64,000 nt of DNA, taken from contig OZ020587.1 of assembly GCA_963971535.1 (NCBI GenBank), positions 157,292,488 through 157,356,487 of the forward strand, in the 5' to 3' direction. A model generated the notes under the pieces. It had not been told where the DNA came from. It did not search any database and saw only the letters and a list, made by a program, of their open reading frames with translations. Positions 1-64,000 of this stretch are shown here, piece after piece. Numbering within the stretch: the first letter of the stretch is position 1; every line of letters begins with the position of its first letter. This stretch comes from Notolepis coatsorum (lineage: Eukaryota > Chordata > Actinopteri > Aulopiformes > Paralepididae). A program made the translations under genes and the position numbers.

Positions 1-306
1 CGGCTTAGTCTAATTTATCTTTCTATTTTTAATTTTTTATTTATTTTTTGTTATGGTAGAATTTTTCGTTTGTTTAGGTTTACTTATTCTAATGTCTTTA
101 TTTTTTATTTTTATTTTTTTTCTGTCTTCCCCCCCATATGGGGGGTATCAGTGTAACCTAGACGTTAGGGGTCCAGGTGTCTATGTTGTCCTTCAGGACT
201 GACCCATGCTGATGCAAAATATGTCATTCATTGTATTGTCCTGAAGTACTGTGTGCAAAAAGAAAAAATATGCAATAAAGTATAAGTCATAAAAAAAAAA
301 AAAAAG
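1..306 (+). repeat. probable retroposon 3' tail with poly(A)
   Basis: AT-rich sequence ends in an AATAAA signal (about 273-278) followed shortly by a 15-base A run (292-306). That is how a LINE/SINE-type retroposon or processed transcript ends. No coding sequence is visible, so the family is not assigned. Confidence 0.4.
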
Positions 307-597
307 GTCCTTAAAAAGTAATTGAAATTCAAATCAACCATTAGCATTGAATGTTTTGTTCGTCCATGATCACATTTTATTTTTTTCTGTTTTCATCAAA
401 TCTGACAAGTCGCTGTCTCGCGCGCTCCAACTGCTTGTCCTCGTGTCTTCGCGTGCGATGCTCTAGCTGGCAAGCAGGCCAAGAAGATGCTTAACAAATA
501 ACAGCATTTAAAAGTGAATTGTATCCTTCGAGTGACATCCTTGAAAAAGTACTTAAAAGTCCTTGAATTTCATTTTGCAATGTCTGTGGGAACCCTG
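307..597. mobile_element. truncated hAT-like repeat ending in GTGGGAACCCTG
   Basis: The segment after the poly(A) carries the phrase AAAGTCCTTGAATTT and ends GTGGGAACCCTG at 586-597. This resembles the terminal CAGGGTTCCCAC repeat of a widespread fish hAT-type family, from memory. The partner terminus is absent, probably cut off by the upstream retroposon. No ORF. Confidence 0.35.
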
Positions 598-620
598 ATA
601 ATAACCTAATAACCTACACA

Positions 621-1037
621 TAGGGCTGGGCGATATGGCCTAAAAATAAAATCCCTGATTTTTTTTTTAAATCTGATTTACGATTTTTTTTTCTCAAAAA
701 ATAGAAACGCCAAGGAAATCTTTCAAATAACCTTTGTTTTTATTTGACACAAAAAAATTATCAAACCAAGATGAATGTCCCTATTGGGATTAATAGTGCA
801 ATAACTTGCTTTTTCACCAAAATAAAAGGTGCCTCTTGATCATCAAACAAGAATGAATTTCCCTATTGGGATTAATAAAGTGCAAATCTAACTTTCACCA
901 AACATCACTTTTTGTAAAATAAAAGGTGACTCTTAAAATATATATATATTTTTTTGAAAATAGATTTTAATTTTTCAAAATCGTCCTAAATCATTCATTC
1001 GAATTAATCGATAATATCGATTAATCGCCCAGCCCTA
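621..1037. mobile_element. hAT-type MITE, 417 bp, TIR TAGGGCTGGGCGAT
   Basis: Begins TAGGGCTGGGCGAT and ends ATCGCCCAGCCCTA, perfect 14-bp inverted termini. It is flanked by a perfect 8-bp duplication CCTACACA (613-620 and 1038-1045). An 8-bp duplication with YAGGG-like termini fits the hAT superfamily. The interior is AT-rich and non-coding, so it is non-autonomous. A remnant with the same terminus lies at 31538-31637. Confidence 0.88.
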
Positions 1038-1045
1038 CCTACACA

Positions 1046-1619
1046 TACTGGCAAGGCCCCCCCACCCCCCGCCCCAGAACGTGTCTCACCCCCCCGCCCC
1101 CCCCCCCCTTTCCTGTTCTCTTTTCTGATTGAAAGTGATCAGGGGGGTCAGGGGGTTCTCCGCTGCAGAAATCATTAATAGAGNNNNNNNNNNNNNNNNN
1201 NNNNNNNNNNNNNNNNNNNNNNNNNNNNNNNNNNNNNNNNNNNNNNNNNNNNNNNNNNNNNNNNNNNNNNNNNNNNNNNNNNNNNNNNNNNNNNNNNNNN
1301 NNNNNNNNNNNNNNNNNNNNNNNNNNNNNNNNNNNNNNNNNNNNNNNNNNNNNNNNNNNNNNNNNNNNNNNNNNNNNNNNNNNGCCAGGCTGTGAAGAAA
1401 GAGCCGTTGCGTCGTCGGTGGAGGCAGAGCGTTTACGATGAAGTGACATTCTGCTGACATTAAGATTGGCCAATTTGTTCCCTATGTGTGTGGCGACCGT
1501 TGAGCAGCGAGCCCGAGATGGAGTGTCTCTCACCAGGGGCGAGAAAAGTACACTTTGCATCCCCTGACTGACCCCCCCCCGGGGGGGGGGGGGTCAGATC
1601 GGCAGGAGCGAGGGGGACC

Positions 1620-1650
<31 letters not shown>

Positions 1651-1888
1651 ACCCCCCCCCCCCACCACCATCCGCTGCCCGGAGCCTCCCGTGCTTTGCC
1701 TCTCTGTGTCGAGGGGTCAACCTCCCCTCGCATGCGTTTCAGTCGCTTTGGAACGTAATTACAATCTACAATGGATATTTTAATGATAGAGCTCTTATTT
1801 CGTAAAAACGGTTGGATGTGACAGCCTTCTTGTGCCAACATTTTTTTTTTTTTTTTTTTTTATCACAATCCGATCTTTGAAATTGAAA
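1046..1888. other. C/G homopolymer-rich region around an assembly gap
   Basis: Contains C runs at 1089-1109 and about 1619-1664, adjoining C and G runs at 1573-1592, and a T run at 1841-1861. The gap lies inside. Predicted proteins here are homopolymer artefacts. I see no gene. Confidence 0.8.
1184..1383. other. assembly gap of 200 N
   Basis: A run of exactly 200 ambiguous bases, the usual placeholder length, so true distance across it is unknown. Confidence 0.99.
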
Positions 1889-2997
1889 TTAAAGGAGCTG
1901 TGAGTGGTATTTTCTTTGTTAAAATAGGTGGTCTACGTGTTAAAAGTAGCTCTATATAAAGAGTGTTTGGTCAGTAACATGGGTCTCCCAGTCCCTCCTG
2001 CTCTGCAGTAAACAGCCATCACTGATATAGAGTGTCTGGTCAGTAACATGGGTCTCTCAGTCCTCCTGCTCTGCAGTAAACAGCCATCACTGATATAGAG
2101 TGTCTGGTCAGTAACATGGGTCTCCCAGTCCCTCCACTCTGCAGTAAACAGCCATCACTGATATAGAGTGGTCTGGTCAGTAACATGTGTCTCTCAGTCC
2201 CTCCTGCTCTGCAGTAAACAGCCATCACTGATATAGAGTGTCTGGTCAGTAACATGGGTCTCCCAGTCCCTCCGCTCTGCAGTAAACAGTCATCACTGAT
2301 ATAGAGTGTCTGGTCAGTAACATGGGTCTCCCAGTCCCTCCACTCTGCAGTAAACAGTCATCACTGATATAGAGTGTCTGGTCAGTAACATGGGTCCTCC
2401 CAGTCCCTCTGCTCTGCAGTAAACAGCCATCACTGATATAGTGTCTGGTCAGTAACATGGGTCTCCCAGTCCCTCCACTCTGCAGTAAACAGCCATCACT
2501 GATATAGAGTGTCTGGTCAGTAACATGGGTCTCCAGTCCCTCCACTCTGCAGTAAACAGGAAATACATTTCCATGGTATCCCCGTTCCCACTTTATCCAA
2601 TCAGGAGAGAGAACGCCATACTGCAAAAATGGTCTGACAAAATAAGAACTAGGTTTTAGTTTTCCAGTGCAGTAAGCTAATTTGACTTGGAAATATTTCT
2701 TCAAATAATAAAAAAAAATATATATAGGTTTGCCTCTCCTGATTGGATAAAGTGAGAACGGGATACCAGGAAATGTATTTCCTGTTTACTGCAGAGCGGA
2801 GGGACTGAGAGACCCATGTTACTGACGAGACACACTCAGTGATGGCTGTCAGAATATAGAGCTATTCAACACCTGTTGAGACATAGATCATATTAATATA
2901 AGTTCACATAGCTAGGAAACAATGCTAAACACTCAAAAAGGCCATTTATAAGATAGTTCCCCTTTAACTAAATTAATACCACTTACAGGACCTTTAA
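1889..2997. mobile_element. foldback (inverted-repeat) element, about 1.1 kb
   Basis: The ends TTAAAGGAGCTGTGAGTGG (1889-) and CCACTTACAGGACCTTTAA (to 2997) are imperfect inverted repeats. Inside, the unit GCAGTAAACAGGAAATACATT near 2548-2570, continuing through a TTTATCCAATCAGGAGAG segment, recurs inverted at about 2730-2850. The two arms can therefore pair over more than 100 bases. No ORF and no clear target duplication. The left arm is lengthened by the minisatellite listed separately. Superfamily not assigned. Confidence 0.6.
1958..2560. repeat. 68-bp minisatellite, about 9 copies
   Basis: The phrase TGGTCAGTAACATG recurs about every 66-71 bases (near 1968, 2037, 2106, 2175, 2245, 2311, 2379, 2447, 2516), followed each time by CTCTGCAGTAAACAG. 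Open frames on the - strand are just repeat translation. Only one unit exists in the opposite arm of the foldback, so the expansion happened in one arm. Confidence 0.9.
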
Positions 2998-3169
2998 GAT
3001 CATGCATGATTGGGTTGTCTCACTATGACCTTACTATGTAAAGAGAATGCATTATTTCTTTAGTCACATGAGAGGGGGTTGACCAAAGTATGAAAAAAAT
3101 AAATCATCTTTATTTGAATAGTAGTGGTTGTGGAATCAGTGATGAATGCCATAAGCCTTGCCTTTTAAT

Positions 3170-3262
3170 TTAATATAAGATAAGATATTCCTTTACTGAT
3201 CCCCTTGGGGAAATTCGGGCGTCATAGCAGCATGGGGGAGGGGGGGTACAGGTATGGGCAGG
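3170..3262 (-). repeat. LINE-type 3' tail fragment (family a, - strand)
   Basis: TTTACTGATCCCCTTGGGG followed by GCGTCATAGCAGCATGGGGG and GGTACAGG is a dispersed fish repeat. The same family recurs at 62709-62790 and, in the other orientation, at about 57320-57362. Non-coding. Confidence 0.5.
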
Positions 3263-3311
3263 GTAATAGTAGAAAGACATAAAATATAGGCAATAAGATT
3301 CGATCTCTGGA

Positions 3312-3452
3312 TGATTGAAAATGGGGGACCCTGATCTGGATGAAGACGAAAGTATTTTTCTGGTCTGCATCTCCTTAACAATTGTTTGTATTGAGCCGTA
3401 CTGTATTGTACCCATTCTGCAATCTGTTAATAAAGTTTTCAATCAATCAATC
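3312..3452 (+). repeat. LINE 3' tail (family b, + strand)
   Basis: Ends CTGTTAATAAAGTTTTCAATCAATCAATC. It matches in reverse the 3' end of the truncated LINE at 9266-10600 and shorter copies at 30129-30300 and 31204-31360. Key phrases are GTACCCATTCTGCAATCTG and TTAACAATTGT. Only the 3' untranslated part is present. Confidence 0.65.
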
Positions 3453-3665
3453 TGAATATAAAAATATGAGGGGAAAAAACAACCTTTAGGATAGCAAAAG
3501 AGAGTCAAATCCCCATTCATTAACATGGGCGACTAAATATGAAGATTCTATATAATAAAATTGCCCCCTGCATGAGATTCTATCAGCACGAGTGAAATAA
3601 TACATGAATTTACATCAACATGGCTTTGAAAACACAGGGTAGAGTGTTTGATTCACGAGTTTACA

Positions 3666-3960
3666 TTTCATTCATTCATTCAATCTTTATTTGATCTGGA
3701 AGGGTCATTGAGAGCAAGCTCTCATTTACAGTGACGTCGAGAAATACAAAACACAATAAATACAAAGAAATAAAACAATATAGAAACAGGAAAGTGAATC
3801 AATTAAACATTTAATGTAATTAAAAAACAACTGAAGACAGGTGAAGTGGTTTGCTATTAAAGATTCAAAGTGACCAATAGATACTAATGAATTGAGTTTT
3901 AAAGTGGGTTGTAAAACATTCCATGTTTCTGGGGCACTAGGCTGGGGTAAAGCTATGCCT
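3666..3960 (-). repeat. LINE 3' tail with ATTC repeats (- strand)
   Basis: Read on the - strand the sequence ends CAAATAAAGATTGAATGAATG, a typical L2/CR1-like tail with an AATAAA-type signal and short tandem repeat. Upstream on the same strand, weak LINE-like coding may extend to about 4200, but I cannot support a protein. Confidence 0.45.
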
Positions 3961-4917
3961 CCTAAAGTGTGTAACGGAAGTACAGGAAGTACCGGCTACA
4001 GGCGTTCCGGTTTCGACAAAACTATTATATAAACGTGTGAAGTGCACAATATTTCCTCGTTTAAGCCACTGCAACGGCTTTGCCTGAAGGAATTTACTAC
4101 ATGACCGGGACGTTCTATAGCTTGTTTGCCGACAGGATTGGGGAAAAGTTTGGTCCGTTCGGAGGCAGCTTCCAGGGGAAGTACATACACCGGAAATTCT
4201 ACCCATAGACACTTTCGGCCGTAGTTCTTTACCAGGCTTTATCTCACGGAAGCTAAAAGCATATTTTCCCTAATTCAATGCAAGCTCTTAGGAACAGTAA
4301 GTGTACTGTTTGCATTTTGTACTTCATTTTGTACTTTAGTTGTATATTGTATAATTGGTATAGTATTTGGTCTTCATTGGTTTAACTTTTTTTTACTGTA
4401 TGAAGCACAATCGCAGGGGGCTCATACAACAACCAAGCAGTTCACTGTAATGTACATGTACCTTAAAGGAACACTGCAACTTTTTTGGAAATTAGCTTAT
4501 TTGCCATCTACCCTGGAGTTAGACGAGCAGATACATACCCTTTTCTTCTCTGTGCATGCATTAGGCTTAGGGAACAGCCGCACCGTTAGCCTAGCTTAGC
4601 GTCATTCACTGGAAGTAGGTGTGCCAGTGTAGCCTAGTTCCACAACAGTCACGAAATACACTCCTAATACAACTCACAAAACGTTCCTGTAAACATGTTG
4701 TGACCTGTGTATTTACCCCGTGGAGAAATAATAAAAGAAAATAATTAGACATTTTCATTTTCTAAGCAGATATATACTCGGAATTATTTTTTGCCGAACC
4801 ACTGCTGCCTGGGCAAATAAAACAGAACTTGAACTACTAGCTCGGTTTGCGTTGCAATGTCATCATCGTAAATGCAGCTTCTTAATTAATGGGATCGTTT
4901 TCACACGTAAACGTACC
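3961..4917. other. no gene seen; possible old fish repeat at 4465-4645
   Basis: AAGGAACACTGCAACTTTTT and the following GTTAGCCTAGCTTAGCG resemble a dispersed fish repeat from memory. The rest has no recognisable gene. Confidence 0.35.
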
Positions 4918-5111
4918 ATGCCCCCCCCCCTCTCTCTCCCTCTCTCTCTCTCCCCTCCCCTCTCTCTCTCTCTATCTCTCTCTCTCCCTCTCTCTCTCTC
5001 CATCTCTCTCTCTACTCTCTCTCTCTCTCTCTCCCCATCTCCCTCTCCCTTTCTCTCTCTCTCCATCTCTCTCTCTACTCTCTCTCTTCTCTCTCTCTCC
5101 TCTCTCTCTCC

Positions 5112-5145
<34 letters not shown>

Positions 5146-5163
5146 CATCTCTTTCTCTACTCT

Positions 5164-5237
<74 letters not shown>

Positions 5238-5308
5238 CTCCCCATCTCCCTCTTTCTCTCCCTCTCTCTCTCCCTCTCTCTCCCTCACTCTCTCCCTCTC
5301 TCTCTCAG
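4918..5308. repeat. (CT)n microsatellite, about 390 bp
   Basis: Nearly pure CT with interspersed CCTCT and ACTCT variants. The Ser/Leu-rich and Arg/Glu-rich open frames on the two strands are artefacts of this tract. Confidence 0.97.
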
Positions 5309-5676
5309 TGTTGTTGTTGCTTGTTAGCCACCTGCGGGGAGCTAATATCCCCCTATTCAAACATTATCTGTACCGTTGCTCTGTCACCCCCTCGTCACGT
5401 TGCACCAATTAGCGGAGACTTCTAACCGATATTTACACGTCCCTGTGAAGTGTGTAATCCCTGTAATGATCGCCGTCTCAACCTTCCCGCAGACCGTCTC
5501 CCCTGTGCTTGTTATCTTGCTCGGAACACGGCGGTTTCTTGATGTGAAACTTCAATTTTCTTATGGATTTTTTTACACACTGTTCCTTTTATTTTTATTT
5601 TTCCAATAAAACTTGTTTCTCCTTCAACCAGCTGCACTTTCTTCTGTTTTTTGTTGATTACATTTTGTTGGTATTA
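5309..5676. other. no gene identified
   Basis: Unique-looking sequence with an AATAAA at about 5606. No recognisable coding homology on either strand. Confidence 0.5.
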
Positions 5677-5684
5677 GTACCAAC

Positions 5685-6168
5685 TAGGGCTGACCCCGAT
5701 TAGTTGAATAGTCGTAGCCGTAGTCGACTCTCTTAGTCAAATGCAAAAAATAAATAAAAAAATTATAATATATAAAAAGATAAAAATGTATCATTCTTTC
5801 CAAAAGCAAAGAGGCCTAGAAGCGTGGCTAACGCTAATGGCACGCATACCAGAGGCTAACTGCCTACGAAAACAGGCACAGAGGCACTGAAAGAGGATTT
5901 CACCCGTCTAATGAACACACTAGACTAGACAAATATCAAGATGTATCCATCAGTGGACCAATTGCATGCTTTCGCACAGGACAAGAAGCCTTCAGTCGAC
6001 TCCTTCAGACATTAAGCACCCCCCACAGCCCAAATGGAATGATACATTTTATTTATTTACTATTATTATTATTTTTTATTTAATATTATTCTTTTGCATT
6101 GGGGGGGTATCGGCACATTTCTGCCAATCAAAGTCGACTATACAAATCCTTAGTCGAGGTCAGCCCTA
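5685..6168 (+). mobile_element. hAT-type MITE, 484 bp, TIR TAGGGCTGACC
   Basis: Starts TAGGGCTGACC and ends GGTCAGCCCTA. It is flanked by a perfect 8-bp duplication GTACCAAC (5677-5684 and 6169-6176). Sub-terminal GTCGAC/TAGTCG motifs recur. A second copy in opposite orientation lies at 60421-60837 with its own 8-bp duplication. No transposase. Confidence 0.9.
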
Positions 6169-6277
6169 GTACCAACAGTAAACATTGTTTATGATAAAAA
6201 CAGTTCAAGTCAAGCTGAAAAAAAAATTAAAAACGTTTTAACCATTTTAGATCATATTCTGGACTGCACCTATTTAA

Positions 6278-6870
6278 CACTTTGGGTGCCGGGAAACGCT
6301 TAAACACGTCATTCCCGGCCATGCTCAAGTTGCCGAAGACGCTTTACAGCGTCTTTAATATCAATATTTCAAATTCATATGTCCCCCTCCGCTGGCCTGA
6401 GATCCACCAGGAGGACCCACTGAGCTCTCTGGCGGTTCAGGAGCGCCATCTGGTGGCCGATCGGCGCAATCGCTTAACAGGAAGTGCCGTAGAGGTTGTG
6501 CTGGACGGCCGTATTACTTCCGGGCACTCGGTACATGTCCCGGGACTCTGGCTCGTCACACTACATAGCGATCGATTGCCAATAACTCGATAAACAACAT
6601 GATTTGGACGTATATACCATTATACAAGCTGGAGATGGACCGGGTAAATCTACATCCCATAATGATAAAATGTCTACTCTACGATGATCGCCCAACGGCG
6701 CGCGGAGACTGGGGTGAGTTTTTAGCGTGTAAAGTTACCGTCTTCGATACTAACTGCTATTATCAACATTTGACCCACATTAGATGATTGGTATAACGCT
6801 GCCCACGGAATTATAAACGCCCCCTAGCCCATCCGGTCAACATCAGATGACGTGTAGTAACTTCTAGAAG
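6278..6870. mobile_element. possible TTAA-type element, left terminus only
   Basis: TTAA at 6274-6277 is followed by CACTTTGGGTGCCGGG, closely related to the CACTTTGATTGCCAC terminus at 12466. No matching right terminus was found, so the right boundary is a guess. The short open frames inside are not recognised. Confidence 0.3.
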
Positions 6871-7451
6871 TACGTCTAGTTGGAATTTTTTATATCGCGC
6901 TGATTGCCATAAAACTGTATTGCATCATCAATATAATGTATTTGGGGCTATAGATCACGTTCTGGAGAAAGCTGCAGAAAGAGATGAAAACATACTTATA
7001 CATTAGACCATACTTTACTATGAATATGTGAATGAAAAAGTTTAACGTTGCTACACAATGAACAATACATATAGGACTTTGAATGGGCCCTAATAATGGC
7101 AATGTAGCAATAGAATTTAAAAGGTTATAGCCCTGCAAAGAAGAGGACTTTCTCTATAGACAAATAGAGCCGGCAACCTACGGTTGATAATGAAACAATA
7201 AATGCCAAAAATATATACAGTATACAAAAAATATAGTTCTTTGTGTTCAAAATCCAATCATGTTTTGTTCCTGTAAAACTAAACATGACTCTCGAAATGC
7301 CATTTCAGCTCGCCTTTAAAAACAAAAAAGTGGATTTATTTGTCTATTTATCTTGATTTTAGAACTGTACTTGTCGAGCTGCTGGTATTGTGTTGATGTT
7401 CCGTGTCACCCTACAAGCAGACTATACTCCGGTCATTATGCACTCAGTCCA
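6871..7451. other. no gene identified
   Basis: AT-rich sequence without recognisable coding or repeat structure. Confidence 0.5.
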
Positions 7452-8118
7452 CATGGGGGCAGGATTGTGTGAACAAAACAACTCTCCATCACTCTGAACG
7501 CTGATTTTTTTCCCCCTTCTCCTCCTCTCCTCTCTCCTCTCCTCCTCTCCCCTCCCCTCCTCTCCTCTCCCCTCCCCTCCTCTCCTCTCCTCTCTCCTCC
7601 CCTCCTCTCATCTCCTCTCCCCTTCTCCTCTCCTCCCTCCCCATCCTCTCCTATCCCACTCTCCTCTCCCCTTCTCCTCTCCTATCCCACTCTCCTCTCC
7701 CCTTCTCCTCTCCTCCCTCCCCATCCTCTCCTATCCCACTCCTCACCTCTCCCCTTCTCCTGCCATCCTCTCTTCTCCCCTCCTCCCCTCCTCTCTCCTC
7801 CCCTCCTCTCCCCCATCCCCTCCTCTCCCCTTCTCTCTTCTCCTCTCCCCTCTCCTCTCCCCTCCTCTCCTCTCTTCTCCCCTCCTCTCTCCTCCCCTCC
7901 TCTTCCCCATCCCCTCCTCTCCCCTTCTCTCTTCTCCTCTCCCCTCCCCTCTCCACTCCCCTCCTCCTCTCCTCTCCTTTCATCTCCCATCCTCTCCTAC
8001 CCTCTCCTCCCCTCCCATTCTCTCTCCTCTCCTCTCCCCTCCCCCTCTCCTCTCATCTCCCCTCCTCTCCTCCCCTCCCATCCTCTCTCCTCTCCTCTAA
8101 TCTCCTCTCCTCTCCTTA
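7452..8118. repeat. CCTCT polypyrimidine tract, about 600 bp
   Basis: Runs of CCTCT/CCCCTCT from about 7514 to 8118, with higher-order repeats of roughly 40-60 bp (for example CTCCCCATCCTCTCCTATCC). The leading flank GTGTGAACAAAAC followed by TCTCCATCACTCTGAA is shared with a shorter tract at 57888-58083, so this is a dispersed family. The Arg/Glu/Gly-rich - strand frames are artefacts. Confidence 0.9.
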
Positions 8119-8333
8119 TTAAGATCCGTTTCTCTTTGTCAACAGTATGACTTGGGTTTTTAATAAAAAAAAAAAGAAGTCAGGCAGGCCACTTGTGAAA
8201 TACAATATGGCGGCTTGAAATGTGATGTTGTGTCACTCTAATTAGGCCATATCTGTAATGGACCCCTGGCTGGCAGCCTATAATCTGTTTACTTGCTAAC
8301 TGCAGGACGACTGGAGTAGACGGAAGACACTGC

Positions 8334-8364
<31 letters not shown>

Positions 8365-9265
8365 AGTTTGTAAGGCTCGCCGCACAGAAACCATCCTGAA
8401 ATGGCCCCCGGTCTGATATTAGCATTCAGTCGGCGATCTCGACTGTTATCAGATGCCATGGGAGGCAAACAGTGAATGCCGCAGATTAGTCATTCATTTA
8501 GTCAGCTTTCCTCCCCAAATCTCCATGGCGACGTCTCTGTCACTTACATGCCCCAGACTCAACGATCATAATGATGAAATCTTTATTTTGGCCGGCGAGT
8601 TTCCGCCCGATTACATTTAACGAGCGCTGGAGTGATTTACCGCTCAAATAGATCACGCTCTAGATGAGTCAAATGGACAACGGGACGCGTTCTAGTTTGA
8701 TGTAGGCCGTTAGGAGCCAGTCGACCTCGATCGCACACACACAACACAACGACCGGCGAAGGTAATTGTGCCTGAAGACAGAAAACATTACGATTTTCCC
8801 ATTTTAACTGCGTTTAGATCTAATGGTTTTCTACTGTTAATATGGAATGCTAGTTTAGATCTAATGGTTTCTACTGTTAATATGGAATGCTCGTGTCCGT
8901 GGGTCTCTGTCTTAAGTCATTTGCTGTCGTACAAAAGGCACAAATTGGAGGATACACATTATTTGGTTCAGTCTGTGGTTCTCAGGCCGGGGGATGGGAC
9001 CTCTCTCAGGGGGGTCACCGTGTGCTGATTGGGGGGGGGTTGTTCATACATTTTTGTTTTAAATGTTTTTAATACATAATACTGTACATATTCACTTTGT
9101 ATGTGATAAAAAGCTTTACCTTTTTTGTCTTGTAAAGTAATAACTATTTATACCTGTCTCCAATAATGAATCAAGTGAAATAGCCTAAAAGGGGATTTCA
9201 CATCATCATTCTGTTAGTGCATTTTACCTTCTGAATATCCAAAGCTATAGAGATCTATACAGCCC
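8119..9265. other. mostly unique sequence; G run at 8337-8364
   Basis: The longest stretch of the left third free of obvious repeats. It contains a 28-base G run and two near-identical 50-base units at about 8812-8888 (TTTAGATCTAATGGTTT twice). No exon with convincing homology was found. Confidence 0.5.
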
Positions 9266-9345
<80 letters not shown>

Positions 9346-9871
9346 AACTTTATTAACAGATTGCAGAATGGGTACAATACAGTACGGCTCAATACACACA
9401 ATTGTTAAGGGGATGCAGGCCAAAGAAAGACTTTCGTCTTGTTTACATCAGGTCCCCCATTTTCAATTCATCAGGACATATATGACATACATGACATACA
9501 GATAGACAGTACTGCTACATCTATACATTTATGACGTACCAGATTTGCAAATACAGTACTGTTTGTGATACAAAAAGAGTCCAGAAAAGGGAGTATATAC
9601 ATTTGACGTAAAAACTGTACATTGGAGGGGGTTGGGTGGGGTTGTGTGGGGGGGGTTGGGTAGGGAGGAGTTGGGGGGGGGGGGGGGGACACTGTACAAC
9701 TGTACAAGCAAAACTGTACATTGGGATATTGACAACCATACTAGGTCATTTACATTGGAGGGGGTTGGGGGGGGGGGGACACTGTACAAACAAGCAAAAC
9801 TGTACATTGGAATATTGACAAAACCATACTAGGTAAATTACTGTACATTGGAGGGGGTTGGGTTAGGACAT

Positions 9872-10159
9872 TTACAGGGGCCAGTTTCGAATTGCAGTCT
9901 CCCGTAGGTGTTCCTTGAGAGTGGTTTTGAAAGTGGGTAGTGATTCACATTCCTTTACAGCTTTGGGTAGGGCGTTCCACATTGATGTGGCATAATTGCG
10001 AAACGTGTTTAGTCCCTTGTTTGAGCCGAATCTGGGTTTAACATGATTTGTGGAGCTCCCTCTGGTGTTGTGATCGTGGTATTCACTGACCTTTGGGAAG
10101 TATTTTGACATGTACATGGGTACCTTGGTCGTGTGGTGTGTCTTGTAGACCAGGCCCAT
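9872..10159 (-). pseudogene. LINE polymerase C-terminal fragment
   Basis: The frame encodes the end of a LINE polyprotein. The phrases HDHNTRGS, KPRFGSNKGLNTF and MWNALPKAVKEC are a hallmark of the region downstream of reverse transcriptase in fish L2/CR1/Rex-like elements. No catalytic residues lie in this piece. It is separated from the upstream piece by a frameshift or stop, so it is inactive. Confidence 0.7.
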
Positions 10160-10244
10160 TGCAAGTTGCTGTACTCTGCCGTCTACTCTAAGCCATCCTA
10201 GGTTGTCAAAGTGGGCAGGGGTGAGGTGGGTTCTAGGAGTAAGG

Positions 10245-10541
10245 TCAAGCAGTAGTCTGACCAGTTAGTTTTGAGATGTTTGTCATTTTGTTTTTAGCGC
10301 CTTTGAGGTGCTTTGGTACCATGAGGTGCAAGCATAGTCGTAGTACCCTTGAATGAGTGCTCCTGCCAGAGTCTTCAGGGTATTCTTGTTTACCAGAGAG
10401 GAGATCCGGTACAAGAATCGAGTTTGTTGGTTGACTTTTTTTTATTACATTGGATGCCATTTTGTCACAGGAGAGATTAGCCTCTAGGATGGAACCCAGG
10501 TAGGTAATTTCATCTTTCCTTGTGACAATATTGTCACCCAC
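10245..10541 (-). pseudogene. LINE reverse-transcriptase thumb-region fragment
   Basis: The segment ITYLGSILEANLSCDKMAS resembles the conserved 'YLG' block just after the catalytic fingers/palm of non-LTR reverse transcriptases. The rest of the frame is degraded. The upstream RT core is missing and is replaced at about 10600 by the 32-bp minisatellite. Confidence 0.6.
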
Positions 10542-10605
10542 TGTAACTGAGAAGCCGTCGGTCTTGCTGAGTTTGTTATTTGAACCGAAGAGAATGGACT
10601 CTGTA

Positions 10606-11795
10606 GAAGACCCTGTAGAAGCTAACAGCAGTAACTCTACTGCCCTGCAGAAGCTAACCGCAGTAACTCTACTACCCTGCAGAAGCTAACCGCAGTAACT
10701 ATACTGCCCTGTAGAAGCTAACCGCAGTAACTCTACTGCCCTGTAGAAGCTAACCGCAATAACTACACTGCCCTGCAGAAGCTAACCTCAGTAACTACAC
10801 TGTCCTGCAGAAGCTAACCGCAGTAACTACACTGCCCTGCAGAAGCTAACCGAGGTAACTACACTGCCCTGCAGAAGCTAACCGCAGTAACTACACTGCC
10901 CTGCAGAAGCTAACCTCAGTAACTACACTGTCCTGCAGAAGCTAACCTCAGTAACTACACTGCCCTGCAGAAGCTAACCGCGGTAACTACACTGCCCTGC
11001 AGAAGCTAAGCGCAGTAACTACACTGCCCTGCAGAAGCTAACCGCAGTAACTACACTGCCCTGCAGAAGCTAACCTCAGTAACTACACTGCCCTGCAGAA
11101 GCTAACCGCAGTAACTATACTGCCCTGCAGAAGCTAACCGCAGTAACTACACTGTCCTGTAGAAGCTAACCACAGTAACTACACTGTCCTGCAGAAGCTA
11201 ACCGCAGTAACTATACTGCCCTGCAGAAGCTAACTGCAGTAACTATACTGCTCTGCAGAAGCTAACCGCAGTAACTACACTGTCCTGTAGAAGCTAACCA
11301 CAGTAACTACACTGTCCTGCAGAAGCTAACCACGGTAACTACACTGTCCTGAAGAAGCTAACCGCAGTAACTACACTGTCCTGCAGAAGCTAACCGCAGT
11401 AACTATACTGCCCTGCAGAAGCTAACCGCAGTAACTACACTGTCCTGTAGAAGCTAACCACAGTAACTACACTGTCCTGCAGAAACTAACCGCGGTAACT
11501 ACACTGTCCTGCAGAAGCTAACCGCAGTAACTACACTGTCCTGCAGAAGCTAACCGCAGTAACTATACTGCCCTGCAGAAGCTAACCGCAGTAACTACAC
11601 TGTCCTGTAGAAGCTAACCGCAGTAACTATACTGCCCTGCAGAAGCTAACCGCGGTAACTACACTGTCCTGTAGAAGCTAACCACAGTAACTATACTGCC
11701 CTGCAGAAGCTAACCTCAGTAACTACACTGCCCTGCAGAAGCTAACCGCAGTAACTATACTGTCCTGCAGAAGCTAACCACAGTGACTACGCAAA
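10606..11795. repeat. 32-bp minisatellite, about 36 copies
   Basis: Unit AGAAGCTAACCGCAGTAACT plus ACACTGCCCTGC, total 32 bp, tandemly repeated over about 1.18 kb. Limited variants occur (CCGCAG/CCTCAG/CCACAG, TGCCC/TGTCC, ACAC/ATAC). There is no spacer diversity and no coding sequence. Confidence 0.95.
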
Positions 11796-11819
11796 CAGTG
11801 AAACAGAGAGAATGGCTTC

Positions 11820-11876
11820 AAAGTTTTTTTGAGCATTTGGAAAAGCGCTATATAAATCTGATGTATTATCATTAAT
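11820..11876 (+). repeat. L2-like 3' tail
   Basis: GAAAAGCGCTATATAAATCT followed by GATGTATTATCATTA is a very common fish LINE/SINE 3' terminus. Only the tail is present. Confidence 0.55.
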
Positions 11877-12049
11877 GTTAAGCTGTAGCCCTATTTTCAG
11901 AAATCTTGCCTAAAGGTATACATGCCTAAGTAAATGGAAGATTGCTCCACTTCTACAAGGCCAATTTGCATGGTCTTGGTATCTTGGAACATCTAGGGAC
12001 CTGGGGGCAGGGCAAAAGTAAAAAAAAAATTATTTTTTCATACAGTCAA

Positions 12050-12461
12050 CATATTCTTAAATAATAGCGCTGCCCGAGGCTGGGCATGATACAGTCAACA
12101 TATAGCAAGAGAAAGAGCGAGAGAGAGCTCCCGTTCTACAGTCAATATACAGTGTTATCGCTGCACAGACCCGGCAATGCCCCTGACCCTCCACCAGAGC
12201 AAGGCCAGAGAGAGAGAGAGAGACACATTGGAAAGAAACAATCCCAAACCAGAGCAAATTGAAATGCTATTTGGCCCTAAACAGAGAGTACACAGAATAC
12301 CTGAGCACTGTGACTGACCCAATACTAAGAAGATCCTTGACTAGGTACAGACTCAGCGAGCACAGCCTAGCCATCGAGAAAGGCCGCCATAGGCAGACCT
12401 GGCTCCCAAGCGAAGACAGACCCACTGCACACAAGATGAGGTGGAAACCGAGCTCCACTTC
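12050..12461 (+). pseudogene. LINE-like ORF remnant, 5' piece
   Basis: From about 12230 the + strand encodes phrases such as YLSTVTDPILRRSLTRYRLS and EHSLAIEKGRHRQTWLP, which I recognise as the C-terminal part of an abundant fish retroelement polyprotein. The reading breaks near 12400 by a frame change. It continues after the TTAA element at 20457, where codons for a Glu-Leu-His-Phe-Leu..Cys motif resume. Older than the TTAA element and the Gypsy element nested in it. Confidence 0.5.
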
Positions 12462-12608
12462 TTAACACTTTGATTGCCACTCACGAGTTTTCTCGGATTT
12501 ATAATAGTTACGTTGAAAGCCACTCATGAGATTTCTCTGATTTTCTTTTCTTTTCTTTTTTTAGCAATCTGAAATCATATTGCATCACGCGAGCCTACCC
12601 TAGCCTAC

Positions 12609-13029
12609 TGTGACGACCCCCACTCGACCTGCTAATGGAGAGTCTAACTCACCAGGAAGCATGGTGGAGTGGGTGGCTCGTTAACTGTATGAGACTCACC
12701 TGTGCAGAGCAGAGCTGCCTGCACCTGAATATATGTGTCTCTGTCTAATTCCCTCTCTGTCTGCTTTCTCCACTCCCAGGCACAGGTTGTACCAACACCC
12801 AAGCTGCATCCTTTGACATATTGTAACACTGATACTTACACCAAACACACACCACAGCATACTTACTCACTCATCCACACACTGCACTCACCACTGATTC
12901 TAATACAAAACATTCCATTGTTCACGTCCTTATGTTTTTGTTTGTTTAGATAGGTTTAAATAAATCATTTTTGTTAAATTGTTATCATGTGTGGACTCCC
13001 TATTTGTCATAAATTACCTGTTTGTGACA
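12609..13029 (+). repeat. 5' LTR of the Gmr1-type element
   Basis: 421 bp, starts TGTGACGACCCCC and ends TTTGTGACA (TG...CA). It is nearly identical to the 3' LTR, which has an extra 5 bp (TGACG) at its start. A primer-binding-like TTGGGGGCTCAGTCCG follows at 13032-13047. The 61-codon - strand frame is a shadow present in every copy. Confidence 0.9.
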
Positions 13030-13031
13030 AA

Positions 13032-13047
13032 TTGGGGGCTCAGTCCG
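13032..13047 (+). promoter_or_regulatory. primer-binding site of the Gmr1-type element
   Basis: TTGGGGGCTCAGTCCG begins two bases after the LTR, the expected place for tRNA priming. The tRNA is not assigned. Confidence 0.6.
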
Positions 13048-13953
13048 TTTGTAGGGCCTTTTTGTAGGAGTTGGTGAATTTGTTTGTATTTGGCCTAGTG
13101 TGGTTGCATTTTTGGTTGGATTCGTGCTAGCATTTGATATTTGTAGTTTGGTTGGCATTTGGTATTGTGTAATTTGGCTGGCATTTGTATTTAGGTTCCT
13201 ATGGGGACAATTTGTTTGGGCTCTGTCTGAGTACAGGAGGGCTATTTTGAAAGGTAATTAGGCTGCTTAATTTGGCTAGTGTCTGTGACCTGGGGTTTGC
13301 AGCTGGTATTTGTAGCCTGTTGGCTAGTGTTTGTTGGTAGCCTAATTGTTTGTATGCCAGTGTTGGGGAGTTAGCACGTGATTTGTTCTTGGGGGTGTTT
13401 GTTGTTTGGGATTTGGGGGAGAGTAGCAGTTTGTTTGTGCAGATTTCTTGTGGTAGAGATTTGTTAATTTATTTTGTTTTGTTTTGGTTACAGTTTGTTT
13501 GTTTGTTTGTTATTGCTTGTGTGGTGGCTTTGGAGTTTGATGCCTTAATAATACAGTCTGTGTGTTTTGGGAACCATAAATCCCCAGATAGGCAAAGAGG
13601 GCAGGTTTCCAATAGGGGGACTTGTCTTGGTATTTTCTTTTTTAGGCGGCCGCAAAAACGTGGGCAGAGACAGGCACTGGCATTGGCGCTTTTGTCCTCT
13701 CGGGAGCACGTCTCTGGCTCAGAGGAGTGGCTGTATAACAGGTACTTTTCTGCCCAGAGAGTTCTAGTGCATCAGTACCCCCTACAAGTAGTGGCACAAA
13801 GATTGAGGTTTTGAGGTAGTTAGTTAGTTAGTTAGGACCTGTAGTTAGTCAGGGTGGGGAGGTTCATTGGATCAGACTGTCTTATTATTGGTGTTCACGC
13901 TTCATGGTCCCGACATAAGTTTGGTTTGTTTGTAGCCACTGGTACAGTACATT

Positions 13954-14430
13954 ATGGCCTCTGTTGTGGAGGAATTTGAGCAGTCACCATCAGTAGAACT
14001 GATTGATCAGTGTACTAAGGAGCAGTTGTTAGCGATTGCTGAGAATTATGATATTGAGATACCTGTTAGACTGTCAAAGGTGGCAGTCATGGCCACTTTA
14101 AAGGCAGAGTTGGTGGAGAAAGGTGTTCTCAAGCCAGCTGGCGTACCGCTTCTCAGTTTTGAGCAGCAGAAGGAACTCCTGGTACTGCAGCAGCGTCAAG
14201 AGTTTGCTTTGGAGGAACTTAAGCAAAAGACTGAGCTTGCCAAAGTAGAGGTGCAAGCTCAGGTGCAGAATAGAAAGCTAGATTTGGTCGGGCGGGAAAG
14301 TGGCTCAGTTCTGATGTTACTGGTGGTACTGGGGATCCGTCTCAGGGGGGTAAATTTGACGTTTTACGTGAACTGCGTTTGCTTCCTCAGTTTAATGAAA
14401 AGGACCCCGATGTTTTTTTTCATTGTTTGA
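13954..14430 (+). pseudogene. Gmr1-type gag, N-terminal piece
   Basis: ATG at 13954 opens a Gag N-terminus of about 110 credible residues (MASVVEEFEQSPSVELIDQ..). It contains a glutamine/glutamate-rich, probably coiled-coil segment around residues 70-105. The frame then degrades. The next Gag frame overlaps it at 14423, so at least one and probably two single-base indels separate them (about 14290-14300 and near 14426). A 0.92-kb leader (13030-13953) precedes the ATG and has no recognisable gene. Confidence 0.7.
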
Positions 14431-15820
14431 ACGTTTGGCAGATGCAAGGCACTGGAGTAGTGAGGATAGTTGTATGATGTTACAGTGTGTTCTCACTGGT
14501 AGAGCCCAGGAAGCATACTCTGCATTGAGTCCCACGGACTGTAAGGTTTATGTGCGGGTGAAATCGGCAGTGATTAAGGTGTACGAACTTGTACCTGAGG
14601 CGTACAGACAGCGGTTCCGTACGTGGAAGAAAAGGGACAAACAGTCTCATCTTGAATTTTCACGGGATTTAAGTACCCAGTTTACCCGTTGGTGTGTAGC
14701 GTCTGGTGTCGATACCTTTGAACAACTCTCTGATCTGCTGGTATTAGAACAGTTTAAAAACTCTGTTCCTGTAAATGTGGCAACTTACATTACACAGCAG
14801 GGTGCGGTGACGCCGGGGGAGGCTGCAGCATTGGCAGATGAGTATGTATTGATTTACAAGGGTAACTTCGGTGGTTTAGCTATAGAGAAGGCTCATAGCA
14901 GAGAGAATTTTTCTCCTCGTCCAAAGTTTGGATCAGAGAGGAGGGGTGATTGTGACACACGGTATAGACAGCCACCTGCATCTGACACACGGTATAGACA
15001 GCCACCTGCGTCTGACACACGGTATAGACAGCCACCGGCATCTGTCAAAACATGTAACTACTGTAAACGTTCTGGACATTGGAAGGATGAGTGCCCACTT
15101 CTTGGCTCGAGGGGTGGGTTTAAGGCACAAGTAAAACCTGCTCTGCTGGCCAATTCCCTCACCCAAAGGATGGTGTCACCATCGGTACCATCTGCTAGGA
15201 CCATAGGACAGACATGCCTGGAAGACTATGGTGCGTTTCTTTCTGATGGTTTTGTGTCTTTACGGGGCAGTGACGTTAGGGTGCCGGTCAAGATACTGCG
15301 GGACACTGGCTCAATCGATTCGTTTGTGCGTGAGTCTGTGTTGCCTTTTTCAATTGATTCTGACACAGGGGATGTTATCTTGATTCGAGGGATGGGGATG
15401 TCTGTGTTCCCTGTTCCTGTGCATAACATTTCTCTTGTTTCAGGTTTGGGGAATGGTGATGTGCAGATAGGTGTGCGTGCTGAGTTGCCTGTTGATGGAG
15501 TGGACATCATTTTGGGTAACAATCTGGCCGGGGTACGAGTGTGGGCCGATGGGCCTCTCCCAAATGTAGTCACCCAAAAGTCACCTAGTCCAACTTTGTT
15601 AGACACTTCATCTGATGTCATTGTGTATCCAGCCTGTGCGGTTACACATGCCATGACAGCGGCGGGTGACACACCAGGTGTTACCCAGGCGACAGGTGTT
15701 GAATCGGTTCATGTGGGTTTGATTCTGCCTGAGGGGGAGGTTGTGACGACCCCCACTCTACCTGCTAATGGAGAGTCTGTTGACTCACCAGGAAGCATGG
15801 TGGAGTGGGTGGCTCGTTAA
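14423..15820 (+). pseudogene. Gmr1-type gag (capsid/nucleocapsid) and protease
   Basis: About 465 codons. Residues 1-190 resemble a Gypsy capsid. Three tandem copies of DTRYRQPPAS follow (about 14957-15046), then a CCHC zinc knuckle CNYCKRSGHWKDEC (from 15048). An aspartic protease with DTGS (about 15302) and a downstream ILGNNLAG motif comes next. The last 25 or so codons read into the internal LTR copy and stop at 15820, so the normal link to integrase is lost. Protein acts in assembly and polyprotein processing. Confidence 0.8.
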
Positions 15821-16140
15821 CTGTATGAGACTCACCTGTGCAGAGCAGAGCTGCCTGCACCTGAATATATGTGTCTCTGTCTAATTCCCTCTCTGTCTGC
15901 TTTCTCCACTCCCAGGCACAGGTTGTACCAACACCCAAGCTGCATCCTTTGACATATTGTAACACTGATACTTACACCAAACACACACCACAGCATACTT
16001 ACTCACTCATCCACACACTGCACTCACCACTGATTCTAATACAAAACATTCCATTGTTCATGTCCTTATGCTTTTGTTTGTTTAGATAGGTTTAAATAAA
16101 TCATTTTTTGTTAAATTGTGATCACGTGTGGACTCCCTAT
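15742..16140 (+). repeat. internal partial LTR copy
   Basis: 399 bp matching the element's own LTR from its first base to about 26 bp short of its end. It is preceded by AGGGGGAGG, the same 9-mer that precedes the 3' LTR (polypurine tract), and followed by three GATCCCTAT-like repeats. No target duplication surrounds it, so it is not a simple solo-LTR insertion. Confidence 0.85.
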
Positions 16141-17787
16141 GATCCCTATGATCCCTATGAACTCCGGACCATGTCGAAGGCTGATTTGGTTGCAGAACAG
16201 GTGAATGATCCAGCTTTAAGAGAGCTGTTTGAGAAAGCCGTACCATTTGAAGACATAGGTAGCTCGGCGCAGAGATACTGTCTTCATGACGGTTTATTGT
16301 ATCGGAAGTGGATACCGCATGGGGATGCTTTCGTGGGTGACCCCATTTTTCAGTTTGTGGTACCATGCGAATTTCGTCCATTGGTGTTGCAGACTTGTCA
16401 TAACAATGTGGCAGGGCATCAGGGAGTGAGGAAAACGTATGACCGTGCGCTGAGACACTGTTTTTGGCCCCGTTTAAAACGTGATATATCCGCATATATC
16501 AAAACGTGTCACACGTGTCAGTTAACTGGGAAGCCGAGTCAGACCATCACACCGGCCCTGCTCTCTCCTATTCCTGCTGTTGATCAGCCATTTGAACATT
16601 TGATTATTGACTGTGTTGGACCATTGCCGCGTTCCAAACAGGGACATTTGTATTTGCTTACGGTAATGTGTCAGGTGACCAGATACCCGGCAGCGTTTCC
16701 GCTTAGGTCGATAACGACAAAGTCTGTTGTTAAGGCGCTCACACAGTTCATTTCTGTGTTCGGGGTACCCAGGATCATTCAGAGTGATCAGGGTTCCAAT
16801 TTCACCTCACACATGTTTGCGGCAGTTCTCCAGCAACTGCACATCAGGCACAACAAAGCGTCAGCGTATCATGCCCAGTCTCAGGGAGCATTCGAGCGTT
16901 TTCATCAAACGCTGAAGTCGTTGCTGCGCTCCTATTGTGTGGAGTTAGGGGGTGACTGGGAGGAGGGGCTGCCCTGGCTTCTATTGGCCTCCAGGGAGGT
17001 AGTCCAGGAGAGCACGGGGTTTAGCCCTAATGACCTGGTTTTTGGTCACAAAGTCCGTGGTCCCATGGCTGTGTTGAAAGACAGCTGGGACATGGCAGAA
17101 CCCCCTCGGAAATTGGTTGATTATGTCAATGGTTTCAGGCGCAGGTTGTTTTTGTCTGTTGAGTGTGCGAAGGAGAAGTTGGGGAGGTCTCAGGGTAAAA
17201 TGAAATCCCTTTATGATCGTCGCACTGAGCTTAGGCAGTTTAAGGCTGGCGATCAAGTTTTGCTTTTACAGCCGGTAGTAACGTCTCCCTTTCAGGCAAA
17301 GTTCACAGGCCCTTACACTGTTGTGCGGCGGGTGTCTGACCTGAATTATGTTATTACCAAAGGCAGGAGGGCAAATAGGGTGTGTCATGTGAACCTTTTA
17401 AAACCCTACTACTCTGGCCATGCTGAAGGGGGGGTGAATGATGGGGAGAATAATGGGGAGACTGAGAAGGTTTCTCTTTGTACCACTACAGTGGACAGGT
17501 CCACCTCTCCAGTAGCCGGCCCTGAGGAAGGAGTAAACCCGGATGTGGTGTTGCAGGGGCGGTTGAAAAATTCAGAGTCATTGGGGAGGTTGGATGTGAT
17601 TTTGGCAGATTTGGATGACTCGAAGCGTGTTGAGTTAATAGCTCTGATTAACCGTTATCCTGCTTTATTTTCAGATGTACCCTCACGCACACATCTAATT
17701 GAACATGATGTGGACGTGGGAGAGGCAGCCCCAATAAAGCAGCGCTTCTATCGTCTCACCCGAGAAACGCAAGCATTTGGACAATGA
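16141..17787 (+). pseudogene. Gmr1-type integrase plus start of reverse transcriptase
   Basis: Open from within the internal LTR copy to 17787. It has an N-terminal zinc-binding region (HNNVAGHQG... then CHTCQ, about 16400-16520). The catalytic core has D in IIDCVGP (16600), D in QSDQGSNFTS (16783) and E in GAFERFHQ (16890). A C-terminal VCHVNLLKPYY block near 17380 is typical of Gypsy integrases. The same frame then encodes the RT N-terminus (LFSDVPSRTH..IKQRFYR) before a frameshift near 17770. This proves INT precedes RT in a single polyprotein. Confidence 0.85.
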
Positions 17788-19123
17788 GGTTCAGTATATG
17801 TTGGACAACCAAATTGCCGAATCATGTTCGTCAAGTTGGGCGTCGCCTTGCCTGTTGGTCGGTAAACCCGACGGAAGCTATAGACCATGTACTGACTTTC
17901 GTAAAGTGAATAACATTACCAAACCAGATGTGTTTCCTCTTCCCCGCATGGAAGACTGTGTAGATCAGGTGGGATCGGCTACTTACGTGAGTAAGTTTGA
18001 CCTTTTAAAAGGTTATTGGCAAGTCCCGCTGTCTAAGCGTGGCCAGGAGGTTTGCGCTTTTATCACTCCCTCTGGGTTGTACAAATATTTAGTCATGCCG
18101 TTTGGTCTTCGAAACGCCCCCGCTACTTTCCAGCGCCTTATGAACAAAGTAGTGGCTGGTCTGGATGGGTGTGCCGTCTACCTGGATGATGTGGTGATCT
18201 ACAGCGACACATGGTCTGAACACCTTCAGCGTATCCGGGCACTGTTAAAAAAATTGGTCTGGGCACGGTTGACTATTAACTTGGCCAAATGTGAATTTGC
18301 AAGAGCCACTGTCACCTATTTAGGAAAGGTGGTCGGTCAGGGCAGCGTACGCATGGTTCAGGATAAAGTTGTGGCTATTGTAAATTATTCCCCTCCAGCG
18401 ACAAAAAAGGATTTGATGCGTTTTCTGGGTTTAGTGGGCTATTATCAGAGTTTTTGTCGCAACTTCTCATCCGTAGTAGAGCCGTTGACTAACTTGTTGA
18501 GGAAGGACTCCAAGTATGTCTGGTCAGGCAGATGCCAAGTGGCCTTTGAAAATGTGAAGGCCCTATTGTGCTCTGAACCTGTGTTAACTGCTCCACGTTT
18601 AAATGACTCCTTTTCATTACAGGTGGATGCCTCCAACGTGGGGGCAGGGGCAGTCCTCCTGCAGGCGGATGTGCATGGGGTGGATAAATCGGTGGCCTTC
18701 TTCTCGAGGAAATTTAACACCTACCAACTTAACTACTCAGTTATCGAGAAGGAGGCGTTATCACTGATTTGGGCACTCCAACATTTTGACGTGTATCTGG
18801 GGTCAGGGGTGACTCCCCTGGTGGTGTACACGGATCATAATCCTTTGACCTTTTTAAAGTCCCTCCAAAATCCCAACCAGAGGTTGATGAGGTGGGCTTT
18901 GTTTTTACAGGCCTATTCTTTGGACATTCGTCACATTAAAGGGTCTCAGAATGTGATTGCGGACGCATTGTCCCGCCTAAGTTGGTCCCATGAGGATACC
19001 TTGTTTTGCCTCTCTCTATCTGTTCCCCAATCCCTACTGTCTCCTGCTCTCTTAAATAGCTTCTTAGGGCCCTATGTTGCTGAGAGTGGAGGCAGGATGG
19101 TGAGGGGAATGGGTGAAGGGTAA
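17777..19123 (+). pseudogene. Gmr1-type reverse transcriptase and RNase H
   Basis: About 448 codons in a different frame from integrase. RT blocks: DGSYRPCTDFRKVN, KFDLLKGYWQVPL, VMPFGLRNAPATFQ, and catalytic YLDD (about 18179). The Gypsy-type RNase H has LQVDASNVGAG (18622), EKEAL (18749) and YTDHNPL (18830). It ends at 19123, 130 bp before the polypurine tract. Full set of catalytic residues retained, but the single-base frameshift upstream disconnects it. Confidence 0.88.
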
Positions 19124-19252
19124 AACAATGTTTATTTTGATTTGAATATAGGGGACAAAATATTGTGTTACTTGAGTTTATGTATTGATTTAGTTTGGTT
19201 AGTCACTTGTATATAAAAATGTAATTTGTTAATAGGGAAGAACCCTTTTCTT

Positions 19253-19263
19253 TAGGGGGAGGG
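19253..19263 (+). promoter_or_regulatory. polypurine tract of the Gmr1-type element
   Basis: TAGGGGGAGGG directly abuts the 3' LTR, as needed for plus-strand priming. Confidence 0.75.
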
Positions 19264-19689
19264 TGTGACGTGACGACCCCCACTCTACCTGCTAATGGAG
19301 AGTCTAACTCACCAGGAAGCATGGTGGAGTGGGTGGCTCGTTAACTGTATGAGACTCACCTGTGCAGAGCAGAGCTGCCTGCACCTGAATATATGTGTCT
19401 CTGTCTAATTCCCTCTCTGTCTGCTTTCTCCACTCCCAGGCACAGGTTGTACCAACACCCAAGCTGCATCCTTTGACATATTGTAACACTGATACTTACA
19501 CCAAACACACACCACAGCATACTTACTCACTCATCCACACACTGCACTCACCACTGATTCTAATACAAAACATTCCATTGTTCACGTCCTTATGTTTTTG
19601 TTTGTTTAGATAGGTTTAAATAAATCATTTTTGTTAAATTGTTATCACTTGTGGACTCCCTATTTGTCATAAATTACCTGTTTGTGACA
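19264..19689 (+). repeat. 3' LTR of the Gmr1-type element
   Basis: 426 bp, starts TGTGACGTGACGACC and ends TTTGTGACA. The extra TGACG at the start is the only noticeable length difference from the 5' LTR. CTAC follows as target duplication. Confidence 0.9.
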
Positions 19690-20456
19690 CTACCCAAGAG
19701 CCGCCGGCAATTAGATGTGGAAAAAAGCGCCCCCTATCGTCTCCCAGATGACATCAGGGATTTTGGAATGGACTCAATGAAAATGGATGGGGGAAAAAAT
19801 CCTGTACTCCACATTTTCCAGTCCGGGGTTACCAGAGTTCATTATGGATCCTCTGAGCGCTGCGGATCATGAGTTCTACTGTATACACGTTAGATCTATA
19901 CACTTATCGATTTTTTCGAATTGTGATCAGGAATTGGAATATACCAGTTGGATACCATCTGATGTCAGGTAAGGAATCTATGTTATCAGTGTTAGGATAA
20001 TCAGACTCGTTTTGATGAAGATATAAGCTGTTTTGTGAAATGTGCTCTATCTGTTTCACTGTAAAATCCATGAGGAAATGAAAACGGCTATTATCAGCGC
20101 GCGGCTCGAATGGGCGTGCGTGTACGTATAATATTGATCATCTAGCGTTTATTTGAAAACGATTCATAAATAGGCCGACAAATATCAACGTTCTGGAATA
20201 TTCCAGTAAAAGACGATTATCACAGAATGGCCCAGAATGGGCTTTTCAAAATGCTCTCAAACGAAAATGAAGCGATAAAAAACCAATCTGCCTTGACAGC
20301 ACTGACTGGAAAATGATTCTTTGATAAGCGACGGGCAGATTAGACACATAGCCATAATTTAAAACATAGATTAGGCGATATTAACGTTAACATTGAAGTG
20401 GATGGTGGCATTCAAGCACTAAGTCTGGCGCCACCTGGTGGCACTGAAAGTGTTAA

Positions 20457-20595
20457 CAACCTGCCCACTATACCAAGACATATACTTCCCACAAATTGCA
20501 AACACCCAAAGAGACTTTGAAAACATGGACAATAACTCAAAACTCCCATACCAACTGGGAGAAATACAAGAATGTGAAATAAAGCCCATTTGAAT
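20457..20595 (+). pseudogene. LINE-like ORF remnant, 3' piece and tail
   Basis: Continues the coding interrupted at 12461: CPLYQDIYFPQI..., a cysteine/histidine-containing end typical of the same fish retroelement ORF. It ends near an AATAAA-like tail before the GA/TG repeats. Confidence 0.5.
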
Positions 20596-20910
20596 TGAAG
20601 AGAGAGAGATAGATAGAGCATGTCTGTGTGTGTTAGAAAGAGAGAGATAGAGAGAGCATGTCTGTTTGTGTGTGTGTGTTAGAGAGAGAGCATGTATAAT
20701 ATATTATGTGTGTGTGTGTTAGAAAGAGAGAGAAAGATAGAGAGAGAGCATGTCATTTTGTGTGTTAGAGAGAGATATAGAGCATGTCTGTGTGTGTTAG
20801 AAAGAGAGAGAGAGAGAGAGCATGTGTTTTTGTGTGTTAGAGAGAGAGAGCATGTCTGTGTGTGTGTGTGTGTGTGTTAGAGAGAGAGCATGTATGTGTG
20901 TGTGTTAGAG
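20596..20910. repeat. compound (GA)n/(TG)n microsatellite
   Basis: AGAGAGAG and TGTGTGTG blocks alternate around a recurring GAGCATGTCTGTGTGTGTTAG unit. (GA)n resumes at 21102-21130, so the foldback element inserted inside this repeat. Confidence 0.9.
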
Positions 20911-21094
20911 CAGTGGTTCCCAAACCTCTCCTCGAGACACCCCAGCCGTTCCATGTATTTGTTAAATTCCACCACCAGCACACCTGATTCAACTAATAAA
21001 GGGCTTGTTAAGTTGAATCAGGTGTGCTGGTGGTGGAATTTAACAAATACATGGAACGGCTGGGGTGCTTCGAGGAGAGGATTGGGAAGCACTG
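20911..21094. mobile_element. 184-bp near-perfect foldback MITE
   Basis: Left arm from CAGTGGTTCCCAAACC and right arm to GGGAAGCACTG are inverted copies along about 80 bases each (shared core GTATTTGTTAAATTCCACCA), with a short loop at about 20993-21010. The flanks TGTTAGAG and TGTTTTAG may be a decayed 8-bp duplication, which would fit a hAT origin. No ORF. Confidence 0.75.
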
Positions 21095-21100
21095 TGTTTT

Positions 21101-21134
<34 letters not shown>

Positions 21135-21298
21135 CGCTCAACGGCGGGAATAGAATAGGTTGCATGAAAAACTCACCCTAACGCAGAATCAATGGCAAAG
21201 TTGGAAGGAGACGACATCGACGCATTTTCCGTGGAGATGAAAAGTACCAGTCCCTTGGGAGTCCTAGTTTATCTGCCACACGTTAGCACTCGATAACT

Positions 21299-21404
21299 TA
21301 GCAATTAGCTAAAGGCAGGGATGGTAACTAGCGTATAGCTAACGCTAGCTAGCTAGCATTAGCTAACGCTAGTTACGCGTCCCTGCCTTTAGCTAATTGC
21401 TACT
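21299..21404. repeat. palindrome, arms about 36 bp
   Basis: TAGCAATTAGCTAAAGGCAG at 21299 is the inverse of CTGCCTTTAGCTAATTGCTA at 21385-21404. The centre is a run of GCTAGC/GCTAAC motifs. It can form a long hairpin; origin unknown. Confidence 0.75.
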
Positions 21405-21435
21405 AGCCGACATAGCTATAGCCTGACTGAAGGTT

Positions 21436-21675
21436 CTAACATGCAACAACTTTCATCTTCAGTCCATCTGCCGAACATCCTCTTCGTCTTGGCAAAGTTG
21501 GCATAACCATCATACTTGGTATTGATAACAAGCTTATGGCACACGGTGTTATTTCTTCTGCTCCATGCTGCTTTTCAAAAGACATCCACTCGCTCCTCTG
21601 GATAGCGCTGAATAGATCCTGTACCTGGCTGACTGTAGCCCCTTCCCTCGTGGATCCGGGAAGAGCCCGGAACAC
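21436..21675 (-). other. unrecognised 79-codon open frame
   Basis: A moderately complex, non-repetitive frame (includes VQDLFSAIQRSEWMSFEKQ). It starts and ends without supporting signals. It may be a fragment of an old transposase or exon, and I cannot assign it. Confidence 0.2.
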
Positions 21676-21779
21676 TATTCTACAAACGTGTCTATCTGCA
21701 GAGCCGCAGAAACCAGAACACTATTCTACAAACGTCTAATGTGAAATATATAAGCATGTAAGCAAAACTAGATTTTAGG

Positions 21780-21946
21780 TCTGTGATGAAAAAGGGCCTC
21801 GCAGGAAGGGGGACCTCGCAAAAAAAAAAACAATAAAAAAATAACAATAATAGTTTTCTTTTTTTTTCGCGAGGCCCTCCTTCCCGCGAGGCCCTCTGCG
21901 ACCGCACTGCTCGCACACCCCCTGAGGCGGCCCTGCCTGGGGGTAT
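21780..21946. repeat. imperfect hairpin repeat
   Basis: GGGCCTCGCAGGAAGGGGGA at 21792 pairs imperfectly with CCTCCTTCCCGCGAGGCCC near 21875-21893, around an A/T-rich loop. Looks like a small foldback element; no target duplication found. Confidence 0.45.
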
Positions 21947-23195
21947 GTATTTCCAGTGTCAGAAATATTGTGTATGTTACTAGGCTTGAGTAAATTGTAA
22001 TGAAAAAGGGAGAATATAAATTATGATTTATTTTTGCATCTGTGCCGGTGAATAACACCATGTTACAATTGTGAGCAAGCCGAGCTCGCTCACTGAGCTC
22101 ATTCAGCACCTTCTTGAGATCAAGTGTAAAGAAAATCTAAGCAAATGAATAAAGGGAAGATGATTAAACAGAAGGATTTGTAGAGACAGTAATAAATGAT
22201 AATCGATTTGAATTATAAATTCATATTTGACCTTGAACTTGACCTTGACCTTATTATGGCCAAATCATACGTCTATGGATAGGGAAAAGGCTCCTCTTTC
22301 CAATGGCAGGGTTGAATCTGGATTTAGTCATTTCCTTGCGGTTTTACGATAAAAGAGATATAATTAGCATTTTTTCGATAAATTCGTATTTTCGGTAAAT
22401 GGTATAAAACATCGGTAAAAATGAAAATATACACTTTGACTACTGTTTTGATAGGGTTATGGTATTTACTCTTGGCTACAAATTTTTTTTTTTTAAAACA
22501 GAACCTCTTAACATCCAAGGGCCCATATGTGGGCCCTCATGAGGACGATTCGCGAGGCGCCATTTTGCTGACCTCTAGCGGCTCGGGTGTGCATTTCTTT
22601 TAATACAATATATAGATAGAATTAAAGCCCTATTTGTTGCCTGTCAATTGCCCTCTCAGGTGACAAAATCCGTTCAGCGGTTCTCGAGTTACATGCCGAT
22701 ATGTGAGGTGTGTGCCAAAGTACACATTACCACCCCGACCTCCGGGGGCTCTAGCTCCGTCAATCATTTGGCGATCTCGAAATATTTTGGACAGGGTTGT
22801 AGCCCATGAGTGTGGCTTTCCAATGATCCCCCATGATATGATAATTGGGGATCTAATACGGTCTCTATTGATCGATTTATGATAAAGAAAAGCACGGGCT
22901 TAACAGGTTGCTCTTTGACTATCCTGTGATTTTGTAGTTACTGCAATTCTTTCCTATCCTTTTTCTCTAAAACAGAGTGAGATTGAACTCTGAGACTCTA
23001 AAAACAGATATTGAGAGGTTCAATTTCACTTATAACTCAATTTTGAAAATAATTGTAGTGCGGTTAGCTTGTGCAGGGCGGTATGGTGTATCACTGCACT
23101 ATACCGTTGCCACTTAATGTGGCTTATATAATGATGCTCTGCGACTGTTCTCGCGTGTCCCTAGATGGCACAGTGCCAGCCAGCTGTTTGTCAGT
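21947..23195. other. no gene identified
   Basis: AT-rich sequence with a short inverted motif GGGCCCATATGTGGGCCC at 22520-22537. No recognisable gene on either strand. Confidence 0.5.
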
Positions 23196-23203
23196 GTGGG
23201 TAT

Positions 23204-24077
23204 TAGGCTTGGGCGGTATGACGGTATTAAGGTATACCGGGGTATTTAGAAATACCGACAGTATTGATTTTCAATACCGTCCATCACCGTCAAAATCACA
23301 GATGCGCTTCAGTTTCTATAACAGTGAAACAGAGTTTTGAGTGTAGTGCACACACTGAGTGTAGTGCACACGCGCGCCAGCAGAGGGCGAGACCGTTCTA
23401 GTGGAGCGAGTGGGTCACAACAGTGTTCACGTTTACGGTAATGTTTGCGACAGTGCTGTGAAAATACCGTAAAGCGTTGTGACGAGAGCAGTGTTGTTGT
23501 GGAGCAACTGGTGGAGCAAGCAAATAATCCGTCTCTTATTATATGTGAACTAAAGAGTACAAGGTTTACACAACAGCCCCCACCCGCCTTTTTATTGTAT
23601 TTGTACCGTCCTGTACTATCCGCTGTCAGCTGTTTATCTCTCTCTGTGAGCTACTGAGCTTGAATAACTAGCGTTAGCTCACGTTAAGTAGCGTTAGCTC
23701 TGCGGCTAATCTTAGATTACCCTGAACTAAATCAATGACTAGGTTATAAAGCATTCGAGTAGTTTTCACTGCACATAGAAGTAGCCAAACAACGGGAGCA
23801 TTTCGGGAGCATATCACCAAAACCAAGGCAATTTCTAGCCCTTAAGGAATCAAATAGTCTGCCATGGCTATAGGCTAGATGCTAACGCTAAAACGGTGCA
23901 GGCTTCTACCGGTGCGGGACTACCATTCTGAGACCTGGCGATGATTTGTTTACTTGGTAACACGCCCCCCCCCCCCCCCGCTGATGAAAATGAAAGTCAT
24001 ACCGTCAAATACCGTGCACCGGGGTATTATAACATAAAGGTTTGCCGGTGTGAAAAAAAGGATACCGCCCAAGCCAA
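23204..24077. mobile_element. hAT-type element, 874 bp, TIR GGCTTGGGCGGTAT
   Basis: Begins TAGGCTTGGGCGGTAT and ends ATACCGCCCAAGCCAA. It is flanked by a perfect 8-bp duplication GTGGGTAT (23196-23203 and 24078-24085). Internal ACGGTATT motifs are typical of this fish MITE type. The interior holds no transposase; a tandem GAGTGTAGTGCACACAC pair lies at 23339-23370. Confidence 0.88.
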
Positions 24078-24322
24078 GTGGGTATACCTACATCTGAGGC
24101 ACTTTTAAGAAACCGTATGTACAGGTTCATGTGTCGGTTAGAAGACTAATTTAACAGTGTTATTGTGGCCTTAATTAATCCTGTCCAAAAGTAACACCAG
24201 GTTCAATTCTATTTTGTGGCGACATTGGCTGAAAGAGCCCTTGTGTATTTTGACTGTATTTTTTATACCATGGATGGTTGTTTTTATAGTTTTATATGTT
24301 TTTTATTGTATTGTTGTGCTAT

Positions 24323-24493
24323 GTCTTTTAACCCTTTCACTGCCACTCTACCAAATTGTTAACCCTTTCACTGCAACACTACAGAAGGATAACCCTTTCA
24401 TTGCCGCACGACAAAGGGTTAACCCTTTCACTACCACACTACAGAAGGTTAACCCTTTACTATCACACTACAGACGGTTCTGTAGTGTGGTAG
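24323..24493. repeat. TTAACCCTTTCACTGCC array (TTAA foldback, left part)
   Basis: Five roughly 30-bp units, each starting (T)TAACCCTTTCA, then an inverted unit CTGTAGTGTGGTAG that is cut by the ERV. The missing end, GTAGTGAAAGGGTTAA, lies beyond the ERV at 56016-56031. The TTAA...TTAA ends resemble piggyBac-like MITE termini. Confidence 0.65.
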
Positions 24494-25523
24494 TGTCGGG
24501 TCTGGAACCTTTTGAGAACCCGATCGGTAATAAGATTTAAAAAGAAGTAAAGAATGAAACACTTTTGAGGTAGTTTTATTATATAAAAATGAATGAACAA
24601 GGTATAAAAGTAGATAAGATATAAAAAGTGGAATAAACAATAATACTAGTAGTTTGAACACAAAGTGAAATGACCGGCCGGCCACAGTGTGTTCCTCTCA
24701 AGAAAAAAGAAGAAGTGTCCTGGCTTCCTCCCCCGATCCCTTTTTCACCCCTCTCCATGGCACGTCATATAATTGGTGTGTGTGTGCCTGCGTGTGTGTT
24801 GGTGTGTGTGTGTGTGTGTATGCTGGTGTGTGTGTTGGTGTGTGTGTGTGTGTGTATGCTGGTGTGTGTGTGTGCTATTGTGTGTGTGTGTGTGTACTAG
24901 GGTGTGTGTGTGTGTGTGTGTGTTGGTGTGTGTGTGTATGCTGGTGTGTGTGTTGGTGTGTGTGTGTGTGTATGCTGGTGTGTGTGTTGGTGTGTGTGTG
25001 TGTGTGTGTGTATGCTGGTGTGTGTGTGTGTGCTATTGTGTGTGTGTGTGTGTGTGTGTACTAGGGTGTGTGTGTGTGTTGGTGTGTGTGTGTGTATGCT
25101 GGTGTGTGTGTGTGTGTGTGTACTAGGGTGTGTGTGTGTGTGTTGGTGTGTGAGGGAGGGAGAAAGATTTATTGATTTGTGTCTTATCGTTAGTACTTAA
25201 ACTCTACCTGGCCCGGTCCCCTAATCTCGGGGTAATCTTAGTCAAGTCATAATTTAGTTACTTGTGGCATTTCGTGTCAAATTAATTGAGTTAAAGCTAT
25301 TGCTCCAACTCTGCGTCTTGGGAAAATGAATGTGCCTTTTGTATTTAGGCCATCGTGTGTGTGTGAGTATTTATGGTCTCTGATTAAGATCTTGGTGCTC
25401 TGTTGTGCCACAGAGAGAGAGGGGGAGAGAGCCAAGAAACCAGGACCTGCTTACATGATTATACATGTACCCATAGAATGTTTCTGCTATTATTTCCATG
25501 ATTATACATGTCATAATCCGACA
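24494..25523 (-). repeat. ERV LTR (3' LTR in viral orientation)
   Basis: 1030 bp, TGTCGGG...CCGACA with 6-bp inverted ends. It carries a long GT (CA on the viral strand) microsatellite at 24776-25150 that differs in length from the other LTR. All Cys/Val-rich open frames here are microsatellite artefacts. Confidence 0.92.
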
Positions 25524-25524
25524 G

Positions 25525-25536
25525 TCCCCCCTTCCC
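25525..25536 (-). promoter_or_regulatory. ERV polypurine tract
   Basis: TCCCCCCTTCCC on the + strand, i.e. GGGAAGGGGGGA in viral orientation, lies one base from the LTR. Confidence 0.75.
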
Positions 25537-26769
25537 TACCCACCAGGTAGGGAAAAAACGAAACAGAAGGGGACCTTAAATCAACAACAAACAATCAAAC
25601 AGTATATAATAAAAAACACACCGGCCGACCCAATCTACACCGCAAAAAGCACAAGAGTCGGTAGAGAAATGGCACAATCATCAACCTCTCCACCTACCAC
25701 CTCAAACAGAGTCACTGCATGTGGCCAAAAAACCTCCCGAGACAATCCACGGCCTAGAATGCACGGCCCATTAAAGAACACATGAATAATAACATGCTTA
25801 ATACTATGACATAACTGGAGGATAAAAGGCACACATCGTCCCATAGTCCCGCTATTATGGTAACGGCCCTTGGCGCAGCTCACAGCACATCAGACTCACT
25901 GTGAGTTTGTCAAACATAACATAACAGTGTACAATAACAGTGTACAATAAAACATAACAGTGTATAATAATAACATAACAGTGTATAATAAAACATAACA
26001 GTGTATAATAAAACATAATAGTGTATATCAAAACATAATAGTGTATAACAAAACATAACAGTGTATAATAAAACATAACAGTGTATAACCCAAACCAGGA
26101 CGTAGGGCGCCAAAAGGCCCCCTAAAAAATAGAAAAATACAAAAGAAAACGAAACCCCACCGCCGCCTGATGTCCGCGATGGATCACAGCTCTACATATC
26201 AGACTTGTACGCAACCTAGCAGGGCTTGTGGAGTGTGACCACATACAATGGGGGGCCCAGAGGAGAGAGAGGATTTGGTGCGGGTATAGAGAGATGAGAG
26301 AGAGAGGGTAGAGTAGGAGACAGAACAGGCTAGAGGCCTATGACATGAGGCTCCTTCTCCGGCTTGTATGGGATGACCAACACTAATACATCAGACCTAC
26401 ACGTAACCTTGTTGGGCTTGCGGAGTGTGACACCTTGTTGGGCTCGCGGAGTGTGACACCTTGTTGGACTTGTGGAGTGTGACACCTTGTTGGACTTGTG
26501 GAGTGTGACCACATACATGTGGGGGCCCAGAGGAGAGAGAGGATTTGGTGTGGGTATAGAGAGATGAGAGAGAGGGTAGAGTAGGAGACAGAACAGGCTA
26601 GAGGCCTATAACACGAGGCGTCTTCTCCCGGTACCAGGTACAGGAGAGTCCGTGTTATCCGGTGAGGAGAGACCAGGCATAGCCTCCTCCCAATATCTGG
26701 ATATCACGATCTGGCAACACGTGGCAACGGACAGTCCAGAGGCCTCTCAGCCCTCCTCTTCCTGTACAG
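25537..26769 (-). other. ERV 3' untranslated region with tandem repeats
   Basis: Between env stop and polypurine tract. It holds about eight 20-21-bp units of the type AAAACATAACAGTGTATAAT (25917-26095). A 130-bp direct repeat (26227-26360 and 26499-26630) flanks four 30-bp CACCTTGTTGGGCTTG-type units at 26405-26500. No ORF with recognisable function. Confidence 0.7.
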
Positions 26770-28851
26770 TCAGAGAGCAAAGAGGGAACGAAGCAGAGGG
26801 GACAGCGGGAGGAGGGGCCGGAGTAGAGAACAGGGGGAATGGGGCAGAGTGGACACTGGGAGGAGGGGCTGGAGCGGGGAACGGAGGGAATGGGGCAGAG
26901 GGGACAGCAGGGGGGGAGGGGGGCATACGGTGGGGTATACGGCCTGTACACGGGGCATACGGTCTGAGACATACGGGAGAGTGGCAGACTCAAAGGGACA
27001 TTGCATAGAATTAGGGAGATACACACGAGCATGCACAGAATCAGGGAGATTGCCATGGGCATCTAGTGCTCCTGGTGCAGGATACAGAGAAATGTAGCTC
27101 CCGCGATCGTCCTCCGCCAACCTCAGCGAGTGCCCATCCGGCTCGCCTTCTCCCTTTAACAGCGGAAAGAAGGAGGAATCCTTCTCCTTGGACAGTGCAG
27201 TAGTAATTAGCCGGTTGGTCAATGAATGGAGACAAGGGATGCAACAACATCCTACCAAGACAAGAACAGAACCGGCAACAGCGAGGGACATAAACATACT
27301 GACAAACATAGACTTGTACCGACCAAACCACCTCTCCATCGCTCCACCGAAAGGGTCTGCTGCACCACTGTTCCGCTTAAGCTCATGACTCAAGGTCGTT
27401 AAGCCTAACAAGGCCTTGGTCACTGAGCCGTCAGGACTGGTGTTGTTTGGGAGAAATGTGCAGCATAAGGCCCCGAACATGGAACAGACCCCGCCCCTCT
27501 CAGCCATTAACATGTCCAACGCCATCCTATTCTGGAGTGTCATGAGGCTGGTAGCGGAGAGCTGCTCCGCCACCCCCTCAAAAGCCTCCCTCGTGTAATT
27601 TATAAAACGCTGTTGATTATAAAATATGTACTGGATCCAATCTAAATTCTTATTAATTGTGGGCCAAACAAAAATAGACTCAAACCCTGCGAGCACTGTG
27701 TTCCGGGCCTTGAACTCGTCGGGGACCCCCCTTGGTACGCCTATGGAATCAAGATAAACGCCACTGTCAAAGGAGCCTTTAGGGGCCCTACGCCTGCTAC
27801 GGCGAGGGCTGGGGCGGAGCACCCTCCCCCCTGCCGCTGTGTTCTCTAATTCCTCAGCAGTATAGGGGATAGCATAAAAGGGCAAAACCAGCTGAACAGG
27901 GGCACATACACCTGACCATCTATCGGGGAGAATGGAGTAGAGTATGTCTGTACCGCAATACCACCAGACATCCGTCCTGGCATAGCGCGTCTTTGACAAG
28001 TCTCCTGTTGTACTCAGTGTGTTGACACTGTGTTGCGTGTCACATGTCTTTATCTCCCCCACTGCTCTGCCTCCTCTGTCCCTCCTGGTGATACACGTGT
28101 ACGCCCCCAGATAAGGAGTAAACGGGGGAGCAATGGGGGCCACTCCAACGGGGGGAAAGAGCTTAGTGAGTGCGGTGCAATTGGGTTTAACAGCTATTTT
28201 AGTGAGGAACATGTCCAGTAGACACATGAAACCCCCGGGGTCCTCCCGCATGCTCACAGGAAAGGGGACTGTGCCCAACGAGGGCCTGGCTGATGCACAG
28301 ATTACACATTCAGACACGTCGTTCAGTTTTGCAGTGAACAGCATCCATCTTAACCACATATTTGGCTCAGTATATCCTGTCTCTATGGCTATGGTGTCTT
28401 CTACCGAACCCATACGAACATATGTGACTTGTGGATGCTCAGTGGCTAATGGTCTGGGTCGGACTCCTTCTACTAGGGGGGGTGGGGTGTTCGGGGGCCC
28501 TATCACCAGTCTAAATGGTCCTGTGAAATCTGGATATCCCACACGCGGAATACCTACGACCAGATCAACGGCATCCCCCACCTGTGCATTTACGAGGGTG
28601 ATAACAATGGGGTTACATGAACCTACTTTACAGCTGGGTGGGGGTTGTCCGTTGATCACAGTCAGCCTGTCTTTAAGCGAGCGCCCAGACTCGTCTAATC
28701 TCATCTCTGGATCCTGCATGCGGCCATGGTCCCTGCTCCCCTTAGTGTCCCAAGCTGAGTCTGTGGGGGAACGGCACGGAAGAGCATGGGAAACACAGAT
28801 GCGTTTATTCAACTGGGAGTATTTAGCATGATTCCCCCTACAGCCAGCCAA
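26770..28851 (-). pseudogene. env: ERV envelope, SU/TM portion
   Basis: About 693 codons of retroviral envelope, the part downstream of the insertion at 28852. Surface subunit region includes a WWYCG motif and many cysteines. A furin-type RRSRRR site (about 27793-27812) marks SU/TM cleavage. The TM part has an LQNRMALD block followed by a C-x6-CC motif (about 27455-27495), the signature of gamma-type covalently linked envelopes. A membrane anchor ends with a CCCIPC cluster, and the proline/leucine-rich cytoplasmic tail is long. The 5' 84 codons lie at 36646-36897. Fish class I ERV Envs are the closest match I know. Function in a live virus: receptor binding and fusion. Broken here by the transposon. 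Confidence 0.88.
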
Positions 28852-30128
28852 TATGTGACTCCGCCCAGCGTGCGTGCCTACAACTCGGCGACCCAGGTTC
28901 CTCACGAGAAGAGAAAGAATTTTTTATTTTATTTTTTTTTTCATTTCCGTTTTTTTTATTTTTTATATATATATACTTACAGTTCGAGGGTTGAAGAACA
29001 TATTTAGTATAACAGCGAACATATATAATAACTCTAATTGTGTTTAAATTGTGTTTAAAAATGGCTCCTTGAGACATACTCTGATCGTCTCTCACGAAGC
29101 TGTGGGGGCAGTTCCCTCGGGCTGTCCCATTTTTGCATGTGAAAGGCTGCTGTTGATGTGAGGTACGCCCCCACACGGTGTGGTGTTTATATTCACAGCA
29201 CCTGTAGCAGAGAACACTTTTTTGCTGCTTAGATAACATCGACATGGCCGCACAAAAATTATCAGCTGCTCTTAATAGAGGAAGAGATGGAATGAGTATA
29301 GACTCCTCAGCGACGATGAGTGACCACATCACGGACTACATGGTCATCACTGAAGATGAGCCGCCACCAGCTCTTTTATCCGACGATGAGACCGAAGACG
29401 CAGATGAAGACGCAGATGAAATTGTACCAGATCCAATCGAACCTGCCGACGATGGTGAAACAGAGGAAGACGGAGACCTTTGCGTTGAAACTGTAGCATT
29501 GGGCTTTTCAGCTGAATCGACCATGCGATCAGTTGAAAAGATGTCTGGTTTAACGGTGGAGGGCGAAATAGAAGAGGAACTCGGAAAGATAAACTCTTTC
29601 CACTGCAAGTGCCAGGCGCGCCGAAAGGAAAATTCAGAACGATCTGCCCTGTCTTGTTCAAAAAAACTGTCGGTTGAGCTAATTTACCAAAACCGATTGG
29701 ACACCGCGTCGTTGACACCAAGAGAAAGGGACATGTGTCTGTTGTCCATTATTGGAACATGCCAAAATGTTTCAGAGATGACGCAAAGTACAAAGAAAGT
29801 CAACGCTATACGCCTGGCTTCAAGGACAACGTACAGATTCCACGACGTTGTCGTCTGTCGTCCAACGTTCTGTTTCATTTATGGGTAAGTGTTTTTATGC
29901 TTGTATATTGTATTGGACGTAGATGTATTGTATTGGACTTATATGTATGTTTAGCAATAGGTTTAAATAGGTTTAAATAGGTGTTAAAGTCTAGATATAG
30001 TCGTCGAATCCTATTCTACCCTGCGAGGGCGTCCATTTTGGATATTCTGGGTAGTGTAGTTTTTGTGCGGCCATTTTGTAATGCACATCGCTAGGATAGG
30101 GATTCTTAAAAACTACACCTGAATGTAA

Positions 30129-30300
30129 ACAAGAGTGATTGATTGATTGATTGATTGAAAAGTTTATTAACAGATTGCAGAATGGGTACAGTACAGTACA
30201 GCTCAATACATACAATTGTTAAGGGGATGCAGACCAGAGAAAGACTTCCATCTTGTTTACATCAGGGTCCCCCATTTTCAATTCATCATAACATAATATA
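30129..30300 (-). repeat. LINE 3' tail (family b) in intron 1
   Basis: GATTGATTGATTGATTG then AAAGTTTATTAACAGATTGC and GGGTACAGTACAG: the same 3' end as the LINE at 9266-10600, same orientation. 5'-truncated. Confidence 0.7.
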
Positions 30301-31047
30301 TGACATACAGATACAGTGTGTACAATGTGTGTATTTCATTCATTAATTCTCTTCCCTATTGTTAACATTTTTGTTTAGGATCAGCGATGCGCTTCTCAAA
30401 AGCCTTTTCAAACACTACAAGACAGATGGCCTCACACCGCGGGAGAGGAAGAAACAGCCGAGAAATCACAAGCGTTTTTTGTCTCTTTTTGACGTAAAAA
30501 GGGTTGTGAAATTTCTGATCAACTTTGCTGTCCTCCATGCGATTGTGTTGCCTGGCCGTCATGCTGGTCACAAGGATTTCACTGCAAAGTTACTGCCAAC
30601 CAATCTGACCAAAGCTGCCCTGTGGCGCCTTTACAGCGGTATAGAAGGTATGTCATAAAACCACCCCTTTCTTTCTCTCTCACACACACACATGGTTCCC
30701 ACTTTTTCTTATTCTACCAATCTAACAAAAACACTTGTCTTTTCAGGATTTCGTGTTGTTGGTCAGAGATCCTTCCTTCGGTTGTGGAAAGCACTCCTTC
30801 CGCAGATAATGATCACAAAACCCAGGACAGATCTGTGTTCTCAATGTTACTCCAACAATAACCAATTACAGCAAGCCGCGGGAAGGCCAGAGAAGTTGCA
30901 GGTGGAGAAACTCCAGGTGTGTACAGTCTACTTTCACTACTACACTACAGACTGTTTTTTACCACCATCTATTCCCCTGTACCCCCGTCCATAGTGGCTT
31001 GTTTACAGTATTTACCCAAACATAGCAACGTCCGATGACGACATAGA

Positions 31048-31370
31048 ATGGGTACAATACAGTACAGCTCAATACAACAACAGTGGACTGGAGGATGAAG
31101 ACCAGAAAAAGGCTTTCGCCTTTTTTACATAAGGGTCCTCCATTTTCAATTCATCAAAACATTTAGAGACATACAAATATACAGTAGTTTCATAAAAATG
31201 CTAAAATGCTATTGATTGATTGATTGATTTAAAACTTTATTAACATATTGCAGAATGGGTACAGTACAGCTCAATACATACAATTGTTAAGGGGATGCAG
31301 ACCAGAGAAAGACTTTCGTCTTGTTTACATCAGGGTCCCCCATTTTCAATTAATCATATTTCATATCTAA
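31048..31370 (-). repeat. two LINE 3' tails (family b) in intron 3
   Basis: 31048-31165 is a degenerate copy lacking the GATT start. 31204-31360 begins GATTGATTGATTGATT and includes AACTTTATTAACATATTGC. A short + strand copy sits at 31714-31770 just upstream of exon 4. Confidence 0.65.
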
Positions 31371-31537
31371 ATCATATAATATCTCATTGCTAAATATATG
31401 CAATATATAATCTAATAATCCAATAATCTAAATCTAATATATAATATAAAAATGCTAAATGCATGGGTATTTTATTTTGTCTTTAATGTTAGCTTGCAAA
31501 CTCGAATACTGTCTTGGTAAGCCTCATAATGAATTGT

Positions 31538-31637
31538 TTGGGGAAAAAAAGAAAAACATCGTGATGTGTATCGTGTATCGCCGAAAGGTCAGAAAATATC
31601 GTGATATCATATTTAGGCCATATCGCCCAGCCCTAGC
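31538..31637. mobile_element. hAT-type MITE remnant (TIR of the 621-1037 family)
   Basis: Ends GGCCATATCGCCCAGCCCTA, the complement of the 621-640 terminus. Upstream sequence has ATCGTGAT motifs typical of these MITEs. The other end is missing. Confidence 0.55.
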
Positions 31638-32694
31638 TTCAACACACATGACATTAGGATAACCTGAGGATAACTGAGCACTGCCACCTCATTAGCCGTG
31701 TGTGTGTGTGTGTGTATTGAGCCGTACTGTGTTGTACCCATTCTGCAATCTGTTAAATAACGTTTTCTTTCATTCATGCTTTCATCCAGGTGCAGTTAAA
31801 ACATCTGGCCCTTGTTGACAGAGAACGCGAGCTGTTGCAGGAGATGACTGTCGCCACAAAGCGCACATGCGCCGAGAACATGGATCTGTCGCTAGGCCCC
31901 TCCCCACCTGCAAGCAGAGATATCACGATGCACTACAGCTTTGATTACGCACAGCAGGTGAATATCCAATATAATGTTGCTTTTTGTTGTTAAAGGAAAA
32001 CTTACAGGAACGTTTGAGTTGTATTTGGAGTGTATTTAGATAAGATGAGAGTGGGAGGAGAGAGGAGAGAGAAAATAGGAGAAGAGAGGAGAGAATAGGA
32101 AAAGAGAGGAGAATTTTTTATGTAAAAATAGTTCCTTATAGTTTTAGCAGTATTTTTTCATGAATCACTCGCCAAACATAAAAAATACTTGCATTTGGCT
32201 AGTAAAGTGGCCTAATTTCCTCCCCTGTTCCCTTATTTCAATGTCCCTTATTTCAATGTCCTTTTTTCTTTTTCTTCTTTCTCTGTCCTGCAGGTTCATT
32301 TTCCATCTCACCCTTTTCAAGTGGGTCCCATCTTTTTTCAAACACCGCGCAAATGTGGCCTGTTCGGTGTCCACTGTGAAGGGCTGACGAAGCAAGTGAA
32401 TTACCTAATTGATGAAGGGATGTCAACTGGTAAAGGCAGCAATGCCGTTATCAGCTATGTGGATCATTTCTTCACCAACTATGGAGTTGGAGAAAAATCA
32501 GTGGACCTGCACTGCGACAATTGCTCCGGGCAAAATAAAAACAATTATGTCTTGTGGTATTTTGCGTGGCGTACTATTCACAAACTTCACCTGCAGCTTG
32601 CTCTCCACTTCCTAATTGCAGGCCACACTAAATTTGGCCCCGACTGGTGCTTTGGTTTGATAAAGCAGGTTTACAGGAAGACTGCGGTCGACAC

Positions 32695-33172
32695 CAGTGA
32701 TGCCACAGATTACTTGTAAAAGTAATCCGATTACTGATTACTGATTACTCCTTTAAAAAGTAATCCAAGTTACTTTACTGATTACTTGATTATCAGAGTA
32801 ACTTAGTTACTTTGAAAGTAACTAGGTTACGAAGTCGTCGTTCCCCCAACAGTTTTTTTTAAACGCTTTATTGAAAGTGCATAAATTGTTTTTAACTTGT
32901 TTCTCTGCACATAACGTAAATTGTTAAACTAGTGCTTCAGCTTCTGTACCATCAAGTATGGTAAAGCAACAGTCTATGATGCTCACAGCATTAGAGCAGC
33001 CAGCCAGTGGTTTTACAAAACCAGTGTATCCATTCACATCTAACAAATGCAGGCTGAACTATTCAATTATATCAACTGTAACTATTAAATTGTTTTTATA
33101 AATGTCTCTCTATAAACATACAAGCAGTCTCTCTTTAACATGTAAATTAACTGTAAATCTGGCAAATAAGAG

Positions 33173-33214
<42 letters not shown>

Positions 33215-33235
33215 CTCTCTCTCTCTCTCTCTCTC

Positions 33236-33270
<35 letters not shown>

Positions 33271-33315
33271 CATGCCTCTTTCTCTCCAACCCCACCCAGA
33301 CAGCCTACATCTCTA

Positions 33316-33358
<43 letters not shown>

Positions 33359-33439
33359 TATAATTATTATTATTATAATATAATCCCTTCTCTCCCTCTC
33401 TGTGTGTATGTGTGTGCGCGTGTGTGCGTGTGCTTGTGC

Positions 33440-33482
<43 letters not shown>

Positions 33483-34166
33483 TCTCTCCCCTCTCTCTGT
33501 CACTCGTGTTCTCCCACCTGAAGAACTGTGGGAGAGCATTAGAGCAGCCAGCCAGTGGTTTTACAAAACCAGTGTATCCATTCACATCTAACAAATGCAG
33601 GCTGAACTATTCAATTATATCAACTGTAACTATTAAATTGTTTTTATAAATGTCTCTCTAGTCTTCTTGCGGTTTCACTTCGTTTAGACAAGCGTTTTGG
33701 GGTGGAATTCTCAGACGAATGCAACGGTGCCCTGCTGTCAGACGATTGGCGCATATGTCACATGACGTGCTGTGAAGACCCGCCCTACTCTGCCTCTGAT
33801 TCGCAGACTGTGGATGGGGAATGTGATTGGGCCAAAGCAGAGTCACTCACAGACAGAGAGTCCAGTCACGCCGCGAGGACACATTCTTGTGTAACCCTTT
33901 CACTGCCACACCACGTCACTCCCAAATAAGAAAAACAGCTCAAAAATGTATTTTTGACTGTCGAAAACGAAATAAAATACTGCATTCCGCATGCATTATG
34001 AATTTATGATGAGATAGTAACGAAATAGTAATGCACAGCCACTTGGACAAGTAACTGCAATCAGATTACTGGCTTTTAAAGATTAACGCGTTAGATTACT
34101 ATTTTCGGGGGAAAGTAATCAGATTACAATAACGCGTTACTTAGTAACGCGTTACCGGCATCACTG
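32695..34166. mobile_element. hAT-type MITE, 1472 bp, inserted in exon 5
   Basis: Begins CAGTGATGCC and ends GGCATCACTG. Both sides carry the 8-bp duplication GTCGACAC (32687-32694 and 34167-34174). Sub-terminal GTAACGCGTTAC motifs are typical of a common fish hAT family. It has grown by an internal 125-bp direct repeat (32987-33111 and 33537-33661) enclosing (CT)n 33178-33266, (AAT)n 33318-33380 and (GT)n 33405-33480. No transposase. Confidence 0.92.
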
Positions 34167-34613
34167 GTCGACACCCTGGCAGGCATCGCAGACATCGTCA
34201 GGAAAAGCTCTGCAGTGAAAGGAGTCAATATCCCCCAACTTGTCGGTCGCGAAGATGGCACAGTTTATGTTCCAAGCCACGACTGGCAGCAACATCTCGG
34301 AGGCTTCTTCAAAAGATTCCCACAAATAAAGAAATACCAGCACTTCAGCTTCGATGCCAACAGTCCTGGCATGGTGACGGCGAAATTACACTGTGACGAT
34401 ACAGAGCCATTCACGTTTCAGCTGTTGAAAGACCCAAAACGCTACCCAACCATCTCTGGTTTTCCTGTCCTCACCCCACCTGGTCTAGACAATGACCGAC
34501 AGGAATATCTTTATAAGGAGATAAGACAATACTGTTCTGATGACGCAAAAGACATTACATGCCCACTCCCAACATCTAGAGCACCTCAGAACAAGAAGAC
34601 TGTACGATGTTAG

Positions 34614-34627
34614 ACACATGGATGTAG

Positions 34628-34662
<35 letters not shown>

Positions 34663-36640
34663 TACTAGCAGTCACTTTAACATGAACACACACACACACT
34701 CATGCTGCACACGCTCACAATGTAAGGTCACTTTAAAAAAATTAAACAAGAACAGGAGTGGTTCTTGTAGAGTAAAAGCTTATTACTTGTTCTTATTACT
34801 TGTATTATTGCACAATGTCGCATTCTCATCCTATTGGAATCTTATTATTGCATTCTTGACTTGACTTGATAGTATAGTAGTACTAGTATAGCATAGGGAC
34901 ATAGAAGAATTGTATTGTTGTACCGGTACATCATACATGTACATTATATTTTTATTACTATTGTTTTATTGCACAATCGTAGCGGGCATGGCCAACCGCA
35001 TTTCACTGTATGCCCTGGTATGCAATGAATAAAAAAAAATGTCACTTTAAACTAAATGGAAAGGTCACTTTAAAGGAAAGAACCGATGTGGTTCTTGTAT
35101 AGTTTAGATTATTGTAGTATAGCATAATGACAGCATGTCTATTTTTATCATGCACATCTTATGCCTTCTTATTACCTGTTTATGTATTTTATTATTAGTA
35201 TTATTGCACAATCGATGCGGGCATGACCACCCGCATTTCACTGTATGCCCTGGTATGATATGCAATGAATAAAAAAAAATGTCACTTTAAACTAAATGGA
35301 AAGGTCACTTTAAAGGAAAGAACCGATGTGGTTCTTGTATAGTTTAGATTATTGTAGTATAGCATAATGACAGAGTTGAAACTGTATTAGCATGTCTATT
35401 TTTATCATGCACATCTTATGCCTTCTTATTACCTGTTTATGTATTTTATTATTAGTATTATTGCACAATCGATGCGGGCATGACCACCCGCATTTCACTG
35501 TATGCCCTGGTATGATATGCAATGAATAAAAAAAAATGTCACTTTAAACTAAATGGAAAGGTCACTTTAAAGGAAAGAACCGATGTGGTTCTTGTATAGT
35601 TTAGATTATTGTAGTATAGCATAATGACAGAGTTGAAACTGTATTAGCATGTCTATTTTTATCATGCACATCTTATGCCTTCTTATTACCTGTTTATGTA
35701 TTTTATTATTAGTATTATTGCACAATCGATGCGGGCATGACCACCCGCATTTCACTGTATGCCCTGGTATGTATGTGACTAATAAACCTCTTGAATTGAT
35801 TTGATATTGTCTGCTGATTTTCATCCAGTTGTCACATGAAAGGTTGGAACAATGATAATGATAATGATAATAATGAGGCTTGTGTCTATCACTCCGCTGG
35901 CCAGTTCTACCAACTATGCATTACAATTCCCTGCGGTCAACATAATTTCTTCCTATTTTGGTTGTAATTGTGTAATGATAGATGTATAACCTGAACACTG
36001 TACATATCTGTTTTCAGGAAACACTGGGCTATACAAAGAATATGCTGTGATGTCACATGAATGTATAAATATATGGCCATGCATTTAATCTCTCTCTTTT
36101 TTATAAAATCATTATAGCCAACATGCAATATATCCCATTGATTGGTACACTGGGACAGACATTTGTTTTATACAGCTATAACCTGCATTCTTTCAAAATA
36201 TATCATTAATCAATAAAACAGATATTGGAATACATAAATAAAGGTTTTCAATTCAATAACTGAAATATACATTATTCAGACTAGTAGTTATATTACTACT
36301 ACAATAGAAAATGTTTGATTTTGTATCTGATCTGTCAGCATGGCTGTCACAGCACTTAATTATGTTAATACTATTCAGGGGAGAGGTGTGGCTGGGAGGT
36401 ATTGTTTACGCCCAGCAGAATCCTGGCAAAAGGTGTCAAATCTTTAAGAGCTGTTTTCTCTGCTTAGGTCTCTGGGGAAAAAAGACTGCTACAAGATTTA
36501 AAATTAGCACATCACAATAATAACATTCTCAGATTTCAAAGTATGACACATCATTTGAAAGCTTACATTCTGTACTTTCACAATCTGGAAAAATCTGGAA
36601 AATGAAAAAATAGACATGTAGGCTATAGCACTGGTCGGGG
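34614..36640. other. 3' flank of the DUF7869-like gene inside the TA-flanked unit
   Basis: Contains a CA repeat (34630-34660), the 240-257-bp tandem repeats listed next, and AT-rich sequence to the right terminus. No second gene is recognised. Confidence 0.6.
35027..35790. repeat. three tandem copies of a 240-257-bp LINE-tail-like unit
   Basis: Units begin at about 35027, 35267 and 35524 with AATAAAAAAAAATGTCACTT and each contain CCCGCATTTCACTGTATGCC. The first lacks 17 bp (AGTTGAAACTGTATTAG) present in the others. The last ends GTATGTGACTAATAAACC, like a LINE 3' terminus. A partial unit precedes at 34970-35026. Confidence 0.88.
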
Positions 36641-36645
36641 TCACA

Positions 36646-36897
36646 TATACAAGCGTCAATCAACACTGTTGCTGTCTTCCCTTCCTCAAACCTGACGTCC
36701 ATAATGTATCTGGCCCTTCTAACCCCGCGTCTCTGGGCGTAGTCACGGGAAGCGGGTTCTTTGATAGTCTGCTGCACTGCACGGGGGTTGGATGAGAAAC
36801 AATAGCAGAACAGACCAAGGGTAAAAACTAACAGACATCCTAACACCAGACTGATCCTAAGACATGTGAATTTTTCATTTTTAGACGCCATTTCCAT
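36646..36897 (-). pseudogene. env: ERV envelope, N-terminal portion
   Basis: ATG at 36897, with a second ATG two codons later. 84 codons up to the TA insertion point. A hydrophobic stretch at about residues 14-35 fits a signal peptide/anchor. An R-rich segment (AQRRGVRRARY) near 54-64 may be a leader cleavage site. In frame with 26770-28851. The start overlaps the end of the small upstream ORF by 17 bases. Confidence 0.8.
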
Positions 36898-37162
36898 TTT
36901 TTAGGAGGTATCTTACTCCGTAACAAAGTACAGCAAGTAGCAAGGAAAACACTGTGATTGCCAGACTACCCACCACTACCCTACTCAGTTTTACAGAGAT
37001 ATGGCGTACTCCAGTAACGTTTACAACTGCGTTCTGGTGTTGTATTTGGTGAGAAGAAGGGGATGTTATATTAAGGATGTCGTCAAGCGTGTTTTGTCCT
37101 ATATCAGACAGAATGTCATCAGATATTGCTGATTCTAATAGATCAGGTAGCCAGATTCTCAT
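36881..37162 (-). CDS. small membrane-protein ORF between ERV pol and env
   Basis: 93 codons from ATG at 37162, overlapping the last 20 bases of pol and the first 17 of env in a different frame. The N-terminal half is acidic ([16 protein letters not shown]). NIT and NVT are potential N-glycosylation sites. A 23-residue hydrophobic segment ([20 protein letters not shown]) lies near the C-terminus, followed by a short basic tail. I do not recognise it. It could be an accessory protein or an alternative envelope leader reached by splicing. The intact frame amid damage elsewhere is suggestive, but the length is short. Confidence 0.5.
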
Positions 37163-39702
37163 TACTCTCTTGTTCCAGCACGGCCAAATTGTGTCTAACC
37201 TCTCCAAGTTTACGAGAGGGTTCCTGTGCAGGTACACAATGTGTGAGGTGGTGCCAATTAGCTCCTGTTTTACTTTTTACCTTCAGAGCGTGCGAGGTAG
37301 CTTCCACTACCAGGGCAGGCTCTTTCCACCTAGGGTCAGTCCACTTTCTTTTGTGCACTTTGACCCTTACCCAGTCACCAGGTTTAACAGGAGTCTGTTC
37401 CGGTGTCTCCTCGGCTGGCTCTGCGTTCTGGATCTGTGAAGACAAGACTCGAGTGATTTTAGTGAGAGCCCTAATATAATCTTCCACCTCAATGTCCCAT
37501 ATGTTCAACGCTGGACCAACACCCCCCTCTCTGGGTGGGCCTGGCATTGGTCCACCTGTCATTAGTTCATGGGGAGAAAGGTGAGTTCTCCCACTCTGGG
37601 AAGATCTCATGGACATCAGCGCAAGGGGAAGTGCATCCACCCACTTCATCTTAGTCCCATGACAGGCCTTGGCAATTTTCCTCTTCAAAGTTTGGTTTGC
37701 TCGTTCTACAAGGCCCTGCGAGGCCGGATGATAAACTGCACCGAATTTGTGTCCTATGCCTAGCTGCTTTTCCACTATTGCCAGTTTGTGACTGGTAAAG
37801 TGCGACCCATTGTCACTCCGGACCAATGTCGGGAGCCCGTGACGGGGGACAAGCTCATTTCTTAGCCACTTAACAACTGTGGCCGCATCCTCTTTCCTAC
37901 AGGGGATGGCTTCTACCCATCGGGTGAACCTGTCCACCGCAACCAAAATGTACCTATATCCACGTACAACATTCTCAGCTCCCATATCTGTGAAGTCTAT
38001 GCAGATTTCTTTAAAAGGCGCATCTGGGACAGGGAACCTACCCATAGGACACTTGTAGGTCCTCTTTACATTAAAGGCGTTGCAGGTGTGGCAGTCTGCA
38101 ATGAAGTTCTCCACTATCTCTTTGAAATATGGATGCCACCAATGCGTCTCTGCCTCTTTAGTAGTTCTCAGTCTGCCCACATGGGTGGGGCCATGTGCCT
38201 GCTTTATGATCAGTTGACACAGTTTAGCTGGCGCCACTAGGCGGCCATCATGTGCTCTCCAAATCCCATCAACACATGTAGCTCCCTTCCTCAGCCACTG
38301 GTTCTGTTCATATGGACCAGCCTGTCGCTGCAGCTCCCTGATTGATTCCTCTGTCAACTCCAGCTCCTCCGCCTCACGTAAACACATCATCTGACCTTTG
38401 TACCCTGCCACAAATTTTGCCGCCTTATCTGCTGCATCATTCCCCTTGGCAATAAATGTGTCTGAACTCTGATGACCCTTACACTTCATGACCCCCACCT
38501 CCAGGGGAAGGAGGACTGCTGCCAAAAGATCCCTAAGTGCTTTTGCATGTTTTATTGGTGTGCCTTGAGAGGTAATAAACCCCCGCCTAATCCATTGTGG
38601 GCCATCCACGTGCACAGCCATGTGGCCGTACGCAGAGTCAGTGAAGATGTTTGCCCTCTGACCCCGTGCCAGTTCCAATGCTCTTGTCAATGCTATTATT
38701 TCAGCCAGTTGAGCAGACGCTGGCTGAGGAATGATGGCAGACTCTATAGTCATATTTCTAGAGTCTCTCTGTTCTACCACGGCATAAGAAGCAATATTCC
38801 CATTCTCACCCCTGTAGCAGCACCCATCACAAAAGAGAACCATATCTGGCTCTGGTATCGGTTCCTCCCGCAGATCTGACCTGATCTTTAAGTCACGCTC
38901 CGCTATGTAGCTGCAGTCATGTGGCTCATGATCATCAGAGGCTAATCCCGAAACCATGTTAGCTTTTCCGGTCTCGTAGCTAATGTGTGGCTGTGTGAGG
39001 GACTCTGAAATCCTGATCTTTCTGACAGGTGAGAATGCAAAAGCTTTAGAGCTCAAAAATGCAACTACACCGTGTGATGTGTTCACCTTCAGAGCGTGAC
39101 ACATGACTACATGAGCTGTCTTTTCAATAGCTCTGGCCAGTGCAGCCAGGTGCCTGGCGCATCCCGTCTGACCCAGCTCTATGTTGTCGAGCTTCGAGCT
39201 GTGGTATGTCATCACCCTCCTCTCTCCCCTTTGTTTCTGATACAAGACACCATTCACTACCCCCCCTACTTCAGAAACATCAAGGTAGAATGGTTGTGTA
39301 TAGTCTGGTGTGCACAAATGCGCAGCTTGTGCCAGCGCCTGCTTGGTCTGAGTGAAGGCCTCTTCGCCCTCCCTTGTCCATTCCAGTTTTGCTGTGAGGT
39401 TTCTATTCCCTGCTTCAGCAATCATGTCTCTGAGTGGTTGAGTTAGAGTAACATAGTCTGGCACGTAAGTCCTACTGTACCCAGTGAGGCCCAGGAAGGC
39501 CAACATCTGTTGTACTGTCCTCGGTTTACCGTGTGAGAGTATAGATGTTCTCTGTGACGAAGTCAACGACAGGCTGTTAGCTGAGATGAGTCGCCCTAAG
39601 AAGGTGACAGTCTTTCTCGCTATTTGTGTCTTTTCTCGCTTCACTTTGTATCCTACCTCGGCGAGTAGTGTCAGTAGGTCAGTGGTGGCTCTTAAACTAA
39701 AC
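37143..39702 (-). pseudogene. pol: ERV pol: RT C-terminal part, RNase H, integrase
   Basis: Open for about 850 codons. RT thumb/connection ([15 protein letters not shown], like gamma-type Pol). RNase H has D in [10 protein letters not shown] in [13 protein letters not shown] in FTDSAYGH and D in [10 protein letters not shown]. Integrase has a zinc region H..H..CHTC (about 38070-38190), D in CIDFTDMG, D in [11 protein letters not shown] and E in [10 protein letters not shown], and a C-terminal PGDWVRVK barrel. It ends at 37143. It is out of frame by one base with the upstream protease-RT segment, the break falling directly after the YVDD motif. Confidence 0.88.
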
Positions 39703-41292
39703 TTAAGCCAGGATTAAATCGTCTACATACATGATCAAATTGACCCCTTCAGGAAGCTGTAAGGTGTCCAGGTCCCTCTTTAGGGCCTGATTGAATAGCC
39801 CAGGGCTGTCCTTATAGCCCTGTGGTAGCCTGTTATAGGTGAGTTGACTGCCACCATAGGTAAAGGCAAACATATCTTGTACTTTTGGGTCGAGGGGTAA
39901 GCAGAAAAATGCATTTGCTAGATCAATGACTGTGAAGTGGGTGTGTGTTGGATTGATGTTCTGTAGTGCCACATATGGGTCAGGCACAGGAATGTTTTCT
40001 GTCATGGTTGCGTTGTTGACCTCTCTTAAGTCATGGACCATTCTCCACCCCCTGTCCCCTGCCTTGGGTACTGGTAGGATAGGTGTGTTCCATGGGGATG
40101 TGGTGTATCTTAAAACCCCGACCTCCAGGAGCCCCTCGATAGTGTCTTTTATTCCAACAATCTGTTCAGGCTTAAGGCGGTACTGCGGCCGCCAACAGGG
40201 ATACTGGTCAGGCTTAAGGGTAACTGATACTCCTCTGTGTGTCACACAACCCACATCGAATGGCCCCGTAGTCCACAGTTTGGACGGCACAGCACGCAGC
40301 CATGTCTCAGTGTCTGGGTGATCTGTGTGTTCTCGTCCATGGTCACGTTCCAATTCTTGTACCTCCAACAAGCCCTTATCTGTGCCTCTGTGGAGGATTT
40401 TCCACATGTTGTTTACGGGGTTTGTGAAGACCTTGGGGAATGCAGTGGGCACCCACTCACAGGTGAGGGCCTCTTTCATCATAAAGCCCAGGGACCTAGC
40501 TTCATACCCTACTGCAATCGCCAAGGTGACATGGGGTGTGGCGTCTGCGTCTAGAGTGTACCATGTTTGCTGTTCTGGGGTCAGATGTGAATACGCAGCG
40601 ACCCCTTGGGGACCCACAATAATGTCAGATGTCTGTATTGTCTCAGTGTGGCCTTCTTTGTCTTGCTCCCAGGCCTGTTGATACTCCTCATCAGTCCTCC
40701 TAAGATAGTTGTATGTCGAGTGCAGTGGATCAGACGGGGGCCTATACGCCCCTAGGGTATTTATCCACGGTTTCCACATCATATAATGTCTCTGTATTTC
40801 TGGCGTGTCAACCTCAGTAGTAAGCAGCCTACTCCAATAGACCTGAGTGATTTCCTGTTGGGTGTCAATTGCTCCTAACATTAATATCCTTTGTCCATAG
40901 CGGCGAGTGATGAGAGTGTCGTCATGACTTCCCGGGAGTCGCAAAATGATACCATCAGAAGTACAGAAAATGACAGCCCCTATCTTAACTAGGAGGTCTC
41001 TGCCCATTAGATTGACTGGGCACTGTGGCGCGTGGAGGAATGAGTGATTTAGGGTTTGACTGCCTATTTGTGTGACCAATGGGGTAGTATATTTCTGTAC
41101 ATCTGCTTTACCCGAAAATCCAACCGTTCTGAGAGTATGAGAGGACAGCGGTGGGACTTTACCTCTGAGACTGTTAAGGACAGAAACTGTAGCCCCCGTA
41201 TCCACCATTAGTTGGATGTCCTCTCCCTCAATTAGACAGGTGACCATTGGTTCATGAAGTGTGTCACCCGTGGCTGGACCCTCTGGGCCTCT
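39703..41292 (-). CDS. pol: ERV protease and reverse transcriptase (fingers/palm)
   Basis: In the same frame as gag, directly after its UGA stop. Protease has [11 protein letters not shown] (about 41200) and [10 protein letters not shown] begins near 40270, with [48 protein letters not shown] and catalytic YVDDLIL at 39716-39736. It terminates a few codons after YVDD; the remaining RT is in the next frame. Gamma-type gene order. Expressed presumably only by read-through of the gag stop. Confidence 0.85.
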
Positions 41293-43632
41293 TCATTGTT
41301 GGTCATTACCCCATGCAGCCATAGGCAACTGCGCAGCATTGGGTGGCATTGGACCATACTGTGGTTGTGTGTACTGGGGCGGAACTTGTTGCTGACCAGG
41401 GTATGCAGGAGGAGTCCAGTAGGGGGAAGGTGGCTGTCCTGCCTGGATGTTCGGCGGACCCATGTTTGATTGATAGCGTAAACCCCCTCTTCCTCTGGGG
41501 CCAAAAGGTCTCTGGTTTCCCCTGGTGGTTCCCCGTTGGTTGTGACCCCAACAGTTCCGGGCCCAATGACCCCGCATTCCACAGAGATAGCAGGCATCAT
41601 CCCGCTGCTGCTGCCCGCCCCTCCCCTGTCTGGGCACGCCCCCCCCCCCATACATTGGATATTGCATGGGGTTGGGCCATTGTTGTTGTTCCATCACATT
41701 TCCACCAGGCGCAACTGCCATCTCTGCCTCTTGAGGCTCTTGTTTCAAGGCGGACCCCAATAGCATCTGTCTCCTCTCTTTCTTCCCTTGATTTCGCTCA
41801 CTGTCCTTCTCCGCAACTTGAAACTTTAATAGTCTCTTAGCCAGATTCTTCATCTCTTCCTCACTCTCCCCTTGTGCCCTCTGGTTTCTAATGTCATAAT
41901 GTATGAGAAATGCCCTCCATTCCTCATCAGTTTTCGTGTCCAACCCCACGATATCGTCCAATTTGATACGGACCGGTTCTGGGAGAGCTTTAACTACGGC
42001 ACTCCTCCACACCATTACTGTGGCCTCTGTTTCGTCATACCTCTCCCCTGTACACTCCAACCAAACGTCCTCACACCGTTTAAGAAAGGTGTGAATGTCC
42101 TCATTTGATTCCTTTTTTAGGCTGGCTAGTGCAGTGAGTGTCCGATTAGTAGGATAACGGTCCCTTACTGCTGCCCAATAGCGTGGTCTATGTAGATTGA
42201 AGTCCTCCTGGTCTTGATGCATATTGCATTGAGCGAGCAGATCGGTCTGCCTAGCAGGCAATCGCCCCTCTATTCTTCCCATCAACGCCCGGAGGTCACC
42301 TAAGCACAGGCGATCTCCTGCTGTGTATCTTTCAAGTTCCATTACCCACTTTTGACCACCCTTGGTTAAGGGGGGCAATTTGGCCACTAGGGAGTCCATG
42401 TCTCTGTGACTCCATGGCTGATAATAGGGCTGCCCTCCAGGGCTAGCAATCAGTGGGCATTGAGTGGAGAATTTCCCATCCCCCCTTTCTCCCCCCTGGT
42501 CTCTGCCACTCGTGGTTGGTGCAAGGGAGTCATAACCTTGATGCTGGATCAGCATTTCTCCTCCGCTAATGTCGTATGACCCCCCCTTCGTTTCACCCCC
42601 TCTCGCCTGCATCTTCAGTCTTCCCTTTATCACACTGATCTTTTCCACTTCTCTCGTCTCATGGTGCTCCTCTTCTTGCCTGCTAATCCCCATAACAGGG
42701 CTGTAGCCCGTCCTTCTGTTCAGCAGACATTCTGCCTCCCCTGGTTCACTTTCCTCATCTAGAGACACTCCGCTACCGCACGCTGTGCCCTGTTTATCTT
42801 TAACCCAGGGTAAAGTTGTGTCGGGTGAGGACCCCCCTTGTCCGGTTCTGTCATGGCGGTTGCCGAGGCCTGTTAACAGGTGTGGGGCATTACGTGTAAT
42901 CCTGTCAACCTGTTCAACTAATTGTGTCAGTGTACGGTCATTCTCCGTCTCAGCCACCTCTAGGACCCCCGAGGTGATGCGTATCACTGGGGCCTGAAGG
43001 GCCTGAATCATCTCCAGACCAGCAGTGGTTCTGTGCGGTGCGTACGCGGGGGGATTTGTGCCATACAGTTCGGAGGCCTGTGCTGCTGCCGGGGTAGGAG
43101 GGAGGCCAGGATAGAGAAAGGGGGTCAAAGAGCCGGTCTCCAAAGATAAGTCAATTAGTGGAAGTATCGGAGCTCGTTCCACTGTGAGTACTTTATGAAT
43201 GGTGGAATTGGCCCGGGCCTGTGTATTGAGTCGGTCCAGCTCATCTATGTCCTTAAACACAGGGCCCACTGCCGTTTGAGTAGGTATTGCGTATTTGAAG
43301 TGGAGTAAGAGAGAGGAGACTCTTGTCATACGCCGCTCAGCTTTGTCCAGAGCGGCTTTAGCCTGCCCGATTCTGTGTCTCCCCGCTTTTTCCCATTCTA
43401 TGGTTTTGACAGTCAATTCCCCTTTCTCATAGTCCAGTATTTCTTGTCTATGTGTCCTCGTAAGGGCAAGTTCGTCATCTTTTGGAAGTAAATTTCTTAT
43501 TTGCCAGGAAGATATCAATTTGTCCATTCGTTTCTTAACCTTCTTCCTATTTTGAGGCTCAGTTGTCGCATCAAGCCTCAAATTCACCTTTTCTATAACC
43601 TGGCCCGTCGTTTGTTGCTCTATATCAGTCAT
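41293..43632 (-). CDS. gag: ERV Gag polyprotein
   Basis: 779 codons from ATG 43632 to UGA 41293-41295. The N-terminal 150 residues are basic and helical, and the middle is proline-rich. The capsid-like region spans about 400-640 (LRALMGRIEGRLPARQTDLL, ASLKKESNEDIHTFLKRCEDVW). One CCHC zinc knuckle CYLCGMRGHWARNC lies near residues 678-691, followed by an R/G- and P/Q-rich tail. A single knuckle and an in-frame stop before protease are gamma-type traits. Intact. BEL insertion 49 bp upstream of the ATG separates it from its leader and promoter. Confidence 0.88.
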   Translation of the reverse strand: MTDIEQQTTGQVIEKVNLRLDATTEPQNRKKVKKRMDKLISSWQIRNLLPKDDELALTRTHRQEILDYEKGELTVKTIEWEKAGRHRIGQAKAALDKAERRMTRVSSLLLHFKYAIPTQTAVGPVFKDIDELDRLNTQARANSTIHKVLTVERAPILPLIDLSLETGSLTPFLYPGLPPTPAAAQASELYGTNPPAYAPHRTTAGLEMIQALQAPVIRITSGVLEVAETENDRTLTQLVEQVDRITRNAPHLLTGLGNRHDRTGQGGSSPDTTLPWVKDKQGTACGSGVSLDEESEPGEAECLLNRRTGYSPVMGISRQEEEHHETREVEKISVIKGRLKMQARGGETKGGSYDISGGEMLIQHQGYDSLAPTTSGRDQGGERGDGKFSTQCPLIASPGGQPYYQPWSHRDMDSLVAKLPPLTKGGQKWVMELERYTAGDRLCLGDLRALMGRIEGRLPARQTDLLAQCNMHQDQEDFNLHRPRYWAAVRDRYPTNRTLTALASLKKESNEDIHTFLKRCEDVWLECTGERYDETEATVMVWRSAVVKALPEPVRIKLDDIVGLDTKTDEEWRAFLIHYDIRNQRAQGESEEEMKNLAKRLLKFQVAEKDSERNQGKKERRQMLLGSALKQEPQEAEMAVAPGGNVMEQQQWPNPMQYPMYGGGGVPRQGRGGQQQRDDACYLCGMRGHWARNCWGHNQRGTTRGNQRPFGPRGRGGLRYQSNMGPPNIQAGQPPSPYWTPPAYPGQQQVPPQYTQPQYGPMPPNAAQLPMAAWGNDQQ

Positions 43633-43680
43633 GATTCCACTGTGAGTCAGCCGTAAAAATAAGACAAAATATATAGTATT

Positions 43681-45027
43681 TGTTACAAAGGATCAGATTA
43701 AACCGAATATATATATTTATTGATTGATATATATTGCATAGTATTTGTATATCGTTTGATATCCCTTGTATATTCCTTGTACATATACACGGAATATCCC
43801 TTTAGCCCAGACCATAATATTTCATTCTCCTATTGGACAGCGGTCCACAGGCGCCAGAGCCATGCCTCCAGAGTCAGGTTCAAAGTCACCGTCAAGACAT
43901 GTCTGGACATGCCCGGCCTTGCCCAGGACTACGAGACAGAGATGAGGTTGGCACTAGTTTGTTCGCCGTGCATATAAATATGGCGCAGGTGAATACAGAA
44001 GCACCTTAGTCAGAAGTCAAGAGTTACCCAATAAGTTGAAGCCTCACCCACGATACTCCGTGCGGTGAAGTATGGCCTGTTTGGCCCCAAAATAGAGCAT
44101 TGAGACCGCGTGCGAATTAATAACTGAATTGTCAGAGTTTGGCGCTATACCGTCGAGTGCAACATATTTCTATTAAGTCAGTAATAGTCTATTTGTGTAT
44201 AGTGTATCGTGCGGCTAAAGTTCTACAGTGACCAGCATCACCAACGCTTCCTCGTATCAGCTAGAGTGCTTATCCAGGCTGGGCTGCTTTCATGGCGCTT
44301 TCACCCGAGGAGACCTAGACGAGAACCGTGTGGACATGTACACTGGATTAATCTACCCGACGACTGCATAGCCCTTTGCGGCTGGATTATATTTGCTTTG
44401 GTCCTGTGATTTATGGAGCGGAGAATCGCCGACGCCTACACGTGTGGGATTTACCCTGTGAGGAGCCAGGTCGAGTCGGCGCCTCAGAGAGCCTGAGGCC
44501 GGCTAGCTTTCTTCACTGTGGAGCTACAGTCTACGGAGAACAGCTGTATTCGTCTGTGGATCAAGAGGCTATTGCACCGTCTCCTGTACTTGGAGTCTCC
44601 TTAGTCATCGTTGACCAGACTCTCTACTACCGACAGATCCTCTACCCCTGCTGGCTTACAACCGGGGGGACCCTTCCAGTATCTCCCGCTATATATTACT
44701 AGTGTACCATAGATATAATTCCCTAAGATTCAGGTTGTATAATTACCTCCTGCGTAACCAGAGAATGGACATTCATTATTGATTTGCCTACGCATATTCC
44801 TTTGCCTTATAAGCGCATCCAAAGTATAATAGAGACGTATATTATGTACCTTTTGCTGCAATAAATACTTGATTATACCTTTGTGTGGAACCGATTCAAT
44901 GTGGGAAGTGTTCATCATATTTATATATCATGTACTGTATGGCCAGTAATTAAAGTACATAAAGCAGTAGTGGTTTAATGATACCATACTTATCAATACA
45001 GTCAGGGAATTGTACCCCTCAGTTACA
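43681..45027 (+). repeat. 5' LTR of BEL/Pao element
   Basis: 1347 bp, TGTTACAAAGG...CTCAGTTACA. Core promoter TATAAATA at 43973-43980 and polyadenylation signal AATAAA at 44860-44865. The two short frames inside it recur in the other LTR and are not considered genes. Confidence 0.93.
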
Positions 45028-45029
45028 AT

Positions 45030-45046
45030 TGGTCCTTCGAGCCGGA
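45030..45046 (+). promoter_or_regulatory. primer-binding site of BEL/Pao element
   Basis: TGGTCCTTCGAGCCGGA two bases after the LTR, similar to primer sites of other BEL elements. tRNA not assigned. Confidence 0.7.
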
Positions 45047-45095
45047 GGGTAACTAGTGTAATATTAATATAGTGGTATTAATATTGACATGGCCT

Positions 45096-48000
45096 ATGAT
45101 GAACACTCCACAAAACGGTTCTCCTAAAGTAGATCGCCCGCAGCGTAGACGGCAGACACCTCAGTACTTAGAGGATTACGTTGCCAATATACTACCTAGC
45201 TTTCTACAGACGGTAAACGCGGAAAAAGTAGATAGTAAAATTATGTCCGACCCTATCGACCAGGCTACCCCGCCAATAGAGGCCCTAGTGGGTTCTAACG
45301 TAACTGACCAAGCTCACGGTAGGGACCAGGAGGGACCCGACATGACTTTACCCCCCGCCAAGACCGAAGAAGTAGTCCCCGGAGAGCTCCAGGATAAAGA
45401 CAGCTCTCCAGGGATGGAACTCTACCCGCTACAAGAAGAGGAGAGCACCCCGGAGACGGATCTCCAGGACTCGCCACAGGAGAACAGATCTCCAACGAGT
45501 ACTGCCAGGAGCGGATCACCTCAACCAGCGTCTTCCCCCAGCGAGGCGGACAAGATGCTGGCACAGGCATTCCTCGCCAGCCTAGCAGCCTCAACAGAGC
45601 GCGATCGACTCCAAGCACAGACGCTTAGTGAGCGCGAACATTCTTCCATGGAAAGAGAACGCCTTCAAGCGCAGCAACGGAGCGACGAAGATCGTATACG
45701 TCTAGAGATTAGACGCCTTCAGACGGAAGAGAATATGGTAAGGGACCGGGCCGAAGCCCAGCGCGCCACCGCCGAAGCCCAGCGCGCCGCCGCCGAAGCC
45801 CAGCACGCCGCTGCCGGTGCCCAAAGAGAAGCAGAGCGCGACCTCGCTCTCACCAAGCGCGAAGCCGAGCGCGACCGATTACAAGCGCGGATAATGGAGC
45901 AGCTGATCACCAGGGCAACACCCCCTCCCTCCGCACAGGGTTCCAGGGCCTCGTCAAGACAAGGGTCAAGGGCACCCTCCCCTACCCGATCAAGCGACCC
46001 TGAGCCCGACCACCAGAGAGAGCCTATACCCCCCTCCGAACCCCTTCCCCGACCAGTCCAAGTGAGACCCAGCTACAAGGAAGAAACGGTCTACACCGCG
46101 GAGAGGCTAAATAGACGACTACAGGATCTAGAGGACCTGCCAGAGGAAGAAGAAGAGGGAGAGGAGGAGAGTCAAGCCCGACAGCAGCACAGTACTCCAC
46201 AGGACCAGGAGGTCCAGTACAGCCCAGGCTCTACCCCCGCGGCTTTGCGCTACAGACCCCCGACTCAATTCACGGGTGAGCTTGACGCACGACCAGCCCC
46301 GAGGAATAGCACCTGGATACGCGGGCCATGGTACCCAGCAGGTACCAGCCCACCAAGAGGCGTAAGAGGAGACTCGCCTAGGAGGCCTCTCTTCCAACGC
46401 TCACCGATGTGCCAGCCATCCATGGCATCATACATTGGCACACCGACGTTTCCGGACTTCACCCACGAGAACAGAGCACAGTACACGGAGCTACGAATGT
46501 GCTTAGAGACAATGATGTCCGATGTAGCTGATGAACCGTACAAGTATGCTATCCTACTGAAGCACCTCAAGGTGCCCCGAGCGCACAATATAGTGCTGGC
46601 CTATGCCACCTCTACTACCCCATACATAGCGGCTCTAGCAGCACTCGACCAAAGATATGGACGCATATGGGACTACGTAATACAAGAGATAAGGCATATT
46701 GACCGCCTACCCCCAGCCACAGACAATCGCTCACTAGATGACCTGTCTATCAAGGTACAATCCCTGGTAGGGATGCTGGGGGCGCAAAGAGAAAAGGGTA
46801 TGCACGAACTGTACGCGAACTCTAATGTCGAGAGGATTTTAGAGAAGCTTCCGCCCGCCCGACAAGAGCGCTTCAGGCGGCAAAGAGACCACCGTGATCC
46901 TAACGGTCCCGAGCCATCCCTCCTAGACCTAGCCGACTTCCTGGCGAGAGAAGTCAACAGCCTACGGTTGGATACGTTCATGCGGAGCACCCCAAGCTCC
47001 AGAGAGGGACCTAGGAGAGCAAACGATGGCCGAAGATTGGTGGCCGTCATGCACCAATCAGAATCAGTACCGAGCAGCAAGAACCACAGTACCCCCTCGA
47101 TGAAAGAGAGGTGGAAGATGGTGTGCCCGTACTGCGAAAAGGAACACTGGTTGTCACAATGTGACACATTCAAGAAGATGACCGCCGACGAGGTGAGTCA
47201 ATGGATAAAGTCCAACCGACGCTGTTACCGATGTGCGCGCAGTCACATGGCAGCCGATTGCCGCTTAAAGAAGAGGTGTAGTCGGTGTGACGGAGCCCAC
47301 CTAGATGTCCTACACGACAGTAACAGAAGAAAGCCTGCACCCTCAAGCAGCACAAAGGCAAGTGTTATGTACATTGACCCCGCCAGCAGCGGGGGCGCCC
47401 GGGTGCTCTTAAAGGTGGTCCGCGTAACACTGAGTTACCAAGATAAGGTCATGGACACTTACGCCGTCCTTGACGACGGGTCAGAGAAGACCCTTCTCCT
47501 CGCGTCCGCTGCGGCCCAGCTGGGGCTGCGGGGGAGCGAAAACCAGATGACGATTCGGACAATAAGAAGAGATCTAAAGACAATAAAGGGCGAGAATGTC
47601 TCCTTCACTATCGCAGCAAGCGGGCAGCCAGAGAGACGGTATAGGATTACTAACGCTTTCACCAGCCAAGAAATAGGCCTGTCGCAGTACACCTACCCCA
47701 TCGCCAAGCTGATGGATAAATATGTGCACCTGCGTCAACTACCTATACCGCTCATAGACGGTGCCACCCCGACCCTGCTGATAGGCTCCGACCATGCAGA
47801 CCTCATTGTCCCGATAGACCGGGTCCACACAGGGCCCAGAGGCTGTCCTGCAGCAGTCGAGACCCGCCTAGGATGGACATTACAAGGCCCCCTCGCTAAG
47901 TCTCTTAACCGAACAGCAGCCACTAACTGCCTCCACTCCAGAGTGACAGAAGAAGACACCACCCTCCTACAGCATGTCGAGAGGCTATGGACACTAGAGA

Positions 48001-51000
48001 CAATGCCCTTTAAGAACGAAAAGAAAGACATTCGTTCCAAGGAAGACATTTACGCTATAGCCCTCCTCGAGCAAGGAACAAAGAGAGTCAAAGTCAACGG
48101 AGTGATGAGATACGCAACTCCACTCCTGAGGCGAGAGGGTATGCCTACCTTCCACACCCCAAAAGAAGCGACGGAGCGGTATCTATTGAACACAGAGCGG
48201 CGCCTAGCCAGAGACCCCGCTCAAGAGACGGTGTACCGCGCTGAGATTAACAAGCTAATCACAGCGGGACACATAAAGAAAATTGACATTAAAGAGGCCG
48301 ATCAGACGACCGAATCATGGTACGTGCCGCACCACAAAGTCCACCACAACGGCAAGGATCGTATTGTGTTCAACTGCAGCTACCAGATCGGATCACAAAA
48401 TCTGAATAAAGAGCTCTTGCCCGGCCCAACACTCGGCCCCTCTCTACTAGGCGTGTTACTACGTTTCCGCCAAGACAAGGTGGCCATCAGCGGCGACATC
48501 AAAGGGATGTTCCTGCAGGTGAGACTAGTGGAGGAGGACAAGCCCCTGCTGCGGTTCCTATGGAGAGAGAGGATCGGGGATGAGCAACCAGCCATCTATC
48601 AATGGGAAGTCCTCCCTTTCGGAACCACATGCAGCCCATGCTGTGCTACGTTTGCACTGCAAAAACACGTCGCAGAGGACCCAGCAGCTGATGAAGAGGT
48701 CCGACAAAGTGTAGGAAATAGTTTCTACGTGGACAACTGTCTGCAAAGCGTCTCGACGCCAGAAGAAGCCGAGGCCCTTCTACTCAAGCTCCGCGCCTCC
48801 CTGATCAAAGGCGGCTTTGATCTCAGGCAGTGGGCCAGCAGCGACCCGCAAGTATTGCGCAGCCTCTCCCCCGAGGACAAGGCAGCAAGCAGCGAGACCT
48901 GGATGGCGACCATCCCAGGAGAAGCCCAAGAAATGACATTAGGACTAGTCTGGCGCTTCAAAACAGACTCGCTCCATTATAAACACACACCCCTGACCAA
49001 GGAGCAGGGAAGGTCGACTGCACTACCGACCACCAGACGGAGTGTATACAGAACACTCGCCAGACAATATGACCCGCTGGGATGTATTCTACCTTACACC
49101 ACCAGGGCAAAGATGATTGTAAGAGCGTTATGGGACAAGGACCAGGGCTGGGACGACCCCATACCCGAACACCTTGCATCCACATGGAGAGAGTGGGAGA
49201 CGGAACTCAGCTCACTCCCAGGTGTCAACATACGCCGCAGCTACTTCCCACCCACAGTGAGGCCGGAGACGTGCCAGATGGACCTGCACGTCTTCAGCGA
49301 CGCCTCCGAAGTAGCCTACGGTTCGGTGGCCTACTTGCGTGCCCGAGAGGAGGGAGGAGAAATACATACTGCTTTCATCCTGGCTCGCTCAAGAATAGCC
49401 CCACGAAAGCAACAATCTATCCCGCGTCTACAGCTCTGCGCAGCCCTAGCAGGAGCGCAACTCGCCACGTTAATCCAACGTGAACTCACCATTCCGGTGC
49501 AAAGAACAATCTTGTGGTCAGACTCCACGACAGTACTCACATGGATCCGGTCTGATTCGTGCAGATACAAGGTCTTCGTGGGAGTCAGAGTCACAGAGAT
49601 TCAAGATTTAACAGAAGTAGCAAGCTGGAGGTATGTGGACACAAAACACAACCCAGCTGACGTCATCACCCGGGGAATGTCCCTGGATGACCTCACCCGT
49701 CACAACCTATACAGTGACGGGCCAGAGTTCCTCAAGCTCCCGGAAGAAGAGTGGCCTACACCCACCCCACGGGAAGCGAGTAAAGAGGAGGCCGAAAACA
49801 AGAAATCTATGTTCTGTGGATTGAACACACTCGTCTCCACAGACCCCGACATAGACGATTGCCTCACCCTAGAGAGTGCGCAGCTAAAGACATTCCTGTG
49901 GCACCACCCAGAGGTTCAGCTCACTACTGACATTACAGCAGCTGACTACGAAGAAGCAGAACTTCTTCTACTACAACGAGCCCAGAGAGACTCGTTCCCC
50001 GATGAGCTAGACTGTCTACAGGGAGCAAAGCCCGTCCCATCAGACAGCAGACTGCTCCACCTAGCCCCCGAGAGCGACGCCCATGGTCTCATCAGAGTGG
50101 GTGGTCGTCTGAGGAGAGCTCCAGACTTACCGGATGACGTCAAGTACCCGATAGTCTTAAACAGCCGACACAAGGTCACAGAGCTGATCATAAAGAAATA
50201 CGACGAGGATGTGCATCACGCCGGGGCAGAGAGAGTCTTTGCGGAGATCAGACGTCGTTATTGGATACTGCAAGGGAGAGAAGCAGTGCGGCGCTTCCAG
50301 CGAACCTGTCTAGACTGTCGTAAGTGGCGAGCGCAGCCCAGTATACCCCGGATGGCTGACCTACCTCCCTGTCGCCGCCGACTCGGCGACAAGCCCTTTC
50401 ACTCCACCGGTATGGACTGTTTCGGCCCGCTGTATATAAAGAAAGGAAGAGGAACCGAGAAGCGGTGGGGTATTGTATTCAAATGCATGACCACCCGAGC
50501 GATGCATATAGAACTCCTTCCAACCATGAGCACAGACTCATTCCTTATGGCCTTCCGAAGATTCACATTGCGGAAAGGCAAACCGTCTATATTATTGTCT
50601 GATCACGGGACAAACTTCAAAGGCGGAGAAAGAGAGCTGAGAGAGAGCTTCCAAGCTATGGGCCCAGAACTTAAGACCCACCTCGCTCCATCCCAGATTG
50701 ACTTCCAGTTTAATCCCCCGAACGCACCTCACTTCGGTGGAACTTGGGAACGAGAAGTACGTTCAATAAAGACAGCCCTGTACGCCGTGCTTGGGGCCCA
50801 GACCGTGGCGGAAGAAGTCCTAATGACAGTCCTCACGGAGATCGAGGGAGTATTGAACTCAAAGCCCCTCGGTTACGTCTCAAGTGACGTAGCAGATGTC
50901 GACCCAGTCACCCCCAACACACTCTTGATGGGGCGGCTGGACCCCGCGCTACCACAGACAATGTACAGGCCTGAAGAAGCGAACGGCCGAAGAATGTGGA

Positions 51001-51323
51001 GGTACAGTCAAGTATTGGCTGACAAGTTTTGGAACAGCTTCCTACTCCACTATCTACCGTCTCTACAGACCCGCCAGAAATGGGTGAAAGAGAGAGACAA
51101 TTTGACAGAAGGAACAGTCGTCATGATTATCGACCAGTCACTACCCCGAGCTATGTGGCCGGCTGGCCGCGTAAGCAAAGTGATCACCGGTGCCGACGGA
51201 AAGGTCCGAGCAGCCGAAGTGCTCGTCCAAGGACGGATCTACACCCGACCCGTGGCGAGGCTAATAGAACTGCCAAGGCTCCCCGATACTATCGATGACG
51301 ACCATGACCCCATGACTTTGTGA
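45096..51323 (+). CDS. BEL/Pao Gag-Pol polyprotein, 2075 aa
   Basis: Start chosen at the first ATG (45096; Met-Met-Asn); open upstream codons lack an ATG. Order: disordered acidic N-terminus; Glu/Arg/Ala-rich coiled coil with AEAQRAAAEAQ repeats (about 205-270); Pao Gag domain (about 445-640); zinc-binding clusters CPYCEKEHWLSQC (676), CYRCARSHMAADC and CSRCDGAH (709-740); aspartic protease VLDDGSEK (792). RT has DIKGMF and YVDN (about 1090-1215). RNase H has FSDASEVAYG (1399) and WSDSTTV (1474). Integrase has HHAGAERVF..CLDC (1707), D in GMDCFGP (1772), D in LSDHGTNF (1834) and E in GTWEREV (1882). The C-terminal tail is typical of Pao. No stop or frameshift, so likely functional. Confidence 0.95.
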   Translation: MMNTPQNGSPKVDRPQRRRQTPQYLEDYVANILPSFLQTVNAEKVDSKIMSDPIDQATPPIEALVGSNVTDQAHGRDQEGPDMTLPPAKTEEVVPGELQDKDSSPGMELYPLQEEESTPETDLQDSPQENRSPTSTARSGSPQPASSPSEADKMLAQAFLASLAASTERDRLQAQTLSEREHSSMERERLQAQQRSDEDRIRLEIRRLQTEENMVRDRAEAQRATAEAQRAAAEAQHAAAGAQREAERDLALTKREAERDRLQARIMEQLITRATPPPSAQGSRASSRQGSRAPSPTRSSDPEPDHQREPIPPSEPLPRPVQVRPSYKEETVYTAERLNRRLQDLEDLPEEEEEGEEESQARQQHSTPQDQEVQYSPGSTPAALRYRPPTQFTGELDARPAPRNSTWIRGPWYPAGTSPPRGVRGDSPRRPLFQRSPMCQPSMASYIGTPTFPDFTHENRAQYTELRMCLETMMSDVADEPYKYAILLKHLKVPRAHNIVLAYATSTTPYIAALAALDQRYGRIWDYVIQEIRHIDRLPPATDNRSLDDLSIKVQSLVGMLGAQREKGMHELYANSNVERILEKLPPARQERFRRQRDHRDPNGPEPSLLDLADFLAREVNSLRLDTFMRSTPSSREGPRRANDGRRLVAVMHQSESVPSSKNHSTPSMKERWKMVCPYCEKEHWLSQCDTFKKMTADEVSQWIKSNRRCYRCARSHMAADCRLKKRCSRCDGAHLDVLHDSNRRKPAPSSSTKASVMYIDPASSGGARVLLKVVRVTLSYQDKVMDTYAVLDDGSEKTLLLASAAAQLGLRGSENQMTIRTIRRDLKTIKGENVSFTIAASGQPERRYRITNAFTSQEIGLSQYTYPIAKLMDKYVHLRQLPIPLIDGATPTLLIGSDHADLIVPIDRVHTGPRGCPAAVETRLGWTLQGPLAKSLNRTAATNCLHSRVTEEDTTLLQHVERLWTLETMPFKNEKKDIRSKEDIYAIALLEQGTKRVKVNGVMRYATPLLRREGMPTFHTPKEATERYLLNTERRLARDPAQETVYRAEINKLITAGHIKKIDIKEADQTTESWYVPHHKVHHNGKDRIVFNCSYQIGSQNLNKELLPGPTLGPSLLGVLLRFRQDKVAISGDIKGMFLQVRLVEEDKPLLRFLWRERIGDEQPAIYQWEVLPFGTTCSPCCATFALQKHVAEDPAADEEVRQSVGNSFYVDNCLQSVSTPEEAEALLLKLRASLIKGGFDLRQWASSDPQVLRSLSPEDKAASSETWMATIPGEAQEMTLGLVWRFKTDSLHYKHTPLTKEQGRSTALPTTRRSVYRTLARQYDPLGCILPYTTRAKMIVRALWDKDQGWDDPIPEHLASTWREWETELSSLPGVNIRRSYFPPTVRPETCQMDLHVFSDASEVAYGSVAYLRAREEGGEIHTAFILARSRIAPRKQQSIPRLQLCAALAGAQLATLIQRELTIPVQRTILWSDSTTVLTWIRSDSCRYKVFVGVRVTEIQDLTEVASWRYVDTKHNPADVITRGMSLDDLTRHNLYSDGPEFLKLPEEEWPTPTPREASKEEAENKKSMFCGLNTLVSTDPDIDDCLTLESAQLKTFLWHHPEVQLTTDITAADYEEAELLLLQRAQRDSFPDELDCLQGAKPVPSDSRLLHLAPESDAHGLIRVGGRLRRAPDLPDDVKYPIVLNSRHKVTELIIKKYDEDVHHAGAERVFAEIRRRYWILQGREAVRRFQRTCLDCRKWRAQPSIPRMADLPPCRRRLGDKPFHSTGMDCFGPLYIKKGRGTEKRWGIVFKCMTTRAMHIELLPTMSTDSFLMAFRRFTLRKGKPSILLSDHGTNFKGGERELRESFQAMGPELKTHLAPSQIDFQFNPPNAPHFGGTWEREVRSIKTALYAVLGAQTVAEEVLMTVLTEIEGVLNSKPLGYVSSDVADVDPVTPNTLLMGRLDPALPQTMYRPEEANGRRMWRYSQVLADKFWNSFLLHYLPSLQTRQKWVKERDNLTEGTVVMIIDQSLPRAMWPAGRVSKVITGADGKVRAAEVLVQGRIYTRPVARLIELPRLPDTIDDDHDPMTL

Positions 51324-51403
51324 ACTGCCCGACCCCTCACAACAGACATTGAGTAGTGGACAGTGCGGTTAATCTGTCTCTGCTTAGCTAATTAGGTGGG
51401 ACT

Positions 51404-51417
51404 AATTAGGGGGCGGC
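51404..51417 (+). promoter_or_regulatory. polypurine-like tract of BEL/Pao element
   Basis: AATTAGGGGGCGGC lies immediately before the 3' LTR, the plus-strand primer position, though interrupted by pyrimidines. Confidence 0.55.
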
Positions 51418-52757
51418 TGTTACAAAGGATCAGATTAAACCGAATATATATATTTATTGATTGATATATATTGCATAGTATTTGTATATCGTTTGATATC
51501 CCTTGTATATTCCTTGTACATATACACGGAATATCCCTTTAGCCCAGACCATAATATTTCATTCTCCTATTGGACAGCGGTCCACAGGCGCCAGAGCCAT
51601 GCCTCCGGAGTCAGGTTCAAAGTCACCATCAAGACAAAGTCACCGGCCTTGCCCAGGACTACGAGACAGAGATGAGGTTGGCACTAGTTTGTTCGCCGTG
51701 CATATAAATATGGCGCAGGTGAATACAGAAGCACCTTAGTCAGAAGTCAAGAGTTACCCAATAAGTTGAAGCCTCACCCACGATACTCCGTGCGGTGAAG
51801 TATGGCCTGTTTGGCCCCAAAATAGAGCATTGAGACCGCGTGCGAATTAATAACTGAATTGTCAGAGTTTGGCGCTATACCGTCGAGTGCGACATATTTC
51901 TATTAAGTCAGTAATAGTCTATTTGTGTATAGTGTATCGTGCGGCTAAAGTTCTACAGTGACCAGCATCACCAACGCTTCCTCGTATCAGCTAGAGTGCT
52001 TATCCAGGCTGGGCTGCTTTCATGGCGCTTTCACCCGAGGAGACCTAGACGAGAACCGTGTGGACATGTACACTGGATTAATCTACCCGACGACTGCATA
52101 GCCCTTTGCGGCTGGATTATATTTGCTTTGGTCCTGTGATTTATGGAGCGGAGAATCGTCGACGCCTACACGTGTGGGATTTACCCTGTGAGGAGCCAGG
52201 TCGAGTCGGCGCCTCAGAGAGCCTGAGGCCGGCTAGCTTTCTTCACTGTGGAGCTACAGTCCACGGAGAACAGCTGTATTCGTCTGTGGATCAAGAGGCT
52301 ATTGCACCGTCTCCTGTACTTGGAGTCTCCTTAGTCATCGTTGACCAGACTCTCTACTACCGACAGATCCTCTACCCCTGCTGGCTTACAACCGGGGGGA
52401 CCCTTCCAGTATCTCCCGCTATATATTACTAGTGTACCATAGATATAATTCCCTAAGATTCAGGTTGTATAATTACCTCCTGCGTAACCAGAGAATGGAC
52501 ATTAATTATTGATTTGCCTACGCATATTCCTTTGCCTTATAAGCGCATCCAAAGTATAATAGAGACGTATATTATGTACCTTTTGCTGCAATAAATACTT
52601 GATTATACCTTTGTGTGGAACCGATTCAATGTGGGAAGTGTTCATCATATTTATATATCATGTACTGTATGGCCAGTAATTAAAGTACATAAAGCGGTAG
52701 TGGTTTAATGATACCATACTTATCAATACAGTCAGGGAATTGTACCCCTCAGTTACA
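51418..52757 (+). repeat. 3' LTR of BEL/Pao element
   Basis: 1340 bp, TATAAATA at 51703-51710 and AATAAA at 52590-52595, otherwise as the 5' LTR. Followed by GTATT. Confidence 0.93.
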
Positions 52758-53053
52758 GTATTTATATAAAGAAGTGAGTGCTGGGGGGGGGGGGCAAAGA
52801 AAGATCTGTGTGTCTGTGTGTGTGTGTGTGTATATTATTTATCTAAATAAGTGAGTGCTGGGGGGGGGGGGGGGGGGCAAAGAAAGATCTGTGTGTGGGT
52901 GTGTGTGTGTGTATAGTATTTATAGTGCTGGGGGGGGGGGGGGGGGGGCAAAGAAAGATCTGTGTGTGTGTGTGTATAGTATTTATAGTGCTGGGGGGGG
53001 GGGCAAAGAAAGATCTGTGTGTGTGTGTATTTGTGTAAAGCCTTTTTCTTTTC

Positions 53054-53084
<31 letters not shown>

Positions 53085-53168
53085 TGTGTGTGTATGTGTG
53101 TATGTGTGTGTGTGTGTGTGTGTGTGAAGAGGGGAATGTGTTCTAGGTGTGTGTGTGTGCATGTGTGT

Positions 53169-53201
<33 letters not shown>

Positions 53202-53227
53202 AAGAGGGGAATGTGTTCTAGGTGTGT

Positions 53228-53272
<45 letters not shown>

Positions 53273-53300
53273 GAGGGGAATGTGTTTTGGGTGTATGTGT

Positions 53301-53394
<94 letters not shown>

Positions 53395-54951
53395 AAAGAA
53401 AGGAAAAAAAAGGCGGGAAAAACGTGTGATTCTCTGCTGGGGTGGAATGGAGGGAGAGAAATTCACCCGGACCAAGCAGCACGACAAAATGATTCAACTG
53501 TACCTCAATTTGTTTTGTTTTGTAAATCGATTTAGTATCAATCAGCCAAACGTGGTATTCCAGTCAATAATGGGATTCAGTGTATCATATTAAATGTACT
53601 ACATATACCGTCTAGACTGCAACAATTTCACGTGTGTGTGAAAAAGCTAATCGAATTAACTAAATGAAATAGTACAGTCTATTTATCCAAACTATTTAGC
53701 GTGCCTCTGTACCTTGGGAACTAGTATAAACATGCCAAAGTTGTTCCCCTTAATTGCACCAGTCCAATCTAGGAATAATTGCGCCAGTCCAATCTAGAAT
53801 TAATGGAAGCGCCAGTCCAATACTGAAATAATTTCGCCAGTCCAATCTAGAATCAATGAAAGCGCCAGTCCAATATTCCCTAATAAACCCAACCCCGTCA
53901 CGACAGTATCTTAAAGACTTGTATGTTCTTCGAAATTGTCATAATAATCAGCCATGCTTCTACCCGTATATGGGCGGGCTAATTGAAGAATATGACAAGT
54001 TTCTCACTCCATCCGAGCCTTTCTGTTAAGATACAATTTAACCACCCACACAATCCGATTAAAACACACTGCCAATATTCCCCAATAAACCCAACCCCGT
54101 CACGTCAGTATCTCAAAGACTCGTATGTTCTTTGAAATTGTCATAATAATCAGCCATGCTTCTACCCGTATATGGGCGGGCTAATTGAAGAATATGACAA
54201 GTTTCTCACTCCATCCGAGCCTTTCTGTTTAAGATACAATGTAATCACCCAATACAATATCATTAAAACACACTGCTTTTCATCTAGCACATTCACACAC
54301 ACTCAAACCCTTATTGCTCTAACTTGGCAATTAACTAAGCTTATTTTGCAGACTAGGATTGCAGTCGACTGACGCATTTGAGACACTATCCCAGGACTAA
54401 GAAAAGGCCGATTGCGCCTTTAATCGTAACATGGGTGTAATCCTCCCGCACTTCAGACCTGCAATCCATTTGTATGTCTACTTAAAACAACTCTGACTAT
54501 AGGGTCTAAGTCCCTGCTATATTAGTCAGGCCTCCCCGAGGTCTATCTTTAATAAATGGGTCACTTCTAACTTATGACACTACTTATTGCCTTATAGAGA
54601 AGGACTTTTCATTCAACAAACATCACACCAGCAGTGGGGAAAAAGGACAGAATCACACAATAATTGTATTTGATTAGGGTTATGGGGAAAAAAATTGAAT
54701 TAATTTGTTAACATTCAAAATAGTACTGTAACTTTGCACCTTGCTCATTCACTTTCAATCAAAAGCATTTATTTTAGTTCACTTTTATCTTTAGCAATTT
54801 TTACATTTCATTATAAATTGAAAGAGGTCACAAACCCACTCCGAGAGTCCCACGGGCGCCACACTTCTTTATTCTATTTTTTTTTAACCATGCATATTTA
54901 TTCTTACCTTTCAGTGTTGGTGCCCGTGGTCGTCTCTCACAGCGGGTTTGG
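52758..54951 (-). other. ERV leader with GT arrays and tandem repeats
   Basis: Lies between the ERV 5' LTR and the BEL insertion. 52785-53030: four units each with a G run then GCAAAGAAAGATCTGTGTG. 53070-53391: long (GT)n blocks separated by GAAGAGGGGAATGTGTTCTAG. 53750-53875: five units containing GCGCCAGTCCAATCTAGAAT. 53876-54240: a tandem pair of about 200 bp. 54241-54951: no repeats or gene seen. The His/Thr-rich and Cys/Val-rich frames are artefacts. Confidence 0.8.
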
Positions 54952-54969
54952 CCCACCCCAGGGAAGCCA
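54952..54969 (-). promoter_or_regulatory. ERV primer-binding site
   Basis: In viral orientation TGGCTTCCCTGGGGTGGG starts three bases from the LTR. TGG start and position fit a tRNA 3'-end complement; tRNA not assigned. Confidence 0.6.
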
Positions 54970-54972
54970 AAT

Positions 54973-56015
54973 TGTCGGGTCTGGAACCTTTTGAGAACCC
55001 GATCGGTAATAAGATTTAAAAAGAAGTAAAGAATGAAACACTTTTGAGGTAGTTTTATTATATAAAAATGAATGAACAAGGTATGAAAGTAGATAAGATA
55101 TAAAAAGTGGAATAAACAATAATACTAGTAGTTTGAACACAAAGTGAAATGACCGGCCGGCCACAGTGTGTTCCTCTCAAGAAAAAAGAAGTGTCCTGGC
55201 TTCCTCCCCCGATCTTTTTTTCACCCCTCTCCATGGCACGTCATATAATTGGTGTGTGTGTGCCTGCGTGTGTGTTGGTGTGTGTGTGTGTGTGTATGCT
55301 GGTGTGTGTGTTGGTGTGTGTGTGTATGCTGGTGTGTGTGTGTGTGCTATTGTGTGTGTGTGTGTGTACTAGGGTGTGTGTGTGTGTGTGTTAGTGTGTG
55401 TGTGTGTGTGTGTGTATGCTGGTGTGTGTGTTGGTGTGTGTGTGTGTATGCTGGTGTGTGTGTTGGTGTGTGTGTGTGTGTATGCTGGTGTGTGTGTGTG
55501 TGCTATTGTGTGTGTGTGTGTGTGTGTGTGTACTAGGGTGTGTGTGTGTGTTGGTGTGTGTGTGTGTGTGTATGCTGGTGTGTGTGTTGGTGTGTGTGTG
55601 TGTGTGTACTAGGGTGTGTGTGTGTGTGTGTGTGTTGGTGTGTGAGGGAGGGAGAAAGATTTATTGATTTGTGTCTTATCGTTAGTACTTAAACTCTACC
55701 TGGCCCGGTCCCCTAATCTCGGGGTAATCTTAGTCAAGTCATAATTTAGTTACTTGTGGCATTTCGTGTCAAATTAATTGAGTTAAAGCTATTGCTCCAA
55801 CTCTGCGTCTTGGGAAAATGAATGTGCCTTTTGTATTTAGGCCATCGTGTGTGTGTGAGTATTTATGGTCTCTGATTAAGATCTTGGTGCTCTGTTGTGC
55901 CACAGAGAGAGAGGGGGAGAGAGCCAAGAAACCAGGACCTGCTTACATGATTATACATGTACCCATAGAATGTTTCTGCTATTATTTCCATGATTATACA
56001 TGTCATAATCCGACA
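54973..56015 (-). repeat. ERV LTR (5' LTR in viral orientation)
   Basis: 1043 bp, TGTCGGG...CCGACA, matching 24494-25523 base for base over long stretches. Main differences are in the GT array (55253-55640). Followed by GTAG. Confidence 0.92.
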
Positions 56016-56125
56016 GTAGTGAAAGGGTTAAACACTACTAAGTGTCTGGAAATAAAGTTGAATTGAAATATCACAGCAGAATATTCCCTGGTGCTATTTC
56101 CGTTTCTCCTCTGCTTCCTCCGCAG

Positions 56126-56339
56126 CTGCTGCCCACCCTCGACATCTACGCCTGGACCGAGGAACATGTGGTCAGTACATCTTCTACGTTGGGTTAGGTT
56201 ATGTATTAGGGGTGGGGGGGGGGGGAAATCGATACGTAGTAGTATCGCGATACTTTGCGTGGCGATACTTTATCGATACAGGGATACAGTCACCACAAAG
56301 TTGCATTGTTCATTTCAATACCTGTAATAGTACAGTAGT

Positions 56340-56381
<42 letters not shown>

Positions 56382-57362
56382 GCATTCAGTTAAGTTGGAA
56401 TATGACTGTAATACAAACAGTTCAGTTTGTCAGGTACATGCAGCACAGATTACAGTGTTTACATCTGTCTGCTTGAGAAAATCCCATGTTCTGCAATAAA
56501 AATGATTGAAGTGAGATGAACAGACTGAACTTTATTTGATTAGATAAAACATGTTGATAAAGTTTTACTTTGCAGTTGAAAAAAGGTAATAAATAAAATT
56601 TGATAAAAAAAAATTATAATAATAATAATAATAATTCGCAATACTCAGCGTATCACGATATATTTAGTATCGCGATACGATCGTATCGTGAGGTCTCTGG
56701 CGATTCCCACCCCTATTATGTATATACTGCACCTGTGTATATACTGTATATACTTACTCATAGTATGTATTTAGATTCTAGTGTTTATTGTAACCATATT
56801 TACAATAGACCGCTCCTCCAAGTAAATAAAAAAAGAATTAAAATATATTTAGTCAGTATGAAATTCAAATGTGAATCTGAATAGTGAGATTTTTTTTCTT
56901 TTTTTTTATTATTATTATTATTTTTTTTGTTCTTGTTTAATCTGTGGATTGTTTGTTTCTTTGTATATGGTATGAATAATTATTTTGTGTAAATTAGGTT
57001 GTACGTCGACCATCAAGTAATACTTGTTTAGTTTAGGAATAGGGGGCAGGTAACTATAAGAATTCTTCTTCTTCCTGATCCCCATGGTAGAACGTTATTT
57101 ATGATTTTGTATGAAAACTGTATGATTGAATTGCTTCCATGTGGCAAATAAAACTCTGAATCTATTTATCGTAATGTATAATATAATACATACAGACCCT
57201 CATCTGCACCTTTGATCACACTGCCTACTTGCTCACATGCGTATATATTGAGAGTTAATTACATTGTTTACACTGCCTATTTTAACTTTTCTATTTTATT
57301 GCCTGTATTTATGTCTTCTGCTATCACCCTGCCCATACCTGTACCCCCCCCCCTCCCCCATG

Positions 57363-57437
<75 letters not shown>

Positions 57438-58146
57438 GTTTACCGTATTGTGTATTGCCAGTACAGCTCTCACACGACACGACGCACCGTTTGCTAAGCG
57501 AATACTAACACGGTATATTCTCATGTGTCTGTGCCCACAGTACTTCTGGATGCAACAGATATTCAAAGCAGGTTTGTTTGAAAAAACCGTCCAGCCGCCT
57601 TGTCGCAAAAAAGACCGTCCCAAATCAAATTAAACCTTGGGGGTTTTAAGTACTTGTTTATGAAAATGGAGGTTTATTGTCTTCCGGCCCGGTTTCCCAG
57701 GCGAGGGGGCATATGGCATGCAGCTGTACGCTGACCTATTTAAGGAAAACCACATCACAGGCAAGAGATTGTTGCTCCTCACGGAAACAGACATGAGGGA
57801 CATGGGGGTCAAGTCGAAAGGTCACATCATGCACCTGAAGGTAAGGTCCTCCGACAACACGTCACCGTCAAGGATTTTTAATATCGGGGGCAGAATTGTG
57901 TGAACAAAACTGTGTGAACTCTCCATCACTCTGAAAGACATTCCAATTGCTTTGCAATTTCTGCTGATTTGCCCTCCTTCTCCTCCTCTCCTCTCCTCTT
58001 CGCTCCCCTCCTCTCCCATCCTCTCCCCTCCTCTCCCATCCCATCCTCTCCTCCCCTCCCCTCCTCTCTTCTCCTCTCCTCTGATAATTGTGCAATGATA
58101 ATTGTGTTGATGTCCAAATATTTATGGATCTGACTGTACGCATACA

Positions 58147-58193
<47 letters not shown>

Positions 58194-60394
58194 TTTGATA
58201 AAGTGGTATGTGGTCCAGTTATGCTGCTCTGGTTAAAGGTTGTGTTAAAGTGGTATGTGGTCCAGTTATGCTGCTCTGATTAAAGGTTATGTTAAAGTGG
58301 TATGTGGTCCAGTTATGCTGCTTTGATTAAAGGTCATGTTAAAGTGGTATGTGGTCCAGTTATGCTGCTTTGATTAAAGGTCATGTTAAAGTGGTATGTG
58401 GTCCAGTTATGCTGCTCTGATTAAAGGTCATGTTAAAGTGGTATGTGGTCCAGTTATGCTGCTCTGATTAAAGGTCATGTTAAAGTGGTATGTGGTCCAG
58501 TTATGCTGCTTTGGTTAAAGGTTTTGTTAAAGTGGTATGTGGTCCAGTTATGCTGCTCTGGTTAAAGGTTGTGTTAAAGTGGTATGTGGTCCAGTTATGC
58601 TGCTTTGATTAAAGGTCATGTTAAAGTGGTATGTGGTCCAGTTGTGCTGCTCTGGTTAAAGGTTTTGTTGAAGTGGTATGTGGTCCAGTTATGCTGCTCT
58701 GATTAAAGGTTGTGTTAAAGTGGTATGTGGTCCAGTTATGCTGCTCTGATTAAAGGTTTTGTTAAAGTGGTATGTGGTCCAGTTATGCTGCTCTGATGAA
58801 AGGTTTTGTTAAAGTGGTATGTGGTCCAGTTATGCTGCTCTGGTTAAAGGTTTTGTTAAAGTGGTATGTGGTCCAGTTATGCTGCTCTGATGAAAGGTTG
58901 TGTTAAAGTGGTATGTGGTCCAGTTATGCTGCTCTGATGAAAGGTTTTGTTAAAGTGGTATGTGGTCCAGTTATGCTGCTCTGATTAAAGGTCATGTTAA
59001 AGTGGTATGTGGTCCAGTTATGCTGCTCTGATTAAAGGTCTTGTTAAAGTGGTATGTGGTCCAGTTATGCTGCTCTGATTAAAGGTTTTGTTAAAGTGGT
59101 ATGTGGTCCAGTTATGCTGCTCTGATGAAAGGTCTTGTTAAAGTGGTATGTGGTCCAGTTATGCTGCTCTGATGAAAGGTTTTGTTAAAGTGGTATGTGG
59201 TCCAGTTATGCTGCTCTGATGAAAGGTTTTGTTAAAGTGGTATGTGGTCCAGTAATTTTGCTCTGGTCCTCTTGAAGTCGACAGGCTGTGAATATAATCT
59301 TCATAAATGTTTGACATGTTTTCTATGCAAAATCCTTGTCTTCAAAGTAACTAGTAACTGATGGGTTCAGGTAAATGTAGTGGAGTAAAAAAGTACAGTA
59401 TTTCCTTTTAAATGTAGTGGAGTAAAAGTATAAAGTATGAAAAGTATCAAATTCATACATTTACAATCGAATCGAATCTAAAAAAGTGGATGAATTCATA
59501 CCAACTGTGTTATTAATGCGGCATTTTCCTCTCTGCCAGAGTGAAATCAAGAAGCTGACCAGTGATTACCTTGGCCTCGTTAACTTCCCGCCGCTGCTGA
59601 AGGTACAGTGTGTACAGTCACGTTACACTTCATACAGTCAGTGTATACAGTCACGTTACACTTCATACAGTCAGTGTATACAGTCACGTTACACTTCATA
59701 CAGTCAGTGTATACAGTCACATTACACTTCATACAGTACAGTGTATACAGTCACGTTACACTTCATACAGTCAGTGTATACAGTCACGTTACACTTCATA
59801 CAGTCAGTGTATACAGTCACGTTACACTTCATACAGTCAGTGTATACAGTCACGTTACACTTCATACAGTCAGTGTATACAGTCACGTTACACCTCATAC
59901 AGTCAGTGTGTACTGTATATATATATCCACATCTGTCTATACCTGCATATAATCCTTTTTTACATACGTAGATACTATATCTATATTTGTACATATCCCT
60001 TACCTACTCTTACTATAGTTATGCTGCTGGCCAGTACGACTTACTACCATATAGTGTCTGTATACCTGTATCACTATATATTAATACTACGAACTCTGTA
60101 CATACATCTGATTAGCACTATTACTCAGTAGTACTAATTTATAGTTTAATCACGGTACATTGTATATTATTTCTATTGCACTTTACTGTTACATTTTGCA
60201 CTCTGGTTGGACGACGCCAAACTTATTTTCGTTGTACTGTACTGTTGTGCTGCATCATGATGACGATACATTTGAAACAAATCGAGTCTAATCTATTCTC
60301 CCAGGATGAGTGGGAAGAGATGCATGAAGCGAGGAAGACCGTGAACCTGGAGCTGGTGTTTGGTTATCACTGGAGAGCAGGGTCAGGGCAGCTG
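56126..60394 (+). CDS. map3k20: map3k20 (ZAK kinase), SAM-domain exons (partial gene)
   Basis: Five exons with AG/GT borders: 56126-56170, 57541-57571, 57701-57840, 59540-59602 and 60305-60394, all joining in frame (123 codons). They encode a SAM domain (AWTEEHV, YFWMQQIFKAG, LFKENHITGKRLLLL, DMGVKSKGHIMHLK), then LTSDYLGLVNFPPLLK and VNLELVFGY. This corresponds to the SAM domain and following segment of the long (alpha) isoform of MAP3K20/ZAK, a ribosome-associated MAP3K for the ribotoxic stress response. Kinase and leucine-zipper exons should lie upstream and were not found in the window. Downstream exons are also outside or unseen. First exon starts 107 bp after the ERV duplication. Confidence 0.9.
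56207..56715. mobile_element. hAT-type MITE, 509 bp, TIR TAGGGGTGGG
   Basis: Begins TAGGGGTGGG and ends GATTCCCACCCCTA, with the 8-bp duplication TTATGTAT (56199-56206 and 56716-56723). Many TATCG/CGATA motifs, and a (CA)n block at 56341-56378. Lies 36 bp downstream of the first map3k20 exon here. A second, truncated inverse copy is at 62913-63424. Confidence 0.88.
56724..57540. repeat. map3k20 intron with LINE tail and (ACT)n
   Basis: A family-a LINE tail in + orientation (about 57230-57362) is followed by pure (ACT)n at 57362-57437. AT-rich, otherwise featureless. Confidence 0.75.
57888..58083. repeat. CCTCT polypyrimidine repeat, short copy
   Basis: GGGGGCAGAATTGTGTGAAC and TCTCCATCACTCTGAA lead into CCTCT repeats, the same order as at 7452-8118. 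Confidence 0.75.
58149..58186. repeat. (AT)n microsatellite
   Basis: Alternating AT, about 38 bp, followed by a T run. Confidence 0.95.
58200..59258. repeat. 45-bp minisatellite, about 23 copies, in a map3k20 intron
   Basis: Unit TTAAAGTGGTATGTGGTCCA plus GTTATGCTGCTCTGATTAAAGG and a variable TTTTG/TCATG/TTGTG end, period 45 bp. The last unit degrades at about 59255. Confidence 0.95.
59345..59470. repeat. dispersed fish repeat fragment
   Basis: AAATGTAGTGGAGTAAAA occurs twice, followed by AAGTACAGTATTT and AGTATAAAGTATGAAAAG. From memory this resembles a widespread fish hAT-derived repeat. Lies just upstream of a map3k20 exon. Confidence 0.45.
59606..59910. repeat. 33-bp minisatellite, about 9 copies
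   Basis: Unit GTGTATACAGTCACGTTACA plus CTTCATACAGTCA, period 33 bp (one unit is longer). It starts four bases after the donor of the exon ending 59602. Because 33 is divisible by three it stays open in several frames, which is not evidence of coding. Confidence 0.95.
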
Positions 60395-60420
60395 GTGAGT
60401 CCGTGGTGGTTTCACGTCAC

Positions 60421-60837
60421 TAGGGCTGTCCCCGACTAAGGATTTGTATGGTCGACTATGATTTTTTTGTCATTCCATTTGGGCTGTGGGGGGTGCTTAA
60501 TGTCTGAAGGAGTCGACTGAAGGCTTCTTGTCCTCTGCAAAAGCATGCAATTGGTCCACTGATGGATACATCTTGATATTTGTCTAGTCTAGTGTGTTCA
60601 TTAGATGGGTGAAATCCTCTTTCAGTGCCTCTGTGCCTGTTTTCGTAGGCAGTTAGCCTCTGGTATGCGTGCCATTAGCGTTAGCCACGCTTCTAGGCCT
60701 ATTTTCTTTTGGAAAGAATGATATAAAAAAAAAGAAAAAATAATTTTTTAATATATATTCGACTAAGAGGTTGGCCAGTCGACTACGGCTCCTTTCGACC
60801 GATTAGTCGACTAATCGACTAATAGGGGTCAGCCCTA
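60421..60837 (-). mobile_element. hAT-type MITE, 417 bp (family of 5685-6168)
   Basis: Begins TAGGGCTGTCC and ends GGGGTCAGCCCTA, with the perfect 8-bp duplication CACGTCAC (60413-60420 and 60838-60845). Opposite orientation to the first copy. Lies 26 bp past the donor of a map3k20 exon. Confidence 0.9.
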
Positions 60838-60861
60838 CACGTCACACACCGACTCCACCGG

Positions 60862-61140
60862 GTTTTTTATTTAAACGTTTTATTTATCCAGCAATGTCCC
60901 GTTGAGATACAAGATCTCCTCTTCCAGGGAGTCCTGACCAACACGGCACACAACAAGTTCTAACATAAAAACAAGGGCATATAGAATGTACATTAAACAA
61001 AAAACATACAAATCAAATACACAAACACAGAAGGCCATTTGTGCAGTGGCAAGAAGCATAATCAGATCAGCAATAGCATCAGGTAAAACAGTTGCATGTT
61101 TCATAAAGGGCTAATTTAAAAGCATCCCATTTGCTGCTCG
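60862..61140 (-). repeat. LINE 3' tail (- strand)
   Basis: On the - strand it ends GGATAAATAAAACGTTTAAA after TCAACGGGACATTGC, typical of an L2/Rex-like tail. Confidence 0.55.
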
Positions 61141-61384
61141 TCTGGTATTAAAAAAGCAAGTATAAAAGGACAGAAGTCTGGAGATATATAAGGGCAGCTT
61201 ACCTAGCAATGACTTCAGGATAAAAATCAACATGTGTGATTGTCTTCTTTGATACAGAGAGGACCATCCTAAAGTGGAGTGGTGGTTACGATCTACGACA
61301 GAACATAGTCCTCTGGCAACATGAGTTTAAGTTTGTTTATAAAAAAAAAGAAAAAGAAAAAAAATTATTATCTTTTCCCCCCTC
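61141..61384. other. no gene identified
   Basis: Includes an A-rich stretch at 61339-61365. An AG-preceded stretch at 61257 could mimic an exon but matches nothing in the kinase. Confidence 0.4.
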
Positions 61385-61828
61385 CTTTTTCCGTTTTTCT
61401 CCCCTCCCAATGTTAGTCGTTATGCCAATTCCCAATCCCCTTCCTGGTCGTTGCGCACTCTACCCCCTACCGTCGGTCTGGGAGGGCGGAGACTATCACA
61501 TGCTTCCTCCGACACATGTGTAGCCAGCCCACCGCTTCTTTTCACCTGGCAGCGCGGACTCTCACTGGGAGAGTGTAACGTGTGGAAGGATCACACACTA
61601 CCTCCCCCAGATCCTTCCCTCGCTGTGCAGGCGTCCCGACCGAACTGTAGGAGTCGCTGTTTACAACGACCAGGAGGACCCACCCTCACCGGCTTTCCCA
61701 CCCGCTGACTCTGCCAATTGTGTCGGTATGGACGGTCGACCAAGCCGGAGGCACCGCAGCTGGATTCGATCCCACTGTGTCTGCGGTGGTAGACAGACGC
61801 TTAGTCCGCTGCGCTACCCGGCCGCCCC
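61385..61828 (-). repeat. tRNA-derived SINE (- strand)
   Basis: The head on the - strand starts GGGGCGGCCGGGTAGCGCAG with an A-box-like TAGCGCAGCGG and a B-box-like GGGATCGAATCC (about 61763-61775). Body extends to the T/C-rich end near 61375. This is not a functional tRNA gene. Confidence 0.65.
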
Positions 61829-62103
61829 ACGTTTATTTATTTTTTTACCCAGGGACAGTGCACTGAACATCTTCAGTTTCCACATCAATGTAAATGTGCC
61901 AGAGTTAGCTAATGAGCTAGTTTCCATCTGTAGTCCCGGCCTACCATGCATGTCTGAAACCGGAGTACCTGGAGGTACCACACGAACACGGGGAGAACAT
62001 GCTAATTCCACACAGAAAGGCCCCCTGCTGCGGTTTAGAACCCAGGACCTTCTTGCTGTGAGGCAGCAGTGCTAAGTTAACCACTGAGCCACCGTGCCAC
62101 CCC
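61829..62103 (-). repeat. tRNA-derived SINE, V-SINE-like (- strand)
   Basis: - strand head GGTGGCACGGTGGCTCAGTG carries an A box (TGGCTCAGTGG) and a B-box-like GGTTCTAAACC. The core ATGTTCTCCCCGTGTTCGTG region is the conserved body of an abundant fish SINE group (V-SINE type, from memory). Tail near 61831. Confidence 0.7.
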
Positions 62104-62196
62104 CTGACCTGACTGGAAAAGGGTATTCATCACAAACGGGAATACAAGTGCATTCGAGTTGCTTGAAAAGTGCTTCTAAATCAAATGTATTGCTAT

Positions 62197-62557
62197 TAGG
62201 GATGTCCGATATAATCGGCCTACCGATATTGGCATGAAAATGTGATATCGGAAAATATCGGTATCGGTTTAAAAAGAAAAAGAAATATTTTTTTCTTTTT
62301 ACATTTCTATAACCTTTATTTACCCAGGCAAGCAAGTAAGAACAAATTCAGATTTTATTTATTGTCAAAACTATGCATAATGTTATGTTAATTCCACAAC
62401 AAGACATATGTAATGTTAATTACCTGAAATTATTCCGTTTTTTGGGGGGGAAACCCTGCATATATTGGTATCGGTTGATATCGGTTGATATCGGTATCGG
62501 AAATTAAGAGTTGGACAATATCGGCATCGGTAAAAAAGCCAATATCGAGCATCCCTA
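62197..62557. mobile_element. hAT-type MITE, 361 bp, TIR TAGGGATG
   Basis: Begins TAGGGATGTCCGATAT and ends ATATCGAGCATCCCTA, with the 8-bp duplication ATTGCTAT (62189-62196 and 62558-62565). Rich in ATCGGTATCGG motifs. Confidence 0.88.
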
Positions 62558-62561
62558 ATTG

Positions 62562-62675
<114 letters not shown>

Positions 62676-62708
62676 TTGTTGTTGCTGCTGTCATTGTTGT
62701 TAACAATG

Positions 62709-62800
62709 ATAGTCAAGTCAAGTTTTTAATCCCCTTGAGGAAATGCAAATGTCATAGCAGATTAAGGGGGGGGGGGTACAGGTAGGATAGGTAGTAATAA
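62709..62800 (-). repeat. LINE-type 3' tail (family a)
   Basis: TTTTTAATCCCCTTGAGG, GTCATAGCAG and GGGGGTACAGG match the 3170-3262 copy in the same orientation. Confidence 0.55.
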
Positions 62801-62912
62801 TAATAGAACATAGAACAAAGTGTGAGTAGTAATGATAATAGTGATGCCAGTAGTAGTAGTGAACAGTAGTCATTCAATCAGACAGTCGTAATAGTGATGA
62901 TGGTATACATTA

Positions 62913-63266
62913 GGGGTGGGAATCACCAGAGGCCTCGCGATACGATACTATCACGATACTTGAGTCACGGTACGATAGTATTGCGATACTAAATATATTG
63001 CAATATGCTGAGTATTGCGATATTAATATTGCGATATATTGCGATTTATTACCTTTTTTCAACTGCAAAGTAAAACTTTGTCAACATGTTTTATCTAATA
63101 AAATAAAGTTCAGTCTGTTCGTCTCACTTCAATCATTTTTATTGCAGAACATGGTATTTTCTCAAGCAGACAGATGTAAACACTGTAATCTGTGTTGCAT
63201 GTACCTGACAAACTGAACTGTTTGTATTACAGTCATATTCCAACTTAACTGAATGCACATGTGTGC

Positions 63267-63297
<31 letters not shown>

Positions 63298-63424
63298 GAC
63301 TACTGTACTATTACAGGTATTGAAATGAACAATGCAACTTCCTTATACAAAAAAAATAATACAAAAAATACAAAAAAATAAAAAATACAAAAAAATAAAA
63401 AATAAAATATCGATACTTGGCGTC
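62913..63424. mobile_element. truncated hAT-type MITE (family of 56207-56715, inverted)
   Basis: Begins TAGGGGTGGGAATCACCAGA and contains GTTCAGTCTGTTCGTCTCAC and CAACTTAACTGAATGCACAT as the complement of the other copy. It stops at about 63424, where a different repeat begins, so the far terminus and duplication are missing. Confidence 0.75.
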
Positions 63425-63735
63425 CCTGTATCAAATCAAATCAAATCAAATTTATTTGTAAGGCCCGACAACACACGTTAATGTCCCCATGGGCCGGACA
63501 CGGCTTCTTTGAACAAGTCAAGAAGAAACATAACAATAAGTCAAGAACAAAACAAGAACACCATAAGGTCCAACAAATTTAAAATAAATGCAAAATAAAT
63601 GAATGAATGCAAACACTCCCAGACATACCCCACACGAAGGTAAGGAAAAACTCACTAAAACCTAACAATAGGGAAAAAATGCACCACAGGCAGTGTGGAG
63701 GTGAGAAACCTTAGAAGGGCCATTCAAGGGGGGAT
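63425..63735 (-). repeat. LINE/SINE-like repeat starting (AATCA)n
   Basis: AAATCAAATCAAATCAAATT followed by TATTTGTAAGGCCCG is the inverse of a common fish retroposon 3' end. Body through GGGGGGATCTCCCTTCTTAG resembles the same group. No ORF. 63736-64000: nothing recognised. Confidence 0.5.
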
Positions 63736-64000
63736 CTCCCTTCTTAGATGTCGGTGATAGTAGTGTTGCAGACTGACAGTTGGTAAGCATGCACTCATGT
63801 GTGTAGTGAAACACAGATGAGTGCATGCAATAGCAACTGAACATTTTGAAAAATTTAAGATAGAGCTGATAGCGAATCTATTTGAGGCACAGGGGCGGCG
63901 CAAAGAGGGTCGCGTCCTCCCCGTCTTAATCACGGGACGTTCAACACTCCGGTCATCGCGCCGAAACAGCCGGAGACAGGGAGACAGGAGGGCACACAGA

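Follow-up and report, generated by a model that had tools for sequence, protein, structure and literature searches.

A TA-duplicating DNA transposon of the fish Notolepis coatsorum, probably moved by its own DUF7869 protein

Background

What interrupts the env gene of an endogenous retrovirus (ERV) in the genome of Notolepis coatsorum, and what moved it there? The ERV lies on the minus strand of a 64,000-nucleotide stretch of contig OZ020587.1, referred to here as the window, and its env open reading frame (ORF) is broken by a segment that carries a five-exon gene. A preliminary description, made from the letters alone, proposed that the segment is a DNA transposon of an undescribed type and that its DUF7869-like gene encodes the transposase. 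The reading favoured here, with a probability of roughly 0.84, is that the segment is a DNA transposon which duplicates a 2-bp TA (sometimes TT or AA) and is likely moved by its own DUF7869 protein, a predicted DDD transposase of the RNase H fold. The features are listed in Table 1.

Table 1. Features of the element and of its insertion site, in window positions
Feature	Position	Strand	Remarks
Left target duplication TA	28852-28853		All 19 sibling ERV copies read have a single TA at this site
DNA transposon with terminal inverted ends	28854-36645		Inside env of the ERV
Left inverted end TGTGACTCCGCCCAGCG	28854-28870		93 exact matches genome-wide, 78 preceded by TA
Exon 1, acidic stretch and Cys-rich N-terminal part	29244-29884	+	Cys conserved in the alignment of relatives
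Exon 2	30379-30647	+	
Exon 3, with invariant CxxC	30747-30916	+	
Exon 4, first predicted catalytic Asp	31790-31957	+	Asp codon 31943-31945, in HYSFDYAQQ
Exon 5, first part (DUF7869), second and third predicted catalytic Asp	32294-32694	+	Asp codons 32516-32518 and 32642-32644
8-bp duplication of the MITE, GTCGACAC	32687-32694 and 34167-34174		
hAT-like MITE inside exon 5	32695-34166		1,472 bp; CAGTGATGCC ends
Exon 5, second part and stop codon	34167-34614	+	First 8 bases are the MITE duplication
Tandem repeat, 257-bp unit, 2.5 copies	35132-35775		Downstream of the gene
Right inverted end CACTGGTCGGGGTCACA	36629-36645		119 exact occurrences with [ACT][AT] flank
Right target duplication TA	36646-36647		

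Ends of the element and host site

The two 17-bp ends, TGTGACTCCGCCCAGCG and TGTGACCCCGACCAGTG, match at 14 of 17 positions (pattern TGTGAC...GTCACA) and adjoin TA on both sides, just as the preliminary description had placed them at 28854-36645. By themselves they are only suggestive: when the two 1-kb stretches were resampled 100 times, one version produced a TA-flanked pair of equal quality. A chance origin is ruled out by the other copies and the empty sites described below, and it is these, not the 14 matching positions alone, that settle the reality of the element. The earlier claim that env coding keeps the same frame on both sides is upheld by phase arithmetic, the pieces not being joined as sequence: the upstream piece leaves phase 1, and codon position 1 of the downstream ORF is base 28853.

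Copies, target duplication and empty sites

The genome contains dozens of near-identical copies of this mobile DNA transposon. When the left 257 bp were used as a query against the 3.42-Gb assembly, all 40 candidates scored, from 744 at first look, were at least 97% identical to it; with the right 245 bp, all 40 scored from 1,460 candidates in the same assembly were identical to the query. The exact left 17-mer occurs 93 times and the exact right 17-mer, with an [ACT][AT] flank, 119 times, and their reversed-sequence controls do not occur. The many copies with the same ends that the preliminary description anticipated are therefore present in this genome.

Left and right ends were paired by place and strand, with the left flank scored as TA or not TA and the right pattern admitting only [ACT][AT]. 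On this basis 66 copies, including that of the window, could be paired: 55 are TA/TA, six combine a non-TA left flank with TT on the right and five with AA, and none is discordant. Of the left ends, 27 of 93 are unpaired, and four of those are non-TA. The TA target duplication proposed earlier thus stands for most pairs; in the 11 others the right flank is TT or AA. Paired copies span 0.5 to 16 kb, full copies cluster near 6.4 kb, and internally deleted copies are also present in the genome. At 20 distinct two-ended sites that were read, again with the window included, the flanks are TA/TA in 17 and TT/TT in two; the sole discordant site is L057, which is TA/TT. L047 and L053, which have common flanks, were counted once.

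Two other readings of the duplication were rejected. A register shifted by one base, giving AT, fails on the TT/TT copies L009 and L051, which fit only the TA/TT register. In a 3-bp duplication the left ATA disagrees with the right TAT.

The preliminary description had also looked to empty sites, and natural ones were found. A piece of the right flank of the ERV occurs at 22 places in the genome, among them that of the window. In 19 of the 21 others, which make up the sample, the 111-bp junction piece continues unbroken through ...CCAGCCAATATACA with a single TA (19 of 19), and some pieces show one or two single-base differences nearby. The filled site in the window reads ...CCAATA, element, TATACA, and comparison with the empty site gives an exact 2-bp duplication. 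The element appears to have moved recently in this genome.

The gene and a later insertion

The preliminary description counted a single five-exon gene of 695 codons. The exons, with GT/AG borders, do add up to this number, but only with a 1,472-bp hAT-like insert removed. The earlier account left this MITE out, and none of the 14 other copies with the two exon 5 parts carries it. The gene of the window copy is interrupted by this second, later insertion, and the copy is longer than ~6.4 kb because the MITE splits exon 5.

The gene was also found between the shared ends in other copies, as had been expected, and 12 of the 18 other two-ended copies examined have all exons. In eight of these 12 a single frame is open over 694-696 codons and all introns have GT/AG borders; the other four are broken. 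The pooled dN/dS among the eight open copies is 0.51; because the changes are few and non-independent, and several close pairs are near or above 1, selection on the gene within this genome has weak support at most. A better argument for selection comes from conservation across animals.

Protein family and predicted fold

The first part of exon 5 matches PF25273 (DUF7869) with 40.4 bits against a Pfam cutoff of 26, in agreement with the DUF7869-like gene reported earlier, and PF25273 is matched by all 50 relatives at E <= 0.1 (Pfam). Both motifs that had been pointed out, Asp-Asn-Cys-x-Gly-Gln-Asn-Lys and Gly-His-Thr-x5-Asp, are present. Such proteins had been placed in fish genomes; the relatives exist, but they come from about nine animal phyla and not from fish alone.

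Structure prediction gives the C-terminal half as an RNase H-fold core with an Asp-78-Asp-41-Asp triad, consistent with the fold and three acidic residues that the preliminary description had foreseen. In the predicted models the acids lie at the end of strand 1, after strand 4 and on a late helix; the first is conserved in 49 of 50 relatives, and the second and third each in 50 of 50. Retroviral integrases and mariner Mos1 account for all 50 structural matches listed for the modelled domain. Among the fold matches listed there are no transposases beyond integrases, Mos1, Sleeping Beauty and IstA, an absence that carries no weight against other families. Foldseek searches of PDB and BFVD returned nothing at E <= 0.001, a PDB sequence search gave no match at E <= 10, and viral contigs yielded 36 pattern matches and no relatives.

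Two further assignments were discarded. NCBIfam ISNCY_2 is matched by five of 50 relatives (best 7e-5), and the one match located (P0220, 104-155) is in the N-terminal part, outside the catalytic core. A '302-aa' subfamily proved to be the same family, represented by a copy (L080) truncated on the left.

The closest working analogy for the mechanism is mariner. The Cys-rich N-terminal part of DUF7869 may bind the TGTGAC ends, and the DDD core would excise the element and, as in mariner, would join its ends to TA two bases apart. Repair would then leave the 2-bp duplication.

Related lineages in the same genome

A second group of DUF7869 genes (B, the group of the window element being A) was found in the same genome with a Pagothenia relative as the query. 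In one B copy (L081) the ends TGTGACGTGCTCTCAC and TGTGACTTGCTCTTAC ranked first in a motif-free scan for TA-flanked inverted ends, and in a second (L082) similarity stops exactly at the same end, adjoining TA. The B ends differ from those of A, yet also start TGTGAC at TA. There are 90 exact matches to the B right end flanked by [ACT][AT]; among the 33 with letters shown, 32 have TA and one has AT. The B exons are 36-54% identical to those of A, depending on the exon, and the position of the last intron is the same. In a 31-protein tree the two lineages are in separate groups, and A has mollusc and priapulid proteins as closer kin than B, at a fork of moderate support (88/90).

Each of the two gene lineages lies beside its own ends. 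A gene and a right end share a strand and lie no more than 3.5 kb apart at 34 of 65 A places, 35 of 47 B places and five of five B-like places, a count that omits one partial B place (C6:114340857); opposite-strand pairs and crossed A-B pairs are both zero. No exact right end among those listed (100 of 119 for A) lies within 3.5 kb of 31 of the 65 A genes and 12 of the 47 B genes. For a third lineage, C, no recognisable end is seen in the 2.5 kb read downstream of one copy, and neither L083 nor L084 yielded one.

These pairings bear on a different explanation, in which some other TA-targeting transposase, for instance that of a mariner, acts on the element in trans and DUF7869 is a passenger gene in two lineages by coincidence. 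The TA duplication is indeed that of Tc1/mariner, and the link between protein and movement is one of co-occurrence only. However, two lineages this divergent each combine the gene with their own ends sharing TGTGAC at TA, the gene has a predicted DDD integrase-like core, and exon 1 and an antisense ORF running out of the left end are the only ORFs of at least 150 aa listed in the element. This explanation seems very improbable. The earlier proposal that DUF7869 proteins are transposases of a TA-targeting family gains support from the copies, the TA duplications, the empty sites, the position of the gene inside the ends and the predicted RNase H fold, and transposase activity of DUF7869 is the interpretation retained here.

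Comparison with known superfamilies

The element might belong to a named superfamily, most likely as an outlying branch of Zator/ISAzo13 or Tc1/mariner, with DUF7869 a strongly diverged transposase of the same. With Tc1/mariner it has the TA duplication in common (TA/TA in 55 of 66 pairs here, the rest with TT or AA at the right), and the predicted DUF7869 core resembles Mos1 and Sleeping Beauty in fold. A DD41D family (VS) is placed within Tc1/mariner in passages of PMC8533490. The element differs from Tc1/mariner in its five-exon, 695-codon gene, its 6.4-kb length and its TGTGAC ends, and the 15 Pfam families to which one or more of the 50 relatives match include no Tc1/mariner model (E <= 0.1; HMMER filters may miss very weak matches). 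The ISAzo13 DDE domain (PF07592) is matched weakly over the catalytic region by seven of 50 relatives (best E 9.4e-5, 22 bits), but its cutoff of 26.9 bits is reached by none of the located matches (six of the seven relatives); the NCBIfam ISAzo13 model is matched by one of 50, at 0.032, also under the curated cutoff. Zator and ISAzo13 make 3-bp duplications according to passages of PMC10045372, whereas that of the element is 2 bp in both empty sites and paired copies. Membership of a named superfamily is thus judged unlikely.

The 2-bp duplication length is also common to ISL2EU and PHISTA (PHIS) and to ESTA (CMCT), and TA duplications of 2 bp are given for PHISTA and ESTA in part of PMC12730594. 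ISL2EU duplicates AT, at A|AT|T (PMC4482050, in part), in contrast to the TA, TT or AA found here. The CMCT group (EnSpm, Mirage, Chapaev, Transib and ESTA) is characterised in part of PMC12730594 by C(2)C and H(3-4)H between the second and last acid; each occurs in one of 50 DUF7869 relatives. No PHIS or CMCT Pfam family is among the matches of the 50 relatives. For hAT, P, MuDR, Kolobok and Dada, passages of PMC10045372 give C/DxxH between the second and last acid, a motif seen in five of 50 relatives. Retroviral integrase-like DDE/D enzymes resemble the predicted models in the RNase H fold and in three acids at the expected places; unlike a retrovirus, the element has no reverse transcriptase or LTR, the structural match has 12% identity, and the duplication is 2 bp.

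Tc1/mariner, Zator/ISAzo13, CMCT, the C/DxxH group and ISL2EU each fail at least one feature tested. DUF7869 may constitute a separate superfamily that neighbours the IS630-Tc1-mariner/ISAzo13 enzymes. On balance we lean towards DUF7869 as the transposase of an unnamed animal superfamily characterised by TGTGAC ends, a TA duplication and a DD41D core; it would be ancient, spread over about nine phyla, and moving now or very recently in a vertebrate.

No paper with 'DUF7869' or such an element was found in the literature searched, and the label 'undescribed' in the preliminary description holds for those papers, Repbase and Dfam lying outside that search. The high vertebrate copy number and wide animal spread make an earlier entry plausible, and it is conceivable, if rather doubtful, that this real element is already catalogued in one of the two under some name.

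Conclusions

A large family listed only as a 'domain of unknown function' gains a concrete and testable role. Hundreds of 'uncharacterized proteins' from fish, molluscs, echinoderms, corals and other animals could be read as transposases or their descendants, and the set of TA-targeting transposases would widen. The near-identical copies with open genes would make it possible to try out a new transposase directly in a vertebrate element, as reportedly happened with Sleeping Beauty and Tol2.

Other features of the window

The endogenous retrovirus that hosts the DUF7869 element carries ORFs that resemble gag, pol and env. A similarity search of the same genome with 253 bp of this retrovirus's env matched 22 places at 83–100% identity. 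Within exon 5, the last exon of the DUF7869 gene, lies a hAT-like MITE, for which other copies of the DUF7869 element supply the empty site. A tandem repeat follows the gene directly, and one with a different sequence is also found downstream of the gene at L083, a copy of lineage C (the third DUF7869 gene lineage of this genome). In the genome, the copies L012, L013, L014 and L018, on four contigs, share a single insertion with identical near flanks, as if they were haplotigs or recent segmental copies.

To the left of the element, an integrase-like ORF (16108-17787) is followed by a reverse transcriptase ORF (17777-19123), both read by eye from the ORF list; integrase ahead of reverse transcriptase is the ORF order of Gmr1-like elements. 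The ORF at 1039-1560 contains a stretch of undetermined residues, corresponding to masked or unknown bases. The long frame at 45072-51323 looks like a BEL/Pao retrotransposon polyprotein.

Additional features of the window
Feature	Position	Strand	Basis
Retrotransposon ORFs	13954-19123		By eye, ORF list
Endogenous retrovirus	26770-43632	minus	By eye, ORF list
hAT-like MITE	32695-34166		Own internal repeats, 8-bp duplication
Tandem repeat, 257 bp	35132-35775		
Uninterrupted frame, 2,083 codons	45072-51323		By eye, ORF list
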